Shown: one piece after another, positions 1 to 64,000 of the stretch
Position numbering within the stretch: position 1 is the stretch's first letter
Layout of the letters: each line of letters begins with the position of its first letter
Source: Limibacter armeniacum
GTDB taxonomy: Bacteria; Bacteroidota; Bacteroidia; Cytophagales; Flammeovirgaceae
Assembly: GCF_036880985.1 (NCBI RefSeq)
Contig: NZ_JBAJNO010000001.1
Location: 62,001 to 126,000, forward strand
Length of the DNA: 64,000 nt
Direction of reading: 5' to 3'
Made by a program: the position numbers and the translations under genes
Notes under the pieces: model-generated
What the model was told of the DNA's origin: nothing
Database searches by the model: none
Seen by the model: the letters and a program-made list of their open reading frames with translations, nothing else

Positions 1-710
1 CGGTTCTTGTAGACCAGGTGGTTATTTTCAAGCCATTTGGAGATCAGCAAGGGAATCTTTGGCAGAAAGAACTAATAAGATCAGGGATACTCCCACAACA
101 AATTTTTAGAGTGGGAGACCTTAATGCTTATTCCTCTGAAATGCCTCACATGAGTGAACAAATACGGTTAGCGATCGGTTTACCGCTTACTAATAAAAAC
201 ATATTTCCTTTACTGAAACCTTCCAAACAAGTACCTATCGAGACGTCACCTTATCGCATGATTCTTCCGGTAGCAGGAGGTAAAGAGAAATGCATTACCA
301 AGGAGCTTATCAATAAAATTATTTTGGATGGGAAAAGCACTGTAATCGCAGTTACCCCATTTGGTGATGAAGAGATATATTTGAATACCTTGAAAGAGAC
401 ACTCTGCGAATCGCCAAATGTTTCATTTCGGGTAATGTCTCCTGAAGACATTGGGCTAATGGCAATGGGATGTCAAGAGGTACATTTAGCAGATGGAGGA
501 ATTTGTTGGTCTACAGTAGCTTACCTGAATTGGTTATTTATGAGAGGAAAAATGAATAGCTATCCTGAAGTGAATGTGTATTATGGATTGGATACAAATT
601 ATAACAGACAACCAGCGGCAAATGTATGGTATCCACTTTTAATCAGACCAAACCACTTACAACTAGTAAACGAGCGGCAAGAGCAAAGACTCGTAGATCT
701 TCATAAATAA
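1..710 (+). CDS. Partial protein, possibly the C-terminal part of a glycosyltransferase-9-like enzyme
   Basis: The reading frame is open to the left edge (codons from position 3 onward), so the gene is cut by the window. A GTG at 18 is only an internal valine. About 236 residues are visible, with no signal peptide or membrane segment. The C-terminal half has an alternating strand/helix layout. It contains a segment reading MSPEDIGLMAMGCQEVHLAD followed by a Gly-rich turn, which loosely resembles the region of GT9 heptosyltransferases that ends in a conserved acidic and Gly motif. The similarity is weak and I do not recognise the family with confidence. No terminator is visible after the stop codon. 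Confidence 0.5.
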   Translation, partial: VLVDQVVIFKPFGDQQGNLWQKELIRSGILPQQIFRVGDLNAYSSEMPHMSEQIRLAIGLPLTNKNIFPLLKPSKQVPIETSPYRMILPVAGGKEKCITKELINKIILDGKSTVIAVTPFGDEEIYLNTLKETLCESPNVSFRVMSPEDIGLMAMGCQEVHLADGGICWSTVAYLNWLFMRGKMNSYPEVNVYYGLDTNYNRQPAANVWYPLLIRPNHLQLVNERQEQRLVDLHK

Positions 711-1151
711 TATCAAGTTGCTGACTTTATAAAACATACGGAACCAGTAGTAAATGGAACAAGCTTGTCGGAAGTTAAATTTTTTAACCTTCTATTCTTT
801 TCTCTCCGATTATTACACCCAAAAGAATTGAACTGATCTAGCATTACAATTGATAGTGGGATTAATTTGATTTTTTATTATGATGCAGATTATCAATCTG
901 ATAGTGATGTTATTTTGAAATACGAAAAGAGAAGGTTTAATATCTTTAGACTGTTGAAGAATACTAATCAGAGCGTATTTATCGACTTCATCTTAAAACC
1001 CTCTTTGAGGTCGCACATTTAGTTATTTCACGAATCCTCCCTATATTTACACGCCCGCCAAGAACTTTCCTGTCTTTTGATGGACTTATTCTAATATAGG
1101 TCCTTTTTATAAGTTGGAGAGCTTTATGAACCAGAATAATCACACTATTTA
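711..1151. other. Intergenic region, 441 bp
   Basis: No supported gene, RNA or terminator is visible. A start-less open frame of about 61 codons (837-1020) ends in TAG. It has no ATG and no recognisable product, so it is not called. The segment must hold the promoter of the isoaspartyl peptidase gene, but no clear TAnnTTTG box was found. Confidence 0.4.
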
Positions 1152-2138
1152 ATGAAGAAATATGCTTTGGCCATTCATGGTGGCGCAGGAACAATATTGC
1201 CTTCAATGATGACCCCTGCTTTGGAGATGGCGTATAATGAGGCTTTGGAAAAAGCGCTTAAAGCAGGACAAGTAATCCTTCAGAATGAAGGTTCAGCTTT
1301 GGAGGCAGTAGAGGCAGCGGTAAAAGTAATGGAAGATAGCCCTTTGTTTAATGCCGGTAGAGGAGCGGTTTTTTCCAATGAGGGAACCAATGAAATGGAA
1401 GCATCCATTATGTGCGGAAAGCATCGTATTGCAGGGGCTATAGCAGAAGTCAAGAGCGTGAAAAACCCTATTTCTTTAGCCAAGAAAGTTTTGGAAGACG
1501 ACAGGTTTGTATTCTTGAATGGGAAAGGAGCAGAGCGGTATGCAGATCAGTTTGACGAATTGAAAAAGGTATCACCTGATTATTTTTATACAGAAGAACG
1601 CTATAATCAATGGCAAGCGGTCAAGAACGAAGATCGAGCACTTTTAGATCATGATGGCGCTTCAAACTTGCAACATGAAGACCCAATCATTCAGAACCAA
1701 GACGCAAAGGGAGGAGATTACAAGTTTGGAACAGTAGGAGCTGTAGCACTTGATATGGAAGGTAACCTGGCAGCTGCAACGTCTACAGGAGGCTTAACCA
1801 ACAAGAAATTTGGCCGATTGGGCGACAGTGCTTTGATAGGCTGTGGTACTTATGCGGACAATCATTCTTGTGCGGTGTCCTGCACGGGATACGGAGAACA
1901 CTTTATCCAAAACACAGTGGCAAGGGATATTTCAGCCAGAATGGAATTTGGTGGTATGTCCTTGAAAGAGGCTGCCAATAAAGTGGTAATGGACCAGTTG
2001 GTCAAATGTAATGGTGAAGGGGGAATCATTGCCATTGATAAGGATGGTAATATTGAGCTAGTCTTTAATTCAGAAGGAATGTATCGAGGTAAGGTATGTT
2101 CTGACCAAGAGCTACCGATGGTAGCTATTTATAGATAA
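1152..2138 (+). CDS. iaaA: Isoaspartyl peptidase / L-asparaginase (plant-type, Ntn hydrolase)
   Basis: This cytoplasmic enzyme hydrolyses beta-aspartyl (isoaspartyl) dipeptides and asparagine. The N-terminus carries the family signature AIHGGAGT at residues 7-14. The nucleophile for autocleavage is Thr194 in GTVGAVALD, followed by the ATSTGG and GRxGDSxxIGxGTYAD elements around residues 205-235 that bind the beta-aspartyl group. At 328 residues it has the normal length for the family, and there is no signal peptide. The ATG at 1152 is chosen because the conserved fold begins directly after it. The gene converges on a transporter and a cyanophycinase-like gene. In cyanophycin degradation, beta-Asp-Arg dipeptides released by cyanophycinase are split by this type of enzyme. 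Family assignment is secure; the cyanophycin role is inferred from context. Confidence 0.9.
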   Translation: MKKYALAIHGGAGTILPSMMTPALEMAYNEALEKALKAGQVILQNEGSALEAVEAAVKVMEDSPLFNAGRGAVFSNEGTNEMEASIMCGKHRIAGAIAEVKSVKNPISLAKKVLEDDRFVFLNGKGAERYADQFDELKKVSPDYFYTEERYNQWQAVKNEDRALLDHDGASNLQHEDPIIQNQDAKGGDYKFGTVGAVALDMEGNLAAATSTGGLTNKKFGRLGDSALIGCGTYADNHSCAVSCTGYGEHFIQNTVARDISARMEFGGMSLKEAANKVVMDQLVKCNGEGGIIAIDKDGNIELVFNSEGMYRGKVCSDQELPMVAIYR

Positions 2139-2143
2139 TGATT

Positions 2144-2181
2144 AAAGAGGTTTATGGGTATAACCATAAACCTCTTTTTTA
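2144..2181. terminator. Bidirectional rho-independent terminator between convergent genes
   Basis: A perfect 14-bp stem (2144-2157 with 2164-2177) encloses a 6-nt loop. It is followed by a T run on the plus strand and preceded by an A-rich stretch that serves the minus strand. It lies between the stop codons of iaaA and the transporter gene. Confidence 0.9.
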
Positions 2182-3606
2182 TTAATGCCATTCAAATAAT
2201 ATTACTGGTCCTAACAGTAATACCATACCAGCTAAGGTAAGTAATATAAAAAGGGGCATCATCCATTTAAGCCATTTGTCATAAGGAATCTTGGCAATGG
2301 CAAGTACTCCCATAGTTACGCCACTGGTGGGGATGATCATATTGGTAAGTCCATCTCCCAGTTGGAATGCTAAAACAGCCGTTTGTCGACTGACCCCTAG
2401 AAGGTCACTTAATGGAGCCATGATTGGCATCGTAAGCGCTGCTTGTCCAGAACCCGAAGGTAAAAACAAGTTGAGCGTGCTCTGTACCAAAAACATCACT
2501 TCCACAGATAGGGCCTTAGGCATATTTTTGACAGGTTCTGAAATGTAAAACAGCAGGCTGTCAATGATCTTACCATCCTCAGCAACTAAAAGAATACCTT
2601 TACAAAATGCCACAACAAGACAAGCTGTCATCATCTCCTTGGCGCCCTCTGTAAATGCTTTTACCATGGTACTGGTATCCATTCGGCTAATGATAGAGGA
2701 GATTAATCCTAGACCGAAGAAAAGTGCCCCAATCTCTACCATATACCACCCATGTACTTTGACGCCCCAAGCCAATAGCAGTAAGGCAATACCAAATCCA
2801 ATCAGTATGATAGTACGCTGAGGAGTTAGGGGAATCTCTTCCGCTTGTAGCTTGTTACTTTTCTCATTCAGCAATACGTCTTTACCATATAGGATACTTT
2901 TTGAGGTAGACTTAGAAATCCTTAATGCATAAAACATGACAAAGCCAATCGCCAAAAAAGTCATGATAATCCACACCATAAAACGGTACTGCAACCCACT
3001 GAATGTAGGAAGTTGGGCAATCCCTTGGGCTATTCCTATTGTAAAAGGATTGTAGAATGCCCCAGCGAATCCAGCTCCAGCCCCTACAAATGGAATGGCA
3101 ACTCCTACGATTGTATCCAGTTGCATGGCATGGGCCAATGGAATGGTAATCAAGATAAAAACCAATACCTCTTCACTCATCCCAAAAGTTGCTCCAGCAA
3201 AAGAGAAAATAAGCATGATAAAAGGAATGATCAGCCACTTGTACATAGGGTGCTTGCTACTGAAAAACACAAGCTTTTGTAAGCCAGCATTGATGGCCCC
3301 AGTTGCATTCAGCATTCCAAAGGCTCCACCTACAATAAAGATAAAGGCAATAACCTCAGCAGCAGAGGCAAACCCTCTTATAGGAGCAGTGAAAAAGGAA
3401 AGCAATGACTGAGGAGCAGGGTTGACTTCTTGGTATGAGCCTGCTACAAGTATCGTCCGATTATTGACAACAGTTCTCTCAAATTCACCAGCGGGAACGA
3501 CCCACGTGAGCCCTATAAAAAGTAGCAGTATACCACTGACTATGACAAGTGTTTCTGGCAGTTTAAATTTCATGTTCCATGTATTTTTATTTTGGGTATC
3601 CTTCAT
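2182..3606 (-). CDS. YfcC/DcuC-superfamily membrane transporter
   Basis: An inner-membrane permease of 474 residues with about 12 hydrophobic segments. It matches the YfcC branch of the DcuC/ArcD-like carriers. Visible family features are the N-terminal PAGEFER segment, the Gly-rich GAGAGFAGAFYNPFTIGIAQGIAQLP stretch around residues 175-200, and the C-terminal QLGDGLTNMIIPTSGVTMGVL stretch. Members carry amino acids, dipeptides or C4-dicarboxylates, and the substrate cannot be read from sequence. It lies 111 bp downstream of the cyanophycinase-like gene on the same strand, probably as an operon, and faces the isoaspartyl peptidase gene. A beta-Asp-Arg dipeptide or arginine/aspartate substrate would fit. 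Family call is firm; the substrate is inferred. Confidence 0.85.
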   Translation of the reverse strand: MKDTQNKNTWNMKFKLPETLVIVSGILLLFIGLTWVVPAGEFERTVVNNRTILVAGSYQEVNPAPQSLLSFFTAPIRGFASAAEVIAFIFIVGGAFGMLNATGAINAGLQKLVFFSSKHPMYKWLIIPFIMLIFSFAGATFGMSEEVLVFILITIPLAHAMQLDTIVGVAIPFVGAGAGFAGAFYNPFTIGIAQGIAQLPTFSGLQYRFMVWIIMTFLAIGFVMFYALRISKSTSKSILYGKDVLLNEKSNKLQAEEIPLTPQRTIILIGFGIALLLLAWGVKVHGWYMVEIGALFFGLGLISSIISRMDTSTMVKAFTEGAKEMMTACLVVAFCKGILLVAEDGKIIDSLLFYISEPVKNMPKALSVEVMFLVQSTLNLFLPSGSGQAALTMPIMAPLSDLLGVSRQTAVLAFQLGDGLTNMIIPTSGVTMGVLAIAKIPYDKWLKWMMPLFILLTLAGMVLLLGPVILFEWH

Positions 3607-3717
3607 TTCAAGACCCCAATCTTGTTATTCATACAGTTCAATGCATAGGCAGGAGGAAAGAAAGTTGATATCCAATCACCTTCTTTCCAGTATCACTCGA
3701 ACTATTCAGTTAAGAGC

Positions 3718-4596
3718 CTATTTTATTTCAAAAGTCTCACCTGAAAGGTATATGTCCAATTGAAGGCCATTGCCTCCCAGCTTATTTTGTGACTGTTTTA
3801 AACTGGCTTTTGGGTTAGAAATTTTCACAACCTGAGCAGCTCCGTATACCTTTGCTGTTTTTCCTTGGGAAATACATAGGGCAGTGGATTCATCAATGCC
3901 AATAGAATGTAATTGAGGGTACTCAATAGCTGTACTAATGATGCGGTTATAGCGGCTTCTAGCAACAAAATGTTGGTCAATAATGGCTTGAGGGAATAGT
4001 CCCAGTCCTTCCATTATTTCGATATTACCTTTTTCAATAACAGCAGGGGTAGAGCGGTATTCAGTGTGATTCTTTTCGTTACCTGTAATCATGTGTTGAC
4101 TCATAAGGGCTGCACCAGCACTAGTTCCGGCAATGGTAGTTCCCTTTTGATATGCTTGCTGCAAGATGGCTTTGACCTCACTACCTTGTATGCGTTGCAT
4201 GAATAGGTTTTGATCTCCTCCTGGTAAATATATTAGAGGATAACGGTCAAGTGTACTAAGTATATCAGCTGAAGGAAGAGAGTCACCTATATAAAAGTTA
4301 TGAACCTTGGTGAAACCTTGTTCTGTAAACTGCTTCTTTGCATAAAAGAAGGAGGTGTCTGGTTCACTGCTTGAAAGTGGTAAAATAGCAATACTGTCCT
4401 GTGGGGTAATGCCAGCTTCTTCAATCAGTGATTGTATAAGTGATGGAGGCCTTTTTCCTCCTCCGATAATAAATAGCTTTCCTTCTATGTCAGCAACACT
4501 ATTATTTGAGGCTAACTTTACTTTGTTATCAGAATTTTCTTTGTGGCAACTGATAATAAAAACAGTGAAAAGAATATATATGATGATCTTTTTCAT
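3718..4596 (-). CDS. Cyanophycinase-like lipoprotein (peptidase family S51)
   Basis: A serine peptidase-like hydrolase of family S51, related to cyanophycinase (CphB/CphE), which cuts the Arg/Asp storage polymer cyanophycin into beta-Asp-Arg dipeptides. Visible family motifs are LPGGDQ, the nucleophile elbow GTSAGAALMS, DQHFVARSRYNR and GIDESTAL, in the expected order. The N-terminus is a lipoprotein signal (hydrophobic stretch ending ISC, Cys17), so the enzyme is exported and lipid-anchored, as expected for extracellular polymer use. At 292 residues the length is normal. The transporter gene follows on the same strand. Related S51 members (peptidase E, other dipeptidases) are the main alternative, but QH...R.R and GIDE.TA favour cyanophycinase. 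Confidence 0.85.
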   Translation of the reverse strand: MKKIIIYILFTVFIISCHKENSDNKVKLASNNSVADIEGKLFIIGGGKRPPSLIQSLIEEAGITPQDSIAILPLSSSEPDTSFFYAKKQFTEQGFTKVHNFYIGDSLPSADILSTLDRYPLIYLPGGDQNLFMQRIQGSEVKAILQQAYQKGTTIAGTSAGAALMSQHMITGNEKNHTEYRSTPAVIEKGNIEIMEGLGLFPQAIIDQHFVARSRYNRIISTAIEYPQLHSIGIDESTALCISQGKTAKVYGAAQVVKISNPKASLKQSQNKLGGNGLQLDIYLSGETFEIK

Positions 4597-5275
4597 GACC
4601 TATTTATGTTTATAATATTCTGTTTTGGTTCAAAAAACCTTAACATTATATGTTTTGATGCGACATTTATTAAAAAATGGGCTTACATATTGTATTTAAT
4701 ACAAACACTTGTTAATATTGGATTTATCGAATAAACGATACCAACTTATAAAGATGAACGCAATTTTTACACTTCAACTTTCGGATTGCAAGCCACTTCA
4801 GCTTATGGGTTTGCAGCCTATCTTCGACTGCTAGCCCTGGCAAGGAGGGATAGGTATATAGGGAGAAAAGTTTATTAATTATGTAACTGAGAAATATCTT
4901 GGCGGGTAAATTCAGTGCAACCTTTTCTATCTAAATTCCAATTTACTTCATTCTTTACGAATATTAAAAACTTCAATAGGTAAAATTCTTGGTTGTCTTT
5001 TCACACTGTTATTGGCAGGTAGTGATGGCTTTGTATTTCTTTGAAAAAAGAGAAACAAAATAGTGTACCCGTTGTACAGCTTCAATTGTGATTGGGGATA
5101 TGTACGCGATATGGTCCCTGCTTTGTATGCCTGAACTTCTTTCCTTTTTGGTTGTGATAAGTGAAGCAGTTGCTCACAATGTGTAGTAGCTGTTACTGAT
5201 TGCCTATTTTTTGAAGTTTAAAACTTACAAGACTCTAACAATTATTCATTTATTACAATCTGTAATTTTTCTATA
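4597..5275. other. Intergenic region, 679 bp, between divergent loci
   Basis: The region lies between the cyanophycinase-like gene (minus) and the first susC (plus). It has no supported gene. It holds a 15-bp palindrome at 4690-4704 and a weak hairpin near 5031-5060 (TTTGT..TTTCT with AGAAACAAA). A longer pair of CCTATC and GATAGG arms lies around 4820-4856. Promoters for both directions should be here. Confidence 0.5.
4690..4704. promoter_or_regulatory. 15-bp palindrome, candidate operator
   Basis: TTGTATT and AATACAA form perfect 7-bp arms around a single T. It lies about 90 bp upstream of the cyanophycinase-like start and has no T run, so it looks more like a dimeric regulator site than a terminator. 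The binding protein is unknown. Confidence 0.35.
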
Positions 5276-8236
5276 ATGAAAAGGCTACTTTCATTGTTTG
5301 TCGCCATGCTGTGCATGGTGATAACAACGTTCGCACAAGAGCGAACTATTTCCGGAACAGTTACTGATGGAGCGACTCCACTACCTGGAGTTACAATTTT
5401 GGTAAGTGGAACTTCTCAAGGGACAGTTACTAATTTTGATGGCGAGTTTACGCTCGTAGTTTCTCAATTGGCTACAGATATTGAGGTGAGGTTTTTGGGC
5501 TATAAAACGGAAATTATACCAATTAATAATCAGACAACTTTTAAGATCATTCTAGAGGAAGATGCTATCCAATTACAGGAGGTTGTTGTCGATGGATATT
5601 CAACTCAGGATATCAAAAAAATGACCTCTTCAGTGGAAGTAGTAGATGCTGCCGCTTTGGAGCAGCGCCCATTAACTACTTTTGATCAGGCACTACAAGG
5701 ACAGGCTTCAGGAGTAAAGGTCAATATGAATAATAAAGCGCCTGGTAGCCCTGCTACAGTAAAAGTGAGAGGCACAGGCTCACTAGCAGGAGCAAACAAT
5801 GCACTATTTATTGTTGATGGTATACCAGTTGATGGGGAGACTTTTGCCACCCTGAATCCTAATGATTTTGAGTCATATCAGGTGCTGAAAGATGCTTCTG
5901 CCGTAGCAATGTATGGGTCCAGAGGAGCAGCAGGTGTTGTAGTCGTTACAACCAAATCAGGTAAAAATTCAGGCAAGACCCAATTCAGGCTTAACTCTTA
6001 TGTTGGTATCGCAGAGGCAACTTCAAATGGTTTTGATATGATGAACTCACAACAACGTGTTGAGTTCGAGAAAATTATTCAAGATGGCCCCTCTTACAAC
6101 CCAGGTGGGTATAGTTATATGCTACAGGAAGTAGACACTGAGCACACTTCTGATTGGTATGACATGTTTTTCCGTACAGGAATTACACAGTCACATCAGT
6201 TGAGTGTTTCAGGTGGGGATGATGACAGTAAATTCTATCTTTCTGGTAACTACTTTAATCAGGAAGGTGTCGTGATTAAGACAGGAATGGAGAGAGGTAC
6301 ATTAAGGGCCAACTTCTCACAGAAGTTAAATCGTTTTTCACTTGATCTCAAGACACAATTGGCAATCGCTAGGGTAGATGATGTTTACAAAAATGATGCA
6401 TACAATGTGATGACCATGCTTCCCTACTACAAAAGTCAGGATGAGAACGGCAACTATCTACCTTTGGATTATAATGGAAGCAACGCTTTTGAAAGAATTG
6501 AAAAAGGTGAAAATTCTCGCAACTTATTGGGTATCGTATCTAGTTTGAAACTGACATACGACTTGACTGATAACCTAAAAGTATGGTCGAGAACGGGTAT
6601 TGAATATGATCAGAAAAAGACAAGGGATATTATTTCTCCTAACAGTTTGTATGCGAATTTGACACCTGGTGATAAAGGAAGTTTAGCTTCTTATACTTAT
6701 CAGGACTACCTGTTAAGCGGTACCAATGCATTACAATACAGAAAAAACTTTGGCGATCACGGATTGTCATTAGGCGTTTATCAGGAATATATCCTGGAGG
6801 ATGGAAATAGCGAAGGCTTTACTGTATATGGGTTTGATAATGAAACAACTCCAGCATTGCACTCTCCGGATGTTAATGTACCGTTGGTAAGTGGGGTGTA
6901 TGACAAGCGTTTTACACAGCTATCGTACTTTGCGAGTGCTGATTACGATTACAAATCAAAATATATCCTGAGAGCGGTGTTCCGTAGGGATGGAACATCA
7001 GTATTTGGAGCCAATAACCAATGGGGTAACTTCTATAGCGTTGGTGGTGGATGGGTTATTTCAGATGAGACTTTTATGGAGGGAGTTAACTTTGTCAACA
7101 ACCTGAAGTTGAGAGTGTCTTATGGTACTGTAGGTAACCAAGGAGCCATTAGCCGATATGGATCTTTGGCTACACTGGCTCCAATCAGTTACAATGGTCA
7201 AAATGGTATTTATAGAGATAAGCCTTCTAACCCAGATCTACAATGGGAAGTATCCAAGCAAGCAAACGTAGGTGTAGACTTTGACTTGTTTGATGCAAAA
7301 CTGGGAGGTAGTTTGAACCTTTATAATAACCTTTCTTCGGAGTCCTTTATCAATACACCATTGCCATATACATCAGGCTTTGTGAGCCAAACTCGAAACA
7401 ATGCTCGTCTAAGAAACAGAGGTATAGAACTCTCACTTAGCTCAAGGTTAGTATTGACTAGAGATTTCCAGTTGAAGGTTTTTGGTAACGTATCATACAA
7501 CCAGTCAGAGGCATTGGAACTTAACGATGAGGGAATCGAGTACAGGGGATATGGTCAGTTGCAGATTGATGAGTTAGCCAATATCGAAGGGTATCCATTG
7601 TTTATGGCGCGTTCTTATGACAAGGCAGGTGTTGATCCCGCTACAGGACGACTACTGTTCAGAAACGCTGATGGCTCTATTGTGGACGACAGAAGTTTGG
7701 CAGAACGTGTGATTATCGGTACGACAGAAGCACCTTGGTTTGGAGGCTTCGGAACAAACATGTCTTGGAAAGGACTGACATTAAATGTCTTGTTTAACTG
7801 GGAACAGGGAGCAACCAAACTGAACTGGGACCGTGTTGAGATCGAGCGTGTATTATATGCAGATCAGAACCATTCTGCAAGATTGCTGACAGATGCATGG
7901 ATGAAACCTGGAGACATTGCTTCCTTACCGAAGCCAGAAGCAGGACAAGAACTTTTTGCTACGTCTGACTATTGGGAAGATGCTTCATTCCTAAGGCTGA
8001 AAAATGTGAGCCTTTCTTATTCATTACCGATCAGCTTGGCAGAAAAAATGGGTATGGACAATGCAAGAATTTATGTGCAAGGTGAAAACCTGATGACTTT
8101 CACATCATTCTCTGGAATCGACCCTGAAATGTCAACACCGTATCAGTCTACTAACAATGGTACATCATCAGGAGGTGAAAGCAATGCTTACCCACTTAGC
8201 AGGGTATTCACAGTAGGACTTGATCTAACATTCTGA
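5276..8236 (+). CDS. SusC/RagA-type TonB-linked outer-membrane protein
   Basis: A TonB-dependent outer-membrane importer of 986 residues. It has a cleavable signal peptide (residues 1-20, ending FAQ), a carboxypeptidase-regulatory-like domain (about 22-100) starting RTISGTVTDGATPLPGV, then a plug domain. The plug holds LQEVVVDGYSTQDIKKMT and VKVRGTGSLAGANNALFIVDGIPVDG, and the C-terminal beta-barrel ends in Phe (GLDLTF). The usual VVVGYGTQ box reads VVVDGYSTQ. SusD follows after 21 bp and a lipoprotein after that, with no glycoside hydrolase. SusC/SusD (RagAB) pairs import glycans or oligopeptides. The lack of enzymes and the divergent cyanophycinase-like gene make a peptide substrate plausible, but this is inference. 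Confidence 0.95.
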   Translation: MKRLLSLFVAMLCMVITTFAQERTISGTVTDGATPLPGVTILVSGTSQGTVTNFDGEFTLVVSQLATDIEVRFLGYKTEIIPINNQTTFKIILEEDAIQLQEVVVDGYSTQDIKKMTSSVEVVDAAALEQRPLTTFDQALQGQASGVKVNMNNKAPGSPATVKVRGTGSLAGANNALFIVDGIPVDGETFATLNPNDFESYQVLKDASAVAMYGSRGAAGVVVVTTKSGKNSGKTQFRLNSYVGIAEATSNGFDMMNSQQRVEFEKIIQDGPSYNPGGYSYMLQEVDTEHTSDWYDMFFRTGITQSHQLSVSGGDDDSKFYLSGNYFNQEGVVIKTGMERGTLRANFSQKLNRFSLDLKTQLAIARVDDVYKNDAYNVMTMLPYYKSQDENGNYLPLDYNGSNAFERIEKGENSRNLLGIVSSLKLTYDLTDNLKVWSRTGIEYDQKKTRDIISPNSLYANLTPGDKGSLASYTYQDYLLSGTNALQYRKNFGDHGLSLGVYQEYILEDGNSEGFTVYGFDNETTPALHSPDVNVPLVSGVYDKRFTQLSYFASADYDYKSKYILRAVFRRDGTSVFGANNQWGNFYSVGGGWVISDETFMEGVNFVNNLKLRVSYGTVGNQGAISRYGSLATLAPISYNGQNGIYRDKPSNPDLQWEVSKQANVGVDFDLFDAKLGGSLNLYNNLSSESFINTPLPYTSGFVSQTRNNARLRNRGIELSLSSRLVLTRDFQLKVFGNVSYNQSEALELNDEGIEYRGYGQLQIDELANIEGYPLFMARSYDKAGVDPATGRLLFRNADGSIVDDRSLAERVIIGTTEAPWFGGFGTNMSWKGLTLNVLFNWEQGATKLNWDRVEIERVLYADQNHSARLLTDAWMKPGDIASLPKPEAGQELFATSDYWEDASFLRLKNVSLSYSLPISLAEKMGMDNARIYVQGENLMTFTSFSGIDPEMSTPYQSTNNGTSSGGESNAYPLSRVFTVGLDLTF

Positions 8237-8257
8237 TAACTAAATAGAAGATTAATC

Positions 8258-9661
8258 ATGAGATTCAGATATAAATCAGTTTTAAAAGTATTGGCAGTTG
8301 CATCTTTGATGATGAGCAGCTGTGAGGGCTTTTTGAAGGAGGAACCTTTTGAAAGCCAGACAGAGTTAAATGCTTTTAAGTCTGTAGAAGACGTAGAAAA
8401 AGCATTGATTGGAGCCTATAATACATTGACAGATTTTGATGGGGATTATCTGCACTACAGCATGACAATCCCAGAAATGATGGCCGATAACCTTTACAAT
8501 ACACCCAGCACTGGTGGAGGAACAGTATTGATCTTTGGTAACTTCAACTTCTCTGTAGCTAGTGGTGGTTTGGAGAATGCATGGCTTAATGGTTATACGC
8601 TTATTGACAGAGTCAATTTCACATTAGCGAAATTAGCGTTATTTGAAGGAACCAATGAAGGACTGGAAGCCAAGATCAAGGGAGAGGCATTGGTACTTCG
8701 TGCTATGGGGCATTTCGACCTGTTGAAGAACTTTGGTGTTTCTATGGAAAGAAACTTTAACGAAGCCGATTCTGGTATTCCTGTGATGCTTGCTTCTGAA
8801 ATATCCAGCCCTGCTAGAAATACTGTCAAGGAAGTATATGACCAGATCTTTAAAGACTTGGAACAAGCGGTGTTGTTATTGGATGGAAAAAATACAGGTG
8901 ATGTATTCCGTTTCAATGCTAATACGGCACGAGCATTGGCAGCTAGAGTAGCACTCTATGCTGGAGACTATGAAAATGCAGCTAAATATGCTGATGCTGT
9001 TATTGATAGCAAGGCTACTATGTTATCAGATATTAATTCATTTAGCAGTATTTGGGAGATCGGAGACCATTCTGATGAAGTATTGTTTAAGGTGTTTGCT
9101 AAAGATGGTGATTCGTATTTCTCAGGATATTTTGCCCCTAATACTGCAGGTATCCTAAAGCGTCCTTCTCCAGAATTGTTTGACCTCTATGAGGAAGCTG
9201 ATGTACGTAAAGGTGCTTATCTCATGGATGATGCAGACTTGGGACAGGTGGTTGTAAAATACAAAGGTGAAGCTGAAAATGAGCAAAGATCCATTGAGGT
9301 GATTCGTATGGGTGAGATTTACCTGATCAGTGCAGAAGCCAACTTCCGTATTGGAAATACAGCTGAGGCACTAGAAAGCTTCAATGCCTTAAGAAGTAAC
9401 CGTATTGAAGGAGTGACTGATGTAACAACGTTGGACGAGGATATGATTCTTGAGGAAAGAAGAAGAGAACTGGCATTTGAAGGACATCGATTTTATGACC
9501 TGAAGCGTTTGGGATTGAATCTGGACAGAACAGCTATGGCAGACCAACCTAAGGTAACCGTAGATGCCTTGCCTGCAGGAAGCAAGTATTGGATCTTCCC
9601 TATTCCAAACAGGGAATTGGTTGTGAACAGCAACCTGAAACAATCTTCTAAATGGCAGTAA
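8258..9661 (+). CDS. SusD/RagB-family substrate-binding lipoprotein
   Basis: A surface lipoprotein of 467 residues that caps the SusC barrel and binds the imported ligand. The lipobox ends at Cys22 (MMSSCEGFL). The SusD hallmarks are visible. These are an N-terminal FLKEEP segment, helical TPR-like repeats (ALRAMGHFDLLKNFG region), and the C-terminal RMGEIYLISAEANFRIGN and ILEERRRELAFEGHRFYDLKR motifs. It is translated 21 bp after the susC stop, so the two are co-transcribed. Confidence 0.95.
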   Translation: MRFRYKSVLKVLAVASLMMSSCEGFLKEEPFESQTELNAFKSVEDVEKALIGAYNTLTDFDGDYLHYSMTIPEMMADNLYNTPSTGGGTVLIFGNFNFSVASGGLENAWLNGYTLIDRVNFTLAKLALFEGTNEGLEAKIKGEALVLRAMGHFDLLKNFGVSMERNFNEADSGIPVMLASEISSPARNTVKEVYDQIFKDLEQAVLLLDGKNTGDVFRFNANTARALAARVALYAGDYENAAKYADAVIDSKATMLSDINSFSSIWEIGDHSDEVLFKVFAKDGDSYFSGYFAPNTAGILKRPSPELFDLYEEADVRKGAYLMDDADLGQVVVKYKGEAENEQRSIEVIRMGEIYLISAEANFRIGNTAEALESFNALRSNRIEGVTDVTTLDEDMILEERRRELAFEGHRFYDLKRLGLNLDRTAMADQPKVTVDALPAGSKYWIFPIPNRELVVNSNLKQSSKWQ

Positions 9662-9691
9662 TTTTTTCGATTACAAAAAGAGAACATAACC

Positions 9692-11017
9692 ATGAAAAAA
9701 TATATCAATAACTGGTGGGTTCTTTGCAGCTTATTGCTGTTGGGAGTCACAGCTTGTGAAGAGCAGGAAAATGAAGTATATCAAGGGGCTGCTTATGTAT
9801 CTTTAGTAGATACAGACTTTAATACTTCAGAAGATGCTGAAGGTGCATTGCGAGTACAGGTTCGTCTAACCACAACCAGTGCTGTGAATGCCCCTTTGGA
9901 AGTAACTTATAAGGTTGAAGGTGATGCAGGTTGGGAAAGCAGAATCAAAGACGAAAGCAATGGAAAAGTAACGATTGCTTCAGGTGAGTACACTGCTGAT
10001 ATCTTTCTGATGCCGATAAATAATGAGGAAATTGACAATGATGTCAATATTACTGTTACGCTTACAGGTGTGAGTGGTGCTGCTGTAAACTTAGGCTTGG
10101 GCAAAGCTGATTCTTATGTTCAAGCAGCTGTTTTTCTAAGTAATGAAGATAAACCAGAGTACAATTCATGTATTGCTGTATCTGAGGTATTGTTGGAGAA
10201 TGTGGTCAATCTGGCTTATACAGATTTCTATGATTCGGCAAAATATAGCGGAACAGACCCTGCTGGTTTGATCGTGGAACCTTCAGATGTGTTGGCATGT
10301 AATAAACTAAGGGTGACAGGTGATGCATTAGCCTTGTTTGCAGGTGCTTTTGATATAGAAATCAACGAGGAGAAAGGAACGGTAAACATTCCTCAGCAAA
10401 AGTATGGCAGTAAGGATGGTGAAGATTATTACATCGTAGCTATTGAAGAAGGTACTATTGACATTACTAGTGGAGAGATAAGTGTTAATATTCTTTGGTT
10501 TTCTTACGCCAAAGGAACAGACCCTTCTACGATTGATTTGCTGGCTGAGTATAAGGCTTCTACTTATAATTATTATGATGGCAACTTGAAGATTTCATTG
10601 GGTGCTTATTCGCCATGTACAGCATTGGGAGAGGCATTTTTGAATAAGGCGGTCACACTGGATTATGAAGATGAAGATCCAGATTACAGTGGTAATAATC
10701 CTGGTGTAGTACTTGAGCCAAATACTAAAACGTGTAATCGTATATTGGTAAAAGGAGATGCAATCAACTACTACGATGGAGAGTTTGAGCTACTGATTGA
10801 TGAAGAGAATAACACTGTAGAAGTGCCTTTACAGCTATATTCTGTTCAGGATAACGATACCCCTAATTATTATATACAATCATCAGCAGGGACCTATGAT
10901 CCTGCAACACAAACTATTGTAATTGACTTTGCTTGGAGTGGTTATGCAGACGGAGCAAACCCAGATCCATTGGGTGATGGGTATGTTGGGAAGCTGACAA
11001 TTACACTGGCTGAATAA
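9692..11017 (+). CDS. Surface lipoprotein with two tandem homologous domains
   Basis: Third gene of the SusCD operon, 441 residues. A lipobox ends at Cys22 (LLGVTACEEQ). Residues about 30-150 form an N-terminal beta-sandwich resembling the Calx-beta/DUF4843-type domains of SusE-like proteins. It is followed by two homologous repeats of about 140-150 residues, starting near Cys160 and Cys309. Each contains two cysteines, a YSG..P..V.EP segment and a CN+..V.GDA segment, then a Y.......YYI..EG.ID strand pattern. The paired cysteines could form disulfides. Such third lipoproteins usually help bind ligand at the cell surface, but this one's ligand is unknown. A terminator follows. Confidence 0.8.
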   Translation: MKKYINNWWVLCSLLLLGVTACEEQENEVYQGAAYVSLVDTDFNTSEDAEGALRVQVRLTTTSAVNAPLEVTYKVEGDAGWESRIKDESNGKVTIASGEYTADIFLMPINNEEIDNDVNITVTLTGVSGAAVNLGLGKADSYVQAAVFLSNEDKPEYNSCIAVSEVLLENVVNLAYTDFYDSAKYSGTDPAGLIVEPSDVLACNKLRVTGDALALFAGAFDIEINEEKGTVNIPQQKYGSKDGEDYYIVAIEEGTIDITSGEISVNILWFSYAKGTDPSTIDLLAEYKASTYNYYDGNLKISLGAYSPCTALGEAFLNKAVTLDYEDEDPDYSGNNPGVVLEPNTKTCNRILVKGDAINYYDGEFELLIDEENNTVEVPLQLYSVQDNDTPNYYIQSSAGTYDPATQTIVIDFAWSGYADGANPDPLGDGYVGKLTITLAE

Positions 11018-11036
11018 GCCATAACCTACTTTATTG

Positions 11037-11088
11037 AAAACATGGGTCATCCCGATTGGTAATTTCGGTGTTGGCTCATGTTTTTTTA
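11037..11088 (+). terminator. Rho-independent terminator of the first SusCD operon
   Basis: The outer arms AAAACATG (11037-11044) and CATGTTTT (11077-11084) enclose an inner CCGA/TCGG helix and are followed by a T run. It lies 20 bp after the lipoprotein stop codon. Confidence 0.75.
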
Positions 11089-11301
11089 TGTCCAAAATTA
11101 CCAGCATATGGAATCAGCTATAAGCTTGAATACCTGATTTTTTTACTTACCTAAGATGATTGATTAAGATTGGGCGATTGCGGTTTAGACTTTATATCGC
11201 ATATGAAAACTTCAAATATTACAATTTCTTCCAAACATTCTGATTGTTCAGTTTGTTGGCGGAGGTAGCTTAGACTATTTACCCCAAAAACAAATTTAGG
11301 A

Positions 11302-12201
11302 ATGGCAGAGACGTCCTCACAAGATGCTCGCTACTGGAAGGAGCGGTTTGAGGCACAACAGCAGATGCTGGAAATAACAATCGCTAATATGCAAAAAGCC
11401 ACCTTGCAGCTAAGTGAGTCAAAAGCAGCTTTAGAAAAGACAAATCATCAATTGCAGGGTAGCATATCCTATGCTACAAGACTTCAACAATCGATTTTGC
11501 CTGCAAAGACCAAACTCGATCAGATTTTTGACGACTATTTTATCTTCTTAAAGCCGAAGGATCAGTTGAGTGGTGACTCGTATTGGGTCCACAAGCATAA
11601 CCATCTGAAATACATTGCCGCAATAGATTGTACTGGACATGGTATTCCCGGAGCGATGTTGACCATGCTTGTGTCTACAGCTTTGGATCAATTGGTGACA
11701 GGTAAAGTGATTACTTCTCCTAGTGAAATCATCGAAGCATTGGATCAAAAAATCCATTACCTGCTGAATAATGATGAGCAAAATGAATTAAGAGGTAAAA
11801 ATGGACTGGACATTTCATTGTGTATTTTGGATGAGTCTACAAATACCTTGATATTCAGTGGGACACACCAGCAAATATTGCTTTTGGATGGAACACATCA
11901 GCGTGCAATTAAAGGTGCAAGGTATTATGTGGGTGAAAACTCTTCCAGAAAAACATCTCTGAAAGATCACCAACTTCAGTATAGCAAAGGGGAGAAGTTG
12001 TACCTTTTCTCTGATGGTTTTCCTGACCAGTTTTCCGTTCATGGTCAAAAATATACAGCAAAGAGGCTTAAAAGGCTGATTGCCACATTTTGGGATATCC
12101 CATTGAAAGGTCAGAAGAAAGCTTTGGAGATGGAGCTTTCAAACTTTAGAGGAAGCAGTCAACAGATTGATGATATATTGGTAATTGGAGTCCAACTATA
12201 A
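11302..12201 (+). CDS. SpoIIE-type PP2C serine/threonine phosphatase with N-terminal coiled coil
   Basis: A cytoplasmic 299-residue protein phosphatase. Residues about 1-60 are a Gln/Glu/Lys-rich coiled coil containing SYATRLQQSILP, the linker typical of bacteroidete SpoIIE/RsbU-like proteins. The catalytic PP2C domain follows. It has SGDSYW (metal-binding Asp of motif 2), AIDCTGHGIPGAMLTML, then GLDISLCILDE, LYLFSDGFPDQF and the final DDILVIGVQL. The metal-binding aspartates are all present. No membrane segment or fused sensor domain is seen, so the input comes from a partner. The next gene begins 11 bp later and may be its target in a partner-switching pair. The dephosphorylated substrate is inferred. 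Confidence 0.9.
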   Translation: MAETSSQDARYWKERFEAQQQMLEITIANMQKATLQLSESKAALEKTNHQLQGSISYATRLQQSILPAKTKLDQIFDDYFIFLKPKDQLSGDSYWVHKHNHLKYIAAIDCTGHGIPGAMLTMLVSTALDQLVTGKVITSPSEIIEALDQKIHYLLNNDEQNELRGKNGLDISLCILDESTNTLIFSGTHQQILLLDGTHQRAIKGARYYVGENSSRKTSLKDHQLQYSKGEKLYLFSDGFPDQFSVHGQKYTAKRLKRLIATFWDIPLKGQKKALEMELSNFRGSSQQIDDILVIGVQL

Positions 12202-12212
12202 ATAATATACAA

Positions 12213-12656
12213 GTGGAAAGTATAACAGCATCAGAACAGACAGTAAAAGTATTTTTGAAAGAATATCCGTATGCTAAACTTTATAAGGTAGCCAAACAGC
12301 CAACCTTGATTTGTGAGGCTACTAAAGAATATATTCCAATTGAAGACTTTATTGAGATGTTTGAGGATATGGGAGATATGGTCGCGCTACTGAATATTGA
12401 AAAATTCATTTTTGATAAGCGTGCCATGAAAACCTTTCACCAGCCAAGCATGGAATGGTACTTTGTAACTTGGAAAGAAGATTTGTACCGGTATGGCTTG
12501 AAAGTACACAGAAAAATATTGCCTAAAGATTTGGGTTGGTTTGAAGAAGCTGTCAAAGCCGGTAGAGCCAAAATTGAACAGGATTTTCCTGACTTTGATA
12601 TTACCCGATTTGATATACAGTATCGTGATTCTATAGAAGAAGCAATTAATTCTTAA
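12213..12656 (+). CDS. Hypothetical protein, possibly a STAS/SpoIIAA-like partner of the phosphatase
   Basis: A 147-residue soluble protein that starts with GTG 11 bp after the phosphatase stop, so the two are surely co-transcribed. I do not recognise a named family. The pattern is reminiscent of STAS-like bacteroidete proteins: a short beta strand, the segment IEKFIFDKRAMKTFH, then WYFVTWKEDLYRYGLKVHRKILP and a C-terminal helix. Those proteins act as anti-sigma antagonists dephosphorylated by SpoIIE-type phosphatases. The gene order supports that role, but the sequence alone does not prove it. A terminator follows directly. Confidence 0.65.
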   Translation: MESITASEQTVKVFLKEYPYAKLYKVAKQPTLICEATKEYIPIEDFIEMFEDMGDMVALLNIEKFIFDKRAMKTFHQPSMEWYFVTWKEDLYRYGLKVHRKILPKDLGWFEEAVKAGRAKIEQDFPDFDITRFDIQYRDSIEEAINS

Positions 12657-12665
12657 GCTGTAAGT

Positions 12666-12705
12666 AGGTCTTTTGGAAATTGAAACCGAAAGACCTTTTG
12701 TTTTT
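12666..12705 (+). terminator. Rho-independent terminator after the phosphatase operon
   Basis: An 11-bp stem of AGGTCTTT-t-GG with CC-g-AAAGACCT (12666-12676 with 12686-12696), containing one mismatch, is followed by TTTGTTTTT. Confidence 0.85.
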
Positions 12706-12879
12706 GTAACTCTTGATTGGGAAGGGAGTAATATTTTAGAGATGATACTTCTCTTGAGGTGATTTACAGGTTTTTATAATCCAATACCTATTTCTAAATA
12801 GCCTTAATAGCACCAAAATTAAGGTTATTCCAATATTATTCGAGTATCACTTGATTATCAATATTTATATTTTCAATTT

Positions 12880-12897
12880 TATATCGTGTGCGATATA
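12880..12897. promoter_or_regulatory. 18-bp palindrome, predicted OhrR/MarR operator
   Basis: TATATCG and CGATATA form perfect 7-bp arms around TGTG, 19 bp before the ATG of the first operon gene. A TTG (12851) and a TATATTTT box (12866) lie just upstream, so the palindrome would sit near the transcription start. The operon's last gene is an OhrR-type repressor, which makes autoregulation through this site likely. Confidence 0.6.
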
Positions 12898-12915
12898 ATC
12901 AAGCAAGATATAAAT

Positions 12916-13356
12916 ATGAAAACAACAGCACTTCAAAACGTATTTAGAGTCCTTTTAGGACTGATGATGGTATTGCCGGGAGTCGGTCATTTGACGTTTC
13001 AACGTGAAGAGTTTCTGGCTCAAGTACCTAGATGGCTACCTAACGATCCAGCATTTATGGATTTTGTCGTGATTTCCTCAGGAGTAGTGGAGATTGCACT
13101 AGGGTTAGCTATGATATTCTGGTCAAAGCACAAAGTGTATGTTGGCCTTGCATTAGCTACTTTTTATGTACTCATTTTTCCGGGTAACATTTCGCAATAC
13201 ACAAATGGTATTGATGCTTTTGGATTGGACACAGACCAAAAAAGACTGATCAGGCTGTTTTTCCAGCCGGTACTTATTCTTTGGGCATTATGGTCTACAG
13301 GTGCATTGAAGTATATAATTTCAAAATCAAGAAAAGAGAAACATTATGTCAAGTAA
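12916..13356 (+). CDS. DoxX-like small integral membrane protein
   Basis: An inner-membrane protein of 146 residues with four predicted hydrophobic segments (about 8-25, 58-75, 80-98 and 118-138). It resembles DoxX/DUF417-type proteins, with a typical GVGHL..F segment after the first helix. The ATG at 12916 (MKTTALQNVF) is preferred over an upstream GTG at 12886, because that GTG lies inside the palindromic operator. It is the first gene of an operon with a glutathione peroxidase (11-bp overlap) and an OhrR-like repressor. The biochemical role of DoxX-like proteins in such operons is unclear, and association with redox or thiol stress is the best guess. Confidence 0.8.
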   Translation: MKTTALQNVFRVLLGLMMVLPGVGHLTFQREEFLAQVPRWLPNDPAFMDFVVISSGVVEIALGLAMIFWSKHKVYVGLALATFYVLIFPGNISQYTNGIDAFGLDTDQKRLIRLFFQPVLILWALWSTGALKYIISKSRKEKHYVK

Positions 13357-13828
13357 AACATTTTACGAATTTGAGGCCACGAATATTCAAGGTAAAAATG
13401 TACCAATGGAATCATTCAAAGGTAAGACGGTTGTGGTGGTAAATACTGCAAGCAAATGTGGTCTTACGCCTCATTACAAAGGTTTGGAAAAACTATATAA
13501 TAAGTATAAGGATCGTGGGTTGGTAGTACTAGGGTTTCCTTGTAACCAGTTTGGCGAGCAAGAGCCAGGCAGTGCTGAGGATATTCAGGAGTTTTGCCAA
13601 CTCAATTATGGTGTGAGCTTCCCGATGTTTGACAAAGTAGATGTTAATGGCGAAAATGCTCATCCTATCTTTGAGTATCTAAAATCGGAGCTGAATGGCT
13701 TTTTAGGGAATAAAATAAAGTGGAACTTTACAAAGTTTCTAATTGATAAGAATGGGAAGCCTGTTAAGCGATTTGCGCCAACAACTAAACCTGATAGGAT
13801 GGAGGCTTCCATTGAGAAAATAATATAA
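13346..13828 (+). CDS. Glutathione peroxidase family protein (thiol peroxidase)
   Basis: A 160-residue cytoplasmic peroxidase that reduces hydroperoxides, probably using thioredoxin or other thiols. The catalytic set is intact: Cys38 in NTASKCGLTPHY, Gln68 in GFPCNQFG, and Trp126-Asn127 in WNFTKFLIDKNG. The peroxidatic residue is Cys, not selenocysteine. Length is normal. The start overlaps the DoxX-like gene by 11 bp, and the OhrR-type gene begins 3 bp after its stop. This fits induction by organic peroxide. Confidence 0.93.
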   Translation: MSSKTFYEFEATNIQGKNVPMESFKGKTVVVVNTASKCGLTPHYKGLEKLYNKYKDRGLVVLGFPCNQFGEQEPGSAEDIQEFCQLNYGVSFPMFDKVDVNGENAHPIFEYLKSELNGFLGNKIKWNFTKFLIDKNGKPVKRFAPTTKPDRMEASIEKII

Positions 13829-13831
13829 TTT

Positions 13832-14299
13832 ATGCCTGACGAATCTGAAATACTCTTTCTTGAAAAACAGTTGTGTTTTCCATTATATGCAGCCTCAAGG
13901 CTAACAACTAAAATTTACGGCCCTTATTTGGAGGAATTGGACCTTACATATCCGCAATATTTAGTCATGTTGGTCTTGTGGGAAAAAGGAAAACAGACAG
14001 TGAGCGAAATCAGTCACCTGTTACATTTGGAGACCAATACAGTCACTCCATTGTTAAAGCGATTGGAACAAAAGCATTTATTGGATAGAAAGAGATCTGA
14101 AACAGATGAAAGAAGTGTATTGGTTTCTCTGACCGATAAAGGAACCGTACTTAGAGAGAAAGCGGTTACTATTCCGGAGAAGATGCTAAACTCATTTAGT
14201 GACAGTACTATTTCGATGTCTGAGCTTCAAGTATTTCAGAAAACACTTTTTAAACTTGTGGATGTCTTGAGTGAAAAAGTAAAGGGTAAAAAAAGCTAA
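13832..14299 (+). CDS. ohrR: MarR-family repressor of the OhrR type (organic-peroxide sensor)
   Basis: A 155-residue winged-helix repressor. The N-terminus reads EKQLCFPLYAASR with Cys15, which is exactly the position and context of the redox-sensing cysteine of OhrR. The wHTH covers about residues 45-105 (VSEISHLLHLETNTVTPLLKRLE, then the wing DRKRSETDERSVLVSLTDKG). In this family, oxidation of the cysteine by organic peroxide releases the operator. It is the last gene of the operon with the glutathione peroxidase and DoxX-like genes, and probably acts on the palindrome at 12880-12897. No Ohr peroxidase gene is in the window, so the glutathione peroxidase seems to take that place. The symbol is given by motif and could differ in a curated genome. 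Confidence 0.88.
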   Translation: MPDESEILFLEKQLCFPLYAASRLTTKIYGPYLEELDLTYPQYLVMLVLWEKGKQTVSEISHLLHLETNTVTPLLKRLEQKHLLDRKRSETDERSVLVSLTDKGTVLREKAVTIPEKMLNSFSDSTISMSELQVFQKTLFKLVDVLSEKVKGKKS

Positions 14300-14350
14300 A
14301 TAGATCAATACAATATATTCCGAACTTTTTTCAGTAGGTGAAAGTAATAA

Positions 14351-14381
14351 AAAGCCTTCTCTATATGAGAAGGCTTTCAAT
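14351..14381. terminator. Bidirectional terminator between ohrR and cupin genes
   Basis: A perfect 11-bp stem (14351-14361 with 14367-14377) with a TATAT loop is flanked by A- and T-rich tracts. It sits between convergent stop codons. Confidence 0.85.
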
Positions 14382-14382
14382 T

Positions 14383-14742
14383 TTAGACATAATTCAATAT
14401 TTCAACCTCTTCAGGAACAAGAAAATACAGTACACATCCTGTTTCTGTTTTAACACTGTGCTTAAAATTTGGAGGTGTATATAGGTAGTTACCTTTTTTA
14501 AGCGTAGCTCCTTCAATAATGCATGTTCCCTCTAAAACAAATAGCTCTTCACCAGCAGGATGATTATGATAGGGGTAGCTTGCCCCTTTTTCAAGTTTAA
14601 GCAAAAAGCTTGGGGGTCTACCACTTTCATCATACCGCAAAGGTTTAACATAAATACCTTTCGTATAAACGCCTTCTTCTTTTAGTGGTTTCCACGCTAC
14701 TGAATTCGTGTTAACTATGTAATCTTCCATCTTTGTACTCAT
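14383..14742 (-). CDS. Cupin-domain protein (ChrR-like)
   Basis: A single-domain cupin of 119 residues. Motif 1 is visible as YPYHNHPAGEELFVLEG, giving two His and a Glu for metal binding. Motif 2 is GNYLYTPPNFKHSVKTETG with its His. The start at 14742 (MSTKMEDYIV) is preferred because the extra 19 residues from an upstream ATG at 14799 are not cupin-like. It lies 42-99 bp downstream of the AraC-type gene on the same strand, depending on the start used. ChrR-like cupins bind zinc or act as small enzymes or sensors, and the function here is unknown. Confidence 0.82.
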   Translation of the reverse strand: MSTKMEDYIVNTNSVAWKPLKEEGVYTKGIYVKPLRYDESGRPPSFLLKLEKGASYPYHNHPAGEELFVLEGTCIIEGATLKKGNYLYTPPNFKHSVKTETGCVLYFLVPEEVEILNYV

Positions 14743-14841
14743 GGTTATTAGTTTTAATTGCGAACGATAAATTATCATAACAAAGATGGAGTGTTTCATC
14801 TGCTCAAGGAATGGAAGATTATGAGATAACCATGTAATATT

Positions 14842-15633
14842 TCAGTTCTCTACTTGTTCCTTAAATAATTGAGGAGATAAAGCTGTATGCTTTTTAAAAA
14901 AATTAGAAAAGTAGAAAGGGTCATTGAACCCAAGTGCATATGAAGTTTCTTTCACTGACAACTTCTCATAGTAAAACAGTCTTTTGGCTTCAGACACAAT
15001 TAACCCATGAATTATTTGCTGAGCTGTTTTTCCTGCATGTTGTTTTGAAAGCTCATTTAACCTTACTTCCGTAGTTTCCAGCCTTTCAGCATAGTATTTA
15101 ACAGGTAGACTGTGTTGGAATTCAGCCCTAATTAACTCTAGGAATTTTAAGAAAAGGGCATCAGGCTTCCAAATTTCTTCCCCCTGCTGAATTTTGGCTC
15201 TATTGATTTCAATCAAAATAAGCTCAATTCTAGCATGTATTGAACTTAAGTATTGGTAAGGTTTCTCTTTGAGTTCTCTTATGATGCCATCTAAGTGTAT
15301 TGCGATTGCTGGGTGTTCAGATACCTCTATTACTGTATTTAGATCGAAATGGCAGAATAACCCATTTTGGAATATAAGCTCGATATCTTTATCATCTTTA
15401 CAGAAAAAATCATAAGTGAATTGTAGGGCTATACCTTTTGCATTTGGAGTTTCTATAAATTTATGAAACTGTCCTGAGGTAATAGTGACAGCGTGGTTAG
15501 CAGGAACTTTAAAGTTTACACTATCAATCTCCATTTCAATTTCCCCTTCAGAACACCAAACCAGAATGTATTTCTTTATCCTACGTTCCTTTATTGGTAA
15601 GTCAATTGAATTTATATGTATCGCTTCTATCAT
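14842..15633 (-). CDS. AraC-family transcriptional regulator
   Basis: A 263-residue regulator with an N-terminal cupin-like ligand domain (about 1-100, with a VPANHAVTITSGQFHKF segment). The C-terminal double HTH (about 165-260) reads YAERLETTEVRLNELSKQHAGKTAQQIIH, then LSVKETSYALGFNDPFYFSNFFKKHTALSPQLFK. This is the standard AraC signature. It lies between a cupin gene and an unknown gene on the same strand, with gaps of 30-42 bp, and probably controls them. The ligand is unknown. Confidence 0.92.
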   Translation of the reverse strand: MIEAIHINSIDLPIKERRIKKYILVWCSEGEIEMEIDSVNFKVPANHAVTITSGQFHKFIETPNAKGIALQFTYDFFCKDDKDIELIFQNGLFCHFDLNTVIEVSEHPAIAIHLDGIIRELKEKPYQYLSSIHARIELILIEINRAKIQQGEEIWKPDALFLKFLELIRAEFQHSLPVKYYAERLETTEVRLNELSKQHAGKTAQQIIHGLIVSEAKRLFYYEKLSVKETSYALGFNDPFYFSNFFKKHTALSPQLFKEQVEN

Positions 15634-15663
15634 TTTATTATTACACTAAAAATGACTGTATAA

Positions 15664-16050
15664 TTAGCTAAGTTTAATCATTACTTCTTTATTTTCTATT
15701 GTTGTCGTGACTGAATTTATTGTCTTTATAAAGCGCCAAGTATTTCCATCTAAGTCTTGATAATGAATCATCTCTGAGTACGGGGAGATATTATTTTTCA
15801 TTTCTATATTACGGATAATGAAAGGATGTTTTTTCCCATCTTCATTTTTTATTAGAAGTAAGACTTTTCTAGATAGGATTAGGGTGAAGTCACCTTCTAA
15901 AGTTATGCTAGCTTCTGTAGCCAAATCAGAGATAGTAATTGATAATACTTTGAAAGTCCTTCCAAATAACATCGTGAAAAAGTGTTTGTGGATGCTGATT
16001 TTCTCAATATGTTCGAATGCGGCATATCCATTTTTATAAGATACTTTCAT
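15664..16050 (-). CDS. Hypothetical protein, 128 residues
   Basis: I do not recognise this protein. It is predominantly beta-stranded, with no signal peptide or membrane segment. It contains a basic central segment (LILSRKVLLLIKNEDGKKHPFIIRNIE) and a C-terminal part reading YQDLDGNTWRFIKTINSV. It ends 30 bp before the AraC-type gene on the same strand and is probably the first gene of that small operon. Confidence 0.6.
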   Translation of the reverse strand: MKVSYKNGYAAFEHIEKISIHKHFFTMLFGRTFKVLSITISDLATEASITLEGDFTLILSRKVLLLIKNEDGKKHPFIIRNIEMKNNISPYSEMIHYQDLDGNTWRFIKTINSVTTTIENKEVMIKLS

Positions 16051-16426
16051 GATTTAGTGTGCTAATTCTATTGATGGTACTGTGATGGCAGTTCTAAGAA
16101 GTTTAAAGTTCAGTTGAGATTAGATAAATAAACATTTAAAAGCTACTTCATTAGATATGTTATCTTCATTAATTAAAAGAATTTGGCTGATATGAAGTGT
16201 TTGAAAGGAGAAGATACCTGTTGGTTCTGAGCGATATGATTCGTAAAAACTAATCTTGCATTTATGACTTTATGTAGGAATCAATACCCCCCCTCAATCG
16301 TCAGTAGCCTATTACTATCTTTGGTTATTCAATAGAATAGTAGGCTAAATCATTATTATGATTATATTTTCATGGATAAATCAATGTGATTTGAAGTAAT
16401 TATTTGTTTAGCCCAAAAACATAGAT
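16051..16426. other. Intergenic region, 376 bp, between divergent genes
   Basis: No gene or stable hairpin is seen. It contains a run of seven C at about 16287-16293 and a TAnnTTTG box at 16316-16323 that could drive the downstream oxidoreductase. Confidence 0.4.
16316..16323 (+). promoter_or_regulatory. Candidate Bacteroidota -7 promoter box
   Basis: TATCTTTG matches the TAnnTTTG consensus used by the primary sigma factor of Bacteroidota. It lies about 104 bp upstream of the oxidoreductase ATG. No convincing -33 TTTG was found, so the call is tentative. Confidence 0.35.
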
Positions 16427-18010
16427 ATGCCCCAATCATATAAGAAACAGAAACCAGATTCCACTTATGATTATGTAATTATAGGCTCTGGAATAAGTGG
16501 TATTGGACTTGCCGCCATCTTGGGAAAGGAAGGCTTTCGTTGTGTTGTCCTTGAGCGGCACTATACACCCGGAGGTTATACCCATGTATTTACCCGTAGG
16601 GGGTACGAGTGGGATGTTGGAATTCACTATGTTGGAGAGGTACATCGGGAAGGCAGTACAACGAGTCGTTTGATGTCTTATATCTCAGATGGAACACTTC
16701 GTTGGGAGGAGATGGATGAGGAGTATGATCGTATTTATCTGGGTGATGAAAAAGTATTTGGGATAAGGAAAGGAATCCAGAATTATAAAGCATCTCTTTA
16801 CAATGAATTCCCTGATGAAAAACATGCTATAGATCAGTACTTTGAGTTACTTAAGCAAGCGGGTAAAGCGACTTACAGCCTGTTTATGAGAAAAGGGATG
16901 CCTGGTATGCTCAAATGGCTGTTTGGTAATAGTATGAAGAAAAGGGCAGCAGCCTTTGAAGGAAAAACCACCCGAGAAGTACTGGAAGGAATTACCCAAA
17001 ATGAGACTTTAATAGGGGTACTTACTGGTCAGTATGGGGATTATGGTCTTCCGCCATCAGAGAGTAGTTTCCTGATGCATACGATGTTGGTGACTCATTA
17101 TTTTAATGGTGGCTCTTATCCGGTAGGAGGTAGTTCCAGTATTTATAAATCCATAGAGCCAGTAATACAGCAATATGGGGGAGCAGTCTATATTAATGCT
17201 GAAGTAAAGGAACTGTGGGTAGAGAAAAACAAGGCTAAAGGGGTAGTGATGGTGGATGGTAATCGTATCAAGGCTACTAAAGGTGTGATCAGCAGTGCAG
17301 GTTTTGTAACAACCTATGAAAAGCTTATTCCTCCATATCTCAATATTCCCAAACCCAAAGTACTGGAAGAAGTTAAGCCATCTTCAGCTCATTTATGCTT
17401 ATATGTAGGTATGAATGGGTCCGCTGAAGAATTGCAACTTACTAAGACTAACTTTTGGATATACCCAGGTGTAAACCATGATACTTCTGTGGAAGCTTAC
17501 CGCAAGGATCAGGAGGAAGCCGCCTTACCTGTTATCTATATCTCTTTTCCTGCAGCTAAAGATCCTGATTGGCAGATGCGTTACCCTGGAAAAAGTACAT
17601 TGGAAATTATCACTATAAGTGATTATGAGTACTTCAAAGAATGGGAAAATCAACCATGGAAAAAGAGGGGAGAAGCTTATGAGCATTTTAAGGAGCAGCT
17701 TTCTCAAAAGCTATTGGAAGCTTTATATGAAAAATTGCCGCAATTGAGAGGTAAAGTAGATTATTATGAACTCTCGACACCACTGTCCACTGCTCATTTT
17801 ATGAATTATACTAAAGGGGAAATATATGGTTTGAATCATACTCCTGAGCGATTTTATAGTGATGAGCTAAATGTCAAAACGCCTATCAAGAACTTCTATA
17901 TGACAGGACAGGATCTGATCAGTTGTGGATTTGCAGGTAGCCTGAGTGCAGCATACGTAACGGCGTCCTACTTACGGAAGAAGAATATGTTTAAGAAAGC
18001 TAAGAAGTAA
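16427..18010 (+). CDS. FAD-dependent phytoene-dehydrogenase/retinol-saturase-like oxidoreductase
   Basis: A 527-residue flavoprotein of the carotenoid isomerase/phytoene desaturase superfamily. The N-terminal dinucleotide-binding motif is YVIIGSGISGIGLAAILGKEG, followed by VVLERHYTPGGYTHVFTRRGYEWDVGIHYVG. The GIHYVGEV stretch is typical of the all-trans-retinol 13,14-reductase branch. The C-terminal FAD motif reads FYMTGQDLISCGFAGSLSAAYVTASYL. Members saturate or isomerise polyene chains, and the true substrate here is not known. It stands alone, preceded by a candidate promoter and followed by a strong terminator. Confidence 0.85.
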   Translation: MPQSYKKQKPDSTYDYVIIGSGISGIGLAAILGKEGFRCVVLERHYTPGGYTHVFTRRGYEWDVGIHYVGEVHREGSTTSRLMSYISDGTLRWEEMDEEYDRIYLGDEKVFGIRKGIQNYKASLYNEFPDEKHAIDQYFELLKQAGKATYSLFMRKGMPGMLKWLFGNSMKKRAAAFEGKTTREVLEGITQNETLIGVLTGQYGDYGLPPSESSFLMHTMLVTHYFNGGSYPVGGSSSIYKSIEPVIQQYGGAVYINAEVKELWVEKNKAKGVVMVDGNRIKATKGVISSAGFVTTYEKLIPPYLNIPKPKVLEEVKPSSAHLCLYVGMNGSAEELQLTKTNFWIYPGVNHDTSVEAYRKDQEEAALPVIYISFPAAKDPDWQMRYPGKSTLEIITISDYEYFKEWENQPWKKRGEAYEHFKEQLSQKLLEALYEKLPQLRGKVDYYELSTPLSTAHFMNYTKGEIYGLNHTPERFYSDELNVKTPIKNFYMTGQDLISCGFAGSLSAAYVTASYLRKKNMFKKAKK

Positions 18011-18033
18011 ACCTTTCGGGTATATCTTCTAAT

Positions 18034-18075
18034 AACTAATAAGGGTATCTCATCGATACCCTTATTAGTTTTATT
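18034..18075 (+). terminator. Strong terminator (copy 1 of an inverted pair)
   Basis: A perfect 16-bp stem (18034-18049 with 18055-18070) with loop TCATC is followed by TTATT, 24 bp after the oxidoreductase stop. A reverse-complement near-copy with loop GATGA lies at 35189-35226, at the far end of the sugar-utilisation locus. Confidence 0.9.
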
Positions 18076-18580
18076 GTGTTTGTTGATGATTTACTAGCTT
18101 CAAAATACCATTCAAAAGCTATGTTTACCAAAATACGTTCTTGCTTAAGCTATCATTTACAAGTTTAGCTATGTGATATTCGATATATGGAATATCAATG
18201 TAGGTCATGCTAAAGTCAAAGTGTTGAGTAGTTCGGTTGGATGGAATAGATGGTAACCGATTAATAACCTCTGTAGTATGTAAATCATGCATGTATAGTT
18301 ATTGGCTATAATACTCTTGTTTAAGAAAAGATTAAGTAAGGGAATATTTCAATAAGTGTTGTTTGTGTGTTTAATTTAATGGTATGTATACATATTTGTT
18401 TACATGTTTAAAATTCAAAAAACACATCAATAGTCTGATAATCAGCTTATTGTTATTTATTGGGTGATAGCTGTAAATAAAAAATGTAATTATTCTTGTT
18501 GTTTTTACTCTTATTATTTTGCGCTATATATACATAGGTATACATTGCGCATGTACTTAAGAAGTAGATATGGCTGATGT
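18076..18580. other. Intergenic region, 505 bp, upstream of the GntR regulator
   Basis: AT-rich and without a supported gene. It contains a 12-bp palindrome centred on GTATAC (18383-18394) and a second GTATAC core (18538-18543), the sort of site bound by HutC/GntR regulators. Confidence 0.5.
18383..18394. promoter_or_regulatory. GTATAC-centred palindrome, candidate GntR operator
   Basis: TATGTATACATA is a perfect 12-bp palindrome about 190 bp upstream of the GntR/UTRA gene. HutC-type regulators commonly bind GTnTAnAC cores, which this fits. A second GTATAC core lies at 18538-18543, 38 bp before the start codon. Autoregulation is inferred. Confidence 0.45.
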
Positions 18581-19333
18581 ATGAGAGATTTTGAAGTATT
18601 TGAGACTGTTAGAAAGAAAATAGATGGAAAGAGCAGTGAGGCTTTTTACAGCCAACTCTATCGTGTAGTAAAGGAGGAAATTGAAAGTGCCAACATGAAG
18701 GAAGGTACATTATTACCAAGAGAGATTGATATCGCAGAGTTATTTGGTGTATCGAGATTGACTGTGAAAAAGTCTATGGATATGCTGGTCAATGACGGCT
18801 TAGTAGTGAAGAAGAAAGGTTACGGTACTACAGTCATTGGTAAAAAGGTGGTGTCTACTTCATTAGAAAACTGGATGAGTTTTTCGAAAGAGATGAAAGG
18901 AAAAGGTATCTCTATCAGAAACTCTTACTTTGAAGTTGAAAATACCATTGCTCCTGAAAGAGTATGTTCTTTTTTTGAAGCAGATAAGAAAGATAATGTA
19001 CTTAAGATAGCAAAAGTAAAATCAGATGAGACTGCTAACCTTGTGTACTTTGTCTCTTACATTAACCCGAAGTTCAATGTGGATGTGATGGAAGATTTTT
19101 ATCAGCCACTATATGACATTCTCAAACAGCATTACGGACTCTACCCAAAACGCTCTTTTGAACATATCAGAGCAATGGCTGCTGACGACTTTTTGGCAGA
19201 CAAGCTTAATATCCAAAAAGGAGCTCCAATTCTTTGTAGGGAAAGAAGAGTGTATACACAGGATGGAGAGCCATTGGAATATAACTACGGTTATTACAGA
19301 GGGGATAGGATCGTTTGTGAATTAAGGGTTTGA
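18581..19333 (+). CDS. GntR-family regulator with UTRA ligand-binding domain (HutC type)
   Basis: A 250-residue regulator. The wHTH lies at about residues 20-90 (FYSQLYRVVKEEIES, REIDIAELFGVSRLTVKKSMDMLVNDGLVVKKKGYGTTV). A UTRA domain follows (about 105-245), ending with the typical GAPILCRERRVYTQDGEPLEYNYGYYRGDR. HutC-type UTRA domains bind sugar phosphates or amino-sugar metabolites. The gene opens a 16.5-kb mannoside-type locus and is its probable regulator. Bacteroidota more often use SusR, HTCS or ECF regulators for such loci, so a GntR/UTRA regulator suggests sensing of an intracellular sugar phosphate. The ligand is inferred. Confidence 0.92.
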   Translation: MRDFEVFETVRKKIDGKSSEAFYSQLYRVVKEEIESANMKEGTLLPREIDIAELFGVSRLTVKKSMDMLVNDGLVVKKKGYGTTVIGKKVVSTSLENWMSFSKEMKGKGISIRNSYFEVENTIAPERVCSFFEADKKDNVLKIAKVKSDETANLVYFVSYINPKFNVDVMEDFYQPLYDILKQHYGLYPKRSFEHIRAMAADDFLADKLNIQKGAPILCRERRVYTQDGEPLEYNYGYYRGDRIVCELRV

Positions 19334-19407
19334 TTTATACCTGAACTTCAGGACATAAGAATACACAACTAATAATCAATTCAATTACATAATTTAAATT
19401 AAAACAC

Positions 19408-20187
19408 ATGCGAAAATTCACATCATTTTTCGTCGGGATTGCTATGTTCCTGTCCTTGGTGGCCTGCGATCAAGAGGAGCAAATGGCAGCACCAAAAATT
19501 ACGCTATCTAAAACGCAAGTTACAGCCAAAACAGGTGAAATCGTAACCATCTCTGCTCACATTGAATCAGAAGCGGGAGTAAAGGCTTTAGTCGTTACGC
19601 CTAGATTGGATAGTGAGGAAAAGGCAGCAGAAGTAATCACCATTTCTGAGTCATCACAGACAATGGCTGATATTGAAGTCCCTTATGAAGTAGCGGTTGA
19701 GGATGCTGAAGGTGTACTGGTACTGAATTTTGCTGTAGTGGATGAGATGGGAGCAAAGGCAGAGGCAGAAACTGTATTTGAGATTGAGTTGAGTACAACA
19801 GATATCCTGACAAGAAACAACTACCGTTGGGCTTATGTGTCAGAGACTATTGCTTCAGGCGAAAACATTATGTCTGAAGGTAAGGATGATACAACACTGG
19901 CATTCCACAAGGATGGCTCTATCACATTTGACATTGGTGAGAAAGATGCTGACGGACTGGAGACACTGGCCAGTTACACAGCATGGGAGTTGAATGAGGA
20001 TGAGACTGTGTTGACACTGACAAGAGTGGACTGGTTAGGTGAGACTACTTATGAAGAGTATACACTGGAGTCAATTGATAAGGACGAGTTGAAAGTTTCA
20101 ACTACGGTGGATTTGTCATTTTTCGGTTACTCAGAAAACGAGAAAGTGACAACAACCTTTGGATCTCAAGCTTACGTGGCTGAGTAA
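19408..20187 (+). CDS. Lipoprotein with Ig-like and lipocalin-like regions
   Basis: A 259-residue lipoprotein (signal with LVACDQ, Cys20). Residues about 30-130 look like an Ig/Big-type beta-sandwich (KITLSKTQVTAKTGEIVTISAHIES). Residues about 140-259 have the alternating strands of lipocalin-like domains (NYRWAYVSETI, TTLAFHKDGSITFDIGEKD, ATWELN-type turn, TLTRVDWLGETTYEEYTLESID). It lies 74 bp after the GntR gene and before the second susC, so it is probably a surface-exposed ligand-binding or accessory lipoprotein. No closer family is recognised. Confidence 0.75.
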   Translation: MRKFTSFFVGIAMFLSLVACDQEEQMAAPKITLSKTQVTAKTGEIVTISAHIESEAGVKALVVTPRLDSEEKAAEVITISESSQTMADIEVPYEVAVEDAEGVLVLNFAVVDEMGAKAEAETVFEIELSTTDILTRNNYRWAYVSETIASGENIMSEGKDDTTLAFHKDGSITFDIGEKDADGLETLASYTAWELNEDETVLTLTRVDWLGETTYEEYTLESIDKDELKVSTTVDLSFFGYSENEKVTTTFGSQAYVAE

Positions 20188-20199
20188 TCATATATAAAT

Positions 20200-20343
20200 C
20201 ATTGCTTGTCTTCGGATCTTAATCATTAGGTATAACAATATACATGCGAGTAAGTGTGCAAGTTTTTAGGCGTTGCTTATATCATCTAGTTATGTCTAAT
20301 AAAAAAAGTGGATTGGAACAGGTAGGTCTGAAGACAAGTAATG
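20200..20343 (+). ncRNA. Structured RNA element upstream of the second susC (unrecognised)
   Basis: A 20-bp helix pairs 20200-20219 with 20324-20343 without any mismatch in RNA: 17 Watson-Crick and 3 G-U pairs. Inside it a second uninterrupted 12-bp helix pairs 20225-20236 with 20289-20300 (10 Watson-Crick and 2 G-U). A short third helix (GTAAG 20250-20254 with CTTAT 20276-20280) is possible. All five departures from DNA symmetry are G-U pairs in the plus-strand transcript, which suggests selection on RNA rather than a decaying DNA repeat. It lies 13 bp after the lipoprotein stop and 166 bp before the susC ATG, with no T run. It could be a leader regulator, a processed small RNA or an mRNA-stability element. 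No known family is recognised. Confidence 0.6.
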
Positions 20344-20508
20344 TGAATTGTATCGCTGGATTTCTGCTGAAAAGGTAAGGATTTCGTGAAATTATCAGGT
20401 TTTAAAAAAATAAATAATACATACATATAACACTGATAATTCTCTTGAGAAAAGATTAAGCTAGTAATTCGTGTGTTTGAAATTTCATTATCATTAATAC
20501 CAAGTTGG

Positions 20509-23500
20509 ATGAAGCTCTATAGATACCTAGTCTTTTTATTGGCATTGATATGTTGTATAAAGGGAAGCAGTGCATATGCACAGGGAGAGAAAATTGTCAA
20601 AGGAACAATCAAATCCGTGACAGGAGAATTACTGATTGGTGTAACAGTAGCAGAAGAAGGAACTACCAGCGGTACCATTTCAGACCTGAATGGGGAATTC
20701 AAGTTGGCGGTTTCGGAAGGAGCAACTCTGAAAGTCAGCTATATTGGATACCAGACACAAACGGTAGAAGTCAAAAATCGTAGTTTTATTGAAGTTATAC
20801 TGGATGAGGATGTTCAGCAATTACAGGAACTTGTGGTTGTTGGTTACGGAACCATGCGAAAAGATGACCTGACAGGTGCTGTTACCTCTGTGAAAGCCGA
20901 AAATATTAAGGCGAATGCGGGGGCTTCTTTGGATCAGGCACTGCAAGGTATGGCAGCTGGTGTACAGGTGACCCAGTCATCAGGACAGCCGGGGGCTTCT
21001 ACTTCCATCAGAATCAGAGGAATTACATCCATCAATGGCAGCAACGAACCGCTGTATGTAATTGATGGCGTACCTATTATAACCAGCTCGGGTGATATGA
21101 GTACAGGTGCAACGAAAAGTGCTTCACTGAATCCGTTAGCTTCCATTAACCCCAATGATATTGCCTCTATCGAAATCCTGAAAGACGTTTCCCAGACGGC
21201 TATTTATGGTGCAAGAGCTGCCAATGGTGTGATCGTGGTGACAACGAAAAAAGGAAAAACAGGAAAAACAGTCATCTCTTTTGACTCTTATGCAGGTGTA
21301 CAGCAGGTATCTAAAAAGATGGAGATGCTGAATGCACAGCAGTTAGCTGAATTGGGCAATGAAGCGACAGACAATGCGGGATTACCTCGCAGACCGATTT
21401 TTGCAAGTCCACTTTCTTTGGGTGAAGGAACTAACTGGCAGAATGAGATTTTCCAACAGGCGGCAATACAGAGTTATCAATTATCAGTTTCTGGTGGCGA
21501 TCAGGCTACAAGGTTTTCTGTGTCTGGTGGGTATTTCACACAGGATGGTATTATCATCGGTTCAGATTATGTGAGAGGAAACATCAGAACCTCTTTGGAT
21601 CATAGAATCAATGAGAAATTCAAGATTGGTACTAATCTTACCTATGCTAGGACAATATCTAATGGTGTAGTGACCGCAACTGGTGAAGGTGGTATTGGAG
21701 GCTCTGGTGTTGTGACTTCAGCCTTAAGTTTCAACCCTGCACTTTCAGTAATGGATGCATCAGGTGAATATACCTATAAAGACAACCTTACATCGGCAGC
21801 ACCAGGTAATCCAGTAGTTGACGCTTTGAAAAACCTGAATCACTCGCAGAATAACAGGTTTATCGGAAGCCTGTATGCCGATTACCAGATTCTGGATGGA
21901 TTATCGTTCAAGACCAGTGTGAGTGGTGACGCTTACTTCAACAAGGAGATGCAGTTTATCCCGAACGATATCCGAAGAGGAGAGCAATCAGGTGGACAAG
22001 CTACACATGGGCTGATCTATGGTTATACTTGGCTTTGGGAAAACGTAGCATCGTACATCAAGCAACTGAATGATGCCAACAGGGTCAATTTTGTAGCAGG
22101 ATATTCCATGCAGTCTTTCAACTCTGAGGCTACAATTGCTTCCACATCTGACTTTGATGATAATAGATTGACCTATCATGCACTTCAGGCAGGTAAGATG
22201 AAAGGACTGACCTTGTCTGCTTCAAATGCATGGCAGATGCAGTCATACTTTGGAAGACTTAACTACTCATTGAACAATCGCTACATCTTTACAGCAACTG
22301 GTAGGGTAGATGGTTCATCCAAATTTGGAAAGAACAATAAATATGGATTCTTCCCTTCTGCTGCCTTGGCATGGAGAGTATCGGAAGAAACATTCTTTGA
22401 TGGGATTGAATCAATCAACGAACTGAAATTCAGATCAAGCTATGGCATTACAGGTAATCAGGGTATTCCTGCTTACAGTGCACAAGGTAGACTGGAGCAG
22501 ACAACAGCTTACCTGAATAATCAGGAGACCATCTCAGGAGCTGGCCCTATCAGCTTGGCTAATCAGGATTTGAAGTGGGAAAAAACAAAGCAGTTCAATA
22601 TTGGAATGGACATGGGCTTGTTTGATGATAGGGTTCAGATTACTGCAGATTACTACCAGAAATATACATCTGACTTGTTGCTTAATACCCCAATGCCATA
22701 CTATTCGGGATTCAAGTCGGCATATATGAATGTGGGTGACATGGAGAACACAGGTATTGAATTGACCCTCTCAGGTTTTGTGGCAGATACAGAAAAATTC
22801 CAATGGAAATCGGACTTCAACATCTCAAGAAACACCAACGTTGTGACTGACCTTGGTGAGTTGGGAGAGGATGGTATTCCGTCAGAACCGATGCTGGGTA
22901 TCACAGGTTGGTCAAGGATTTCAGAAGGCAAGCCAATTGGAACCTATTACGGTTACATTACAGATGGAATTTTCCAGCTGAACGATAACCTAGACAATGC
23001 ACCATACTTTACAGGAGCAAAACCAGAAGCAGGTGATAGAAAATACAAGGACTTGAATGGTGATGGGGTTATTGACTCAAAAGATATCACTGAGATCGGA
23101 AATGCTACGCCTGACTTTATCTTCGGTTTTACCAATACCTTCAAGTACAAGCGCTTCACATTGATGGTGAATACACAAGGTTCAGTGGGCAACGACCTGG
23201 TCAACTTCAACAAATTCAATTTGGAAAACCTGTCAGGAACGACGAATGCGTCTTCAGCAGTATTGGACAGATGGACGCCTGAGAATCCAACCAACGATAT
23301 GCCGAAAGCGGATGCTACTCCTCCTACCAATGTGTTGTCTTCGGCGCAAGTTGAGGATGGATCATACTGGAGAATCAAGAACCTGAAACTGGGATATGAC
23401 CTTCCGGAAAACATCACTAATAAAGCAGGTATGACTTCATTCCATGTGTATGCAAGTGTACAGAATCTTTATACGCTGACTAACTACACTGGCTTTGATC

Positions 23501-23601
23501 CTGAGGTGAATATGTTCTCGAGCGTGACCAGCATGGGAGCGGACTATGGTTCATATCCTACAGCAAGAACATTCCTGATCGGCGCAAACATCACATTTTA
23601 A
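20509..23601 (+). CDS. SusC-type TonB-dependent outer-membrane protein of the mannoside locus
   Basis: A TonB-linked importer of 1,030 residues from the ATG at 20509. An upstream GTG at 20473 would add 12 residues before the signal peptide and is rejected. After the signal peptide (ending AYAQ) comes a carboxypeptidase-regulatory-like domain (IVKGTIKSVTGELLIGVTV). The canonical LQELVVVGYGTMRKDDLTGAV box and the plug (IRIRGITSINGSNEPLYVIDGVPI) follow, then the barrel ending in NITF. The SusD gene starts 12 bp after its stop. With the downstream enzymes, this pair most likely imports a mannose-containing oligosaccharide. Confidence 0.95.
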   Translation: MKLYRYLVFLLALICCIKGSSAYAQGEKIVKGTIKSVTGELLIGVTVAEEGTTSGTISDLNGEFKLAVSEGATLKVSYIGYQTQTVEVKNRSFIEVILDEDVQQLQELVVVGYGTMRKDDLTGAVTSVKAENIKANAGASLDQALQGMAAGVQVTQSSGQPGASTSIRIRGITSINGSNEPLYVIDGVPIITSSGDMSTGATKSASLNPLASINPNDIASIEILKDVSQTAIYGARAANGVIVVTTKKGKTGKTVISFDSYAGVQQVSKKMEMLNAQQLAELGNEATDNAGLPRRPIFASPLSLGEGTNWQNEIFQQAAIQSYQLSVSGGDQATRFSVSGGYFTQDGIIIGSDYVRGNIRTSLDHRINEKFKIGTNLTYARTISNGVVTATGEGGIGGSGVVTSALSFNPALSVMDASGEYTYKDNLTSAAPGNPVVDALKNLNHSQNNRFIGSLYADYQILDGLSFKTSVSGDAYFNKEMQFIPNDIRRGEQSGGQATHGLIYGYTWLWENVASYIKQLNDANRVNFVAGYSMQSFNSEATIASTSDFDDNRLTYHALQAGKMKGLTLSASNAWQMQSYFGRLNYSLNNRYIFTATGRVDGSSKFGKNNKYGFFPSAALAWRVSEETFFDGIESINELKFRSSYGITGNQGIPAYSAQGRLEQTTAYLNNQETISGAGPISLANQDLKWEKTKQFNIGMDMGLFDDRVQITADYYQKYTSDLLLNTPMPYYSGFKSAYMNVGDMENTGIELTLSGFVADTEKFQWKSDFNISRNTNVVTDLGELGEDGIPSEPMLGITGWSRISEGKPIGTYYGYITDGIFQLNDNLDNAPYFTGAKPEAGDRKYKDLNGDGVIDSKDITEIGNATPDFIFGFTNTFKYKRFTLMVNTQGSVGNDLVNFNKFNLENLSGTTNASSAVLDRWTPENPTNDMPKADATPPTNVLSSAQVEDGSYWRIKNLKLGYDLPENITNKAGMTSFHVYASVQNLYTLTNYTGFDPEVNMFSSVTSMGADYGSYPTARTFLIGANITF

Positions 23602-23613
23602 TTGAAGGTAATC

Positions 23614-25107
23614 ATGAAAATATATAAGGCATTGATATTGGCTGCCTTGCTGGGTAGCGGTTGCAGCTCCTTTCTGGATGAGGAGCCGATAAGTGAAATC
23701 ACACAGGAAAACTATTACAAGACTGAGCAGGATGCTATTGCAGCAGTCAACGCACTGTATGATTATATCAGTGTGGGTAACTCAGGATTATGGAGTGGTG
23801 AGTTTGGTGGGGTTTACTACAATGACTACTGGATAACACAAGGTCTCTGCTCTGATGAGATGAAGACTGCTTCAGCCCCTGGAAGTTATTATTACCAGCT
23901 CTCCACTTTCTCATTCAACAGTAGCAACAGCGGATTGGAGAAGGTATGGAAAGACTGTTACAAGACAATCAATACAGCCAATCTGGCGATTGAGAATATT
24001 CCTCCAATCCAGATGGATGAAGAGCTGAAGGGAAAACTGTTGGGTGAAGCTAAGTTCTTTAGGGCAATGCTCTACTTCGATCTGGTAAGGATGTATGGGG
24101 ATGTTCCATTGAGAACTTCACCAACCAAAGGAGTGAATGATGTACAGGGAAGCAGAACACCATCTTCAGAGGTATATGCGCAAATAGAAAATGACCTGAT
24201 GGATGCTATCAGCCAATTGCCAGCAAAGGGAAGTGCAGACTTGGGAAGGTGTACTTCAGGTGCAGCAAAGGCACTGCTGGCAAAAGTTTACCTGACAGAG
24301 GGGAAATATGCTGAATCGGCAACCATATGCAAAGAACTGATTGATTCAGGGAAGTATCAGTTGTTCAGTGATTTTAAAGACCTGTTCAAGATCAGTAATG
24401 CGAACAGAGAAGAGATCATCTTCTCCATTCCATTCAGTAATACTTTGAGTCAAGGTTGGAAGGGGAGCCAGTTCAATGTGCAGTTATTGCCGTCAGGACT
24501 GAACAAGGCTGGTGAAGGTCCTGAGAATGCACAGGGATGGCAGAAACCAACCATGGACTTGTATAACAGCTTTGACAACAGCGACAGAAGAAAAGATGTA
24601 AGCTTTATCACTTCTTACAAATACAGTGATGGCTCATCAGTGTCATTTGAACCACACATTGCCAAGTGGTGGGACATGGAGGCTGAGCCTAGAGCCAATC
24701 AGTCTGATCAGGATTATATCTACTTGCGCTATGCGGATGTATTGCTGATGTATGCAGAAGCACTGAATGAAGCCAATGGCGGACCAACAGCAGAAGCCTA
24801 TGAAGCAATCAATCAGGTAAGAACTAGGGCTAGGTTTGATGGGGTGAATGTGCTGAACATCCTGCCGGATCTTTCAGGACTAGGTTATGAAGATTTCAAG
24901 GAAGCTATTCTGGAGGAAAGAAGACATGAGTTTGTAGCAGAGGGACACAGGTGGTTTGACCTTGTCCGTAATGGAAAGCTGATGGAGAAAGTGAAGCTGG
25001 CAACAGATAAGACTGAGAGCCAAGTAGCAGATTTCCACAATCTTTTCCCGATTCCACAAAGGGATCGTGAACTGAACTCTAGCCTGACACAGAATCCGGG
25101 GTATTAA
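23614..25107 (+). CDS. SusD-family glycan-binding lipoprotein
   Basis: A 497-residue SusD homologue starting at ATG 23614; an upstream TTG at 23602 is less likely. The lipobox ends at Cys17 (LLGSGCSSFLDEEP). Family features include AKFFRAMLYFDLVRMYGDVPL, LRYADVLLMYAEALNEANGG and ILEERRHEFVAEGHRWFDLVRNGK near the C-terminus. It pairs with the preceding SusC. The ROK kinase gene follows after 26 bp, so transcription continues. Confidence 0.95.
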   Translation: MKIYKALILAALLGSGCSSFLDEEPISEITQENYYKTEQDAIAAVNALYDYISVGNSGLWSGEFGGVYYNDYWITQGLCSDEMKTASAPGSYYYQLSTFSFNSSNSGLEKVWKDCYKTINTANLAIENIPPIQMDEELKGKLLGEAKFFRAMLYFDLVRMYGDVPLRTSPTKGVNDVQGSRTPSSEVYAQIENDLMDAISQLPAKGSADLGRCTSGAAKALLAKVYLTEGKYAESATICKELIDSGKYQLFSDFKDLFKISNANREEIIFSIPFSNTLSQGWKGSQFNVQLLPSGLNKAGEGPENAQGWQKPTMDLYNSFDNSDRRKDVSFITSYKYSDGSSVSFEPHIAKWWDMEAEPRANQSDQDYIYLRYADVLLMYAEALNEANGGPTAEAYEAINQVRTRARFDGVNVLNILPDLSGLGYEDFKEAILEERRHEFVAEGHRWFDLVRNGKLMEKVKLATDKTESQVADFHNLFPIPQRDRELNSSLTQNPGY

Positions 25108-25133
25108 TAACTGAACAAGAAATTTAGAGCGCT

Positions 25134-26066
25134 ATGTATACGATTGGTTTAGATCTAGGAGGAACTAAAATAAAGATAGGACTGATTCATAACGGTCAGA
25201 TTGTAGAGGAAATAGAGGTGGATGCAGCGTCACACCTTGGTCTTCAGAACAGGCTGCCAGTATTGGAGAAGGAAATTAACCAGCTACTGGAAAAGCACGG
25301 TGCAAATGATTTTCAAGGTATTGGGATCTCCATTCCGGGTATTGTGGATGTGAATCGTGCAAGGTTGCTGACAATCAACGATAAGTATAACGATGCCGTG
25401 GATATTGACCTGAAGGCTTGGGCTAAAAGTGTTTGGAACAAACCCTTGTTTATGGAAAATGATGCCCGCAGTGCGATGGTTGGTGAGTGGAAATATGGAG
25501 CAGGGAAAGGGCATGACAACGTGGTGATGATGACGCTCGGCACAGGACTGGGCACTTCAGCTGTAATTGAAGGCAAGGTCGTGAGAGGACAGAACTTTCA
25601 GGCAGGGATTCTGGGCGGACACTTTATTGTGAATTATAAAGGTCAGCAATGCAACTGTGGAAATGTCGGTTGTGCTGAGGCGGAAGCTTCCAGCTGGAAT
25701 TTACCCAACATTATTGCAGCGCTGGAAGAGAAATCAGGAAAGCTGCCAGAAGCTGATAAAGTTGATTTTGCACAGCTATTCACTTGGTATCGTGAAGGAA
25801 ATGCCGCTGCTAAATATGTCGTAGACCATTGCATCAAGATCTGGTCTACTACGGTAGCCAACCTTGTATATGCCTATGACCCTGAGGTGGTCATCATTGG
25901 AGGTGGTATCATGAGAAGTGCTGATATTATACTGCCGGCTATTAAAGAAAACCTCAAGTCATTCGGATGGGTGCCGTTCGATAAGATTGAACTAAAAACC
26001 GCTGAATTTGTACATGCATCTGCATTGCTCAGTGCTGAATATTTCTTGAGTGAACTAAACAACTAA
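25134..26066 (+). CDS. ROK-family sugar kinase
   Basis: A cytoplasmic hexokinase-like kinase of 310 residues. The phosphate-1 motif is IGLDLGGTKIKIGL at the N-terminus. MENDARSAMVGEWKYGAGKG and TLGTGLGTSAVIEGKVVRG follow. The ROK zinc site reads CNCGNVGCAEAEAS, and the catalytic and sugar-binding HxxxxxxGxxxxCxCGxxGCxE signature is recognisable as GGHFIVNYKGQQCNCGNVGCAE. In this operon, with a mannose-6-phosphate isomerase next to it, mannose (or glucose) is the expected substrate. ROK members also act on fructose and N-acetylhexosamines. Confidence 0.92.
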   Translation: MYTIGLDLGGTKIKIGLIHNGQIVEEIEVDAASHLGLQNRLPVLEKEINQLLEKHGANDFQGIGISIPGIVDVNRARLLTINDKYNDAVDIDLKAWAKSVWNKPLFMENDARSAMVGEWKYGAGKGHDNVVMMTLGTGLGTSAVIEGKVVRGQNFQAGILGGHFIVNYKGQQCNCGNVGCAEAEASSWNLPNIIAALEEKSGKLPEADKVDFAQLFTWYREGNAAAKYVVDHCIKIWSTTVANLVYAYDPEVVIIGGGIMRSADIILPAIKENLKSFGWVPFDKIELKTAEFVHASALLSAEYFLSELNN

Positions 26067-26086
26067 ACCAATTCAATTCTTCTACC

Positions 26087-27868
26087 ATGACTATTAGAGA
26101 GAATCAAAAAAATAAATACTGTAATACACCAAACTATGACAAGTTTCCTTTTACATCGATTGATACTGAAGAGAAAATTGTAAAAAGTTGGGAGTCAATT
26201 GCACAGACCATTGGCGATTTGGCCGCCAAAAAAGGTGGAGACAAGGCGGTAATTGTGATCGAAACCTATCAGGGGGTGATGGACAATGAGCTTATTGCGG
26301 GACTTTCATCGATTGGTCATACAGCCTTCATCAATACAGCAGAATTGTTTCTTTCTGAAGATAAGATTAGGGAAATCACCTACAAAGATATCACAGATGA
26401 CCGCATCTTCGGTTTTATGACACGTCTGAAGATAGATGATTTTATGAATGCGGATAAGCTTGCGGCAGCACGCCAGCATGTGGAAAAGGCGGATGGTCCT
26501 GTGATCGTGTATGGTACGGGTGCGTCAAGAGTAGCGGCAAACCCTTCTGTACTGGTGTATGCGGACATGACCCGTTGGGAAATTCAACTGAGAATGAGAG
26601 CCAATAAGGTGGCAAACCTTGGCTTATCCAACTTTGAGGATGCTTTCTCTGAGCAATATAAGAGAGGATTCTTTCTTGATTGGAGAGTCTGTGACAGATT
26701 GAAAAAGGAGCTGATGCATAGCTGGGATTTTGTGTTGGATACCAACATTGAGAATGATCCGAGGATGTTGGCAGGCAGTGCCATTGAGCAGGGCCTGAAA
26801 GACCTGACCAAACGTCCATTCAGGGTAGTGCCTTTCTTTGATCCGGGACCATGGGGTGGCCAGTGGATGAAAGATGTTTGTGATCTTGACAAGGAGCAAG
26901 AGAATTTTGCGTGGTGCTTTGACTGTGTTCCGGAAGAAAATAGCCTAACCTTCAAGGTGGGAGAGGATACGATTCAGGTTCCATCCATCAACTTGGTATT
27001 TGACCAACCTAAGGGGCTGATGGGAACGCCAGTCTATTCAAGATTCGGTGATGAATTCCCGATCAGGTTTGACTTCCTTGATACCATGGAAGGCGGTAAC
27101 CTGAGCTTGCAGGTACACCCGACCACGGAGTTTATCCGTGAGGAGTTCGGTATCCCTTATACACAGGATGAGAGCTATTATATGCTGGATGCCATTGAAG
27201 GAGCTGATGTGTATATCGGTCTGAAAAACGGCATTGATCCGAAAGAAATGATCAGTGACCTACATCGTGCACAAAATGAGGGCGTCAACTTTGATGCAGA
27301 AAAATATATCAACAGGCTGCCAGTCAAGAAGCATGACCACATTCTGATTCCAAACGGGACAGTGCACTGTTCAGGCGAGGGCGGAATGGTACTTGAAATC
27401 TCTGCAACACCATACATCTTCACATTCAAGTTGTGGGACTGGGGTAGATTGGGAATGGATGGCAAACCAAGACCAATCAACATCGAAAGAGGTGAAAAGG
27501 TGATTGACTGGACAAGGGATGAGGACTTTGTGAAAAAAGAACTTTTCAATGTGATTGAGCCTGTGGCTGAAGGTGAAGGATGGAGAGAGGAAAGGACAGG
27601 CTTGCACAGAAATGAGTTTATCGAGACCCGCAGACATTGGTTCTCCACTTCTGTCCATCATGATACCAATGGTATCGTAAACGTACTGAACCTGATTGAA
27701 GGAAGGGAAGCAATCGTGGAAAGCCCAACAGGTGCATTTGAGCCGTTCGTGGTACATTATGCCGAAACTTTTATCGTGCCTGCAGAAGTAGGTGCCTATA
27801 CTATACGTCCTTACGGCGAAAGCGAAGGTAAGGAGATTGCTACACTGAAAGCCTATGTAAGGGTTTAA
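26087..27868 (+). CDS. Class I mannose-6-phosphate isomerase with a long N-terminal extra domain
   Basis: It interconverts mannose-6-phosphate and fructose-6-phosphate. The catalytic zinc-cupin part is in the C-terminal half. Metal ligands are visible as Gln342 and His344 (LSLQVHP), Glu362 (ESYYMLD) and His427 (IPNGTVHCSGEGG). At 593 residues it is much longer than the usual 300-400. The first 230 residues form a separate domain resembling a P-loop uridine-kinase-like fold (GPVIVYGTGASRVA, VLVYADMTRWEIQLRMR) without a clear Walker A motif. It is co-transcribed with the ROK kinase (20-bp gap) and the sugar porter (12-bp gap). The isomerase call is firm; the role of the N-terminal domain is unknown. 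Confidence 0.88.
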   Translation: MTIRENQKNKYCNTPNYDKFPFTSIDTEEKIVKSWESIAQTIGDLAAKKGGDKAVIVIETYQGVMDNELIAGLSSIGHTAFINTAELFLSEDKIREITYKDITDDRIFGFMTRLKIDDFMNADKLAAARQHVEKADGPVIVYGTGASRVAANPSVLVYADMTRWEIQLRMRANKVANLGLSNFEDAFSEQYKRGFFLDWRVCDRLKKELMHSWDFVLDTNIENDPRMLAGSAIEQGLKDLTKRPFRVVPFFDPGPWGGQWMKDVCDLDKEQENFAWCFDCVPEENSLTFKVGEDTIQVPSINLVFDQPKGLMGTPVYSRFGDEFPIRFDFLDTMEGGNLSLQVHPTTEFIREEFGIPYTQDESYYMLDAIEGADVYIGLKNGIDPKEMISDLHRAQNEGVNFDAEKYINRLPVKKHDHILIPNGTVHCSGEGGMVLEISATPYIFTFKLWDWGRLGMDGKPRPINIERGEKVIDWTRDEDFVKKELFNVIEPVAEGEGWREERTGLHRNEFIETRRHWFSTSVHHDTNGIVNVLNLIEGREAIVESPTGAFEPFVVHYAETFIVPAEVGAYTIRPYGESEGKEIATLKAYVRV

Positions 27869-27880
27869 AAATCTAAAACT

Positions 27881-29287
27881 ATGAACAACAAAACATCTAA
27901 CTCCGGATTGACTGGTTCTGTACTGGTTTTTTCCCTGATTGCTGCCATTGGTGGACTGCTGGGTGGTTTCCATACGGCGGGTATTTCTGGCGCTATCGGT
28001 TTCCTTCAGGCTCATTTTGAGCTGAATGCTTCCATGACAGGTTGGGTAACCTCTTCCATGCTGATCGGGTGTGCTGTCGGGGCGATGGGAACAGGTGGAT
28101 TTGCCAGCAAGTATGGCAGAAAAAAACTCCTGTTTCTGACTGCGGTGATTTTTGCGGTTTCCTCTATCGGAGCAGCTTACCCTATCTCACTCAACATGCT
28201 GGTAGCTGCTCGTATTTTGGGTGGTTTAGGAGTTGGGATGGCGTGTGTGGTTTGCCCTATGTATATCTCGGAAATATCTCCAGCCGCTAAAAGGGGTACC
28301 ATGGTAACCTTATTCCAATTAGGAATGGTGATCGGTATTCTCCTAGCTTATTCTGTCAACTCGTACATTGCAGGATTGGGCGATGAAGCATGGAACATAG
28401 CAGAAGGTTGGAGATGGATGTTTGCCTCAGAGGCAATCCCTTCTGTAGTATTTTTCATGACATTGTTTCTGTTACCGAATAGCCCAACCTGGTTGATGGA
28501 AAAAGGTGAAACCGAGAAGGCTGTAAATGTCCTGAAAAAGTTAAGGGAAGCATATTATAATGAAGATGAAGTAAAAGAGATTGCAGAAAGCTTGAATGCA
28601 GGAACAGATGTGCAGAAAGCTTCTATCGGTGACTTCTTCGGAAAGAAATACCGTTTTGTGGCGCTATGCGGATTGGCATTGGCAATTTTCTCTCAGGTGA
28701 CGGGTATCAATGCGGTACTCTATTATGCACCTGAAATCTTTAAGAGAACAGGTGAGGCAGGAACAGATGCGGCACTGATGCAGACGGTAGTGGTGGGCGT
28801 GATTAACTTTGCCTTCACGATCGTATCTATCTGGCTGATCGACAAGGCAGGCCGCAGGGCATTGCTGCTGGTAGGTTCGGCAGGTATGACACTTTCACTG
28901 GGTGTCGTGGCTTATTGCTTCTATGCAGGACAACTTGGAGGCATGCTGATTTTTATCAGTATCCTGTCTTATATAGCATTCTTTGCCATCTCGTTGGGGC
29001 CGGTTACGTTCGTGCTGATCTCGGAGATTTTCCCGCAAAGAATCCGATCCATTGGTATGTCAGTAGCAACACTGGTGCTGTGGGTAAGCGTGTTTATCAT
29101 CTCGCAGCTGTTCCCAATTCTACTGAACGGCGTAGGTGAGGCAATCACCTTCGGTGTGTTTATGGTGGCTTCATTCCTGGCATTTGTCTTTGTCCTGAAA
29201 TTCATTCCAGAAACAAAAGGGAAATCATTCAAGGAGATAGAACAGTACTGGGTGAAAGAAGGCGAACAACTGGTTGAAGCGAACTAA
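27881..29287 (+). CDS. Sugar porter family MFS transporter (XylE/GLUT-like)
   Basis: A 12-helix inner-membrane transporter of 468 residues. Sugar-porter signatures are present. They are GGFASKYGRKKLLFL after helix 2, GLGVGMACVVCPMYISEISPAAKRG, the central loop PNSPTWLMEKG, QVTGINAVLYYAPEIF in helix 7, DKAGRRALLL, and PETKGKSFKEIEQYW after helix 12. It probably imports the monosaccharide released in the periplasm, which the ROK kinase then phosphorylates. Gaps to both neighbours are 12-14 bp. Confidence 0.95.
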   Translation: MNNKTSNSGLTGSVLVFSLIAAIGGLLGGFHTAGISGAIGFLQAHFELNASMTGWVTSSMLIGCAVGAMGTGGFASKYGRKKLLFLTAVIFAVSSIGAAYPISLNMLVAARILGGLGVGMACVVCPMYISEISPAAKRGTMVTLFQLGMVIGILLAYSVNSYIAGLGDEAWNIAEGWRWMFASEAIPSVVFFMTLFLLPNSPTWLMEKGETEKAVNVLKKLREAYYNEDEVKEIAESLNAGTDVQKASIGDFFGKKYRFVALCGLALAIFSQVTGINAVLYYAPEIFKRTGEAGTDAALMQTVVVGVINFAFTIVSIWLIDKAGRRALLLVGSAGMTLSLGVVAYCFYAGQLGGMLIFISILSYIAFFAISLGPVTFVLISEIFPQRIRSIGMSVATLVLWVSVFIISQLFPILLNGVGEAITFGVFMVASFLAFVFVLKFIPETKGKSFKEIEQYWVKEGEQLVEAN

Positions 29288-29301
29288 TCAAATTAGAAGG
29301 A

Positions 29302-31287
29302 ATGAAAAGAATGAAAATATGGGGACTATCGCTGTTTGCCTGCCTTATTGGCTGGCAGGCAGCGGCACAGGACCTGAAGCTTTCTTCTTACTACACTGAC
29401 CATTTGGTCTTGCAAAGGGGAGAAGCTAATGATATTTCAGGAAAGGCGAAACCCAATGCAAAGGTCACGGTACTGCTGGACGGAAAGAAGTTTACAGCCA
29501 AGAGCAATGACGGAGGCACATGGACAGTGACACTTCCTGCACAGCATGCTGGAATAGGGCATACACTTCAGGTGCTTTCATCGGATGAAAAGCTGGTGAT
29601 TAACGATTTAGCTTTTGGTGATGTGTGGATCTGTGCCGGGCAGTCTAATATGGAATATCCTGTAGGGTATTTCCCTTATGCGGATGAAGAGGCTAAGAAT
29701 GCACAGAACGCAGCCATCAGCTATTTCAATGTAAAGGATGAGATGGATGGAATGCCTCGTACGGAAGTGCCTGGAACTGGCTGGAGTCCTGCAACAGGCG
29801 AGCTGGTGAAACAGTTGACGGCTGTGGGGTATTTCTTTGGCCGCAATTTGGCAGATTCTCTTCAGGTACCGATCGGACTGGTATCATCCAACTGGAGCGG
29901 TTCTGCTATTGAGCCTTGGATGTCGGAGGAAGCAATTTCGGCTTTTCCTGAGTTTGAAAGAGTGGTGAATGAAAACCCTCATAAGTCATTTGCCCAGATC
30001 AACCAAGAGTTGTCAGCATACAGAAAAACTTGGGACAAGGAGCATTATTTGGTAGGTCAGGGAATGGAGGAGAAATGGTATTCGCCAATAACAGACTTCT
30101 CCGATTGGGAAAACATCCAGTTGCCTAACTACTGGGAAAATGCAGGCCTGAAAGACTTTGATGGGGCTGTCTGGTTCAAGACAACCTTTGACAAGCCTGC
30201 CAATGCGCAGGGTGACTCATTGGTACTGGACCTGAACCTGATTGATGACTATGACATTGCTTGGGTAAATGGTGTGAAAGTGGGCGAGACATTCGGCAAC
30301 CAGAACTGGAGACACTATAAGGTGGCATTTTCTGACCTCAAAGAGAAAGGGAATATACTGGTGCTAAGGGTATTTGATATCGGTGGCAACGGAGGCTTGA
30401 ACTTTCACCCGCTTTGGGCTACGGACATCCTGAAAGGCGAATGGGTCTGCAAAGCAGGGCAGTCCATCAATGCAGATACTTTCCCCAAACCAGCGATTGT
30501 CAATGCAAGCCCATTCAGTTATCCGACTGTCCTTTACAATGCGATGATTGCACCTTTGAAAGGCCTAAAAGTAAAAGGGGCTATCTGGTATCAGGGAGAA
30601 TCCAATGCCATGAGAGCTGCTGACTACGACAAATTGCTTTCGGCCATGATCAAGGACTGGAGAAAGACATTTGGCAAAGCCGAAATGCCTTTCTACATCG
30701 TGCAGCTTGCCAACTTCAACTGGGAAGACAATGCGCCGAAGGCCAGTGACTGGGCAGAGCTGAGAGAAGCTCAACAACGTGTAGCCGATGAGATGGAGAG
30801 TGTGGAATTGATTTCTACCATCGAGATTGGGGAGATGTTTGATATCCATCCGAAGAACAAGCAAGAAGTAGGCAGGAGATTAGCCATCAGGGCTTTGGAT
30901 AAAACCTATAAGCACTCAATGGCTGTGACAGAAGGCCCACGTTTTGAGTCGATGAAGATAGAAGGAAACAAGATCATCATCACTTTTAAGGAGTCGGGCA
31001 GTCCGATCAAGACAACTGACAAGTACGGATATGTAAAAGGTTTTACGATGGCAGCAGCCGATGAGCAGTTCCATTGGGCAAAGGCACAAATCATTTCCGA
31101 CTATCAGATAGAGGTTACCTGTGATGCCGTTGCAGCGCCTGTTTCAGTAAGATACGCTTGGGCTAATAATCCAGGTGAGCTAAACCTGTACAATCAGGAG
31201 AATCTTCCGGCACATCCATTCAGATCAGATGATTGGAAAAGAAGTACAGAAGGAATCCATTTTTCACTAGAATTTTTAGGACTCTAA
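29302..31287 (+). CDS. Secreted SGNH carbohydrate esterase (sialate O-acetylesterase-like)
   Basis: A 661-residue exported enzyme (signal peptide ending AAAQ; an alternative start at 29311 is equally possible). The nucleophile is Ser115 in ICAGQSNMEYP, with IWYQGESNA downstream and the Asp514/His516 pair in DIHPKNK. An inserted jelly-roll domain (about residues 270-375, FDGAVWFKTTFDKP ... LRVFDIGGNGG) resembles the sugar-binding domain of GH2 enzymes, as in the sialate O-acetylesterase family. It removes acyl groups from sugars. No sialic-acid catabolic genes are present, so its substrate here is more likely an acetylated mannose-rich glycan (inference). Confidence 0.88.
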   Translation: MKRMKIWGLSLFACLIGWQAAAQDLKLSSYYTDHLVLQRGEANDISGKAKPNAKVTVLLDGKKFTAKSNDGGTWTVTLPAQHAGIGHTLQVLSSDEKLVINDLAFGDVWICAGQSNMEYPVGYFPYADEEAKNAQNAAISYFNVKDEMDGMPRTEVPGTGWSPATGELVKQLTAVGYFFGRNLADSLQVPIGLVSSNWSGSAIEPWMSEEAISAFPEFERVVNENPHKSFAQINQELSAYRKTWDKEHYLVGQGMEEKWYSPITDFSDWENIQLPNYWENAGLKDFDGAVWFKTTFDKPANAQGDSLVLDLNLIDDYDIAWVNGVKVGETFGNQNWRHYKVAFSDLKEKGNILVLRVFDIGGNGGLNFHPLWATDILKGEWVCKAGQSINADTFPKPAIVNASPFSYPTVLYNAMIAPLKGLKVKGAIWYQGESNAMRAADYDKLLSAMIKDWRKTFGKAEMPFYIVQLANFNWEDNAPKASDWAELREAQQRVADEMESVELISTIEIGEMFDIHPKNKQEVGRRLAIRALDKTYKHSMAVTEGPRFESMKIEGNKIIITFKESGSPIKTTDKYGYVKGFTMAAADEQFHWAKAQIISDYQIEVTCDAVAAPVSVRYAWANNPGELNLYNQENLPAHPFRSDDWKRSTEGIHFSLEFLGL

Positions 31288-31291
31288 TACC

Positions 31292-32407
31292 ATGAAAAGA
31301 AATATAGCAATGCTGGCAGCAGTAGGTTTGGTGACATTTTCTTGCCAGCCAAAAGAACAGCAGACATTTACTACTCAAAATATTGACAGTGATTCCGTTT
31401 TTGTCGATTCCGTATTCACTGCAAAGATGATGGTAGACCATGAAGGAGGCATCACAGGAGCTGATGGTACTTACTCCATTCCGCTGAAAGATGGCAAGTC
31501 ACTGTTTCTTTTCGGTGATACATTTACACATCAGGTAACGGACAATTCGAGAGAGGAACTGAAACCTGCCTTTATCCACAATAGCTTTATGCTAGCAGAT
31601 CAGGAGTCGGGACAACTAAAACCAATTTACCCTGTTGAGCATGGCAAGCATGAGGCAATAGCTGAACCGAAAGAGGAAGGACACTGGTATTGGCCAGGTA
31701 CTGGCTATGAGGAGGATGGAAAATTGTATGTTTTCATGTCTGACTTCTACCAGAAGACGGATGACCCTATGTGGGGTTTTGCATGGTATGCCACAGACCT
31801 GCTGGTGTATGATATGAATGAATTTTCTTTGCTGAAGCAGGAGCGTATTCCTTTTTCACAGGAAAATGATGTGCATTACGGTCATGCCGTGACAAGGGAT
31901 GGTGAGTATGTATATATCTATGGAGCAAAATCCGTGGATGGGCATTCTCAGGCACACGTTGCCAGAGCTAAGCATGAGGATATTTTTACTGACTGGGAAT
32001 TCTTCAATGGAACGGAATGGGTGAAAGACCCTAAGCAATCACAACCGATGAAAGGACTAGAAACGGTCGAGGTATCTGAGCAGTTCAATGTAGTAAACAT
32101 GCATGGAAAGTTTGTACTTCTCACACAGCAGAGAGGTATCGGAGAGCCGGAGATTTTCACGTTCACTTCTGACAGTCCGACAGGTAACTGGGACAACAAG
32201 GTTTCCATCTACAAGACAACGGAACAGGGCTTTGGCAAGAATACCTATGCCTATAATGCCATGATCCATCCGCAGTTTGAGAAGGATGGAAGAATCTATG
32301 TTTCCTACAATGTAAATTCCTTGAAGTATGAAGAGGTTTTTGCAGATGCAAGCATCTACAGACCGAGATTCATTAGTGTTCCTGTGAAGAAAATATTGGG
32401 TGAATAA
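31292..32407 (+). CDS. Lipoprotein with five-bladed beta-propeller (DUF4185/DUF5005-like)
   Basis: A 371-residue lipoprotein (signal with FSCQP, Cys18). The domain resembles five-bladed propellers of the GH43/DUF4185 kind: repeated strands and aromatic clusters (SLFLFGDTFTHQ, HWYWPGTGYEEDGKLYVFMSDF, VHYGHAVTRDGEYVYIYGAK, NVVNMHGKFVLLTQQRGIGEPEIFTFTSDSPTGNW). It may be a glycosidase or a binding protein, and I cannot assign catalytic residues. The start is 4 bp after the esterase gene, and its stop TAA overlaps the ATG of the GH92-like gene by one base, indicating translational coupling. Confidence 0.75.
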   Translation: MKRNIAMLAAVGLVTFSCQPKEQQTFTTQNIDSDSVFVDSVFTAKMMVDHEGGITGADGTYSIPLKDGKSLFLFGDTFTHQVTDNSREELKPAFIHNSFMLADQESGQLKPIYPVEHGKHEAIAEPKEEGHWYWPGTGYEEDGKLYVFMSDFYQKTDDPMWGFAWYATDLLVYDMNEFSLLKQERIPFSQENDVHYGHAVTRDGEYVYIYGAKSVDGHSQAHVARAKHEDIFTDWEFFNGTEWVKDPKQSQPMKGLETVEVSEQFNVVNMHGKFVLLTQQRGIGEPEIFTFTSDSPTGNWDNKVSIYKTTEQGFGKNTYAYNAMIHPQFEKDGRIYVSYNVNSLKYEEVFADASIYRPRFISVPVKKILGE

Positions 32408-35124
32408 TGAAAAGACTAGCAATACTTGGAGCAGTATTGGGGGCAATGATGGTGTCGGGAAATGCGATAGCAAATCCCGGCAATATTGCTCGCCAAGCAA
32501 AAGCGACAGCCTCCAATTTCCTGAATGAGACATTTGCCGCTTCCAACCTGAATGACGGTATTATCCTAAAGGAGAATGAAGGCGAATGGGCTTGTGAAGG
32601 AGCAGTGGCTTCATGGGGTGTGATGTACATGCCTTGGGCAATGCTGGAATGGGATAGTGCCGTTTATACCAATAAGATCAGGTTGTATGACAGACCTTCC
32701 TTGAAGGAACATACTTCGGGAGGTACATTGGTTTTCAGTGACGGATCAAAAATCAGTGTCACTGCCATTCCTAATGATGGTGCGGCAAAGGAAATCACTT
32801 TCCCGACCAAGAAAATCACTTGGGTAAAGTTTGAAGCGACAGACGGTGACGGAAAGGATATTGGTCTTTCGGAGTTCGAGGTGTATCCTGCTTCAGAAAG
32901 TTATCCTGACCTGATCAGCTGGGTAGACCCTTATATTGAGACCACCAGAGGGCGTTGGTTTTTCTGTACGCCAGCAGCAACCCCGATGGGTATGGTAGCG
33001 GCGGCAGCTTATACCCGAAACAAGAATCAAGGTGGTGGAGGTTATAATTACAACTCCATGGCGATTAGGGGCTTCAATCAGTTGAATGACTGGATGATTT
33101 CAGGAGTCAATGTAATGCCTGTGACAGGGGAAGTTACGGTAACAGAAGGTGAAGAAGGCTGGAAATCCCCTTTCAAGCATGAGAACGAGGTGATTCAGCC
33201 GGGTTACCACAAGCTTTACCTTGACCGATATAAGACTTGGGTGGAATATACAGCGAGTGAGCGTGTGACTTTCTACCGGATGAATTACCAAGGAAGTAAG
33301 CAGCCACATATGCTACTTGACCTTGGCAGCAAGCTGGGGAATGCCACCATGCATTTGGCTGATATGAAGCAGGTAGACGACCACAGAATTGTAGCGTCAT
33401 TTAAGACCACTGATCGTTTCTGGGGTGGGCCAGACAATGTGGATGTATACTGTGTCGTGGATTTTGATCAGCCTATCCAGAAAATTGAAGGCTGGAAAGA
33501 AGGTAAGGTATTGGGCGCTGTAAAGGAAGTGAACGGTGATAAAGCTGGAATGGATATCGCTTTTGCAGATGGAACCGAGCAGGTGCTAATGAAAATCGGT
33601 GTTTCCTACACAAGCATTGAAAATGCGGTTCATAACCTTGAAACTGAGGTATCACACTGGAACTTTGATCAGGTTAAGGAATCAACCCAGCAAATCTGGA
33701 ATGAGCAGTTGGCGAAAGTACAAGTGAAAGGCGGGAGCTATGAGCAGAATACCAAATTCTACACAGACCTTTGGCACGTACTGCTGGGCAGACACAAGAT
33801 CAATGACGTCAATGGAGCATACCCTGACTACACAGGGGGAGAGTATGTGGAGAAGAGAACAGCAGCGGAAAAAGTAATAAGGAAAATCCCTCAGCTGAAA
33901 GACGGTTCACTGAAGTTCAATATGTATAGCTTCGATGCGCTTTGGTTGACTCAGTGGAACCTGAATATCCTGTGGGGACTGGCTTGGCCTGAAATAATGG
34001 ATGACTTCTCGGCTTGTCTGGCAGAATATGCACGAAACGGAAAACTGCTACCAAGAGGTGCGTGCGTCGGTGGGTATTCTTTTATCATGACAGGTAACCC
34101 TGCAACGAATATGCTGACAAGTGCCTACATGAAAGGTCTGATTACAAAAGTGAAGGACAAGGAACTGTTTGCTCTGATTAAGCAAAACCATATGCCAGGT
34201 GGTATGATGAGTTACGAAAGTGCGGATGACCTTAAATTCTATATTGAAAATGGCTGGTGTCCGGGCAATGCCGGAAAAACACTGGAATGGGCATATCAGG
34301 ATTGGGCTTTGGCACAGATGGCAAAGAAACTTGGTAAGAACAAGGATGCCATTGAATTTGAGCGTAGGGCATCAGGTTGGAAAATACTATTCAATAAAGA
34401 ACAGGGGCTGATCTTCCCGAAAGATAAGGATGGTAACTGGGTACATACTGATCCGCTGAATGGCAATGGCTGGATTGAAGCCAATGCATGGCAGGCAACT
34501 TGGGAAGTATCACATGACTTGCCTGCACTTGCCAAGATGATGGGAGGAAATGAGGTAATGGCGAAAAAGCTGAACCATGCCTTTGAACAGGCAGCTACAG
34601 AAGATTTCGTTCATGGCTATAGCCACGGATACGTGAGTTATGCCAACCAGCCGGGTTGTTCCAATGCCCATGTGTTTAACCATATCGGGGCATCGTGGAT
34701 GACACAATACTGGGTCAGAAGAGTGAATGAGCAGGCTTATGGTGGTATCACTCCTGACAAAGGCTATGGAGGGCATGATGAGGATCAGGGACAGATGGGG
34801 GGTGTAAGCTCCCTGATGTCAATGGGACTTTTCAACGTCAAGGGTAATCAGGAGCTAACTCCTCAATACGATATCACAAGCCCTATCTTTGAGGAAGTGA
34901 CCATTAAGCTGAATCCTAAATATTATGAAGGGCAACAGTTTGTCATTAGGACTTACAACAACTCAATGGAGAATTGCTATATCCAATCTGCAAAACTGAA
35001 TGGGGAGCAGCATAACAGTTTTTCGTTCTCTCATGAACAGTTTCAAAAAGGAGGCGTACTGGAACTGTGGCTGGATAAGCAACCCAATACTTCTTGGGGT
35101 ATTGATACTGTAAATATTAACTGA
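32407..35124 (+). CDS. GH92-like exo-mannosidase family protein with N-terminal F5/8C-like domain, active site atypical
   Basis: A 905-residue exported protein (signal peptide ending NAIA). Residues about 22-165 form an F5/8 type C/CBM32-like domain (ATASNFLNETFAASNLNDG ... GLSEFEVYP). The rest follows the GH92 layout: VDPYIETTRGR..FPATPMGM, FYTDLWHVLLGRHK, SFDALWLTQWNLNILWGLAWPE, AYMKGLI, GHDEDQGQMGG (residues 789-798), and a C-terminal ENCYIQSAKLNGE..HEQFQKGGVLELWL. In typical GH92 enzymes a WEL...NET stretch supplies the acid Glu. Here the aligned segment (about 547-565) reads LLPRGACVGGYSFIMTG and has no Glu. Calcium-dependent alpha-mannosidase activity is therefore uncertain. It is the last gene of the operon. 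Confidence 0.8.
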   Translation: MKRLAILGAVLGAMMVSGNAIANPGNIARQAKATASNFLNETFAASNLNDGIILKENEGEWACEGAVASWGVMYMPWAMLEWDSAVYTNKIRLYDRPSLKEHTSGGTLVFSDGSKISVTAIPNDGAAKEITFPTKKITWVKFEATDGDGKDIGLSEFEVYPASESYPDLISWVDPYIETTRGRWFFCTPAATPMGMVAAAAYTRNKNQGGGGYNYNSMAIRGFNQLNDWMISGVNVMPVTGEVTVTEGEEGWKSPFKHENEVIQPGYHKLYLDRYKTWVEYTASERVTFYRMNYQGSKQPHMLLDLGSKLGNATMHLADMKQVDDHRIVASFKTTDRFWGGPDNVDVYCVVDFDQPIQKIEGWKEGKVLGAVKEVNGDKAGMDIAFADGTEQVLMKIGVSYTSIENAVHNLETEVSHWNFDQVKESTQQIWNEQLAKVQVKGGSYEQNTKFYTDLWHVLLGRHKINDVNGAYPDYTGGEYVEKRTAAEKVIRKIPQLKDGSLKFNMYSFDALWLTQWNLNILWGLAWPEIMDDFSACLAEYARNGKLLPRGACVGGYSFIMTGNPATNMLTSAYMKGLITKVKDKELFALIKQNHMPGGMMSYESADDLKFYIENGWCPGNAGKTLEWAYQDWALAQMAKKLGKNKDAIEFERRASGWKILFNKEQGLIFPKDKDGNWVHTDPLNGNGWIEANAWQATWEVSHDLPALAKMMGGNEVMAKKLNHAFEQAATEDFVHGYSHGYVSYANQPGCSNAHVFNHIGASWMTQYWVRRVNEQAYGGITPDKGYGGHDEDQGQMGGVSSLMSMGLFNVKGNQELTPQYDITSPIFEEVTIKLNPKYYEGQQFVIRTYNNSMENCYIQSAKLNGEQHNSFSFSHEQFQKGGVLELWLDKQPNTSWGIDTVNIN

Positions 35125-35188
35125 TTAATAAATGTGAGGAAAGTCAAGGCAGTAAAACGCCTAGGAAGTGTTTTTTTAGGATTAGAAT

Positions 35189-35226
35189 AACTAATAAGGG
35201 TATCGATGAGATACCCTTATTTACTT
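35189..35226 (+). terminator. Terminator at the end of the mannoside operon (inverted copy 2)
   Basis: A 12-bp perfect stem (35193-35204 with 35210-35221) with loop GATGA lies 68 bp after the GH92-like stop. Its reverse complement matches about 33 bp of the terminator at 18034-18070, including the loop (TCATC). Confidence 0.8.
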
Positions 35227-35711
35227 TGAGACCTTCATAGGGATATTACAGCTTGTGAGATTGTCTCTAAATATCAAATAGTTGTTTACAAAGTACATAT
35301 ATAGAAGGGTATGGTTAAGCGCTAAGTTGTCAAAATAATAGCTAGCCTCTAGTATACAACTTCAATCATCCATACCTTTGAAAGGTTGCCGTTTCTCAAA
35401 AGAAGTAGTTGACCAATGCTGTTAAGCTGTTTCTCTCTTCATACAAGAACAGAGAAATCAAATAAGAAAAGACAGAAATCATTTTATACTTATAGCTGAT
35501 TGGGCTGACTATGGATAGCTCAAAATTATCATAAGAAAACCTGATGTATTCGATAAGTTATTTATTGTACCATAGATTTTTCAGTTCCCAAGCTGAATTG
35601 AGAGTTTAGGTTTATAGGCAACACTAAAAATTGTTTTGAAAAAAACTCTAAGTCCCTAATTATAATTTTCTACTTGATACTACGATGATATATAACAGTG
35701 TGCTGTTCGAT
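35227..35711. other. Intergenic region, 485 bp, upstream of the first histidine kinase
   Basis: No gene or stable hairpin is seen. A GTATAC core near 35353 resembles the sites upstream of the GntR gene but is not in a full palindrome. The promoter of the kinase is presumably here. Confidence 0.35.
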
Positions 35712-38156
35712 ATGAGGAAACTGGTTTTTACATTGGCATTTTGCTTTACTTTTCCTTTCAGTTTGTTAGCCCAACAGGATACACTTTTATCTAAACTTAG
35801 TCTTGCCGATTCCCTCTTAAGCAATGATAGGGATAGTGTTGCCTTTCAACTGCTTAATGAAATCAAACCTCAGGAACATTCTTTTGGAAAGCTGGATAGT
35901 CTCAAATATTTCAAGCTGTATGGTGATTACTATCTTCATGTGAACCAGTACAAGAATGCAGTTGCTTCATATCAGGTTCTATGGGATATCCAATCAAAAA
36001 GTAAAGAAGAAATACTTGTCAAAGCCAGAGGCTTGAATGAGTTAGGCATTTGTTATATGCGGCTTTCTGAAAGGGATTCGGCGAAAAAGTGCCATCATCA
36101 AAGTGTTGAATTGTATAAACAGTATGATGACCTTCAAGGCTTGGCTTTTAATTACAATAACCTTGCGCTTATCTATGATGCATTGGGTGAGTTTGATTCT
36201 GCTGTATATGCACAAAACCAATCCATCCACTATGCTACACTTATTCCTGATTCTGTTGGTATAGGCTTTGGGTATATGGGCCTTGGAATTTTTTACCACA
36301 ATACGAATCATATTGTCAAATCCTTGGAAAACTTCCTGCAGGCTCAACAAATATTTGAAGCGTTAGATGACGAACAAAAAATAAATTACATCCGCTTAAA
36401 CATCTGCAGTATTTATGAGTCTTTGGAAGATCATGATGCCGCTTTATCGGTGACAAGAAAAGCCGTTCAATATTATGAGCAAAAAAATCAACCTTATTGG
36501 ATGGGAAGGGCTTATTTTAATCTTACCAATTCATTCATAAATCTCAATCAGCTGGATAGTGCACTCATTTACATTGATAAAGCTATTCAGAATTACCAAA
36601 AATCAGAGAGGCCAAGGGGACTGGTTCTTTCTTTTCTGGCAAAGGCTAGGATTTTTATAAAAAATAAGGAGCACCAACATGCTATTACTTCTCTTGAAGA
36701 ATCACTCAAACTGAATAATAAGCAGTTTCTCATTGATTATGATAATGCTTATGTGATAATGGTGAATATCTATCTTGAATTGGGAGAGTATGAAAAAGCG
36801 AGAAGCATTGCCGAACAAATGCTTAAGGTATATGATAAACAGATTAAACCAGACAGTAAGGTTACGTACTATAAAGCACTTTACGAAAGTAACAAACGGG
36901 AGGGGAATTCAGCGAAAGCGCTATACTATTTAGAGCAGCAGAAAAACTACACAGACTCAATCGCTAATAATAATCAGGCAAGGGAAATGGCTAAGGTTGA
37001 GTACAACTACAAGCTCGAAAAGGAACAGGAAGTGTTTGAAAATGAAAAGAATGCATTGGGAGTTGAGTTGAAACAGCAACGAACACTTTTCTTCATTTCT
37101 ATGGTGGCTGTTTTGGCATTTATTCTGGTAGCTCTCTTGATATTAAGATTGTATTTTCTCAAAAAGAAGGCACATAACCAGTTACATCAGCTTAATGAGG
37201 AGATAGAGCAACAGTCTGAAGAATTAAAATTGACAAACGATGCATTGGTAAGGTTGGGGAATTTCAAAGAAGCGATGACAGGTATGATTGTCCATGACTT
37301 GAAAAACCCACTGAGTGTAATTCTTGGTACAGAATCGGAAAAGCCATCCACCAAGCAGATGGCAAGACAGATGCTTCAGCTGGTGAACAATATGCTTGAT
37401 GTGCAGAAATTTGAGAATGCTGAAGTTCAACTCAATCTGAAAGACTTTTCGTTGCCAACATTGATAACTGAGACTATTGAGCAAGTTCGTCCTCTGTTAT
37501 CTGAAAAGAATATTACCATTATTCCTTCGGTGAAAGCGTCAATAGGAATTAAGGCAGATCGAGAGATGATATTCCGTGTATTGGTCAACTTACTGACAAA
37601 TGCCATCAAGTTTTCACCTAATAACGGTACCATTGATATAGATGTCACTCAGGTTAAAGGGGGAATAAATGTTTCTATTCAGGATCATGGTGTAGGTATT
37701 AAACAAAGTGAAATTGCTCAAATATTTAATGTCTATAAGCAAGTGGATGCCCGTAAGTCAGGAGGTGTTGCTTCTACTGGAATAGGGTTGGCATTTTGTA
37801 AATTGGCTATAGAAGCTCATAACAGTGTGATTCAGGTTGAGTCTGAAGAGGGGAAAGGAACCCGATTCTCATTTTATTTACCTAAAGCAGATAGTGATGT
37901 TCAGCATGAAGGGGTAAAGGTATTGTATGATGATTTCAAGATTCAGGAAAGTGAAAAAGCAATGATTCTGCAAAAGACCCCACAACTAAAAGCACTTAAG
38001 TTGTATCAGGCATTTGAGATTGAAGAAGTATTATCGGATTTGGAGCAAAATCAATCTTCAGCTATTAGTATATGGTCAAAAGCAGTCTTGGATGCTGCTT
38101 ACGCCAACAACAAGGAGTATTACGATGAGTTGCTGAAAAAAGTAAGTCAAAATTAA
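35712..38156 (+). CDS. TPR-containing sensor histidine kinase
   Basis: An 814-residue membrane kinase. The start at 35712 (MRKLVFTLAFCF) places a signal peptide at the N-terminus; an upstream ATG at 35685 adds nine residues. About residues 25-440 are periplasmic TPR repeats. A transmembrane helix follows (about 458-483), then a coiled coil. The DHp helix has the phosphorylated His in GMIVHDLKNPLSVILG (codon 37293-37295). The ATPase domain has LVNLLTNAIKFSPNNG, IQDHGVGIKQSEIAQIF and STGIGLAFCKLA. A C-terminal tail of about 75 residues (ending KKVSQN) is shared with the next kinase. The paralogue follows at 38337. Signal unknown. Confidence 0.92.
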   Translation: MRKLVFTLAFCFTFPFSLLAQQDTLLSKLSLADSLLSNDRDSVAFQLLNEIKPQEHSFGKLDSLKYFKLYGDYYLHVNQYKNAVASYQVLWDIQSKSKEEILVKARGLNELGICYMRLSERDSAKKCHHQSVELYKQYDDLQGLAFNYNNLALIYDALGEFDSAVYAQNQSIHYATLIPDSVGIGFGYMGLGIFYHNTNHIVKSLENFLQAQQIFEALDDEQKINYIRLNICSIYESLEDHDAALSVTRKAVQYYEQKNQPYWMGRAYFNLTNSFINLNQLDSALIYIDKAIQNYQKSERPRGLVLSFLAKARIFIKNKEHQHAITSLEESLKLNNKQFLIDYDNAYVIMVNIYLELGEYEKARSIAEQMLKVYDKQIKPDSKVTYYKALYESNKREGNSAKALYYLEQQKNYTDSIANNNQAREMAKVEYNYKLEKEQEVFENEKNALGVELKQQRTLFFISMVAVLAFILVALLILRLYFLKKKAHNQLHQLNEEIEQQSEELKLTNDALVRLGNFKEAMTGMIVHDLKNPLSVILGTESEKPSTKQMARQMLQLVNNMLDVQKFENAEVQLNLKDFSLPTLITETIEQVRPLLSEKNITIIPSVKASIGIKADREMIFRVLVNLLTNAIKFSPNNGTIDIDVTQVKGGINVSIQDHGVGIKQSEIAQIFNVYKQVDARKSGGVASTGIGLAFCKLAIEAHNSVIQVESEEGKGTRFSFYLPKADSDVQHEGVKVLYDDFKIQESEKAMILQKTPQLKALKLYQAFEIEEVLSDLEQNQSSAISIWSKAVLDAAYANNKEYYDELLKKVSQN

Positions 38157-38187
38157 TGTCATTCAAGTAGGTTAGGTATAGCATAGA

Positions 38188-38199
38188 TAGACAAAGTGT
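38188..38199. promoter_or_regulatory. TAGACAAAG-type site upstream of the second kinase
   Basis: TAGACAAAGTGT is the reverse complement of ACACTTTGTCTA. It matches, with one substitution, the core of the two direct repeats (ACGCTTTGTCTACGC) upstream of the giant surface protein gene. It lies 138 bp before the second kinase start. A shared response-regulator site is inferred. Confidence 0.35.
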
Positions 38200-38336
38200 A
38201 GACAGTCTGATAGATCGCCTTCATATTTTAACCTAAGCTTTCTACTTTTATAGCATGTAATAAGATAATTGTATTTCTATAGCCTTGGTATTCAGGTGAT
38301 TTTTTAATAATAAGACTAGGTTTCTAATCGACTATT

Positions 38337-40535
38337 ATGATTCGTATTATACTTTTTGTTACTTTTTTAGTAAGTGTTTTCTCTTTCCATTCTTCTGCTC
38401 AAACATTTGGTAAACCTCAAAATATCAGTCATGTATTAGAACTGATCGATCAGAAATATTTTGATGAAAATTCTGAACTTGACAGTTTAGTAAAGGTAGT
38501 GGAAACGGAGCTAGAAACGAGTTCGACTCAACTAAAGCCTTTATATCAGCTAGGGCTAGGCACTTATTTATTGCGACATACCCAAGAACATAAACAGGCG
38601 AAAGAACTGCTCTTAAGTTCGTACAATCACAAAGACAATTTGCCAGATAGCTTGAAGCAATACGAATACGAGATGCTTGACAATCTCGGATTGGTATATA
38701 TGAAGCTGATTAATCATGACTCAACGAAATGGGCATACGAGCAAGCTTTAAAATACCTAGATCCAGAAAAGGAGAAATCAAGGATGGCAGTTCTGTATAT
38801 TAAGCTTGGTGGCTTGGCTATGGACGGGTTTCAAAACATGGAGCTTAGTAAGGAGTTTTATCAGAAAGCTGCCAAACTTAGACCTTTTTGCTCAGGTTCT
38901 GATACACTGTTGGTGGATTGGCACATTGCTTTAGGGTTCGGTAGGTATCATTTCAATAAACAGAATCTTGACTCATCTGAAATCTATTTTGAAGATCTTC
39001 TACAGACAGCCCAAAAAATGCCAATAACCCAGAATAAGGATTATGTAGAAAGTATGGGGTATTCGTATTTGGCCAATATTGCCTTTGACCAAGGAAAATA
39101 TAATGAGGCTTTAAAATATGATCTTCTTTCCCTAGAGCTTGAACTAAGAAATAGCAGCCCTCTTAATCTGATAGCTTCCTATAACAATTTGGGAGATGAC
39201 TATATGCTGATCAATAAACAAGACTCCGCTTTTTATTATTATCAGCTAGCACTCAATCTATCGGAGGAATACCAATCAGCTGATAGAAAGATTGAAGTTC
39301 TTAACAACTTACATGAGTTCTATGCTAAAGTAGGAAAGACTAAAAAAGCCTATGAAACGCTTCTGGAAAAAAATGAAATCGAGGACACCCTTCGCTTGCA
39401 TAGAAATAATTTGAAATACAATGAGCTGTTGAGGCAGTATGAAGCTGAAAAACAAGAAAAAGAAATTCAAGATCAAAAAGATCAAATTGATCTACTGACG
39501 GCTCGTGAGCAACTTTCTAGTTTAAGACTTACTATTCTGATAGTAGTAGTGGTTGCGGTATTGCTATTAGGCTTTCTTTATGCAAGGTACCGTTTGGCGA
39601 TTAAAGAGAGAAAAGCGAGGGAGTTGGAAGTTATAGGCCGTTTCAAAGAGTCCATGACAGGTATGATCGCCCATGACCTAAAAAATCCATTGAGTGTGAT
39701 ATTGGGGATGGAAAGTGAAAAGCCATCCACCAAACAGATGGCAAAGCAAATGTTGCAACTAGTCAACAATATGCTGGATGTACAGAAATTTGAAAATGCA
39801 GAAGTTCAGCTCAATCTGGAAGATTTCTCATTGACTGCTCTGGTTTCGGAAGTAATAGAGCAAGTTCGCCCGTTATTGTCCGAAAAAAATGTAACTATTA
39901 TTCCGAAGGTGGAGTCCGCAGTAGGCGTTCGAGCAGACCGAGAAATGATTTTTCGAGTACTAGTCAATTTCCTAACCAATGCCATAAAGTTTTCGCCTAA
40001 TAATAGTACCATTGAAATCGAAGTAGTACAAGTGGAAAAGAAGGTAGAAATCTCTATTCATGATTATGGTACTGGAATAGAAAAGTCTAAAGTTGCGGAG
40101 ATTTTTAATGCCTATACACAAGTAGATGCTCGAAAGTCAGGAGGTGTGGCTTCTACAGGCTTGGGACTTTCCTTTTGTAAGTTGGCTGTCGAAGCTCACG
40201 GCAGTACTATTCTCGTCGACTCTGAGTTGGGGAAGGGAACAAGCTTTACCTTTTCGTTGCCAGAGTCGGAAGAAATAGTCGATCATGAAAAGCTGACAGA
40301 ATCATACAATGAGTTTTTAGTTACCGAAATGGAGAAAGGTTGGATACAAGATAAGCTTCCACAGCTCAAAGCACTGAAACTGTATCAAGCCTTTGAGATC
40401 GAAGAGGTGTTAGAAGATTTGGAGCAGCATAAATCGGCTACTATTGATCGATGGAGCAAAGAGGTGCTGGATGCAGCATATGCAAACAATAGGGAGCATT
40501 ATGATGAGTTGCTTCGAAAAGTGAGTCAAAATTAG
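38337..40535 (+). CDS. TPR-containing sensor histidine kinase (paralogue)
   Basis: A 732-residue kinase with a signal peptide (ending SSAQ), periplasmic TPR repeats to about residue 370, a coiled coil, and a transmembrane helix (about 397-420). The DHp His is at residue 446 (GMIAHDLKNPLSVILGMESEKPSTKQM). The ATPase motifs read LVNFLTNAIKFSPNNS, IHDYGTGIEKSKVAEIF and STGLGLSFCKLA. From the DHp helix to the end it is very similar to the preceding kinase, including the C-terminal tail ending RKVSQN, while the TPR sensor regions differ strongly. This is a tandem duplication with diverged input. It converges on a response regulator gene. Confidence 0.93.
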   Translation: MIRIILFVTFLVSVFSFHSSAQTFGKPQNISHVLELIDQKYFDENSELDSLVKVVETELETSSTQLKPLYQLGLGTYLLRHTQEHKQAKELLLSSYNHKDNLPDSLKQYEYEMLDNLGLVYMKLINHDSTKWAYEQALKYLDPEKEKSRMAVLYIKLGGLAMDGFQNMELSKEFYQKAAKLRPFCSGSDTLLVDWHIALGFGRYHFNKQNLDSSEIYFEDLLQTAQKMPITQNKDYVESMGYSYLANIAFDQGKYNEALKYDLLSLELELRNSSPLNLIASYNNLGDDYMLINKQDSAFYYYQLALNLSEEYQSADRKIEVLNNLHEFYAKVGKTKKAYETLLEKNEIEDTLRLHRNNLKYNELLRQYEAEKQEKEIQDQKDQIDLLTAREQLSSLRLTILIVVVVAVLLLGFLYARYRLAIKERKARELEVIGRFKESMTGMIAHDLKNPLSVILGMESEKPSTKQMAKQMLQLVNNMLDVQKFENAEVQLNLEDFSLTALVSEVIEQVRPLLSEKNVTIIPKVESAVGVRADREMIFRVLVNFLTNAIKFSPNNSTIEIEVVQVEKKVEISIHDYGTGIEKSKVAEIFNAYTQVDARKSGGVASTGLGLSFCKLAVEAHGSTILVDSELGKGTSFTFSLPESEEIVDHEKLTESYNEFLVTEMEKGWIQDKLPQLKALKLYQAFEIEEVLEDLEQHKSATIDRWSKEVLDAAYANNREHYDELLRKVSQN

Positions 40536-40582
40536 GATTAGCTGAGTGAATATTACTTAGGATACTAAGCTTTGTAAATATA

Positions 40583-40616
40583 AAAGCCTTCTCTTTTCGA
40601 TAGAAGGCTTTATTCG
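40583..40616. terminator. Bidirectional terminator between kinase and response regulator genes
   Basis: A 10-bp perfect stem (40583-40592 with 40602-40611) encloses a 9-nt loop and lies between convergent stop codons, with A- and T-rich flanks. Confidence 0.8.
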
Positions 40617-40651
40617 TTTCAAATTTGAAGAATACTCTCTTGAGGTGAAAA

Positions 40652-41509
40652 TTAAAGGTCCATAATTTCTACCCTTAAGTTGGCTTCTTCATCAAGCCCC
40701 ATTTTTTTCTTTAGCCTGAACAGTGCTGTACGTGTACTGGCAGGTGTAATGTTGAGTAGCTGTGCGATCTGTTTGTTGTCCATTCCCAGTTTTAGATAGG
40801 CGCAGAGTTTCAAGTCTTTATGAGAAAGGTCTCCGCACTTATCAGTAATGGCATTGAAAAAGTCAGGATGCACTTCATCAAAATGCATTTTGAAGGTGTC
40901 CCAGCTGCTGTCAATATCAATATGGTTGTAAACTCTTTTTCGGAGTGCTTTGAGTTCCAACCCAATATCCTCTTTAGGATTGTCAATTTTCCTTTCCAGT
41001 TCTTGCAGGCTAGTATGAAAATCCTGCAACAAGCCGTTCTTTTCCACTATCAGCATGGAAGTTGTACTAAGTTTCCGGTTTTTCAGCTCTATCTCACTTC
41101 TAAGTAATTCCTTGATGGCTTCGTGTTGTTCACGGATTCTAAGAGCAGTATTGATTCTTGCAATCAGTTCGACAAAATCAATCGGTTTACGAACATAATC
41201 TACAGCTCCTGCTTCCAGAGCAAGGCGCAAGTCATCTGAGTTAGTCATTTGTCCTGTGGCAATGATTACTGGAATCTCGTGCGTTTTTTCTGACAACTTG
41301 AGGCGCCTTGTCGCTTCAATACCATTCATAACAGGCATGTCCCAATCCATCAGGATAACATCAGGCAATTCTTCTTCTGCTACCTGACAGCCAATCTCTC
41401 CATTTCCAGCATTGATTACGGTGTAATTCCCTGATTTACTTAGCTCATTGGCAATTAGCCGAATAATCTCCCGCTGGTCATCAACAATAAGGATAGTTTT
41501 TTTATTCAT
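40652..41509 (-). CDS. Response regulator with REC domain and LuxR-like C-terminal HTH
   Basis: A 285-residue regulator starting at ATG 41509 (MNKKTILIVDDQ). An in-frame start at 41563 adds 18 residues that are not REC-like. The REC domain (1-125) has the acidic pair D10-D11, the phosphoacceptor Asp55 in VILMDWDMPVMNG, and the conserved Lys in VRKPIDF. A coiled coil (about 125-185) leads to a helical segment and a C-terminal HTH (DLSHKDLKLCAYLKLGMDNKQIAQLLNITPASTRTALFRLKKKMGL) of the LuxR-like kind. It converges on the two TPR kinases and is their likely partner. GCTTTGTC lies just before its start (about 41519-41526) and matches the repeats upstream of the giant protein gene. Confidence 0.9.
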   Translation of the reverse strand: MNKKTILIVDDQREIIRLIANELSKSGNYTVINAGNGEIGCQVAEEELPDVILMDWDMPVMNGIEATRRLKLSEKTHEIPVIIATGQMTNSDDLRLALEAGAVDYVRKPIDFVELIARINTALRIREQHEAIKELLRSEIELKNRKLSTTSMLIVEKNGLLQDFHTSLQELERKIDNPKEDIGLELKALRKRVYNHIDIDSSWDTFKMHFDEVHPDFFNAITDKCGDLSHKDLKLCAYLKLGMDNKQIAQLLNITPASTRTALFRLKKKMGLDEEANLRVEIMDL

Positions 41510-41905
41510 AAGTATGCTTTGTCGCTTTGATGCAAAGGTAATGTTATGAATAAATGTAAACAATCACATCTGCTTCATACTTTATTGAAGCTCCTTTTCG
41601 GGTCTTTTTCAATGATTGGCGGAGGGGAATATAGTTTGGTGATAATCGGATTTGATAGACAGTTGTCTCAACATTGATTTGTGAAAGGTTGTTTATATAA
41701 CATGGTGTAGTATTGGAATCGGAATACTTTTTTTCTCAAATATACTATAGTCTTCATTGCTTGTAACGCTTTGTCTACGCTCCTCCTCTAGGTTGTTGAC
41801 GCTTTGTCTACGCATGTTTTAAGGTATTTAACACTCATCATCAGACCTTTGTAAAGTGGTGGAATTGAACACCTACCAGAAAATTGAAAACTAAAACAAT
41901 TGAGA
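41510..41905. other. Divergent promoter region, 396 bp
   Basis: The region lies between the response regulator (minus) and the giant secreted protein gene (plus). It has no gene. It holds the 15-bp direct repeats at 41766-41780 and 41799-41813. A related GCTTTGTC lies next to the regulator start. Confidence 0.5.
41766..41813 (+). promoter_or_regulatory. Two 15-bp direct repeats, candidate response-regulator sites
   Basis: ACGCTTTGTCTACGC occurs twice, at 41766-41780 and 41799-41813. The start-to-start spacing is 33 bp, about three helical turns, so both copies lie on the same DNA face. They lie 93-140 bp upstream of the giant protein ATG. Tandem direct repeats in phase are typical of response-regulator binding, and the adjacent regulator is the best candidate. 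Confidence 0.55.
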
Positions 41906-42859
41906 ATGTTGACAACACTTTTACAACATGTCTGTAGCAGCATTTGGCGATTCCTCGCTGTTTTTTTGCTACTGATTCCTGTTCTAGTACAGGCGCAACA
42001 AAGCGAGATTGAGCCTAACAACAGCGTCAGTAGTGCGCTGTCATCAGCCAACCGCTATTATACAGAGAACCATATTACGGGCTCTGTCACCAGTACAGAT
42101 TCGGATTTCTGGATTATCTCCCGTAGTGGTATGGAGACCTACCAGGGGCTGATTTATTACGCTACGGAAATTTTCACGAACAGTCCGAATATTGAGATAC
42201 TTGTTCATCAGTATGAGGGTACGTGGGGAAGTGGCACTTCGAATACTTACAATCTCGAAGAGCTAAAGAATAGCTGGGGATGTACAGATCAGTGTCCGTT
42301 ATTACTGGACTATCATATAGAGGGAAAGGATTATCACTATGCCTTTGAGATCAAAACGACTTCAACCTCGGCGCAAAGTTATGACCTAAACCTGTATGGG
42401 CACACTTATACGGATACAACCCCTTACACTAATGAATGGTGGATGATTAATCCTCCCACTACAGCGGTATCGAGTATCGCAATAAGTGAGAATGTAGCGA
42501 ACCTGGATCTGACTTCTTTTACAGCGATAAGTGATACCGTTAGTTATGTGGTAAAGATGAATACTTCTAACTCCTTTGCTAATCTGGAGAGCGGTTTTAC
42601 AACGCTTACGGGAAGTACTGACTATGTAGGTGGAGAGCAAGTGGTTTATGTAGGTAACAATGCCACACCAAACTTAACGATTACAGGTCTTTCGGAGAAT
42701 ACCACTTATTACTTTAAGGTATATCCTTATAGTAACCTTCATGGTTATCTGCAATACAATAATAGTGGAACGGTAGTAAGCAAGAAGACTTGTGGTGCTC
42801 TTCCTGGGCAGCTTCCAATGTTCAGGTGGAAAACTACAGTTCATCTGAGATTACCTTGA
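41906..42859 (+). CDS. Giant secreted repeat protein, N-terminal fragment (frameshifted)
   Basis: This is the N-terminal 317 residues of a protein that continues in other frames to 53543. The start is ATG 41906; a TTG at 41900 is less likely. A signal peptide ends at VQAQ. It is followed by EIEPNNSVSSA, typical of pre-peptidase-like domains, a beta-sandwich to about residue 185, and the first fibronectin-III-like repeat (LTITGLSENTTYYFKVYPYS). The frame runs off at CGALPG, where the GGG run at about 42818-42820 would restore the frame if it were GGGG. The last 13 residues of this reading are therefore out of frame. It reads as one gene with the next two segments. Confidence 0.75.
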   Translation: MLTTLLQHVCSSIWRFLAVFLLLIPVLVQAQQSEIEPNNSVSSALSSANRYYTENHITGSVTSTDSDFWIISRSGMETYQGLIYYATEIFTNSPNIEILVHQYEGTWGSGTSNTYNLEELKNSWGCTDQCPLLLDYHIEGKDYHYAFEIKTTSTSAQSYDLNLYGHTYTDTTPYTNEWWMINPPTTAVSSIAISENVANLDLTSFTAISDTVSYVVKMNTSNSFANLESGFTTLTGSTDYVGGEQVVYVGNNATPNLTITGLSENTTYYFKVYPYSNLHGYLQYNNSGTVVSKKTCGALPGQLPMFRWKTTVHLRLP

Positions 42860-42981
42860 AGCAGTTTAATGCAGCAAGTAGTGCAGATGGATACGTGGTG
42901 ATGATGAATACAGAGGACAGTTTCACGGCTCTTGAGAGTGGAAGTACGCCAGCACAACTTATTCAACGGCTGGACAGGTAG
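42814..42981 (+). other. Middle segment of the giant gene in a second frame
   Basis: After the first apparent one-base deletion, homology continues in another frame: SNVQVENYSSSEITLKQF, then ADGYVVMMNTEDSFTALESG. This is the second fibronectin-III-like repeat. The frame fails again after ESGSTPAQ. An extra C in the CC run near 42952 would restore a Thr-Pro-Ser-Thr reading that joins the long third frame (YSTAGQVVYVGNS). Confidence 0.7.
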
Positions 42982-45900
42982 TGTATGTAGGCAACTCAAC
43001 ATCTCCAAATATTAGGGTAAGTGGGTTAAGCGAGATGACGCAGTATTACTTCAAGGTATATGCCTATAAATCTTGTGGTGGTTACTATTGGTTTGAGCAG
43101 ACAGGTGCAGGAGGAAATACAACAACTTGCGGAACGCCTTCTCCCAATACTGATATTTACGTTTATCCTCATCTTTTGAAGGATACGTCTTTTACATTCG
43201 CGACACATTTTGGTTTTACACCTAATGGTGACGGTCATGTGGTAAAGATCAATACAGTAAACAGCTTTACGGATTTGAATGCGACAGATAGCGCCTTGCC
43301 TTCTGCTAATAGCGTTTATAGCGGTAGAGGAGAACAAGTGGTACTGGCTGGTAACAATGCTACTTTAGAAGTGACAGGGTTGTCACCGTTCACCACGTAC
43401 TACATCAAGGCGTATGCTTATAAGAGTTGTGGGGATGGGACGTATTACTTTGAGAATACAGGTTTTACAACATCAACGACAACATGTGGTTTTGATGCAG
43501 GGCTAGCTTCCGGAGCGGTTTTTGGCAATGTGACAGATAGCAACCTTGAGCTGAAATCATTCTCAGCACCAACAACCGGAAGTGTAACGGGGTATATCAT
43601 CAAGATGAATACCACTAAGAGCTTTACGCCCATCAGCGAGAGTACTGATCCACTTCCTACAGCGAGTACCGCTTATGCAGGTGGTGAGCAGGTGATTTAC
43701 GCAGGTACTTCTACGATTCCAAATCTGACGGTTACAGGACTTTCAGCAAACTCCACCTATCACTTTACGGTGTATGGGTATAGCAATTGTGGGGGATCGA
43801 ATTATACATTCTATCAGCAGGAGGGCTATTACTTTGTAAAGTATAATGGCAGTAATCCTGAGCCTACCTTGGTTTTCAATGACCTGACCAAAGAATATGG
43901 TACGGGCAGCTTTGACTTATCCGCTACTTCCAATTCCAATGGTAATATCACTTACCAGATTGTTAGCGATTCAGGGGGAGGAACTTCCTTGAGCGGAACG
44001 AACAATAAGACGGTGACCTTGGGTAACGTAGGTAGTGTAGTGATTGAAGCGACTCAGGAACCGGACGGCAGCTATGCTTCTACGACAAAGCGTATAACGC
44101 TAACGATTGAGAAGCAAGCACCGACGATTAATTTTGAAAACGCAGTGGTAAGTATTAGTGAATCGACTTATTCTCTTTCTGCAGGAAGCGATTCTGATGG
44201 TACAATTACTTATAGTATCGTAGGCGCTAACAATGGACATTCGATTACTGGAAGTACACTAAATGTAACGGGTACTGCCGGAACAATTACGGTACGCGCC
44301 TCTGTAGCAGCAGGCACCAACCACAAGGCGGATTATGCGGAAGCTTTGGTAACCGTAGCCGATGTGACTACCACATTTATCCATAACGGAGTAGACCAGA
44401 TTTACCAGATCAATGCAGATGGTACTACTACGAGTCTGGGAACGCTTTCCGGAGGAGATTATGTACGTGCTGGTATGGTGAAAGTCGGAAACAAGCTGTG
44501 GACTGTGGAAGTGACTCACTCAACAGATTATTACGGTCGTATCTATTATTATGATAAGACTGACGGAACCGTAACGGTTGCCTATAATTTTAATGGAGCT
44601 CAGGGACCTTACCCTTGTGGATTAACGCTGTACAATGGTAAGTTATGGGGATTTTCATATTTTAACTCAAATAATAGAAGCGGTATTTTTAGTATAGATC
44701 CTACCGATAATACCTATACGTATGAATATGAGATTCCAGAAACTGTCGTACCAGGATTCACTATAACGGCGCTAACCGTTGTTGGTGATGCATTATATGG
44801 GGTTTCAAACCAGGGAGGTGCTAATAGTAAAGGAACAATCTTTAAATATACTCCTGCTACAGATACTTTTGAGGTAGTATATAATTTTGTCAATACACCA
44901 ATAGCGGAAGAGTTAAGTTATATCAATGGAAAATTGTGGGGAGGAAGTTATGACGGAACGAATCATTATATATACTCGATCACGCCAGGATTAACGGATA
45001 TCCAAAACTATACGCTTGATGCAGCGTGTGCTTCCCCTCGTCTATTGACCAATGTTGAAGGTGTAGTGTATGGCGTGGCTTCTGGAGATAACGGAACTAA
45101 TTCTTATGGTGCTGTTTTCAAGATCAACACTGATGGGAGCGGTTTTACGAAACTAAAAGTATTTTCTGATTCAGGAGCAGAACATACTCCGGACGGAGGA
45201 TTACTATATTCTGGAGGAAAGCTATATGGTACTACAACGAAGGGAGGAGCTCTAGGCAAAGGTGTTTTCTTCAGTATAGATACAGATGGGAGCAATTACG
45301 CTGTAGTAGCAGACTTACCTTCATCGATGTCAAATGTCTTTATCCAGAATGGAAAAGTATTGACGGATGTGGTGGCGAATGTAAAGCAGAATGCAGTTAT
45401 CTCTTACAGCAACCAGACGATGAATTATCTGGATACGCTGACTTTTGCCCCGGAATATACTAATGAAACCGTAAGCTATGAGATCATCAGTGATCCAAAT
45501 GGTACCAATTCTGAAATTATTGGAGATCAGTTGATCGCTAAAGGAGCAGGAACGGTAACAGTACGTATCACAGCGGTGGCTGACGATGTTTTCAATGCTG
45601 GAACGTTGGATTTTACGGTAACCATTAATCAACTGACACCAAGCATTCAGGTAAGTGATTTGGCGAAAGTTTATAGAGGTGCAGATGTGAGTTTGTCAGC
45701 AACTTCTGTGGCTACAGGGGCTTTCTCTTACCAACTGCTAACAAACAATACAGGAAGTGCGATCTCTGGAAATACCCTGACATTGGGTATACCGGGAGAA
45801 GACATTATCCGTGTAACACAGGCGGCAGATGTCAATTATAAGTCGACTTATGCTGATTTCAGATTGACCATCTCCGAAGCACAGGTGAGCACTTGGAATA

Positions 45901-48900
45901 CTGCAGCGATTTCAAAGCAATTGCAGGATGCAGACTTCCAACTTTCTGTAACGGAGGATGCCAATGTGGCAGTGAGCTATGAGATTATCTCTGATAACAC
46001 AGGAAGTATCATCCTGAGTGGAAATACAGTAAGACTGGGGGATACTGACGGTACAGCTCAGATTCGAGCGACGGTGGTAGAGCCTTATTACGCGCAGAAG
46101 GAAGGAACGATCGAGCTTACTTTAACTAAGAAAGATCCTCAAGTAAGCTGGAATCCGGCAGATATTGAGTACAATACCAACTATGGGGCTGATCAGTTTA
46201 ATGCAGAAGCAGCAGTAGAAGGAACTTTTACCTATGGTTACTATTGTGACTATATGGAGACTCCGCTGGATGCCTATTGTTCACTGGATGACAACTATAC
46301 AGAAACCAAGGGGATTGGTACATCCATAGGACTGAGAGTGATCTTCACGCCAGCAGATACTGATTTGTATCAGACCATCACCATTGAAAAAAATATTGCG
46401 GTAGCTCCGATTAACTTGGTGCTGAAGGCAGAGAATGTGGTGGTGTTTTCTGGCGAGCCTGAGCCATCTCTTACTTATACGATTCAGAGTGGCTACTTGG
46501 TAGCTGGGGATCATGTGATTTACCTGCCACTTACTCGTGAAGCAGGAACGGCAGCAGGTACGTATGCAATCATAGCAGACAATAGCTCAACATTATATTG
46601 TAATTCTAATGTTCCGACGGTTTATAGAGGATCTTTGGAAGATCGTTATTTCTGTGATCCAGCGGGTAACTATAATATTACCTTTATTCCAGGCACTTAT
46701 ACTATTATAGACCGTTATCCGGTAACTATTAGCTTTAATTCGACAGAGTTAAATACTAATTATGATGCTGCGGCACATGTAGTAAACATTGCAAGTATTA
46801 CCAAAGATCAGGATGGCAGTACAGTATCTCCATCGGTAACTGTAACTTATGAGGGAACGAACGGAACTGTATACGCTAACAGTACGACACCTCCAGCAAA
46901 GGTGGGTGAATATCTGGTAACAGCGGCTGTAGATGCATCAGACCCTACCTATGCAGGTAGCACCACTGCAATCCTGACCATTGCACCAGTTGCGTTGACA
47001 GTCACGGCAAATAACCGTAGCATCACTTATGGGCAAGATGTAAACACTGGAAATACGGTCACTTTCTCAGGGTTTGTAGGAACAGATACAGAAGCTGACT
47101 TGGGTGGAAGCCTTGCTTTCAATGCTATTGCAGCAACGAATGTAGGTAACTATGAAGATGTTATTATTCCTTCTGGTTTATCCAGTGATAATTATACAAT
47201 CGGTTATGTTGCTGGTGATCTTTCGATTACAACAAAGTCAATTACTGTAACAGCAGAGGCAGCAGGTAAAACTTACGGAGAGGCAGATCCGGCACTGACG
47301 ATTCAGCTTACGGAAGGCTCGCTGGAAGATGGCGATGTGATAACGGGTAACCCATCAAGAGTAGCAGGTGAAAATGTTGGCACATATGCGATAGAGTTGG
47401 GAACTGTATCAGTAGGTGATAACTATACGCTAAGCTTCGTGGGTAATGATTTCACTATTGTTAAGGCAGCATTGACCATTGCAGCCAATGATTATACGAA
47501 TACCTATGGAGATGGCATCACAGATTTGCCTTTTACAGTAAGTTATAATGGTTTTGTGAATGGAGACAGTGAAACTAACTTGGATGGAACACTGACATTC
47601 GCAGCCATTATAGATAAGAATGCAGGTGTTCAGACAGGTGTTATTGTGCCATCAGGACTAAGCAGCAATAATTATGACATCACGTATGAGAATGCGGATC
47701 TGACCATTGAGAAGGCGACCCTATCAGTCAACTTCTTCCCGATCACTTCGGAATATGGTTATGTGTATTATAAGGCAGAATATGGGGTAGACTGGAATAT
47801 GACAGGTTTTATGTATGGAGAAGATACAACAGATCTGGAAACACCTTATGACTATCCGTTTCCGAAGTACACAACAGCGCAGATGAACAATGGATCGGTG
47901 ATGTACGAGGTGGGTAACCATGCAAATGGAGTGAAATGGATTTATTTTAATACCTGGACAACGAATAACTATGAGATGGTAAGAGCAAGTGGCCCCTATG
48001 CCCTGACAGTAGTACCGCATCCTATTACGGTAACTGCCAATGCTCAGACAAAAGTGTCAGGTGATACAGATCCATCATTGACTTACAATTATACGCTATC
48101 GTATGGACCATCCAATGAACATCATCCTGATGCTAGCTATTTGGATGTTTCAATAATTCCTTCCTTTACAGGAAATCTGAGCTGGGATTCTACCAATAAT
48201 GTAGGTGTATATCCTATTGATCAGCATACATTGGCGATGAACAGCAACTGGGATGTGACTTTTGTCTCCAATACGGTTACCGTAACCAAGAAGCCAATCA
48301 CCGTGACGGCAGTGGCTCAGAACAAGGTATATGGTGATGCAGATCCTGCACTTACTTACTCAATCACGAGTGGGAGCTTGAATGCAGGGGATACCTTTAC
48401 GGGTAGCTTGTCAAGAGCAGCAGGTGAGAATGCAGGTACTTATGCCATCTCACAAGGTACTTTGAGTGCTGGCGACAATTATACGCTAACGTTTGTAGAG
48501 GCAGACTTGACGATTGGTCAGAGAGCGATTGAAATCACAGCTGATGTTGGAAGCAAAACATATGGCGATGCCGATCCGGCATTGACTTACCAGATCACTT
48601 CAGGCGCACTGGTTAACAGCGATTCGTTTGCAGGTGGATTGTCAAGAGCAGCGGGTGAGAATGCAGGAACCTATGCGATCAATCTTGGAACCTTGTCAGC
48701 AGGCAGCAACTACAATATGAGTTATGTGCCAAGCAGCTTGACAATTGGCAAGAGGTCAATCGAGGTGACAGCAACGGCAAAAAGCAAAACATATGGCGAC
48801 GCTGATCCTTCACTGACTTACCAAATCACATCAGGCGCGCTGGTTAACAGTGATTCGTTTGCAGGTAGTTTGTCAAGAGTATCGGGAGAGAATGCCGGAA

Positions 48901-51900
48901 CCTATGCGATCAATCTTGGAACCTTGTCAGCAGGCAGCAACTACAATATGAGTTATGTGCCAAACAACCTGACAATTGGCAAGAGGTCAATCGAGGTGAC
49001 AGCAACAGCACAAAGCAAGACTTATGGTGATGCCGATCCTTCACTGACTTACCAAATCACATCAGGCGCGCTGGTTAACAGTGATTCGTTTGCAGGTAGT
49101 TTGTCAAGAGTATCGGGAGAGAATGCCGGAACCTATGCGATCAACCTAGGAACCCTTTCAGCAGGTGGTAACTACAATATGAGTTATGTGCCAAGCAGCT
49201 TGATAATTGGCAAGAGGTCAATCGAGGTGACAGCAGTTGCTCAAAGCAAGATTTACGGTGATGTCGATCCATCTTTGACTTACCAAATCACATCAGGCGC
49301 GCTGGTTAACAGTGATTCGTTTGCAGGTAGTTTGTCAAGAGTATCGGGAGAGAATGCCGGAACCTATGCGATCAACCTAGGAACCCTTTCAGCAGGTGGT
49401 AACTACAATATGAGTTATGAGCCAAACAGCTTGACTATTGGCAAGAGGTCAATCGAGGTGACAGCAAGAGAACAAAGCAAGACTTACGGCGATGCCGATC
49501 CGTCTTTGACTTACGAAGTTACCTTAGGTACACTAGTTGCTGGCGATGCGATTTCAGGTAGTCTGTCAAGAGTATCAGGGGAGAATGCAGGAACTTATGC
49601 GATCAATCTTGGAAGCTTGTCAGCAGGTGGTAACTATAATATGAGTTATGTGTCAAGCAGCTTGACTATTGGCAAGAGGTCAATCGAGGTGACAGCAATT
49701 GCTAAAAACAAGACTTACGGCGATACTGATCCTTCTTTGACTTATCAGGTTACTTCCGGTTCATTGGTGGCAGGAGATGCCTTAACAGGTAGCCTGACAA
49801 GAGTTGTAGGAGAAGATGTTGGGAATTATACGATTGAGCAGGGAACTGTTGCAGTAAACAGTAATTACGATCTAAGTTTCGTTTCCAATCAACTGAGTAT
49901 CGGCAAAAGAGCAATTGAAGTGACAGCCAATGACCAAAGCAAGTTTGTAGGTGCTACGGATCCTTCATTGACTTACACAATCACTCAAGGCAATCTGGTA
50001 TTCTCAGATATATTGGGTGGTGAACTCTCAAGAGTGACAGGAGAAGGCATTGGCAATTATGCGATTAATCAGGGAACACTGTCTGCAAGTTCAAACTATG
50101 ACTTGACTTTTGTACCGGGTACATTGACCATTACTGACCTGATTCCTCAGACCATCACATTTGCGCCATTGGCAGCAGTGACATATGGCGACAGTCAATT
50201 TATGCTGACTGCAACAGGAGGTGATTCAGGCAATCCTATCACATTTACAAGTATGGATAACAGTATTGCACAGGTAAGTGGCACTACAGTGACTATCCTA
50301 AGGGCAGGAACGGTGAATATCAAAGCTTCGCAGGCCGGAAATGCAACTTATGCAGCAGCAGCGGATGTGATTCAGCCATTGACTGTCAGCAAAAGAAGCA
50401 TTGAAGTAACAGCCGATGCGGCAGGCAAGACCTATGGTGATACCGATCCAACTTTTACATATCAGGTCACTTCTGGTTCACTGGTAGCAGGTGATGCAAT
50501 TTCAGGATCATTGTCGAGAGTGTCGGGTGAGAACATTGGAGAGTATGCCATCGAGTTAGGAACTGTAACAGCTGGAGATAACTATACAGTTAGCTTTGTC
50601 TCGAATGACTTGACAATTGGTCAAAGAGCAATAGAAATCACAGCCGATGCGGCAAGTAAGACTTATGGTGATATTGACCCAACTTTCACTTATCAGGTCA
50701 CTTCTGGTTCATTGGTAATGGGCGATGCATTTAGCGGTACACTTTCAAGAGTGTCAGGTGAAGATGCTGGAACTTACCAAATCGGACAAGGGACAGTTAC
50801 TGTTGGAGCCAACTATGCACTCAGCTTTGTCTCAAATGACTTGACGATTGGTCAAAGAGCGATAGAGATCACAGCCGATGCTGCAAACAAAACATATGGT
50901 GATATTGATCCAACTTTTACATATCAGGTCACTTCCGGCTCACTGGTAGCAGGAGATGCAATTTCAGGAACACTTTCAAGAGTGTCAGGAGAAGATGTTG
51001 GTACTTACCAGATCGGACAAGGGACAGTTAATGCTGGAGCCAACTATGTATTAAGCTTTGTTTCAAATGATTTGACAATTGGTCAAAGAGCGATAGAGAT
51101 CACAGCAGATGCTTCAGGCAAAACATATGGTGATCCAGACCCAACCTTCACCTATCAGGTTACAGCGGGTTCACTCATATCAGGTGATTCATTCAGCGGT
51201 ACACTCTCAAGAGTAACGGGTGAAGATACAGGTACTTATGCCTTTAGTCAAGGTACAGTCACAGCAGGTGATAACTACGTAATGACTTTTGTGTCTGATA
51301 ACCTGACCATTGCGCAAAGAGCAATTGAGGTGACAGCAGATGATCAGTTGAAAATGACTGGTCATGACGACCCTGTCTTGACTTATACACTGTCAAGTGG
51401 TGCACTTCAGTTCTCTGATATGCTGTCAGGTAATCTGATAAGGGAAAGCGGTGAGGCGATTGGTAGCTATGCCATCAATCAGGGAACAGTGACAGCAGGG
51501 GCAAACTATGACCTGACTTTCGTTCCAGGTACGATGATCATCACAGACCTGATACCTCAGATTATTACCTTTGAACCTTTGGCAGATGTACAATATGGTG
51601 ATGTGCCATTTACACTGTCAGCTACAGGAGGTGATTCAGGAAATCAGGTAACATTTACAAGCTCTAACGAAAGTGTAGCGACTGTTGAGGGCAATACGGT
51701 AACCATTCATGGTGTGGGAACAGTTAATATTACGGCGTCCCAGTCAGGAAATGATACATATGCAGCAGCGCTAAATGTAACCCGAACATTGACGGTAACA
51801 GTTGGTAGTATTGAAATTACAGCAGATGCAACAAACAAAACGTATGGCGAAGCAGACCCTGAATTGACCTACCAGATTACGTCAGGTAGCTTGGTGGAAG

Positions 51901-53543
51901 GAAATATGCTGTCAGGAAAGTTGACAAGACAAGCAGGTGAGTCTGCAGGAACTTATACCATCATGCAGGGCACCCTTTCAGCAGGGGAGAACTATAGCAT
52001 CAGTTTTGTACAGTCTGACCTCACTATTGAAAAAGCAGTGCTTACAGCTACAGCTATTGATCAAAACAAGACTTACGGTAGTGAGAATCCTTTCTTTGAG
52101 GTGACTTATACAGGTTTTGTAAATAGTGATAACGCTAGTGATATTGACGAAGTGCCAGTTACGGCTACAGTAGCGACTAGCACATCAGACGCAGGAACAT
52201 ATCCGATCACAGTATCAGGTGGTTCGGACAATAACTACAGTTTCAACTATGTAAATGGTACACTGACAATTACCAAAGCCATTCAGAACATCACGTTTGA
52301 ACCTTTGGCAGATGTCAGGCTGAATCAGGAAACAGTATTGTTGAATGCTGCAGCAAGTTCAGGTCTTTCAGTCAGCTTCACGGTAGTATCGGGACCGGCA
52401 ACAGTCTCAGACAATATCCTGACTCTAACGGGCACCGGTCAGGTGACAGTTGCGGCAAACCAGTCCGGAAACGGTAACTACCTGGCTGCTGAGGAAGTGG
52501 AGCAAAGCTTTATCATTCAAGAACCAGTGGTGCTAGCACAGTCCATTACTTTTGAGGCAATTCCAGCCAAGACATATGGGAATGATGCCTTCGAATTGGT
52601 GGCAGCAGCTTCTTCAGGGCTGCCGGTAACATTTACGGTAGCTGACCCAACAGTAGCAACGATTGATGGAAACATTGTCACGATTATCGGAGCAGGCACT
52701 ACGCTAATCACTGCATCACAGGAAGGCAATCAATCGTATGCTGCAGCAACACCAGTAACACAGGAGCTGACAGTAAGCAAAGCCCCACAGGCAATTGTGA
52801 TGGAAGGTATTCCAGATCAGGTGTATGGCAGTACGTATCCATTGTATATGCTGACTGATATGGGGCTGCAGGTAAATCTTGAGATTCTATCAGGACCTGT
52901 AGAAATCAGTAACAATGAATTGCATATCATTGGGGTTGGTGAAGTAAGCATCAAGGCGACACAGGAAGGAAATATGAATTACTTCCCAGCAGTGGAAGTA
53001 CTCCTGAACTTCAGTGCCGTGAAAGCTGAGTTGACTGTAACAGCAGATGATTATGTGATAAAAGAAGGTGATGCCATGCCTGCACTTACATACCGTTTTA
53101 ATGGGTTTGTGAATGGTGAGGATGCTTCAGTCATCGATGTTCTGCCAACTGCCACTACGACGGCATCAGAAGAAAATCCGGTTCCGGGTGAGTACCTTAT
53201 TGAACTCTCAGGAGCGGAAGATGATCATTACACTTTCCTTTACGTGGATGGTTTGCTAACGGTGAATGTCATTACAGCGCTGGCAGATGAAATCCTTCAG
53301 GGAGTACAGCTTTATCCGGTACCATTTGAAAAGGAGTTTCAGTTAGTGTTGCCTAGAGGCGCCAAAGGAATATTTGAAATGACGGTAAACGGTACGGATG
53401 GCAGAGAAGTACTGCGCAAGCAGCTAGATGCTTCCAGCCTATCACATACCATTACTGAGATGGGGCATCTGCCTAAAGGCATGTATGTGATACAGCTTAG
53501 TCAGGGTGATGCAATTGAGCGTTACCGTATTATCAAGAAGTAA
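42981..53543 (+). CDS. Giant secreted MBG-repeat protein with type IX secretion sorting domain (main part)
   Basis: Main part of a roughly 3,880-residue surface or secreted protein; 3,520 residues lie in this frame. The order is as follows. Fibronectin-III-like repeats run to about 43830 (GEQVVYAGTSTIPNLTVTGL). Cadherin/Ig-like strands follow (LTKEYGTGSFDLSATS). Next is a propeller-type region with repeated KLYGTT/GVFFSIDTDGS motifs (about 44380-45340). More Ig-like domains follow. Then comes a long array of MBG-type domains (SKTYGDADPSLTYQITSGAL..) from about 46990 to 53270, interrupted by two Big-like domains. The C-terminus is a type A sorting domain (VQLYPVPFEKEFQL ... MYVIQLSQGDAIERYRIIKK), cleaved during T9SS export. 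Adhesion or matrix function is likely but unproven. A terminator follows. Confidence 0.9.
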   Translation: MYVGNSTSPNIRVSGLSEMTQYYFKVYAYKSCGGYYWFEQTGAGGNTTTCGTPSPNTDIYVYPHLLKDTSFTFATHFGFTPNGDGHVVKINTVNSFTDLNATDSALPSANSVYSGRGEQVVLAGNNATLEVTGLSPFTTYYIKAYAYKSCGDGTYYFENTGFTTSTTTCGFDAGLASGAVFGNVTDSNLELKSFSAPTTGSVTGYIIKMNTTKSFTPISESTDPLPTASTAYAGGEQVIYAGTSTIPNLTVTGLSANSTYHFTVYGYSNCGGSNYTFYQQEGYYFVKYNGSNPEPTLVFNDLTKEYGTGSFDLSATSNSNGNITYQIVSDSGGGTSLSGTNNKTVTLGNVGSVVIEATQEPDGSYASTTKRITLTIEKQAPTINFENAVVSISESTYSLSAGSDSDGTITYSIVGANNGHSITGSTLNVTGTAGTITVRASVAAGTNHKADYAEALVTVADVTTTFIHNGVDQIYQINADGTTTSLGTLSGGDYVRAGMVKVGNKLWTVEVTHSTDYYGRIYYYDKTDGTVTVAYNFNGAQGPYPCGLTLYNGKLWGFSYFNSNNRSGIFSIDPTDNTYTYEYEIPETVVPGFTITALTVVGDALYGVSNQGGANSKGTIFKYTPATDTFEVVYNFVNTPIAEELSYINGKLWGGSYDGTNHYIYSITPGLTDIQNYTLDAACASPRLLTNVEGVVYGVASGDNGTNSYGAVFKINTDGSGFTKLKVFSDSGAEHTPDGGLLYSGGKLYGTTTKGGALGKGVFFSIDTDGSNYAVVADLPSSMSNVFIQNGKVLTDVVANVKQNAVISYSNQTMNYLDTLTFAPEYTNETVSYEIISDPNGTNSEIIGDQLIAKGAGTVTVRITAVADDVFNAGTLDFTVTINQLTPSIQVSDLAKVYRGADVSLSATSVATGAFSYQLLTNNTGSAISGNTLTLGIPGEDIIRVTQAADVNYKSTYADFRLTISEAQVSTWNTAAISKQLQDADFQLSVTEDANVAVSYEIISDNTGSIILSGNTVRLGDTDGTAQIRATVVEPYYAQKEGTIELTLTKKDPQVSWNPADIEYNTNYGADQFNAEAAVEGTFTYGYYCDYMETPLDAYCSLDDNYTETKGIGTSIGLRVIFTPADTDLYQTITIEKNIAVAPINLVLKAENVVVFSGEPEPSLTYTIQSGYLVAGDHVIYLPLTREAGTAAGTYAIIADNSSTLYCNSNVPTVYRGSLEDRYFCDPAGNYNITFIPGTYTIIDRYPVTISFNSTELNTNYDAAAHVVNIASITKDQDGSTVSPSVTVTYEGTNGTVYANSTTPPAKVGEYLVTAAVDASDPTYAGSTTAILTIAPVALTVTANNRSITYGQDVNTGNTVTFSGFVGTDTEADLGGSLAFNAIAATNVGNYEDVIIPSGLSSDNYTIGYVAGDLSITTKSITVTAEAAGKTYGEADPALTIQLTEGSLEDGDVITGNPSRVAGENVGTYAIELGTVSVGDNYTLSFVGNDFTIVKAALTIAANDYTNTYGDGITDLPFTVSYNGFVNGDSETNLDGTLTFAAIIDKNAGVQTGVIVPSGLSSNNYDITYENADLTIEKATLSVNFFPITSEYGYVYYKAEYGVDWNMTGFMYGEDTTDLETPYDYPFPKYTTAQMNNGSVMYEVGNHANGVKWIYFNTWTTNNYEMVRASGPYALTVVPHPITVTANAQTKVSGDTDPSLTYNYTLSYGPSNEHHPDASYLDVSIIPSFTGNLSWDSTNNVGVYPIDQHTLAMNSNWDVTFVSNTVTVTKKPITVTAVAQNKVYGDADPALTYSITSGSLNAGDTFTGSLSRAAGENAGTYAISQGTLSAGDNYTLTFVEADLTIGQRAIEITADVGSKTYGDADPALTYQITSGALVNSDSFAGGLSRAAGENAGTYAINLGTLSAGSNYNMSYVPSSLTIGKRSIEVTATAKSKTYGDADPSLTYQITSGALVNSDSFAGSLSRVSGENAGTYAINLGTLSAGSNYNMSYVPNNLTIGKRSIEVTATAQSKTYGDADPSLTYQITSGALVNSDSFAGSLSRVSGENAGTYAINLGTLSAGGNYNMSYVPSSLIIGKRSIEVTAVAQSKIYGDVDPSLTYQITSGALVNSDSFAGSLSRVSGENAGTYAINLGTLSAGGNYNMSYEPNSLTIGKRSIEVTAREQSKTYGDADPSLTYEVTLGTLVAGDAISGSLSRVSGENAGTYAINLGSLSAGGNYNMSYVSSSLTIGKRSIEVTAIAKNKTYGDTDPSLTYQVTSGSLVAGDALTGSLTRVVGEDVGNYTIEQGTVAVNSNYDLSFVSNQLSIGKRAIEVTANDQSKFVGATDPSLTYTITQGNLVFSDILGGELSRVTGEGIGNYAINQGTLSASSNYDLTFVPGTLTITDLIPQTITFAPLAAVTYGDSQFMLTATGGDSGNPITFTSMDNSIAQVSGTTVTILRAGTVNIKASQAGNATYAAAADVIQPLTVSKRSIEVTADAAGKTYGDTDPTFTYQVTSGSLVAGDAISGSLSRVSGENIGEYAIELGTVTAGDNYTVSFVSNDLTIGQRAIEITADAASKTYGDIDPTFTYQVTSGSLVMGDAFSGTLSRVSGEDAGTYQIGQGTVTVGANYALSFVSNDLTIGQRAIEITADAANKTYGDIDPTFTYQVTSGSLVAGDAISGTLSRVSGEDVGTYQIGQGTVNAGANYVLSFVSNDLTIGQRAIEITADASGKTYGDPDPTFTYQVTAGSLISGDSFSGTLSRVTGEDTGTYAFSQGTVTAGDNYVMTFVSDNLTIAQRAIEVTADDQLKMTGHDDPVLTYTLSSGALQFSDMLSGNLIRESGEAIGSYAINQGTVTAGANYDLTFVPGTMIITDLIPQIITFEPLADVQYGDVPFTLSATGGDSGNQVTFTSSNESVATVEGNTVTIHGVGTVNITASQSGNDTYAAALNVTRTLTVTVGSIEITADATNKTYGEADPELTYQITSGSLVEGNMLSGKLTRQAGESAGTYTIMQGTLSAGENYSISFVQSDLTIEKAVLTATAIDQNKTYGSENPFFEVTYTGFVNSDNASDIDEVPVTATVATSTSDAGTYPITVSGGSDNNYSFNYVNGTLTITKAIQNITFEPLADVRLNQETVLLNAAASSGLSVSFTVVSGPATVSDNILTLTGTGQVTVAANQSGNGNYLAAEEVEQSFIIQEPVVLAQSITFEAIPAKTYGNDAFELVAAASSGLPVTFTVADPTVATIDGNIVTIIGAGTTLITASQEGNQSYAAATPVTQELTVSKAPQAIVMEGIPDQVYGSTYPLYMLTDMGLQVNLEILSGPVEISNNELHIIGVGEVSIKATQEGNMNYFPAVEVLLNFSAVKAELTVTADDYVIKEGDAMPALTYRFNGFVNGEDASVIDVLPTATTTASEENPVPGEYLIELSGAEDDHYTFLYVDGLLTVNVITALADEILQGVQLYPVPFEKEFQLVLPRGAKGIFEMTVNGTDGREVLRKQLDASSLSHTITEMGHLPKGMYVIQLSQGDAIERYRIIKK
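48288..50135 (+). repeat. Array of eight 231-bp tandem repeats (MBG domains), block A
   Basis: Repeat starts fall exactly 231 bp (77 codons) apart at 48288, 48519, 48750, 48981, 49212, 49443, 49674 and 49905. Several neighbouring units, especially those at 48750-49442, are almost identical at the DNA level over most of their length, which points to recent expansion or gene conversion. Confidence 0.9.
48981..51800 (+). repeat. 1,410-bp higher-order duplication (five MBG units plus one Big-like unit)
   Basis: Two 255-bp Big-like units (50136-50390 and 51546-51800; LIPQTITFAPLAAVTYGD and LIPQIITFEPLADVQYGD) each follow a diverged MBG unit. Their distance, 1,410 bp, equals five 231-bp units plus one 255-bp unit exactly. 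The segment 48981-50390 therefore appears duplicated as 50391-51800. Confidence 0.75.
50391..51545 (+). repeat. Array of five 231-bp tandem repeats (MBG domains), block B
   Basis: Units start at 50391, 50622, 50853, 51084 and 51315. They share the QRAIEITADA..KTYGD.DPTFTYQVTSGSL pattern. The last unit resembles the last unit of block A (49905) more than its neighbours, which reveals a higher-order duplication. Confidence 0.9.
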
Positions 53544-53574
53544 TTAACCTGGTTATCGTCAGATAGTCAGCTCA

Positions 53575-53624
53575 AAAAAAGAACCTTCAGGGAGAAAACA
53601 ATTTCTCTCAGAAGGTTCTTTTTT
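53575..53624 (+). terminator. Terminator of the giant protein gene
   Basis: A 14-bp perfect stem (53575-53588 with 53611-53624) contains an inner GAGAAA/TTTCTC helix and ends in a T run. It lies 31 bp after the stop codon. Confidence 0.9.
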
Positions 53625-53719
53625 AGGTTCTATTGCATTAATTGGATATTGCTACTTGATCATAACCTTAAAATTCAAGCATATTTAGCACTTCCCAATT
53701 AATGTGACAGAACTAATTC

Positions 53720-54715
53720 TTAAACCTTCACCACCATTTTACCTTTGTTTTTGCCACTGAATAGACCTAGGAATGCCTGCGGGATATTCTCAAAGCCTTC
53801 CACGATAGTTTCCTCATACTTGAGTTTCCCTTCCTGAAGCCAGCCAGCTATGGCTTTGATTGCTTTGGGAAATTGCTGCTTATAGTCGGATATCAGGAAT
53901 CCCTGCATAAGTGCAGTGTTTTTGACTAGGAAGGGCTGTACACTGAGGCCTGTGGGAGGTGACGTTTCATTGTACACGGAAATGGCTCCGCATACGATGA
54001 TACGGGCGTATTTGTTGATGGAGAATAAAACAGCATCAGCAATTTCGCCGCCCACGTTATCGAAATAAATGTCTACACCATCCGGACAGACCTCTGCGAT
54101 GGTCGTTTTCATATTCTTCGTGGTCTTGTAATTGATGCCCGCATCGAATCCGAATTCTCCCTTTAGCATATTAATTTTCTCATCAGTGCCGGCAATACCC
54201 ACCACATGGAGTCCAAGTATTTTACCGATCTGTCCAACGATACTGCCCACCGCACCTGCAGCACCACTAACCACCAGTGATTCTCCCTGCTTGGGTTTTC
54301 CGATTTCCATCAGTCCACAATAAGCAGTCAGGCCTGTGATTCCGAGCACCCCAAGATATGCAGAAAGCGGCGCCTGGTTTGGGTCGACCTTGGTCAGGTC
54401 AGCTCCAGAATGTATTTGTTGCTTTTTCCAAGGGAGCATTCCGGTAACATAGTCATCTTGCTGAAAACCATCGTTTTTGGACTCCTTTACCCGGGCTACA
54501 CAGCCAGATGTAATAGGCTTGTTCAATTCAAATGGTGGTATATAGGACTTAGCGTCATTCATTCGTCCTCGGAGGTATGGATCAACGGATACATATTCCA
54601 GTTCGAGTAGCAGCTGTCCGTCTTCCAGTGACTGAACTTCTTCTTCAATAAATTCGAAATCAGATAGTTGAGGGGTTCCTTGGGGGCGGTTTGCTAGTAG
54701 GATTGTTTGAGACAT
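53720..54715 (-). CDS. MDR-family NADP-dependent oxidoreductase (CurA/leukotriene-B4-dehydrogenase-like)
   Basis: A 331-residue zinc-independent medium-chain reductase. The N-terminus (MSQTILLANRPQGTPQLSDF, then VSVDPYLRGRMND) is typical of the YncB/CurA branch. The Rossmann motif reads VVSGAAGAVGSIVGQIGKILG, followed by VVGIAGTDEKINML and VDIYFDNVGGEI. Members reduce alkenal or alkenone double bonds with NADPH. It stands alone, with a start at 54715 and long noncoding DNA upstream. Confidence 0.93.
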   Translation of the reverse strand: MSQTILLANRPQGTPQLSDFEFIEEEVQSLEDGQLLLELEYVSVDPYLRGRMNDAKSYIPPFELNKPITSGCVARVKESKNDGFQQDDYVTGMLPWKKQQIHSGADLTKVDPNQAPLSAYLGVLGITGLTAYCGLMEIGKPKQGESLVVSGAAGAVGSIVGQIGKILGLHVVGIAGTDEKINMLKGEFGFDAGINYKTTKNMKTTIAEVCPDGVDIYFDNVGGEIADAVLFSINKYARIIVCGAISVYNETSPPTGLSVQPFLVKNTALMQGFLISDYKQQFPKAIKAIAGWLQEGKLKYEETIVEGFENIPQAFLGLFSGKNKGKMVVKV

Positions 54716-54795
54716 GTTGTTTTGGGTTTAATTGAAATTAATTATTCAGTTGTTTTCACTACCATATTGGTTAGCTATTATTTTCCATTTTCCTA

Positions 54796-54873
54796 ATGAA
54801 CAGAAAAAACAAGGAGCTGCTGATTGATTTCTTGAATGAGGTGTACCTGAGGAAGATTAAATTTAAAATCTGA
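54796..54873 (+). pseudogene. Short remnant resembling the N-terminus of a Rpn/PD-(D/E)XK transposase-like protein
   Basis: A 25-codon open frame containing NRKNKELLIDFLNEVY. This recalls the KELLISFLNAIL segment of Rpn-family (PD-(D/E)XK nuclease) proteins. The frame ends after 25 residues and no continuation is seen downstream. It lies 0.65 kb from an insertion sequence in an AT-rich gap, as expected for a decayed mobile gene. The match is short and chance similarity is possible. Confidence 0.3.
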
Positions 54874-55526
54874 CTTGTAAATCAACAGATAAGTTCCCTG
54901 TCAGTATTACTGATTAACCTTAGCATTTTAGGAAATATTTTTTCAATGCGTGCTTAAGGTTGAGAGGTTTATCAATTTACTAAAAGATAAGAAGAGACCT
55001 TAATTTTATCAGGAATCACTGAAAATTCACTTTGACTATTTTCTACACTCTATTTGGTAAGGTAGAAAGGATAGGAATTGAATAAAGCAAATTCCTAGGG
55101 AGATTTTTATTTCAAATCATGATTTAACAATACTCGAAATAAAAACAATAGGATTTAGATAAACATTTTGCTTTAAGTCATATTATCACTGATATTTATA
55201 ATTATATTGTTTAACACAAAAGGAAATTATCCTTTCAATGTTGTTAAATAATAATAACATGATAAGGATTTCATATTTTAATGTGTATTTCCTTTTTAAT
55301 ATACTATTATTTTGTTTTGCATATTGTTAAACTTGACATATTAAAAGAAATCCCAACGAAAAATTAGGATTTCACAATCTCTTTTCATTAAGACCTAAGT
55401 TGTTTAATTATATAAGCTCTAATTTTTTTTAAGTAACTGATGGAAACAAGAAGCTGGTAACTCTATAAAACACTTTTATCCCTTTTAGCAGAATATTTGA
55501 CCATATTCTCTTGGCGTTACTAGTAT
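54874..55526. other. AT-rich noncoding region, 653 bp, left of the insertion sequence
   Basis: No gene is supported. Three small hairpins are visible: AAAGGA/TCCTTT at about 55218-55234, an imperfect 9-bp pair at about 55239-55260, and GAAATCC/GGATTTC at 55347-55373. No T runs follow them, so they are not called as terminators. Confidence 0.4.
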
Positions 55527-56529
55527 TTATCACGATTAACAATCTATGTATTAACAAGTCTTCTCCTTCGAGATCTGAAGTTATGTAAACCCGCTCCAAT
55601 TTTCATCACTCTATCTAATGCCCCTTCTCTTCTTAGCCTGAAAATATCCTTGAGGATTCTGAGCCTTTTAATCCCGCAGATAGCATGCTCAACACGAACC
55701 CTTATACTTGCCAGCTTTCTATTCGCCTCTTTCATAAAATCAGGTAGCTCAATCCCTTTGTGTTTTTTGATAGGCACAATGAATGTAACATTATCAAGAT
55801 CAATGCCCTTGAAGGCTAAGTCCCCCAGTAGCTTGATACCTTTTTTAGGAAAGGCAAACTGTTGTTGATCAAAAAGCTTTTTATCATGAATACTACCTGC
55901 TACAGTCTCAGAAAGATAGAGCACTTGCTTACCCTCTTTGTCGGTGATGACAAGGTTCTTGGTAGTATGTCTCTTCTTCTTTCCACTGTAGTTCATCTTT
56001 TGCTTTTCCGAGTCCTTTGGACGCTGTATGAGGCGTTCTACTCCATCCACTAAGAATACTTCACTCCAGTAAGGCTTAAGTTTTTTTCGAAACTCTTCCA
56101 TTACATTGGCAGGTAGCTCTCCTACATAATTTAATGTTTGTAGTAAGCAGTTTCCCAGGAAATATAGCCATTCACTTACCTTACTTTGACTGATATTGAA
56201 ATACAATCCTAGTGATTCTTGCGTGGGATTCTCCTTCAAGCTATATAGAATAAAAAAGAGTTTAGTCTCTATCCCTTGGAGACTGCTGTTACGGTAATCA
56301 TCCAGCTTCTTCAAAGGCTTCCTGCGAGGCCTCCCTTTCATGGTATACTGCTGTAAGGCTTCAACATAAACATATGAGAAAATTCCTTCCAATTCTCTCA
56401 ACTCTTCCTTGGTCAAGGACGTTAAACTCTGTAGGCGACGGGCACTTATGGATTTAGGTTTCACAACTAAATGAGTGCTTTGTCGCCTTCTTTTGTTCCT
56501 AATTCACAACTTTTTGTTAATCGTGATAA
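55527..56529. mobile_element. IS5-superfamily insertion sequence with perfect 16-bp terminal inverted repeats
   Basis: TTATCACGATTAACAA at 55527-55542 is the exact reverse complement of 56514-56529. The two ends enclose a single transposase gene on the minus strand, for an element of about 1 kb. If TA is the target duplication, the element proper spans 55530-56526. A longer target duplication is not evident. Only one copy is in this window. Confidence 0.88.
55544..56464 (-). CDS. DDE transposase (IS5 superfamily, DDE_Tnp_4 type)
   Basis: A 306-residue transposase. It has an N-terminal helix-turn-helix (ESLGLYFNISQSKVSEWLYFLG, about residues 83-104). The catalytic triad is Asp140 (FLVDGVERLI), Asp215 (LLGDLAFKGI) and Glu259 (RVRVEHAICGIKRLRILKD), with the usual YSGKKKRHTTKNLVITDKEG stretch at about 159-178. 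The frame is intact, so the element may be active. It lies within the perfect inverted repeats of the insertion sequence. Confidence 0.92.
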   Translation of the reverse strand: MKPKSISARRLQSLTSLTKEELRELEGIFSYVYVEALQQYTMKGRPRRKPLKKLDDYRNSSLQGIETKLFFILYSLKENPTQESLGLYFNISQSKVSEWLYFLGNCLLQTLNYVGELPANVMEEFRKKLKPYWSEVFLVDGVERLIQRPKDSEKQKMNYSGKKKRHTTKNLVITDKEGKQVLYLSETVAGSIHDKKLFDQQQFAFPKKGIKLLGDLAFKGIDLDNVTFIVPIKKHKGIELPDFMKEANRKLASIRVRVEHAICGIKRLRILKDIFRLRREGALDRVMKIGAGLHNFRSRRRRLVNT

Positions 56530-56570
56530 TGTCTACTATACATCACACATATAATCATTTTGGTAAAGGC

Positions 56571-57197
56571 TTACCCATCATTTAATTGGCTCTTAATTTT
56601 TTGCAGTTCTTGATTCTGTTGTATGATATATAAAGTCAACTCTTCTACTTTCCGAAGCAATTGTAATGTGAATTCCGGTAGATCCAACCCTTCTTTCGTA
56701 ATTTTATCTTCATTTGGAATATCAGGTAGATGCTTGTGAGTCTGTATGAAACCTTCCAACTCCTGAAGTGTTTGTAAATTATAGTTGGTATCAAAAACAT
56801 CATCAGGAACATTTAGGTTAGTTCCATTAACCTGAATTCGACCACTACTACCAAACATTTTGATTTTATCATTCCCATGATCATCCTTTATAGTTAGATT
56901 TCCATTAGCACCACGACCTCCTAATGTAAGATCGCCTGAATTTCCACTAAGATGAATTGTCGTTTGACCAGAACTATTGAATAGTGTTAAGTCTCCATCT
57001 TCATGATCCCCTCCTAATTTAATAGAAGCCCTCTCTCCATTCAGATGAATATTCAGTTGTCCTGACCTATTTTTAATCGCTATGTCTCCATCTTGTCCAT
57101 GTCCTCCCATTGTTATATTAGCCAACCTTTGATCAAATTCAATAGTCTGGTCACCATTGATATTCAATAAACTTATTTTGTCATAATATCTAGGCAT
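56571..57197 (-). CDS. Tail-fibre-like beta-repeat protein with C-terminal coiled coil
   Basis: A 208-residue protein without a signal peptide. Residues about 28-125 contain at least three copies of a Gly-rich beta repeat of roughly 30 residues (I.LGG..EDGDLTLFNSSGQTTIHLSG pattern), suggesting a trimeric or beta-helical fibre. The C-terminus (THKHLPDIPNEDKITKEGLDLPEFTLQLLRKVEELTLYIIQQNQELQKIK) is the sequence common at the end of bacteroidete tail-fibre-like proteins, just before a chaperone-like or coiled-coil trimeriser. It starts divergently from a small gene and lies 42 bp from the insertion sequence. Partners and function are unknown. Confidence 0.7.
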   Translation of the reverse strand: MPRYYDKISLLNINGDQTIEFDQRLANITMGGHGQDGDIAIKNRSGQLNIHLNGERASIKLGGDHEDGDLTLFNSSGQTTIHLSGNSGDLTLGGRGANGNLTIKDDHGNDKIKMFGSSGRIQVNGTNLNVPDDVFDTNYNLQTLQELEGFIQTHKHLPDIPNEDKITKEGLDLPEFTLQLLRKVEELTLYIIQQNQELQKIKSQLNDG

Positions 57198-57258
57198 AAT
57201 ACTTTGTTTTTGAGTTAGTTGAACACTACCTTATTAAGGTATTATAAATAAATCAATT

Positions 57259-57552
57259 ATGATATTAAACATTAACCTAAACACTAATTATTTGCCTGGT
57301 ACAGACTTCAAATATGTTGAGCTTATTGTAGCAGATAGGTTTCGAGATAATGAATCTCAATACCAAATAATAACGGTTCCAGCATCCACTGTTTTTCCAT
57401 TCAGAATTGCATCATTTCCTAGAGTTCGTAGTGGAGGATACTTTTTTGTACTTAAACTGCTGGATAATAATGGAAGAGGGGTTGATATGCATCATTCCTT
57501 ATTGACAATGCCTGATCGAGACGAAACTATTAATATCGTAGTTGCTCGATAA
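57259..57552 (+). CDS. Hypothetical protein, 97 residues
   Basis: Not recognised. It is predicted as mostly beta strands (ILNINLNTNYLPGTDFKYVELIVADRF, then GYFFVLKLLDNNGR), with no signal peptide. It is divergent from the tail-fibre-like gene with a 61-bp gap, which suggests a shared promoter region and perhaps a functional link. Confidence 0.55.
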   Translation: MILNINLNTNYLPGTDFKYVELIVADRFRDNESQYQIITVPASTVFPFRIASFPRVRSGGYFFVLKLLDNNGRGVDMHHSLLTMPDRDETINIVVAR

Positions 57553-57710
57553 TTGACTTTAATTAGGGTTGACTAATAAATTTCATCCTGTATATATTTC
57601 TTAATCTAAGTATTTGGAACTTCTATGGGGTATTATTCAAAGCTTAGCTGTCGAACATTTTTATAAGTCTAACTTATTTGAACAAGCACAGCAAAGTTTG
57701 GTAACCACAT

Positions 57711-58139
57711 TTATTTCCCCATTAACTTCTCCCTAAATATTAATGCATCCTGAGAAGTGAAAAATGAAATAACTTCATCTACTGTATAAACTCCCAGCCC
57801 TTTTGGGTGTCCCAATTTCTGATTTATTAGCATTTTTTTTAGTATTGTCATAACCCACTCCTGCTCTGGTGAATTTAGTTCAATCATGTTGTTGTTAATG
57901 TAGATACGTCCTGGAATCAAAAGCTCAGGATCTTCAGGGAAATAATCATCTAAGTCTCGAGAAGAAATAACTATTTCTACCTTATACCCATCTTGATGCG
58001 ACAAACCGATAGAAATTCCTCCAGCATCTGGATGCACCCAATAATCAAATCTGTTGATTTCACTATATGAGATATTGAAAGTAAAGTTATGAATAGGTGA
58101 ATGATCCATATTAAAAAATGTTTTGGTGAAACACTCCAC
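57711..58139 (-). CDS. Hypothetical protein with IGLSHQD motif
   Basis: A 142-residue soluble protein; a later ATG at 58109 would give 132 residues. No named domain is recognised. It contains ISIGLSHQDGYKVEIVISSR followed by DLDDYF, a pattern also present at the C-terminus of the protein at 62354-63154. It is flanked by small unknown genes in the accessory region. Confidence 0.55.
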   Translation of the reverse strand: MECFTKTFFNMDHSPIHNFTFNISYSEINRFDYWVHPDAGGISIGLSHQDGYKVEIVISSRDLDDYFPEDPELLIPGRIYINNNMIELNSPEQEWVMTILKKMLINQKLGHPKGLGVYTVDEVISFFTSQDALIFREKLMGK

Positions 58140-58370
58140 TGACTACAATTAGGTCACCTGCAGTAGTAACTTATTGCTAAAAATAATGGTCTACAATTCC
58201 ATTTCCTGTCTTAATATAACATCCAGCAGAAAACTCCTTCATAGCTTACAAGCTTATTGATGATAACCATCATTAAATATTGGTGACCATCATCACATTA
58301 AAAATTTGGGCATTTCACTAAATTAACAGATTGGCTTAATCTCATTTTTAAAAACTAACAAACAAAATCA

Positions 58371-58772
58371 ATGTCTACACCAATCTATAATACGCATCAA
58401 TACGATATTCAAAATGACCTATTGATTACCAATAGTCTCAAGCCTGCTACATCCAAGGCTATAAGGCTTCAGGAAGAAGATATCATGAAAGGATGGATAC
58501 TCCGTTATTGCCCCAAAAGGTGGCTACTGGATATTTCCCAAGCCAATATCGACTCCTCACCCAACAGTATCATAAAAGATGATAGCAGGTGGCATACTTT
58601 TATCAGAAGCAGTAGTATTGAAAAAATTGCCTACGTTACTGGCACAAACCCTTCCCCTCAGAAGTATGTCCAACAAACAATAAAGGAGCACGATATCAAA
58701 GAAGTAAAACGGGTACAGTTAGGCAACTTTGAAAATAAGGAGCAGGCTTTAGAGTGGTTGCTACAACCATAA
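58371..58772 (+). CDS. Hypothetical protein, STAS-like in outline
   Basis: A 133-residue soluble protein with no signal peptide. A central strand-Asp pattern (RWLLDISQANIDS), followed by a helix and a second strand (IEKIAYVTG) and a terminal helix (FENKEQALEWL), recalls small STAS/SpoIIAA-like proteins of Bacteroidota. It ends 6 bp before the stop of the convergent LysE-type gene. Family membership is a guess. Confidence 0.55.
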   Translation: MSTPIYNTHQYDIQNDLLITNSLKPATSKAIRLQEEDIMKGWILRYCPKRWLLDISQANIDSSPNSIIKDDSRWHTFIRSSSIEKIAYVTGTNPSPQKYVQQTIKEHDIKEVKRVQLGNFENKEQALEWLLQP

Positions 58773-58777
58773 TACGG

Positions 58778-59407
58778 TCAATTCTTTGTAAATGCGACTT
58801 TTAACGCCATCAGTATAAATACTACCCCTGATGATTTATTTAACCACATAAATGCCTTTGGGTTTTCTCGAAACTTTTTTGAAAACATCCCTGCAAACAT
58901 CGTTAGAATTAAAAACCAAATGGTACCCATTATGGCATAGGTAATTCCTAGAATTATAAATGGCGTAGGATTTTTTATTTGTGATGGATTGATGAATTGA
59001 GGAAAGAACGCCAGAAAAAATAAGGCTACTTTTGGGTTTAACACGTTAGTGACAAAACCTGCGATGAAGTTATCTTTCCCCCTTTTATTGTCTTGTCTCC
59101 CCTTATCAAGGATAGGTGAACCGTTATATGAATATAGCTTTATCACACCCAAGTAAAGCAAATACAGTGCTCCCACATATTTCACAAAAGTAAATACCAA
59201 TGCAGATCTGGCAACGATAATGGATAGTCCAAATACCGCAAAAAGTGTATGGACCATCACACCTGCATTTATCCCTAATGTTGCATAAATACCAGATGCT
59301 TTACCTTGAGTGATGGCTTTATTTAATACGAATAGTGTATCAATTCCTGGTGTCAGGATAAAAAACACCGTAGTGACTATAAAGGTTGCAAAGTTATCTA
59401 TACCCAT
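58778..59407 (-). CDS. LysE/RhtB-family amino-acid exporter
   Basis: A 209-residue inner-membrane exporter with about six hydrophobic segments. Family features are visible: an N-terminal TPGIDTLFVLNKAITQGKASGIYATLGINAG, then ALYLLYLGVIKLY, NFIAGFVTNVLNPKVALFFLAFFPQF (the NPKA.LFF motif), and a C-terminal helix pair. Members export amino acids or related metabolites. A LysR regulator is transcribed divergently 111 bp away, which is a classical arrangement for this family. Confidence 0.92.
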   Translation of the reverse strand: MGIDNFATFIVTTVFFILTPGIDTLFVLNKAITQGKASGIYATLGINAGVMVHTLFAVFGLSIIVARSALVFTFVKYVGALYLLYLGVIKLYSYNGSPILDKGRQDNKRGKDNFIAGFVTNVLNPKVALFFLAFFPQFINPSQIKNPTPFIILGITYAIMGTIWFLILTMFAGMFSKKFRENPKAFMWLNKSSGVVFILMALKVAFTKN

Positions 59408-59498
59408 TTAATTATCATTTAAAGTCGATTAATTGATTTTACATCAACAAAACAACGATATTGACAAAATTGAAAAAATAGCAATTATCTATTAACTA

Positions 59499-59513
59499 AT
59501 GCGAAAAACGCAT
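59499..59513. promoter_or_regulatory. LysR-type T-N11-A palindrome
   Basis: ATGCG and CGCAT form perfect 5-bp arms around AAAAA. The T at 59500 and A at 59512 fit the T-N11-A consensus of LysR-type sites. The site lies 5 bp before the LysR start and between it and the divergent exporter, so it could serve both genes. Confidence 0.55.
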
Positions 59514-59518
59514 CAGAC

Positions 59519-60418
59519 ATGACACTTCATCAAATTCGTTATTTCTTGGTTCTCGCTCAGGAACTTCATTTTTGGAAAACCTCTGAAAAAGTGCACTTGT
59601 CTCAGTCTTCTTTGAGCAGACAGATCCAAGCTTTGGAGGATGAGCTGGGCGTGACATTGTTTGAAAGAGATAAAAGAAATGTAAAACTGACTGAAGCTGG
59701 ACATTTTCTGAAAGAGCAATGGCATCAGCTAATTGATGAATTTGATAGAGTACACCTACAGGCCAAAAAGATACATGATGGGGCTACAGGCAATATCAGC
59801 ATCACTTATCCGGGGTCTATCGCCTATAATTATTTGCCGGAACTGCTAAATACATTTTCTGAATGTATGCCTGAGGTAAAAATTGAATTGATGGAACCAA
59901 AAGACGAAGACCATGAACATTTGCTGCTCAACTACCTTGTAGATATATCATTTAGCAGGGATTTAATCAATAACCCATCTATCCAATCTGAAAAACTCTA
60001 TACAGAACAGGTATGTATTGTAGTACCTAAAAACCATTGGCTTACAGAAGAGAACTTCCAAGGCATAAAGGATATCGAAGCAGAGAGATTTATCCTTTCA
60101 GGCTTACACCATACGACATTCTTCGCTTCCCTTCTAAGGCAAATTTTTACAAATGCGGGTATTGAACCTAACATACATATTGAGTCTGATTTTGGGGGAA
60201 TGATTCTCAATCTGGTTTCAAAAGGATTGGGTATTTCGATATTACCATACTCATTCAAGGAGGCTAGCAATAGTCAGGTCAGGTTTATACCCTTAACAGA
60301 AGAAGTAGACTTATATATTAATTGGCGAAAAAATGACCAAAGTAAAGTGCTTAACAAAGTCATTACAAAATCGATTGAACTAGCATCTACATTCAACAGT
60401 TTACAAAAAAATGACTAA
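59519..60418 (+). CDS. LysR-family transcriptional regulator
   Basis: A 299-residue regulator. The N-terminal winged helix (residues 1-60) reads LHQIRYFLVLAQELHFWKTSEKVHLSQSSLSRQIQALEDELGVTLFERDKRNVKLTEAG, a textbook LysR HTH. The substrate-binding domain (about 90-290) starts NISITYPGSIAYNYLPELL. It is divergent from the LysE-type exporter and probably controls it in response to the exported metabolite. Confidence 0.93.
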   Translation: MTLHQIRYFLVLAQELHFWKTSEKVHLSQSSLSRQIQALEDELGVTLFERDKRNVKLTEAGHFLKEQWHQLIDEFDRVHLQAKKIHDGATGNISITYPGSIAYNYLPELLNTFSECMPEVKIELMEPKDEDHEHLLLNYLVDISFSRDLINNPSIQSEKLYTEQVCIVVPKNHWLTEENFQGIKDIEAERFILSGLHHTTFFASLLRQIFTNAGIEPNIHIESDFGGMILNLVSKGLGISILPYSFKEASNSQVRFIPLTEEVDLYINWRKNDQSKVLNKVITKSIELASTFNSLQKND

Positions 60419-60434
60419 CAAAGTTTAGGCTATA

Positions 60435-60929
60435 CTACTTATCAGGAGTACAAGAATTCTTATCCCGCTGTTTTTCCCTATATACCTTAGCTGTATTAGA
60501 CATATATTGAAAAGCCTGATAAAGTAGTTGGGCATTTCGTTCATTATTGATGACCAATTCAAGGCTCAAAGGATGATACTTTTTCAAAAGAATTTCTAAA
60601 TGGTCATTCTCTAATAATTTAACCCCTTGAAGATGCTCTAATAGAAACTCCTGAGCTGTAACCATTACCATTTCATTATCAACCTCTACAAGTGTTGAAT
60701 AAAGAGTGATTTTGGTGTTTCCTAATTCATCTTGAGATACAATACGCAAAGAGTCTAAATATTCAAACTGCTCAACATTCTCTTTAAGAGAGATTCTTAC
60801 AATAACCTCTCTATGCTCATTGATAAGGTCAATCGTCTCATTTAAGGCATTTTGTATATCCTGTGAATAAGCTGTTGTATTCAAACATACATAGATAAAT
60901 ACTAAAAGGTATATAGCTTTTCTTTTCAT
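60435..60929 (-). CDS. Secreted hypothetical protein, 164 residues
   Basis: An N-terminal signal peptide (MKRKAIYLLVFIYVCLNTTAYSQ) indicates export. The mature part is largely helical and charged, and contains IQNALNETIDLINEHREVIVRISL. No family is recognised. It lies 97 bp downstream of the SMI1/KNR4-type gene on the same strand and convergent with LysR. Confidence 0.6.
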   Translation of the reverse strand: MKRKAIYLLVFIYVCLNTTAYSQDIQNALNETIDLINEHREVIVRISLKENVEQFEYLDSLRIVSQDELGNTKITLYSTLVEVDNEMVMVTAQEFLLEHLQGVKLLENDHLEILLKKYHPLSLELVINNERNAQLLYQAFQYMSNTAKVYREKQRDKNSCTPDK

Positions 60930-61026
60930 TCTCTTTTGTCTTAAATGTATAGATAATCAACAGCTCCCCTACTTGCTATTTTATGATATCCTAGCCTTTT
61001 AGGGTGATTTGTAAAGAGATTTATTC

Positions 61027-61632
61027 TCAACCTATAATGTCTTCATTGATAAAATTAAACCCATTCTCTATCAGCTTTATTAAGTAATCTTCAAAGCTGT
61101 CTGCTATTACTTTAAATTCATCTGGATCATGTAAAAACCTTACAACTTGTCCTTTTTTTCCTTCTTCGGATGGGCTAAAGTCTATAAATAATTGTGAGGT
61201 TCCGCCATTGTTCATACAATCAGAAAAATGAAGCCATTTAATTGATTCAATGCTGTTTGTGATTTTATCATCAACCTCAATATCATCATATTCTCGCTCA
61301 ATATAATCGGAATAGTATTCAGCTACTTGATTTTGGTTTTCAATTATCTCTTTCGAGGATAATAAGTAGTACGGGTATTCATATACATCAGAGCCTAAAA
61401 AGAAAAAAGTTATTTCTTTGCCTGCATATTTCCTCCAATATGTTCCATCCACATATTCAAGTAAGTCAATTAAAGCCTCTGGAATGTCAGGATAGGTTTG
61501 CTTTAGCTTGTCAATATTTTCTTTTTCCGCTCCATGTATAGCTTTTTCAAAGTGATCCCAACCTTCCTTTCCATTATTTTCATAATAAGCATTCTTAAGT
61601 CCTGCTATATATTTTTCAGCAATAGTATTCAT
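61027..61632 (-). CDS. SMI1/KNR4-family protein
   Basis: A 201-residue cytoplasmic protein of the SMI1/KNR4 (SUKH) superfamily. Visible features are the N-terminal helix and IDKLKQTYPDIPEALIDLLEYVDGTYW, the FFFLGSDVYEYPYYLLSSKEII stretch, and LHFSDCMNNGGTSQLFIDFSP. The terminal DSFEDYLIKLIENGF helix also fits. Members are often immunity proteins of polymorphic or contact-dependent toxins. No toxin gene is recognisable in the window, so it may be an orphan or its toxin may lie beyond it. Two small unknown genes precede it. Confidence 0.85.
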   Translation of the reverse strand: MNTIAEKYIAGLKNAYYENNGKEGWDHFEKAIHGAEKENIDKLKQTYPDIPEALIDLLEYVDGTYWRKYAGKEITFFFLGSDVYEYPYYLLSSKEIIENQNQVAEYYSDYIEREYDDIEVDDKITNSIESIKWLHFSDCMNNGGTSQLFIDFSPSEEGKKGQVVRFLHDPDEFKVIADSFEDYLIKLIENGFNFINEDIIG

Positions 61633-61677
61633 ACACTCTATATTTGTCTATTTTATTTGAATGCAGATGTTATTTTT

Positions 61678-61869
61678 TCAATTCCAGCCTTTTACTTTTT
61701 CTGCTTTTGAGAATTTAATAGAACTGACACTATTTCCTCGTTTAATTGTCAAGTCATTGCTTGCCTCATATTCTTCAAGCGGCTTATTATTTTTTAGCCA
61801 AATGATTGAGATTGAACCTTTTGTTTCATAATCCCAAAAGCCTTTTTCGTTTGTGATAACCGTATTCAT
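61678..61869 (-). CDS. Hypothetical small protein, 63 residues
   Basis: Its start overlaps the stop of the preceding gene by 4 bp (ATGA), indicating translational coupling. Mostly beta strands (GSISIIWLKNNKPLEEYEA). No family is recognised. The SMI1/KNR4-type gene follows 45 bp downstream, so all three may form an operon. Confidence 0.5.
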   Translation of the reverse strand: MNTVITNEKGFWDYETKGSISIIWLKNNKPLEEYEASNDLTIKRGNSVSSIKFSKAEKVKGWN

Positions 61870-62144
61870 ATTAGCAATTCACACCCGTATTGACTTAATG
61901 TTTTTACATCTAACCCCCACATAATCAACTCTTCCACAGTAAATCTATCCTTTTGTTTTTCCTTTTTAATGTTTACTCGTAAGCTATATAAACTTACTAA
62001 CTTATCTTTCTCTTGGACAATTCCTGGATTGAAAATAATATCCCCATACTTTATCGCAGTAACACATTCTTCTATCAATGCATCGTCTGTAATTTTATCA
62101 ATACTTTCCAAAACTTGATCGAAGGTTAACTTGTCTCTTATCAT
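61866..62144 (-). CDS. Hypothetical small protein, 92 residues
   Basis: A soluble 92-residue protein (MIRDKLTFDQVLESIDKITDDALIEECVTAIKYGDIIFNPG ...). No family is recognised. It overlaps the next gene by 4 bp and heads the minus-strand group with the SMI1/KNR4-type gene. Confidence 0.55.
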   Translation of the reverse strand: MIRDKLTFDQVLESIDKITDDALIEECVTAIKYGDIIFNPGIVQEKDKLVSLYSLRVNIKKEKQKDRFTVEELIMWGLDVKTLSQYGCELLI

Positions 62145-62353
62145 CTATATATCTGATTATCCGATGAAATAGAACATCCAGTTGCCGTTTGTTCAAACTT
62201 GGTTCTTTCTAATATTGTACTAAACCATAGTTTTGAAATATATTGATTCAAACAGAAAAAGTATCCACTATTGCTCATTGAACTTACTGATTGTTATGCT
62301 AATAATCCCCCCTCTTTCTCAGAATTACTTTAGACTAATTGCTAGCAGGTTTG

Positions 62354-63154
62354 TCAACTCATCTTTTTTTCAATCAGCTGGTAATCATCCGTCTTTACAT
62401 TGAGAAGAATATCTAAATGATCTTGATGCGAAAGTCCAATCCTATATTCAAATTCCTTTTCCATTGGTTCAATTTCTTGGATGGATTCATAATGGAGTAA
62501 GGGAAAGGTTTTCCATTGCGAAGCGTGTTTAGCCGTAGCATCATTCATTAGACCAAATGGTTGCTTCAAATAATACATGACCAAACCGCCTGCTGCTATA
62601 AGGCAATAAGAATTACGGGAATTGAGTAACGCTGCTTGTATACTACAGTCTTTGGTCAGCTGAAAAGATTCACGGGTTTTGAGGTCCAGTAAGTAGAGAT
62701 CTTTTTCTAATAAAGCCAGTACCCAATCATCATGATATGAAAAGATACGAATATATTCAGTCACTATTCCGTTTTGCAGGTCAAGCCGATTATAAGAATG
62801 TTGGGTAATGAATTCCATTTCATCGCCATCTTGCCTAGACAAAATCCAATCGTCCATTCTGATATCAACGGGAGTTCCTTTGTATCGAGTCCAATGATAC
62901 TCTTCACCTTGTTTACCACGTTGCTTCAGTACAGTTTCAGCCTCCATTCTTAAGGCGGATACATCTATAATATCACAGTAAAAGTTAACCCAACCACCAT
63001 CAATCAAAATATGTGTATAGTCAGGACTAATGTGGATATGGTTAGCCCAGGAGTACTGCTCAAGCCAGAGTGTGATATCCAGATCATAAAAATAAACTCC
63101 TTCCACCTCATCAGAGCCAGCCACCATTTTAATGCGTCTCTCAGATTGCTTCAT
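62354..63154 (-). CDS. Hypothetical protein, 266 residues, with C-terminal IGLSHQD motif
   Basis: A soluble protein with no signal peptide. It is rich in Trp, Tyr and Asp, with repeated beta-strand patterns (VRIFSYHDDWVLALLEKDLYLLDL, CLIAAGGLVMYYLKQPFG) that could be a partial beta-propeller. Its C-terminus contains YRIGLSHQDHLDILLNVK followed by TDDY, matching a motif in the protein at 57711-58139. No named domain is recognised. It is flanked by 209 and 278 bp of noncoding DNA. Confidence 0.55.
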   Translation of the reverse strand: MKQSERRIKMVAGSDEVEGVYFYDLDITLWLEQYSWANHIHISPDYTHILIDGGWVNFYCDIIDVSALRMEAETVLKQRGKQGEEYHWTRYKGTPVDIRMDDWILSRQDGDEMEFITQHSYNRLDLQNGIVTEYIRIFSYHDDWVLALLEKDLYLLDLKTRESFQLTKDCSIQAALLNSRNSYCLIAAGGLVMYYLKQPFGLMNDATAKHASQWKTFPLLHYESIQEIEPMEKEFEYRIGLSHQDHLDILLNVKTDDYQLIEKKMS

Positions 63155-63432
63155 GCTAATTCATCTATATCAGACCATCAAGTTTATCAATTCTCAAAGT
63201 GCTAAAATTACCAACCAAAACCATGTAGAAGACATTATACTATTATAATGTGGGGAGCTAGAGAGTTTCTATATCTGAGGTATAATGAATGGAAAATAAC
63301 TATTTGAAAAATTAGCAGTCATGTAGTTTAGCACATACTATACAAGTACAGACCAAACTGAACTTCCTTTAGGAATTTTCAGCGTGAGCGAGAACTAGTA
63401 ATTACTTATAGCCAATATTGGTAGATCGTTTT

Positions 63433-64000
63433 TTATTCGATTGTCATTATTATTTTTTTTCCTTTTGTCTGATTTGTTTCTAAAAGTTGGTGGGCTCTTT
63501 TAATACTTTCAACACTTAAATTACCAACTACATTTATTTCTGTTGGTGTAATAATATTTTCATCAATTTTATCAAAAATCTCTCTTAATGCATTTCCGTA
63601 ATATTCAAATTTCTCAGAACCCTTTTTCAAAGCGGGTGCATAGTTAGCAATATTGATTATAGTTGTTGCCTTATCAAATAGCATTTCTTTTGCGTTTTCT
63701 GTTGTAAGGAATGTAATATCAACATAAGTCCCAAAAACTTCAACAAGCTCTGCACATACTTCAGACATAGTACCGCCAACAAGATCTACCACATACTCAA
63801 AGTTTTCGCCTTTGTCTTTTAAATTATTGATAATATTACCTTCTTTATAATTCACAATATTTTTTTCATCTATACCAATGTTTTTTAAGTGGGTTGTACT
63901 GTCATTATTTCCCGAAGTGGTATATATTTTGTTATTTCCGTTGGCCAACAACAGTTTGATAAGAATTGTTCCAACACCACCTGCACCACCTGCAATAAAA
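63433..64000 (-). CDS. Partial zinc-type alcohol dehydrogenase-like (MDR) protein
   Basis: The frame is open to the right edge, so the N-terminus is missing. The visible part begins IAGGAGGVGTILIKLLLANGNNKIYTTSGN, the Rossmann nucleotide-binding loop of MDR oxidoreductases. YVVDLVGGTMSEVC and INIANYAPALKKGSEKFEYYG follow, then the C-terminal TPTEINVVGNLSVESIKRAHQLLETNQTKGKKIIMTIE. This matches quinone-oxidoreductase-like enzymes. A TTG at 63951 is an internal codon, not the start. Confidence 0.85.
   Translation of the reverse strand, partial: FIAGGAGGVGTILIKLLLANGNNKIYTTSGNNDSTTHLKNIGIDEKNIVNYKEGNIINNLKDKGENFEYVVDLVGGTMSEVCAELVEVFGTYVDITFLTTENAKEMLFDKATTIINIANYAPALKKGSEKFEYYGNALREIFDKIDENIITPTEINVVGNLSVESIKRAHQLLETNQTKGKKIIMTIE

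Follow-up and report, generated by a model that had tools for sequence, protein, structure and literature searches.

A 144-nt hairpin-forming segment between a lipoprotein-like gene and susC of Limibacter armeniacum, tentatively read as an intercistronic 3′-UTR hairpin

Results

Gene context of the segment

A set of genes running from a GntR-type regulator to a GH92 enzyme lies on the plus strand of the 64-kb window (the whole stretch of 64,000 nt of L. armeniacum DNA that was analysed). GH92 enzymes are alpha-mannosidases, and this gene fits the label "mannoside" given to the locus by an earlier note based on the letters of the window. The segment under study (20200–20343, plus strand) can form a hairpin and occupies part of the gap between a lipoprotein-like ORF and susC. 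It starts 12 nt past the lipoprotein stop codon and ends 165 nt ahead of the susC ATG. The features are as follows.

18034–18070, plus strand: terminator-like hairpin with a T run (stem of 16 bp, loop of 5) before the GntR gene
18581–19333, plus strand: GntR/UTRA regulator gene (PF07702, 3e-25; PF00392, 3.6e-14)
19408–20187, plus strand: lipoprotein-like gene (259 aa) preceding the element, with its lipoprotein signal judged by eye and no Pfam family matched
20200–20219, plus strand: 5′ arm of the outer helix (mean pairing probability 0.985)
20225–20236, plus strand: 5′ arm of the inner helix (12 bp, at chance level)
20244–20378, plus strand: 44-codon ORF spanning loop and 3′ arm, probably incidental
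20266–20273, plus strand: 5′ arm of a competing 8-bp helix (partner 20292–20299; probability 0.71)
20289–20300, plus strand: 3′ arm of the inner helix, which the competing helix shares in part
20324–20343, plus strand: 3′ arm of the outer helix, with no T run behind it
20509–23601, plus strand: susC (ATG at 20509, mechanical ORF from GTG at 20473; TIGR04056, 923 bits)
23602–35124, plus strand: susD, ROK, a gene without Pfam match, sugar transporter, SASA esterase, DUF4185 and GH92 genes, past susC
35193–35221, plus strand: terminator-like hairpin with a T run past the GH92 gene, identical to the reverse complement of 18038–18066

The lipoprotein–susC junction and three others within the gene set were checked for T-run hairpins. 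None was found in the lipoprotein–susC junction, even at a loose cut-off, and a weak hairpin that reaches the T count (−13.1 kcal/mol) is present at 23640–23668, near the start of susD. T-run hairpins thus flank the set from GntR to GH92 and are missing from the junction that holds the element, which we counted in favour of a polycistron. No E. coli-type promoter, the only promoter type covered by this search, and no terminator-like site was found in 19300–20700. Inexact matches to a Bacteroides-type promoter occur at 20472 (7/10) and, within the loop of the element, at 20251 and 20287 (8/10 each), none of them exact and their score being without a control; susC could therefore have a promoter of its own, which speaks against a shared transcript. 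A coding role for the 44-codon ORF was rejected (no Pfam match; next match in the genome at E 1.83).

The two flanking hairpins contain exact 29-base reverse complements (18038–18066 and 35193–35221), with the same 12-bp stem and complementary loops, and no further copy with up to 3 substitutions was found in 2.03 Mb of the genome. Elsewhere in the window, a 16-bp helix with 3 G-U pairs and a loop of 79 (5150–5260) ends about 15 nt before the ATG of the other susC gene (5276–8236), and a DDE transposase gene (PF13359) is carried by the minus strand at 55544–56464. No tRNA or tmRNA was found in the window.

Folding of the segment

Two uninterrupted helices are located in the segment where the earlier note had placed them. 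The outer one pairs 20200–20219 with 20324–20343 over 20 bp (17 Watson-Crick and 3 G-U pairs) around a loop of 104 nt, and the nested one pairs 20225–20236 with 20289–20300 over 12 bp, including 2 G-U pairs. Folding of the 144 nt, as proposed in that note, gave −41.6 kcal/mol (z −4.85), a value that none of 200 shuffles matched. The inner helix has a mean pairing probability of only 0.16, because its 3′ arm favours the 8-bp partner at 20266–20273. The constrained minima of the two alternative folds are 0.5 kcal/mol apart, at −41.6 with the 8-bp competitor and −41.1 with the 12-bp helix. The fold is also strand-dependent, 20195–20348 reaching −42.3 kcal/mol on the plus strand versus −23.8 kcal/mol on the minus strand. 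With a 104-nt loop and no T run after its 3′ arm, the element is not an ordinary terminator, as had been stated before, and this candidate was rejected.

All five departures from DNA symmetry had been reported to form G-U pairs, at odds of 1 in 32, and this had been taken as a sign of selection. The argument is largely circular, since a helix search that allows only G-U pairs stops at the first A-C, and it overstates the case; selection is not borne out. Extension of the 9-bp exact core, with every transition tolerated and the first transversion as the stop, yielded 3 G-U and 0 A-C, that is 1 in 8.

Statistical rarity of the helices

The length of the outer helix was reached in none of 3000 dinucleotide shuffles of its own gap (20188–20512) and in one of 20 shuffles of the whole window. 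Its stacking energy (−33.6 kcal/mol) was attained in 4 of 300 whole-window shuffles when the plus strand only was considered, and in 3 of 300 with a loop of at least 31. Scored by Watson-Crick pairs alone, the DNA inverted repeat was equalled or bettered by 60 of 3000 shuffles of its gap, and other gaps in this genome attain at least that score. As such a repeat is common, only the helix completed by G-U pairs stands out; the excess is therefore on the RNA level, and the strand is the one used by the flanking genes. On that level the outer helix is unusual, moderately so when the whole window is taken as background.

Total fold energy does not set the element apart: among 4258 sampled windows (144 nt, both strands, step 30), 138 are at least as stable, as are 3 of the 334 with less than 20% coding overlap. 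The inner helix is no rarer than expected by chance, with 113 of 500 shuffles of the enclosed 104 nt giving one at least as stable. The nested arrangement described earlier thus holds in part: its outer helix is beyond chance in the gap, whereas its inner helix is not and is outcompeted by the 8-bp one.

Hairpins in other gaps of the genome

A census of 1.26 Mb of the genome yielded 138 co-directional gaps of 200–700 nt. Genes for the gap comparisons and the long-loop helix counts were called by a simple longest-ORF script, and the energy and T-run cut-offs were set after the element had been seen. T-run hairpins, counted over the entire gap and hence beyond the near-stop zone too, were present at the loose cut-off in 104 gaps. 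Of the others, 8 had a hairpin that lacks a T run, 24 had no hairpin, and 2, one of them the gap of the element, had a long-loop helix only. At this cut-off (−11) the 104 real gaps compare with 64 on the reverse strand and a shuffle mean of 35.4; at −16 kcal/mol the corresponding values are 80, 32 and 2.0. T-run terminators are common in this genome. Nevertheless, a strong T-run hairpin (−16 kcal/mol) is missing in 58 of the 138 gaps, so that its absence is not rare and constitutes weak evidence for an operon.

In its position the element resembles 3′-end hairpins: helices starting within 60 nt of the stop codon (−16 kcal/mol or better) were found in 86 of the 138 gaps, and 71 of them have loops of up to 30 nt. 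A T run accompanies 59 of these 71, versus 4 of the 15 with longer loops. The four near-stop helices that rank next in strength and have a loop above 30 are followed by a T count of at least 5 in three cases and of 4 in one. In two gaps similar to that of the element, long imperfect hairpins (94 and 87 nt) end in T-rich tails.

Long-loop helices (loop 81–160 nt, −26 kcal/mol or better) numbered 8 in intergenic and 3 in coding DNA in a first set, though 87% of it is coding. A second set of 768 kb, mostly unselected, gave 1 intergenic and 7 coding helices of the same class, and the intergenic enrichment did not recur. In both sets together (2.03 Mb), three helices with such loops reach −33.6 kcal/mol or better, all intergenic, and the two others besides the element have similar copies elsewhere. 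No helix of this loop size in coding DNA reached −30 kcal/mol in the 2.03 Mb.

Copies, relatives and known families

The element is single-copy in its genome. The next best of 12 whole-genome DNA matches covers 23 bp (C2:144468–144490, E 0.0039); it was rejected as a second copy, as it sits inside a 559-aa ORF and has no second arm. A covariance model built from the one sequence detected no second copy in the genome (next E 1.29) and nothing convincing in a search of 1.26 Mb of it (next match E 1.4) or, with stricter filters, in 116 relatives (best E 0.144). DNA searches of 57 relatives, the same genus not being among those listed, gave nothing convincing either, with weak matches of about 20–41 bp in 9 genomes besides its own (best E 7e-4). 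Plasmids and phages gave no match, and neither did viral contigs, which were searched with a single exact pattern of 20 nt. A MITE present in many copies, named in the earlier note as what would overturn its RNA reading, is thus ruled out in this genome by both kinds of search, and we rejected it.

The element matched no covariance model of Rfam 15. Two matches below the threshold (E 0.39 and 3.2) fell outside it. The earlier note, too, had recognised no known class. For a new RNA class, nothing speaks beyond the absence of an Rfam match. In the parts of the open-licence literature reached by a limited search, no description of such an element was found.

The neighbouring genes were followed in other genomes. 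Across 389 other genomes of the order, 14 gave matches to the lipoprotein, with 28% identity for the top-scoring one. Gaps past its three best homologues (five loci scanned, one strand, unoriented) measure 8, 11 and 123 nt and so leave no room for such an element. The closest SusC relative has 47% identity (45% in Rudanella among named genomes). Upstream of susC relatives, 58 loci besides its own (29 + 29) were considered; many of their gaps are below 60 nt, L085 lacks a gene call, and L091, L094 and L096 lack an upstream gene. None of the readable gaps holds a comparable long-loop helix, the best with a loop above 30 having 11 bp and −24.9 kcal/mol. An intergenic region homologous to that of the element did not emerge from any of the collections searched.

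Several repeats were noted in passing. A dispersed REP-like intergenic family with CGATGGG/CCCATCG and CCCTTTCAGGG/CCTGAAAGGG hairpins occurs at several sites of the genome (L110:9692–9883, L146:12806–12955, L156:16769–16929 and L142:17958–18091). A 173-nt inverted-repeat element (L133:168–340) has whole or partial copies on contigs 8 and 9 at 68–92% identity, and an intergenic stretch of 258 nt with perfect 20-bp terminal inverted repeats (L116:17293–17550) is single-copy in the genome.

Discussion

We tentatively favour an intercistronic 3′-UTR hairpin, part of a susCD polycistron, by which the upstream message would be protected or processed. An RNA transcribed with the operon, as suggested in the earlier note, is favoured because of the position, the absence of a terminator and a signal stronger on the RNA than on the DNA level. 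The 144-nt hairpin would be transcribed as the 3′-UTR of the GntR–lipoprotein genes, within a probable polycistron that runs from GntR and the lipoprotein through susC and susD to GH92. The message might be cut in or just past the hairpin, possibly by RNase III (the genome encodes one) acting on the 20-bp helix. Alternatively, a different endonuclease could act on the A/T-rich sequence that follows, or part of the transcripts could be ended at the hairpin by Rho. The helix would then stop 3′-to-5′ exonucleases, and the regulator/lipoprotein and susCD messages would decay separately, so that their levels could differ. If this holds, the ratio of the regulator and lipoprotein of a PUL to its SusCD importer would, in this one case, be set by an RNA hairpin and not by a promoter or terminator, in a bacterium outside the gut models. 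Being single-copy and having no known relatives, the element says little beyond its own locus.

The main live rivals of this processing or protection reading are chance and an inverted-repeat relic. It is somewhat unlikely, though far from negligible, that an A/T-rich intergenic stretch merely happens to contain a long complementary pair without function. The site was chosen as an oddity of its window, shuffles of that window do reach the length and stacking energy of the outer helix on one strand, the inner helix and the Watson-Crick-only symmetry are ordinary, and the second set showed no surplus of long-loop helices outside genes. The outcome of the T-run control likewise takes some confidence away from processing or protection and adds slightly to chance. 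Against chance stand the 3000 gap shuffles, which never reached the helix, and the 2.03 Mb in which comparable helices are missing from coding DNA and the two other intergenic ones of this strength have similar copies.

A relic of a small MITE- or REP-like mobile element with inverted repeats, of which this would be the sole recognisable copy, is an unlikely origin that nonetheless deserves weight. When 15 strong long-loop intergenic segments, the element included, were compared with the 1.26 Mb, five matched other stretches, four of these being one repeat family, and a sixth has further copies; the 258-nt segment with perfect terminal repeats is as solitary as the element. The lack of any second copy, of plasmid or phage matches and of viral matches to the one 20-nt pattern searched argues against a relic, as does the absence of a target-site duplication, no direct repeat abutting the arms in flanks judged by eye.

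That the hairpin is a decayed or atypical terminator of the GntR–lipoprotein unit seems rather improbable. It has a terminator-like position, and two similar gaps hold long imperfect hairpins, 94 and 87 nt, whose tails are T-rich. Large terminator hairpins do occur in this genome, judged by the T counts behind the strongest near-stop helices with long loops, so that the element could be a decayed one, which weighs against processing or protection. Its missing T run and 104-nt loop, however, set it apart from near-stop helices, among which T runs go mostly with short loops.

We consider it improbable that the element acts on susC as a leader switch or a small RNA, with 20289–20300 pairing either with 20225–20236 or, in part, with 20266–20273 under the control of a ligand or RNA-binding protein. 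The near-equal energies of the two folds agree with such a switch, and sRNA control of susC messages is known in Bacteroides from FopS (PMC11697453). However, the switching helix is at chance level, the element ends well before the susC ATG, neither an Rfam match nor, in 19300–20700, an E. coli-type promoter or terminator-like site was found, and the FopS RNAs, as described there, consist of a single-stranded 5′ stretch and a terminator hairpin, the like of which the element lacks. A lineage-specific cis-acting RNA, in which 20289–20300 would pick between its two near-isoenergetic partners inside the 20-bp clamp and thereby decide read-through of the GntR–lipoprotein message into susCD, appears very improbable to us.

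Flipping of promoters between inverted repeats is known in Bacteroidales, and the two best inexact Bacteroides-type promoter matches of the gap sit in the loop and face susC; an invertible switch, with the arms as recombination sites and a 104-bp promoter segment between them, is nevertheless highly improbable, as the arms agree as DNA at only 17 of 20 positions, none of the 26 distinct window ORFs scanned with Pfam (5 without match) is a site-specific recombinase, and the exact TAnnTTTG is absent from the gap and shows only a mild strand bias before genes of this genome (77 forward, 52 reverse).

Comparison with known systems

The element shares with intrinsic (Rho-independent) terminators its place after a stop codon and differs from them by its lack of a T run and its 104-nt loop, loops of up to 30 nt prevailing in near-stop helices of like gaps (71 of 86). 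Like the REP/MITE-like inverted repeats of the genome it is intergenic and has long arms around an interior of tens to hundreds of bases; it is single-copy, whereas similar copies elsewhere exist for six of the 15 segments compared. The FopS sRNAs of Bacteroides resemble it in that they act on susC messages (PMC11697453). FopS and GibS are both described as combining a single-stranded 5′ portion with a terminator hairpin (PMC11697453, PMC7366714), and a hairpin of the latter kind is absent from the element.

The intercistronic hairpin that we favour comes closest to the stem-loops of selective RNA processing and stabilisation (SRPS) in E. coli, where hairpin stability shifts transcript ratios within operons, as reported in PMC10667835. 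It departs from these stem-loops, as presented there, by its 104-nt loop and in being known from sequence, with a predicted shared transcript and cut. In common with them it is a stable stem-loop between co-directional genes, positioned right past the upstream stop codon and devoid of a T run.
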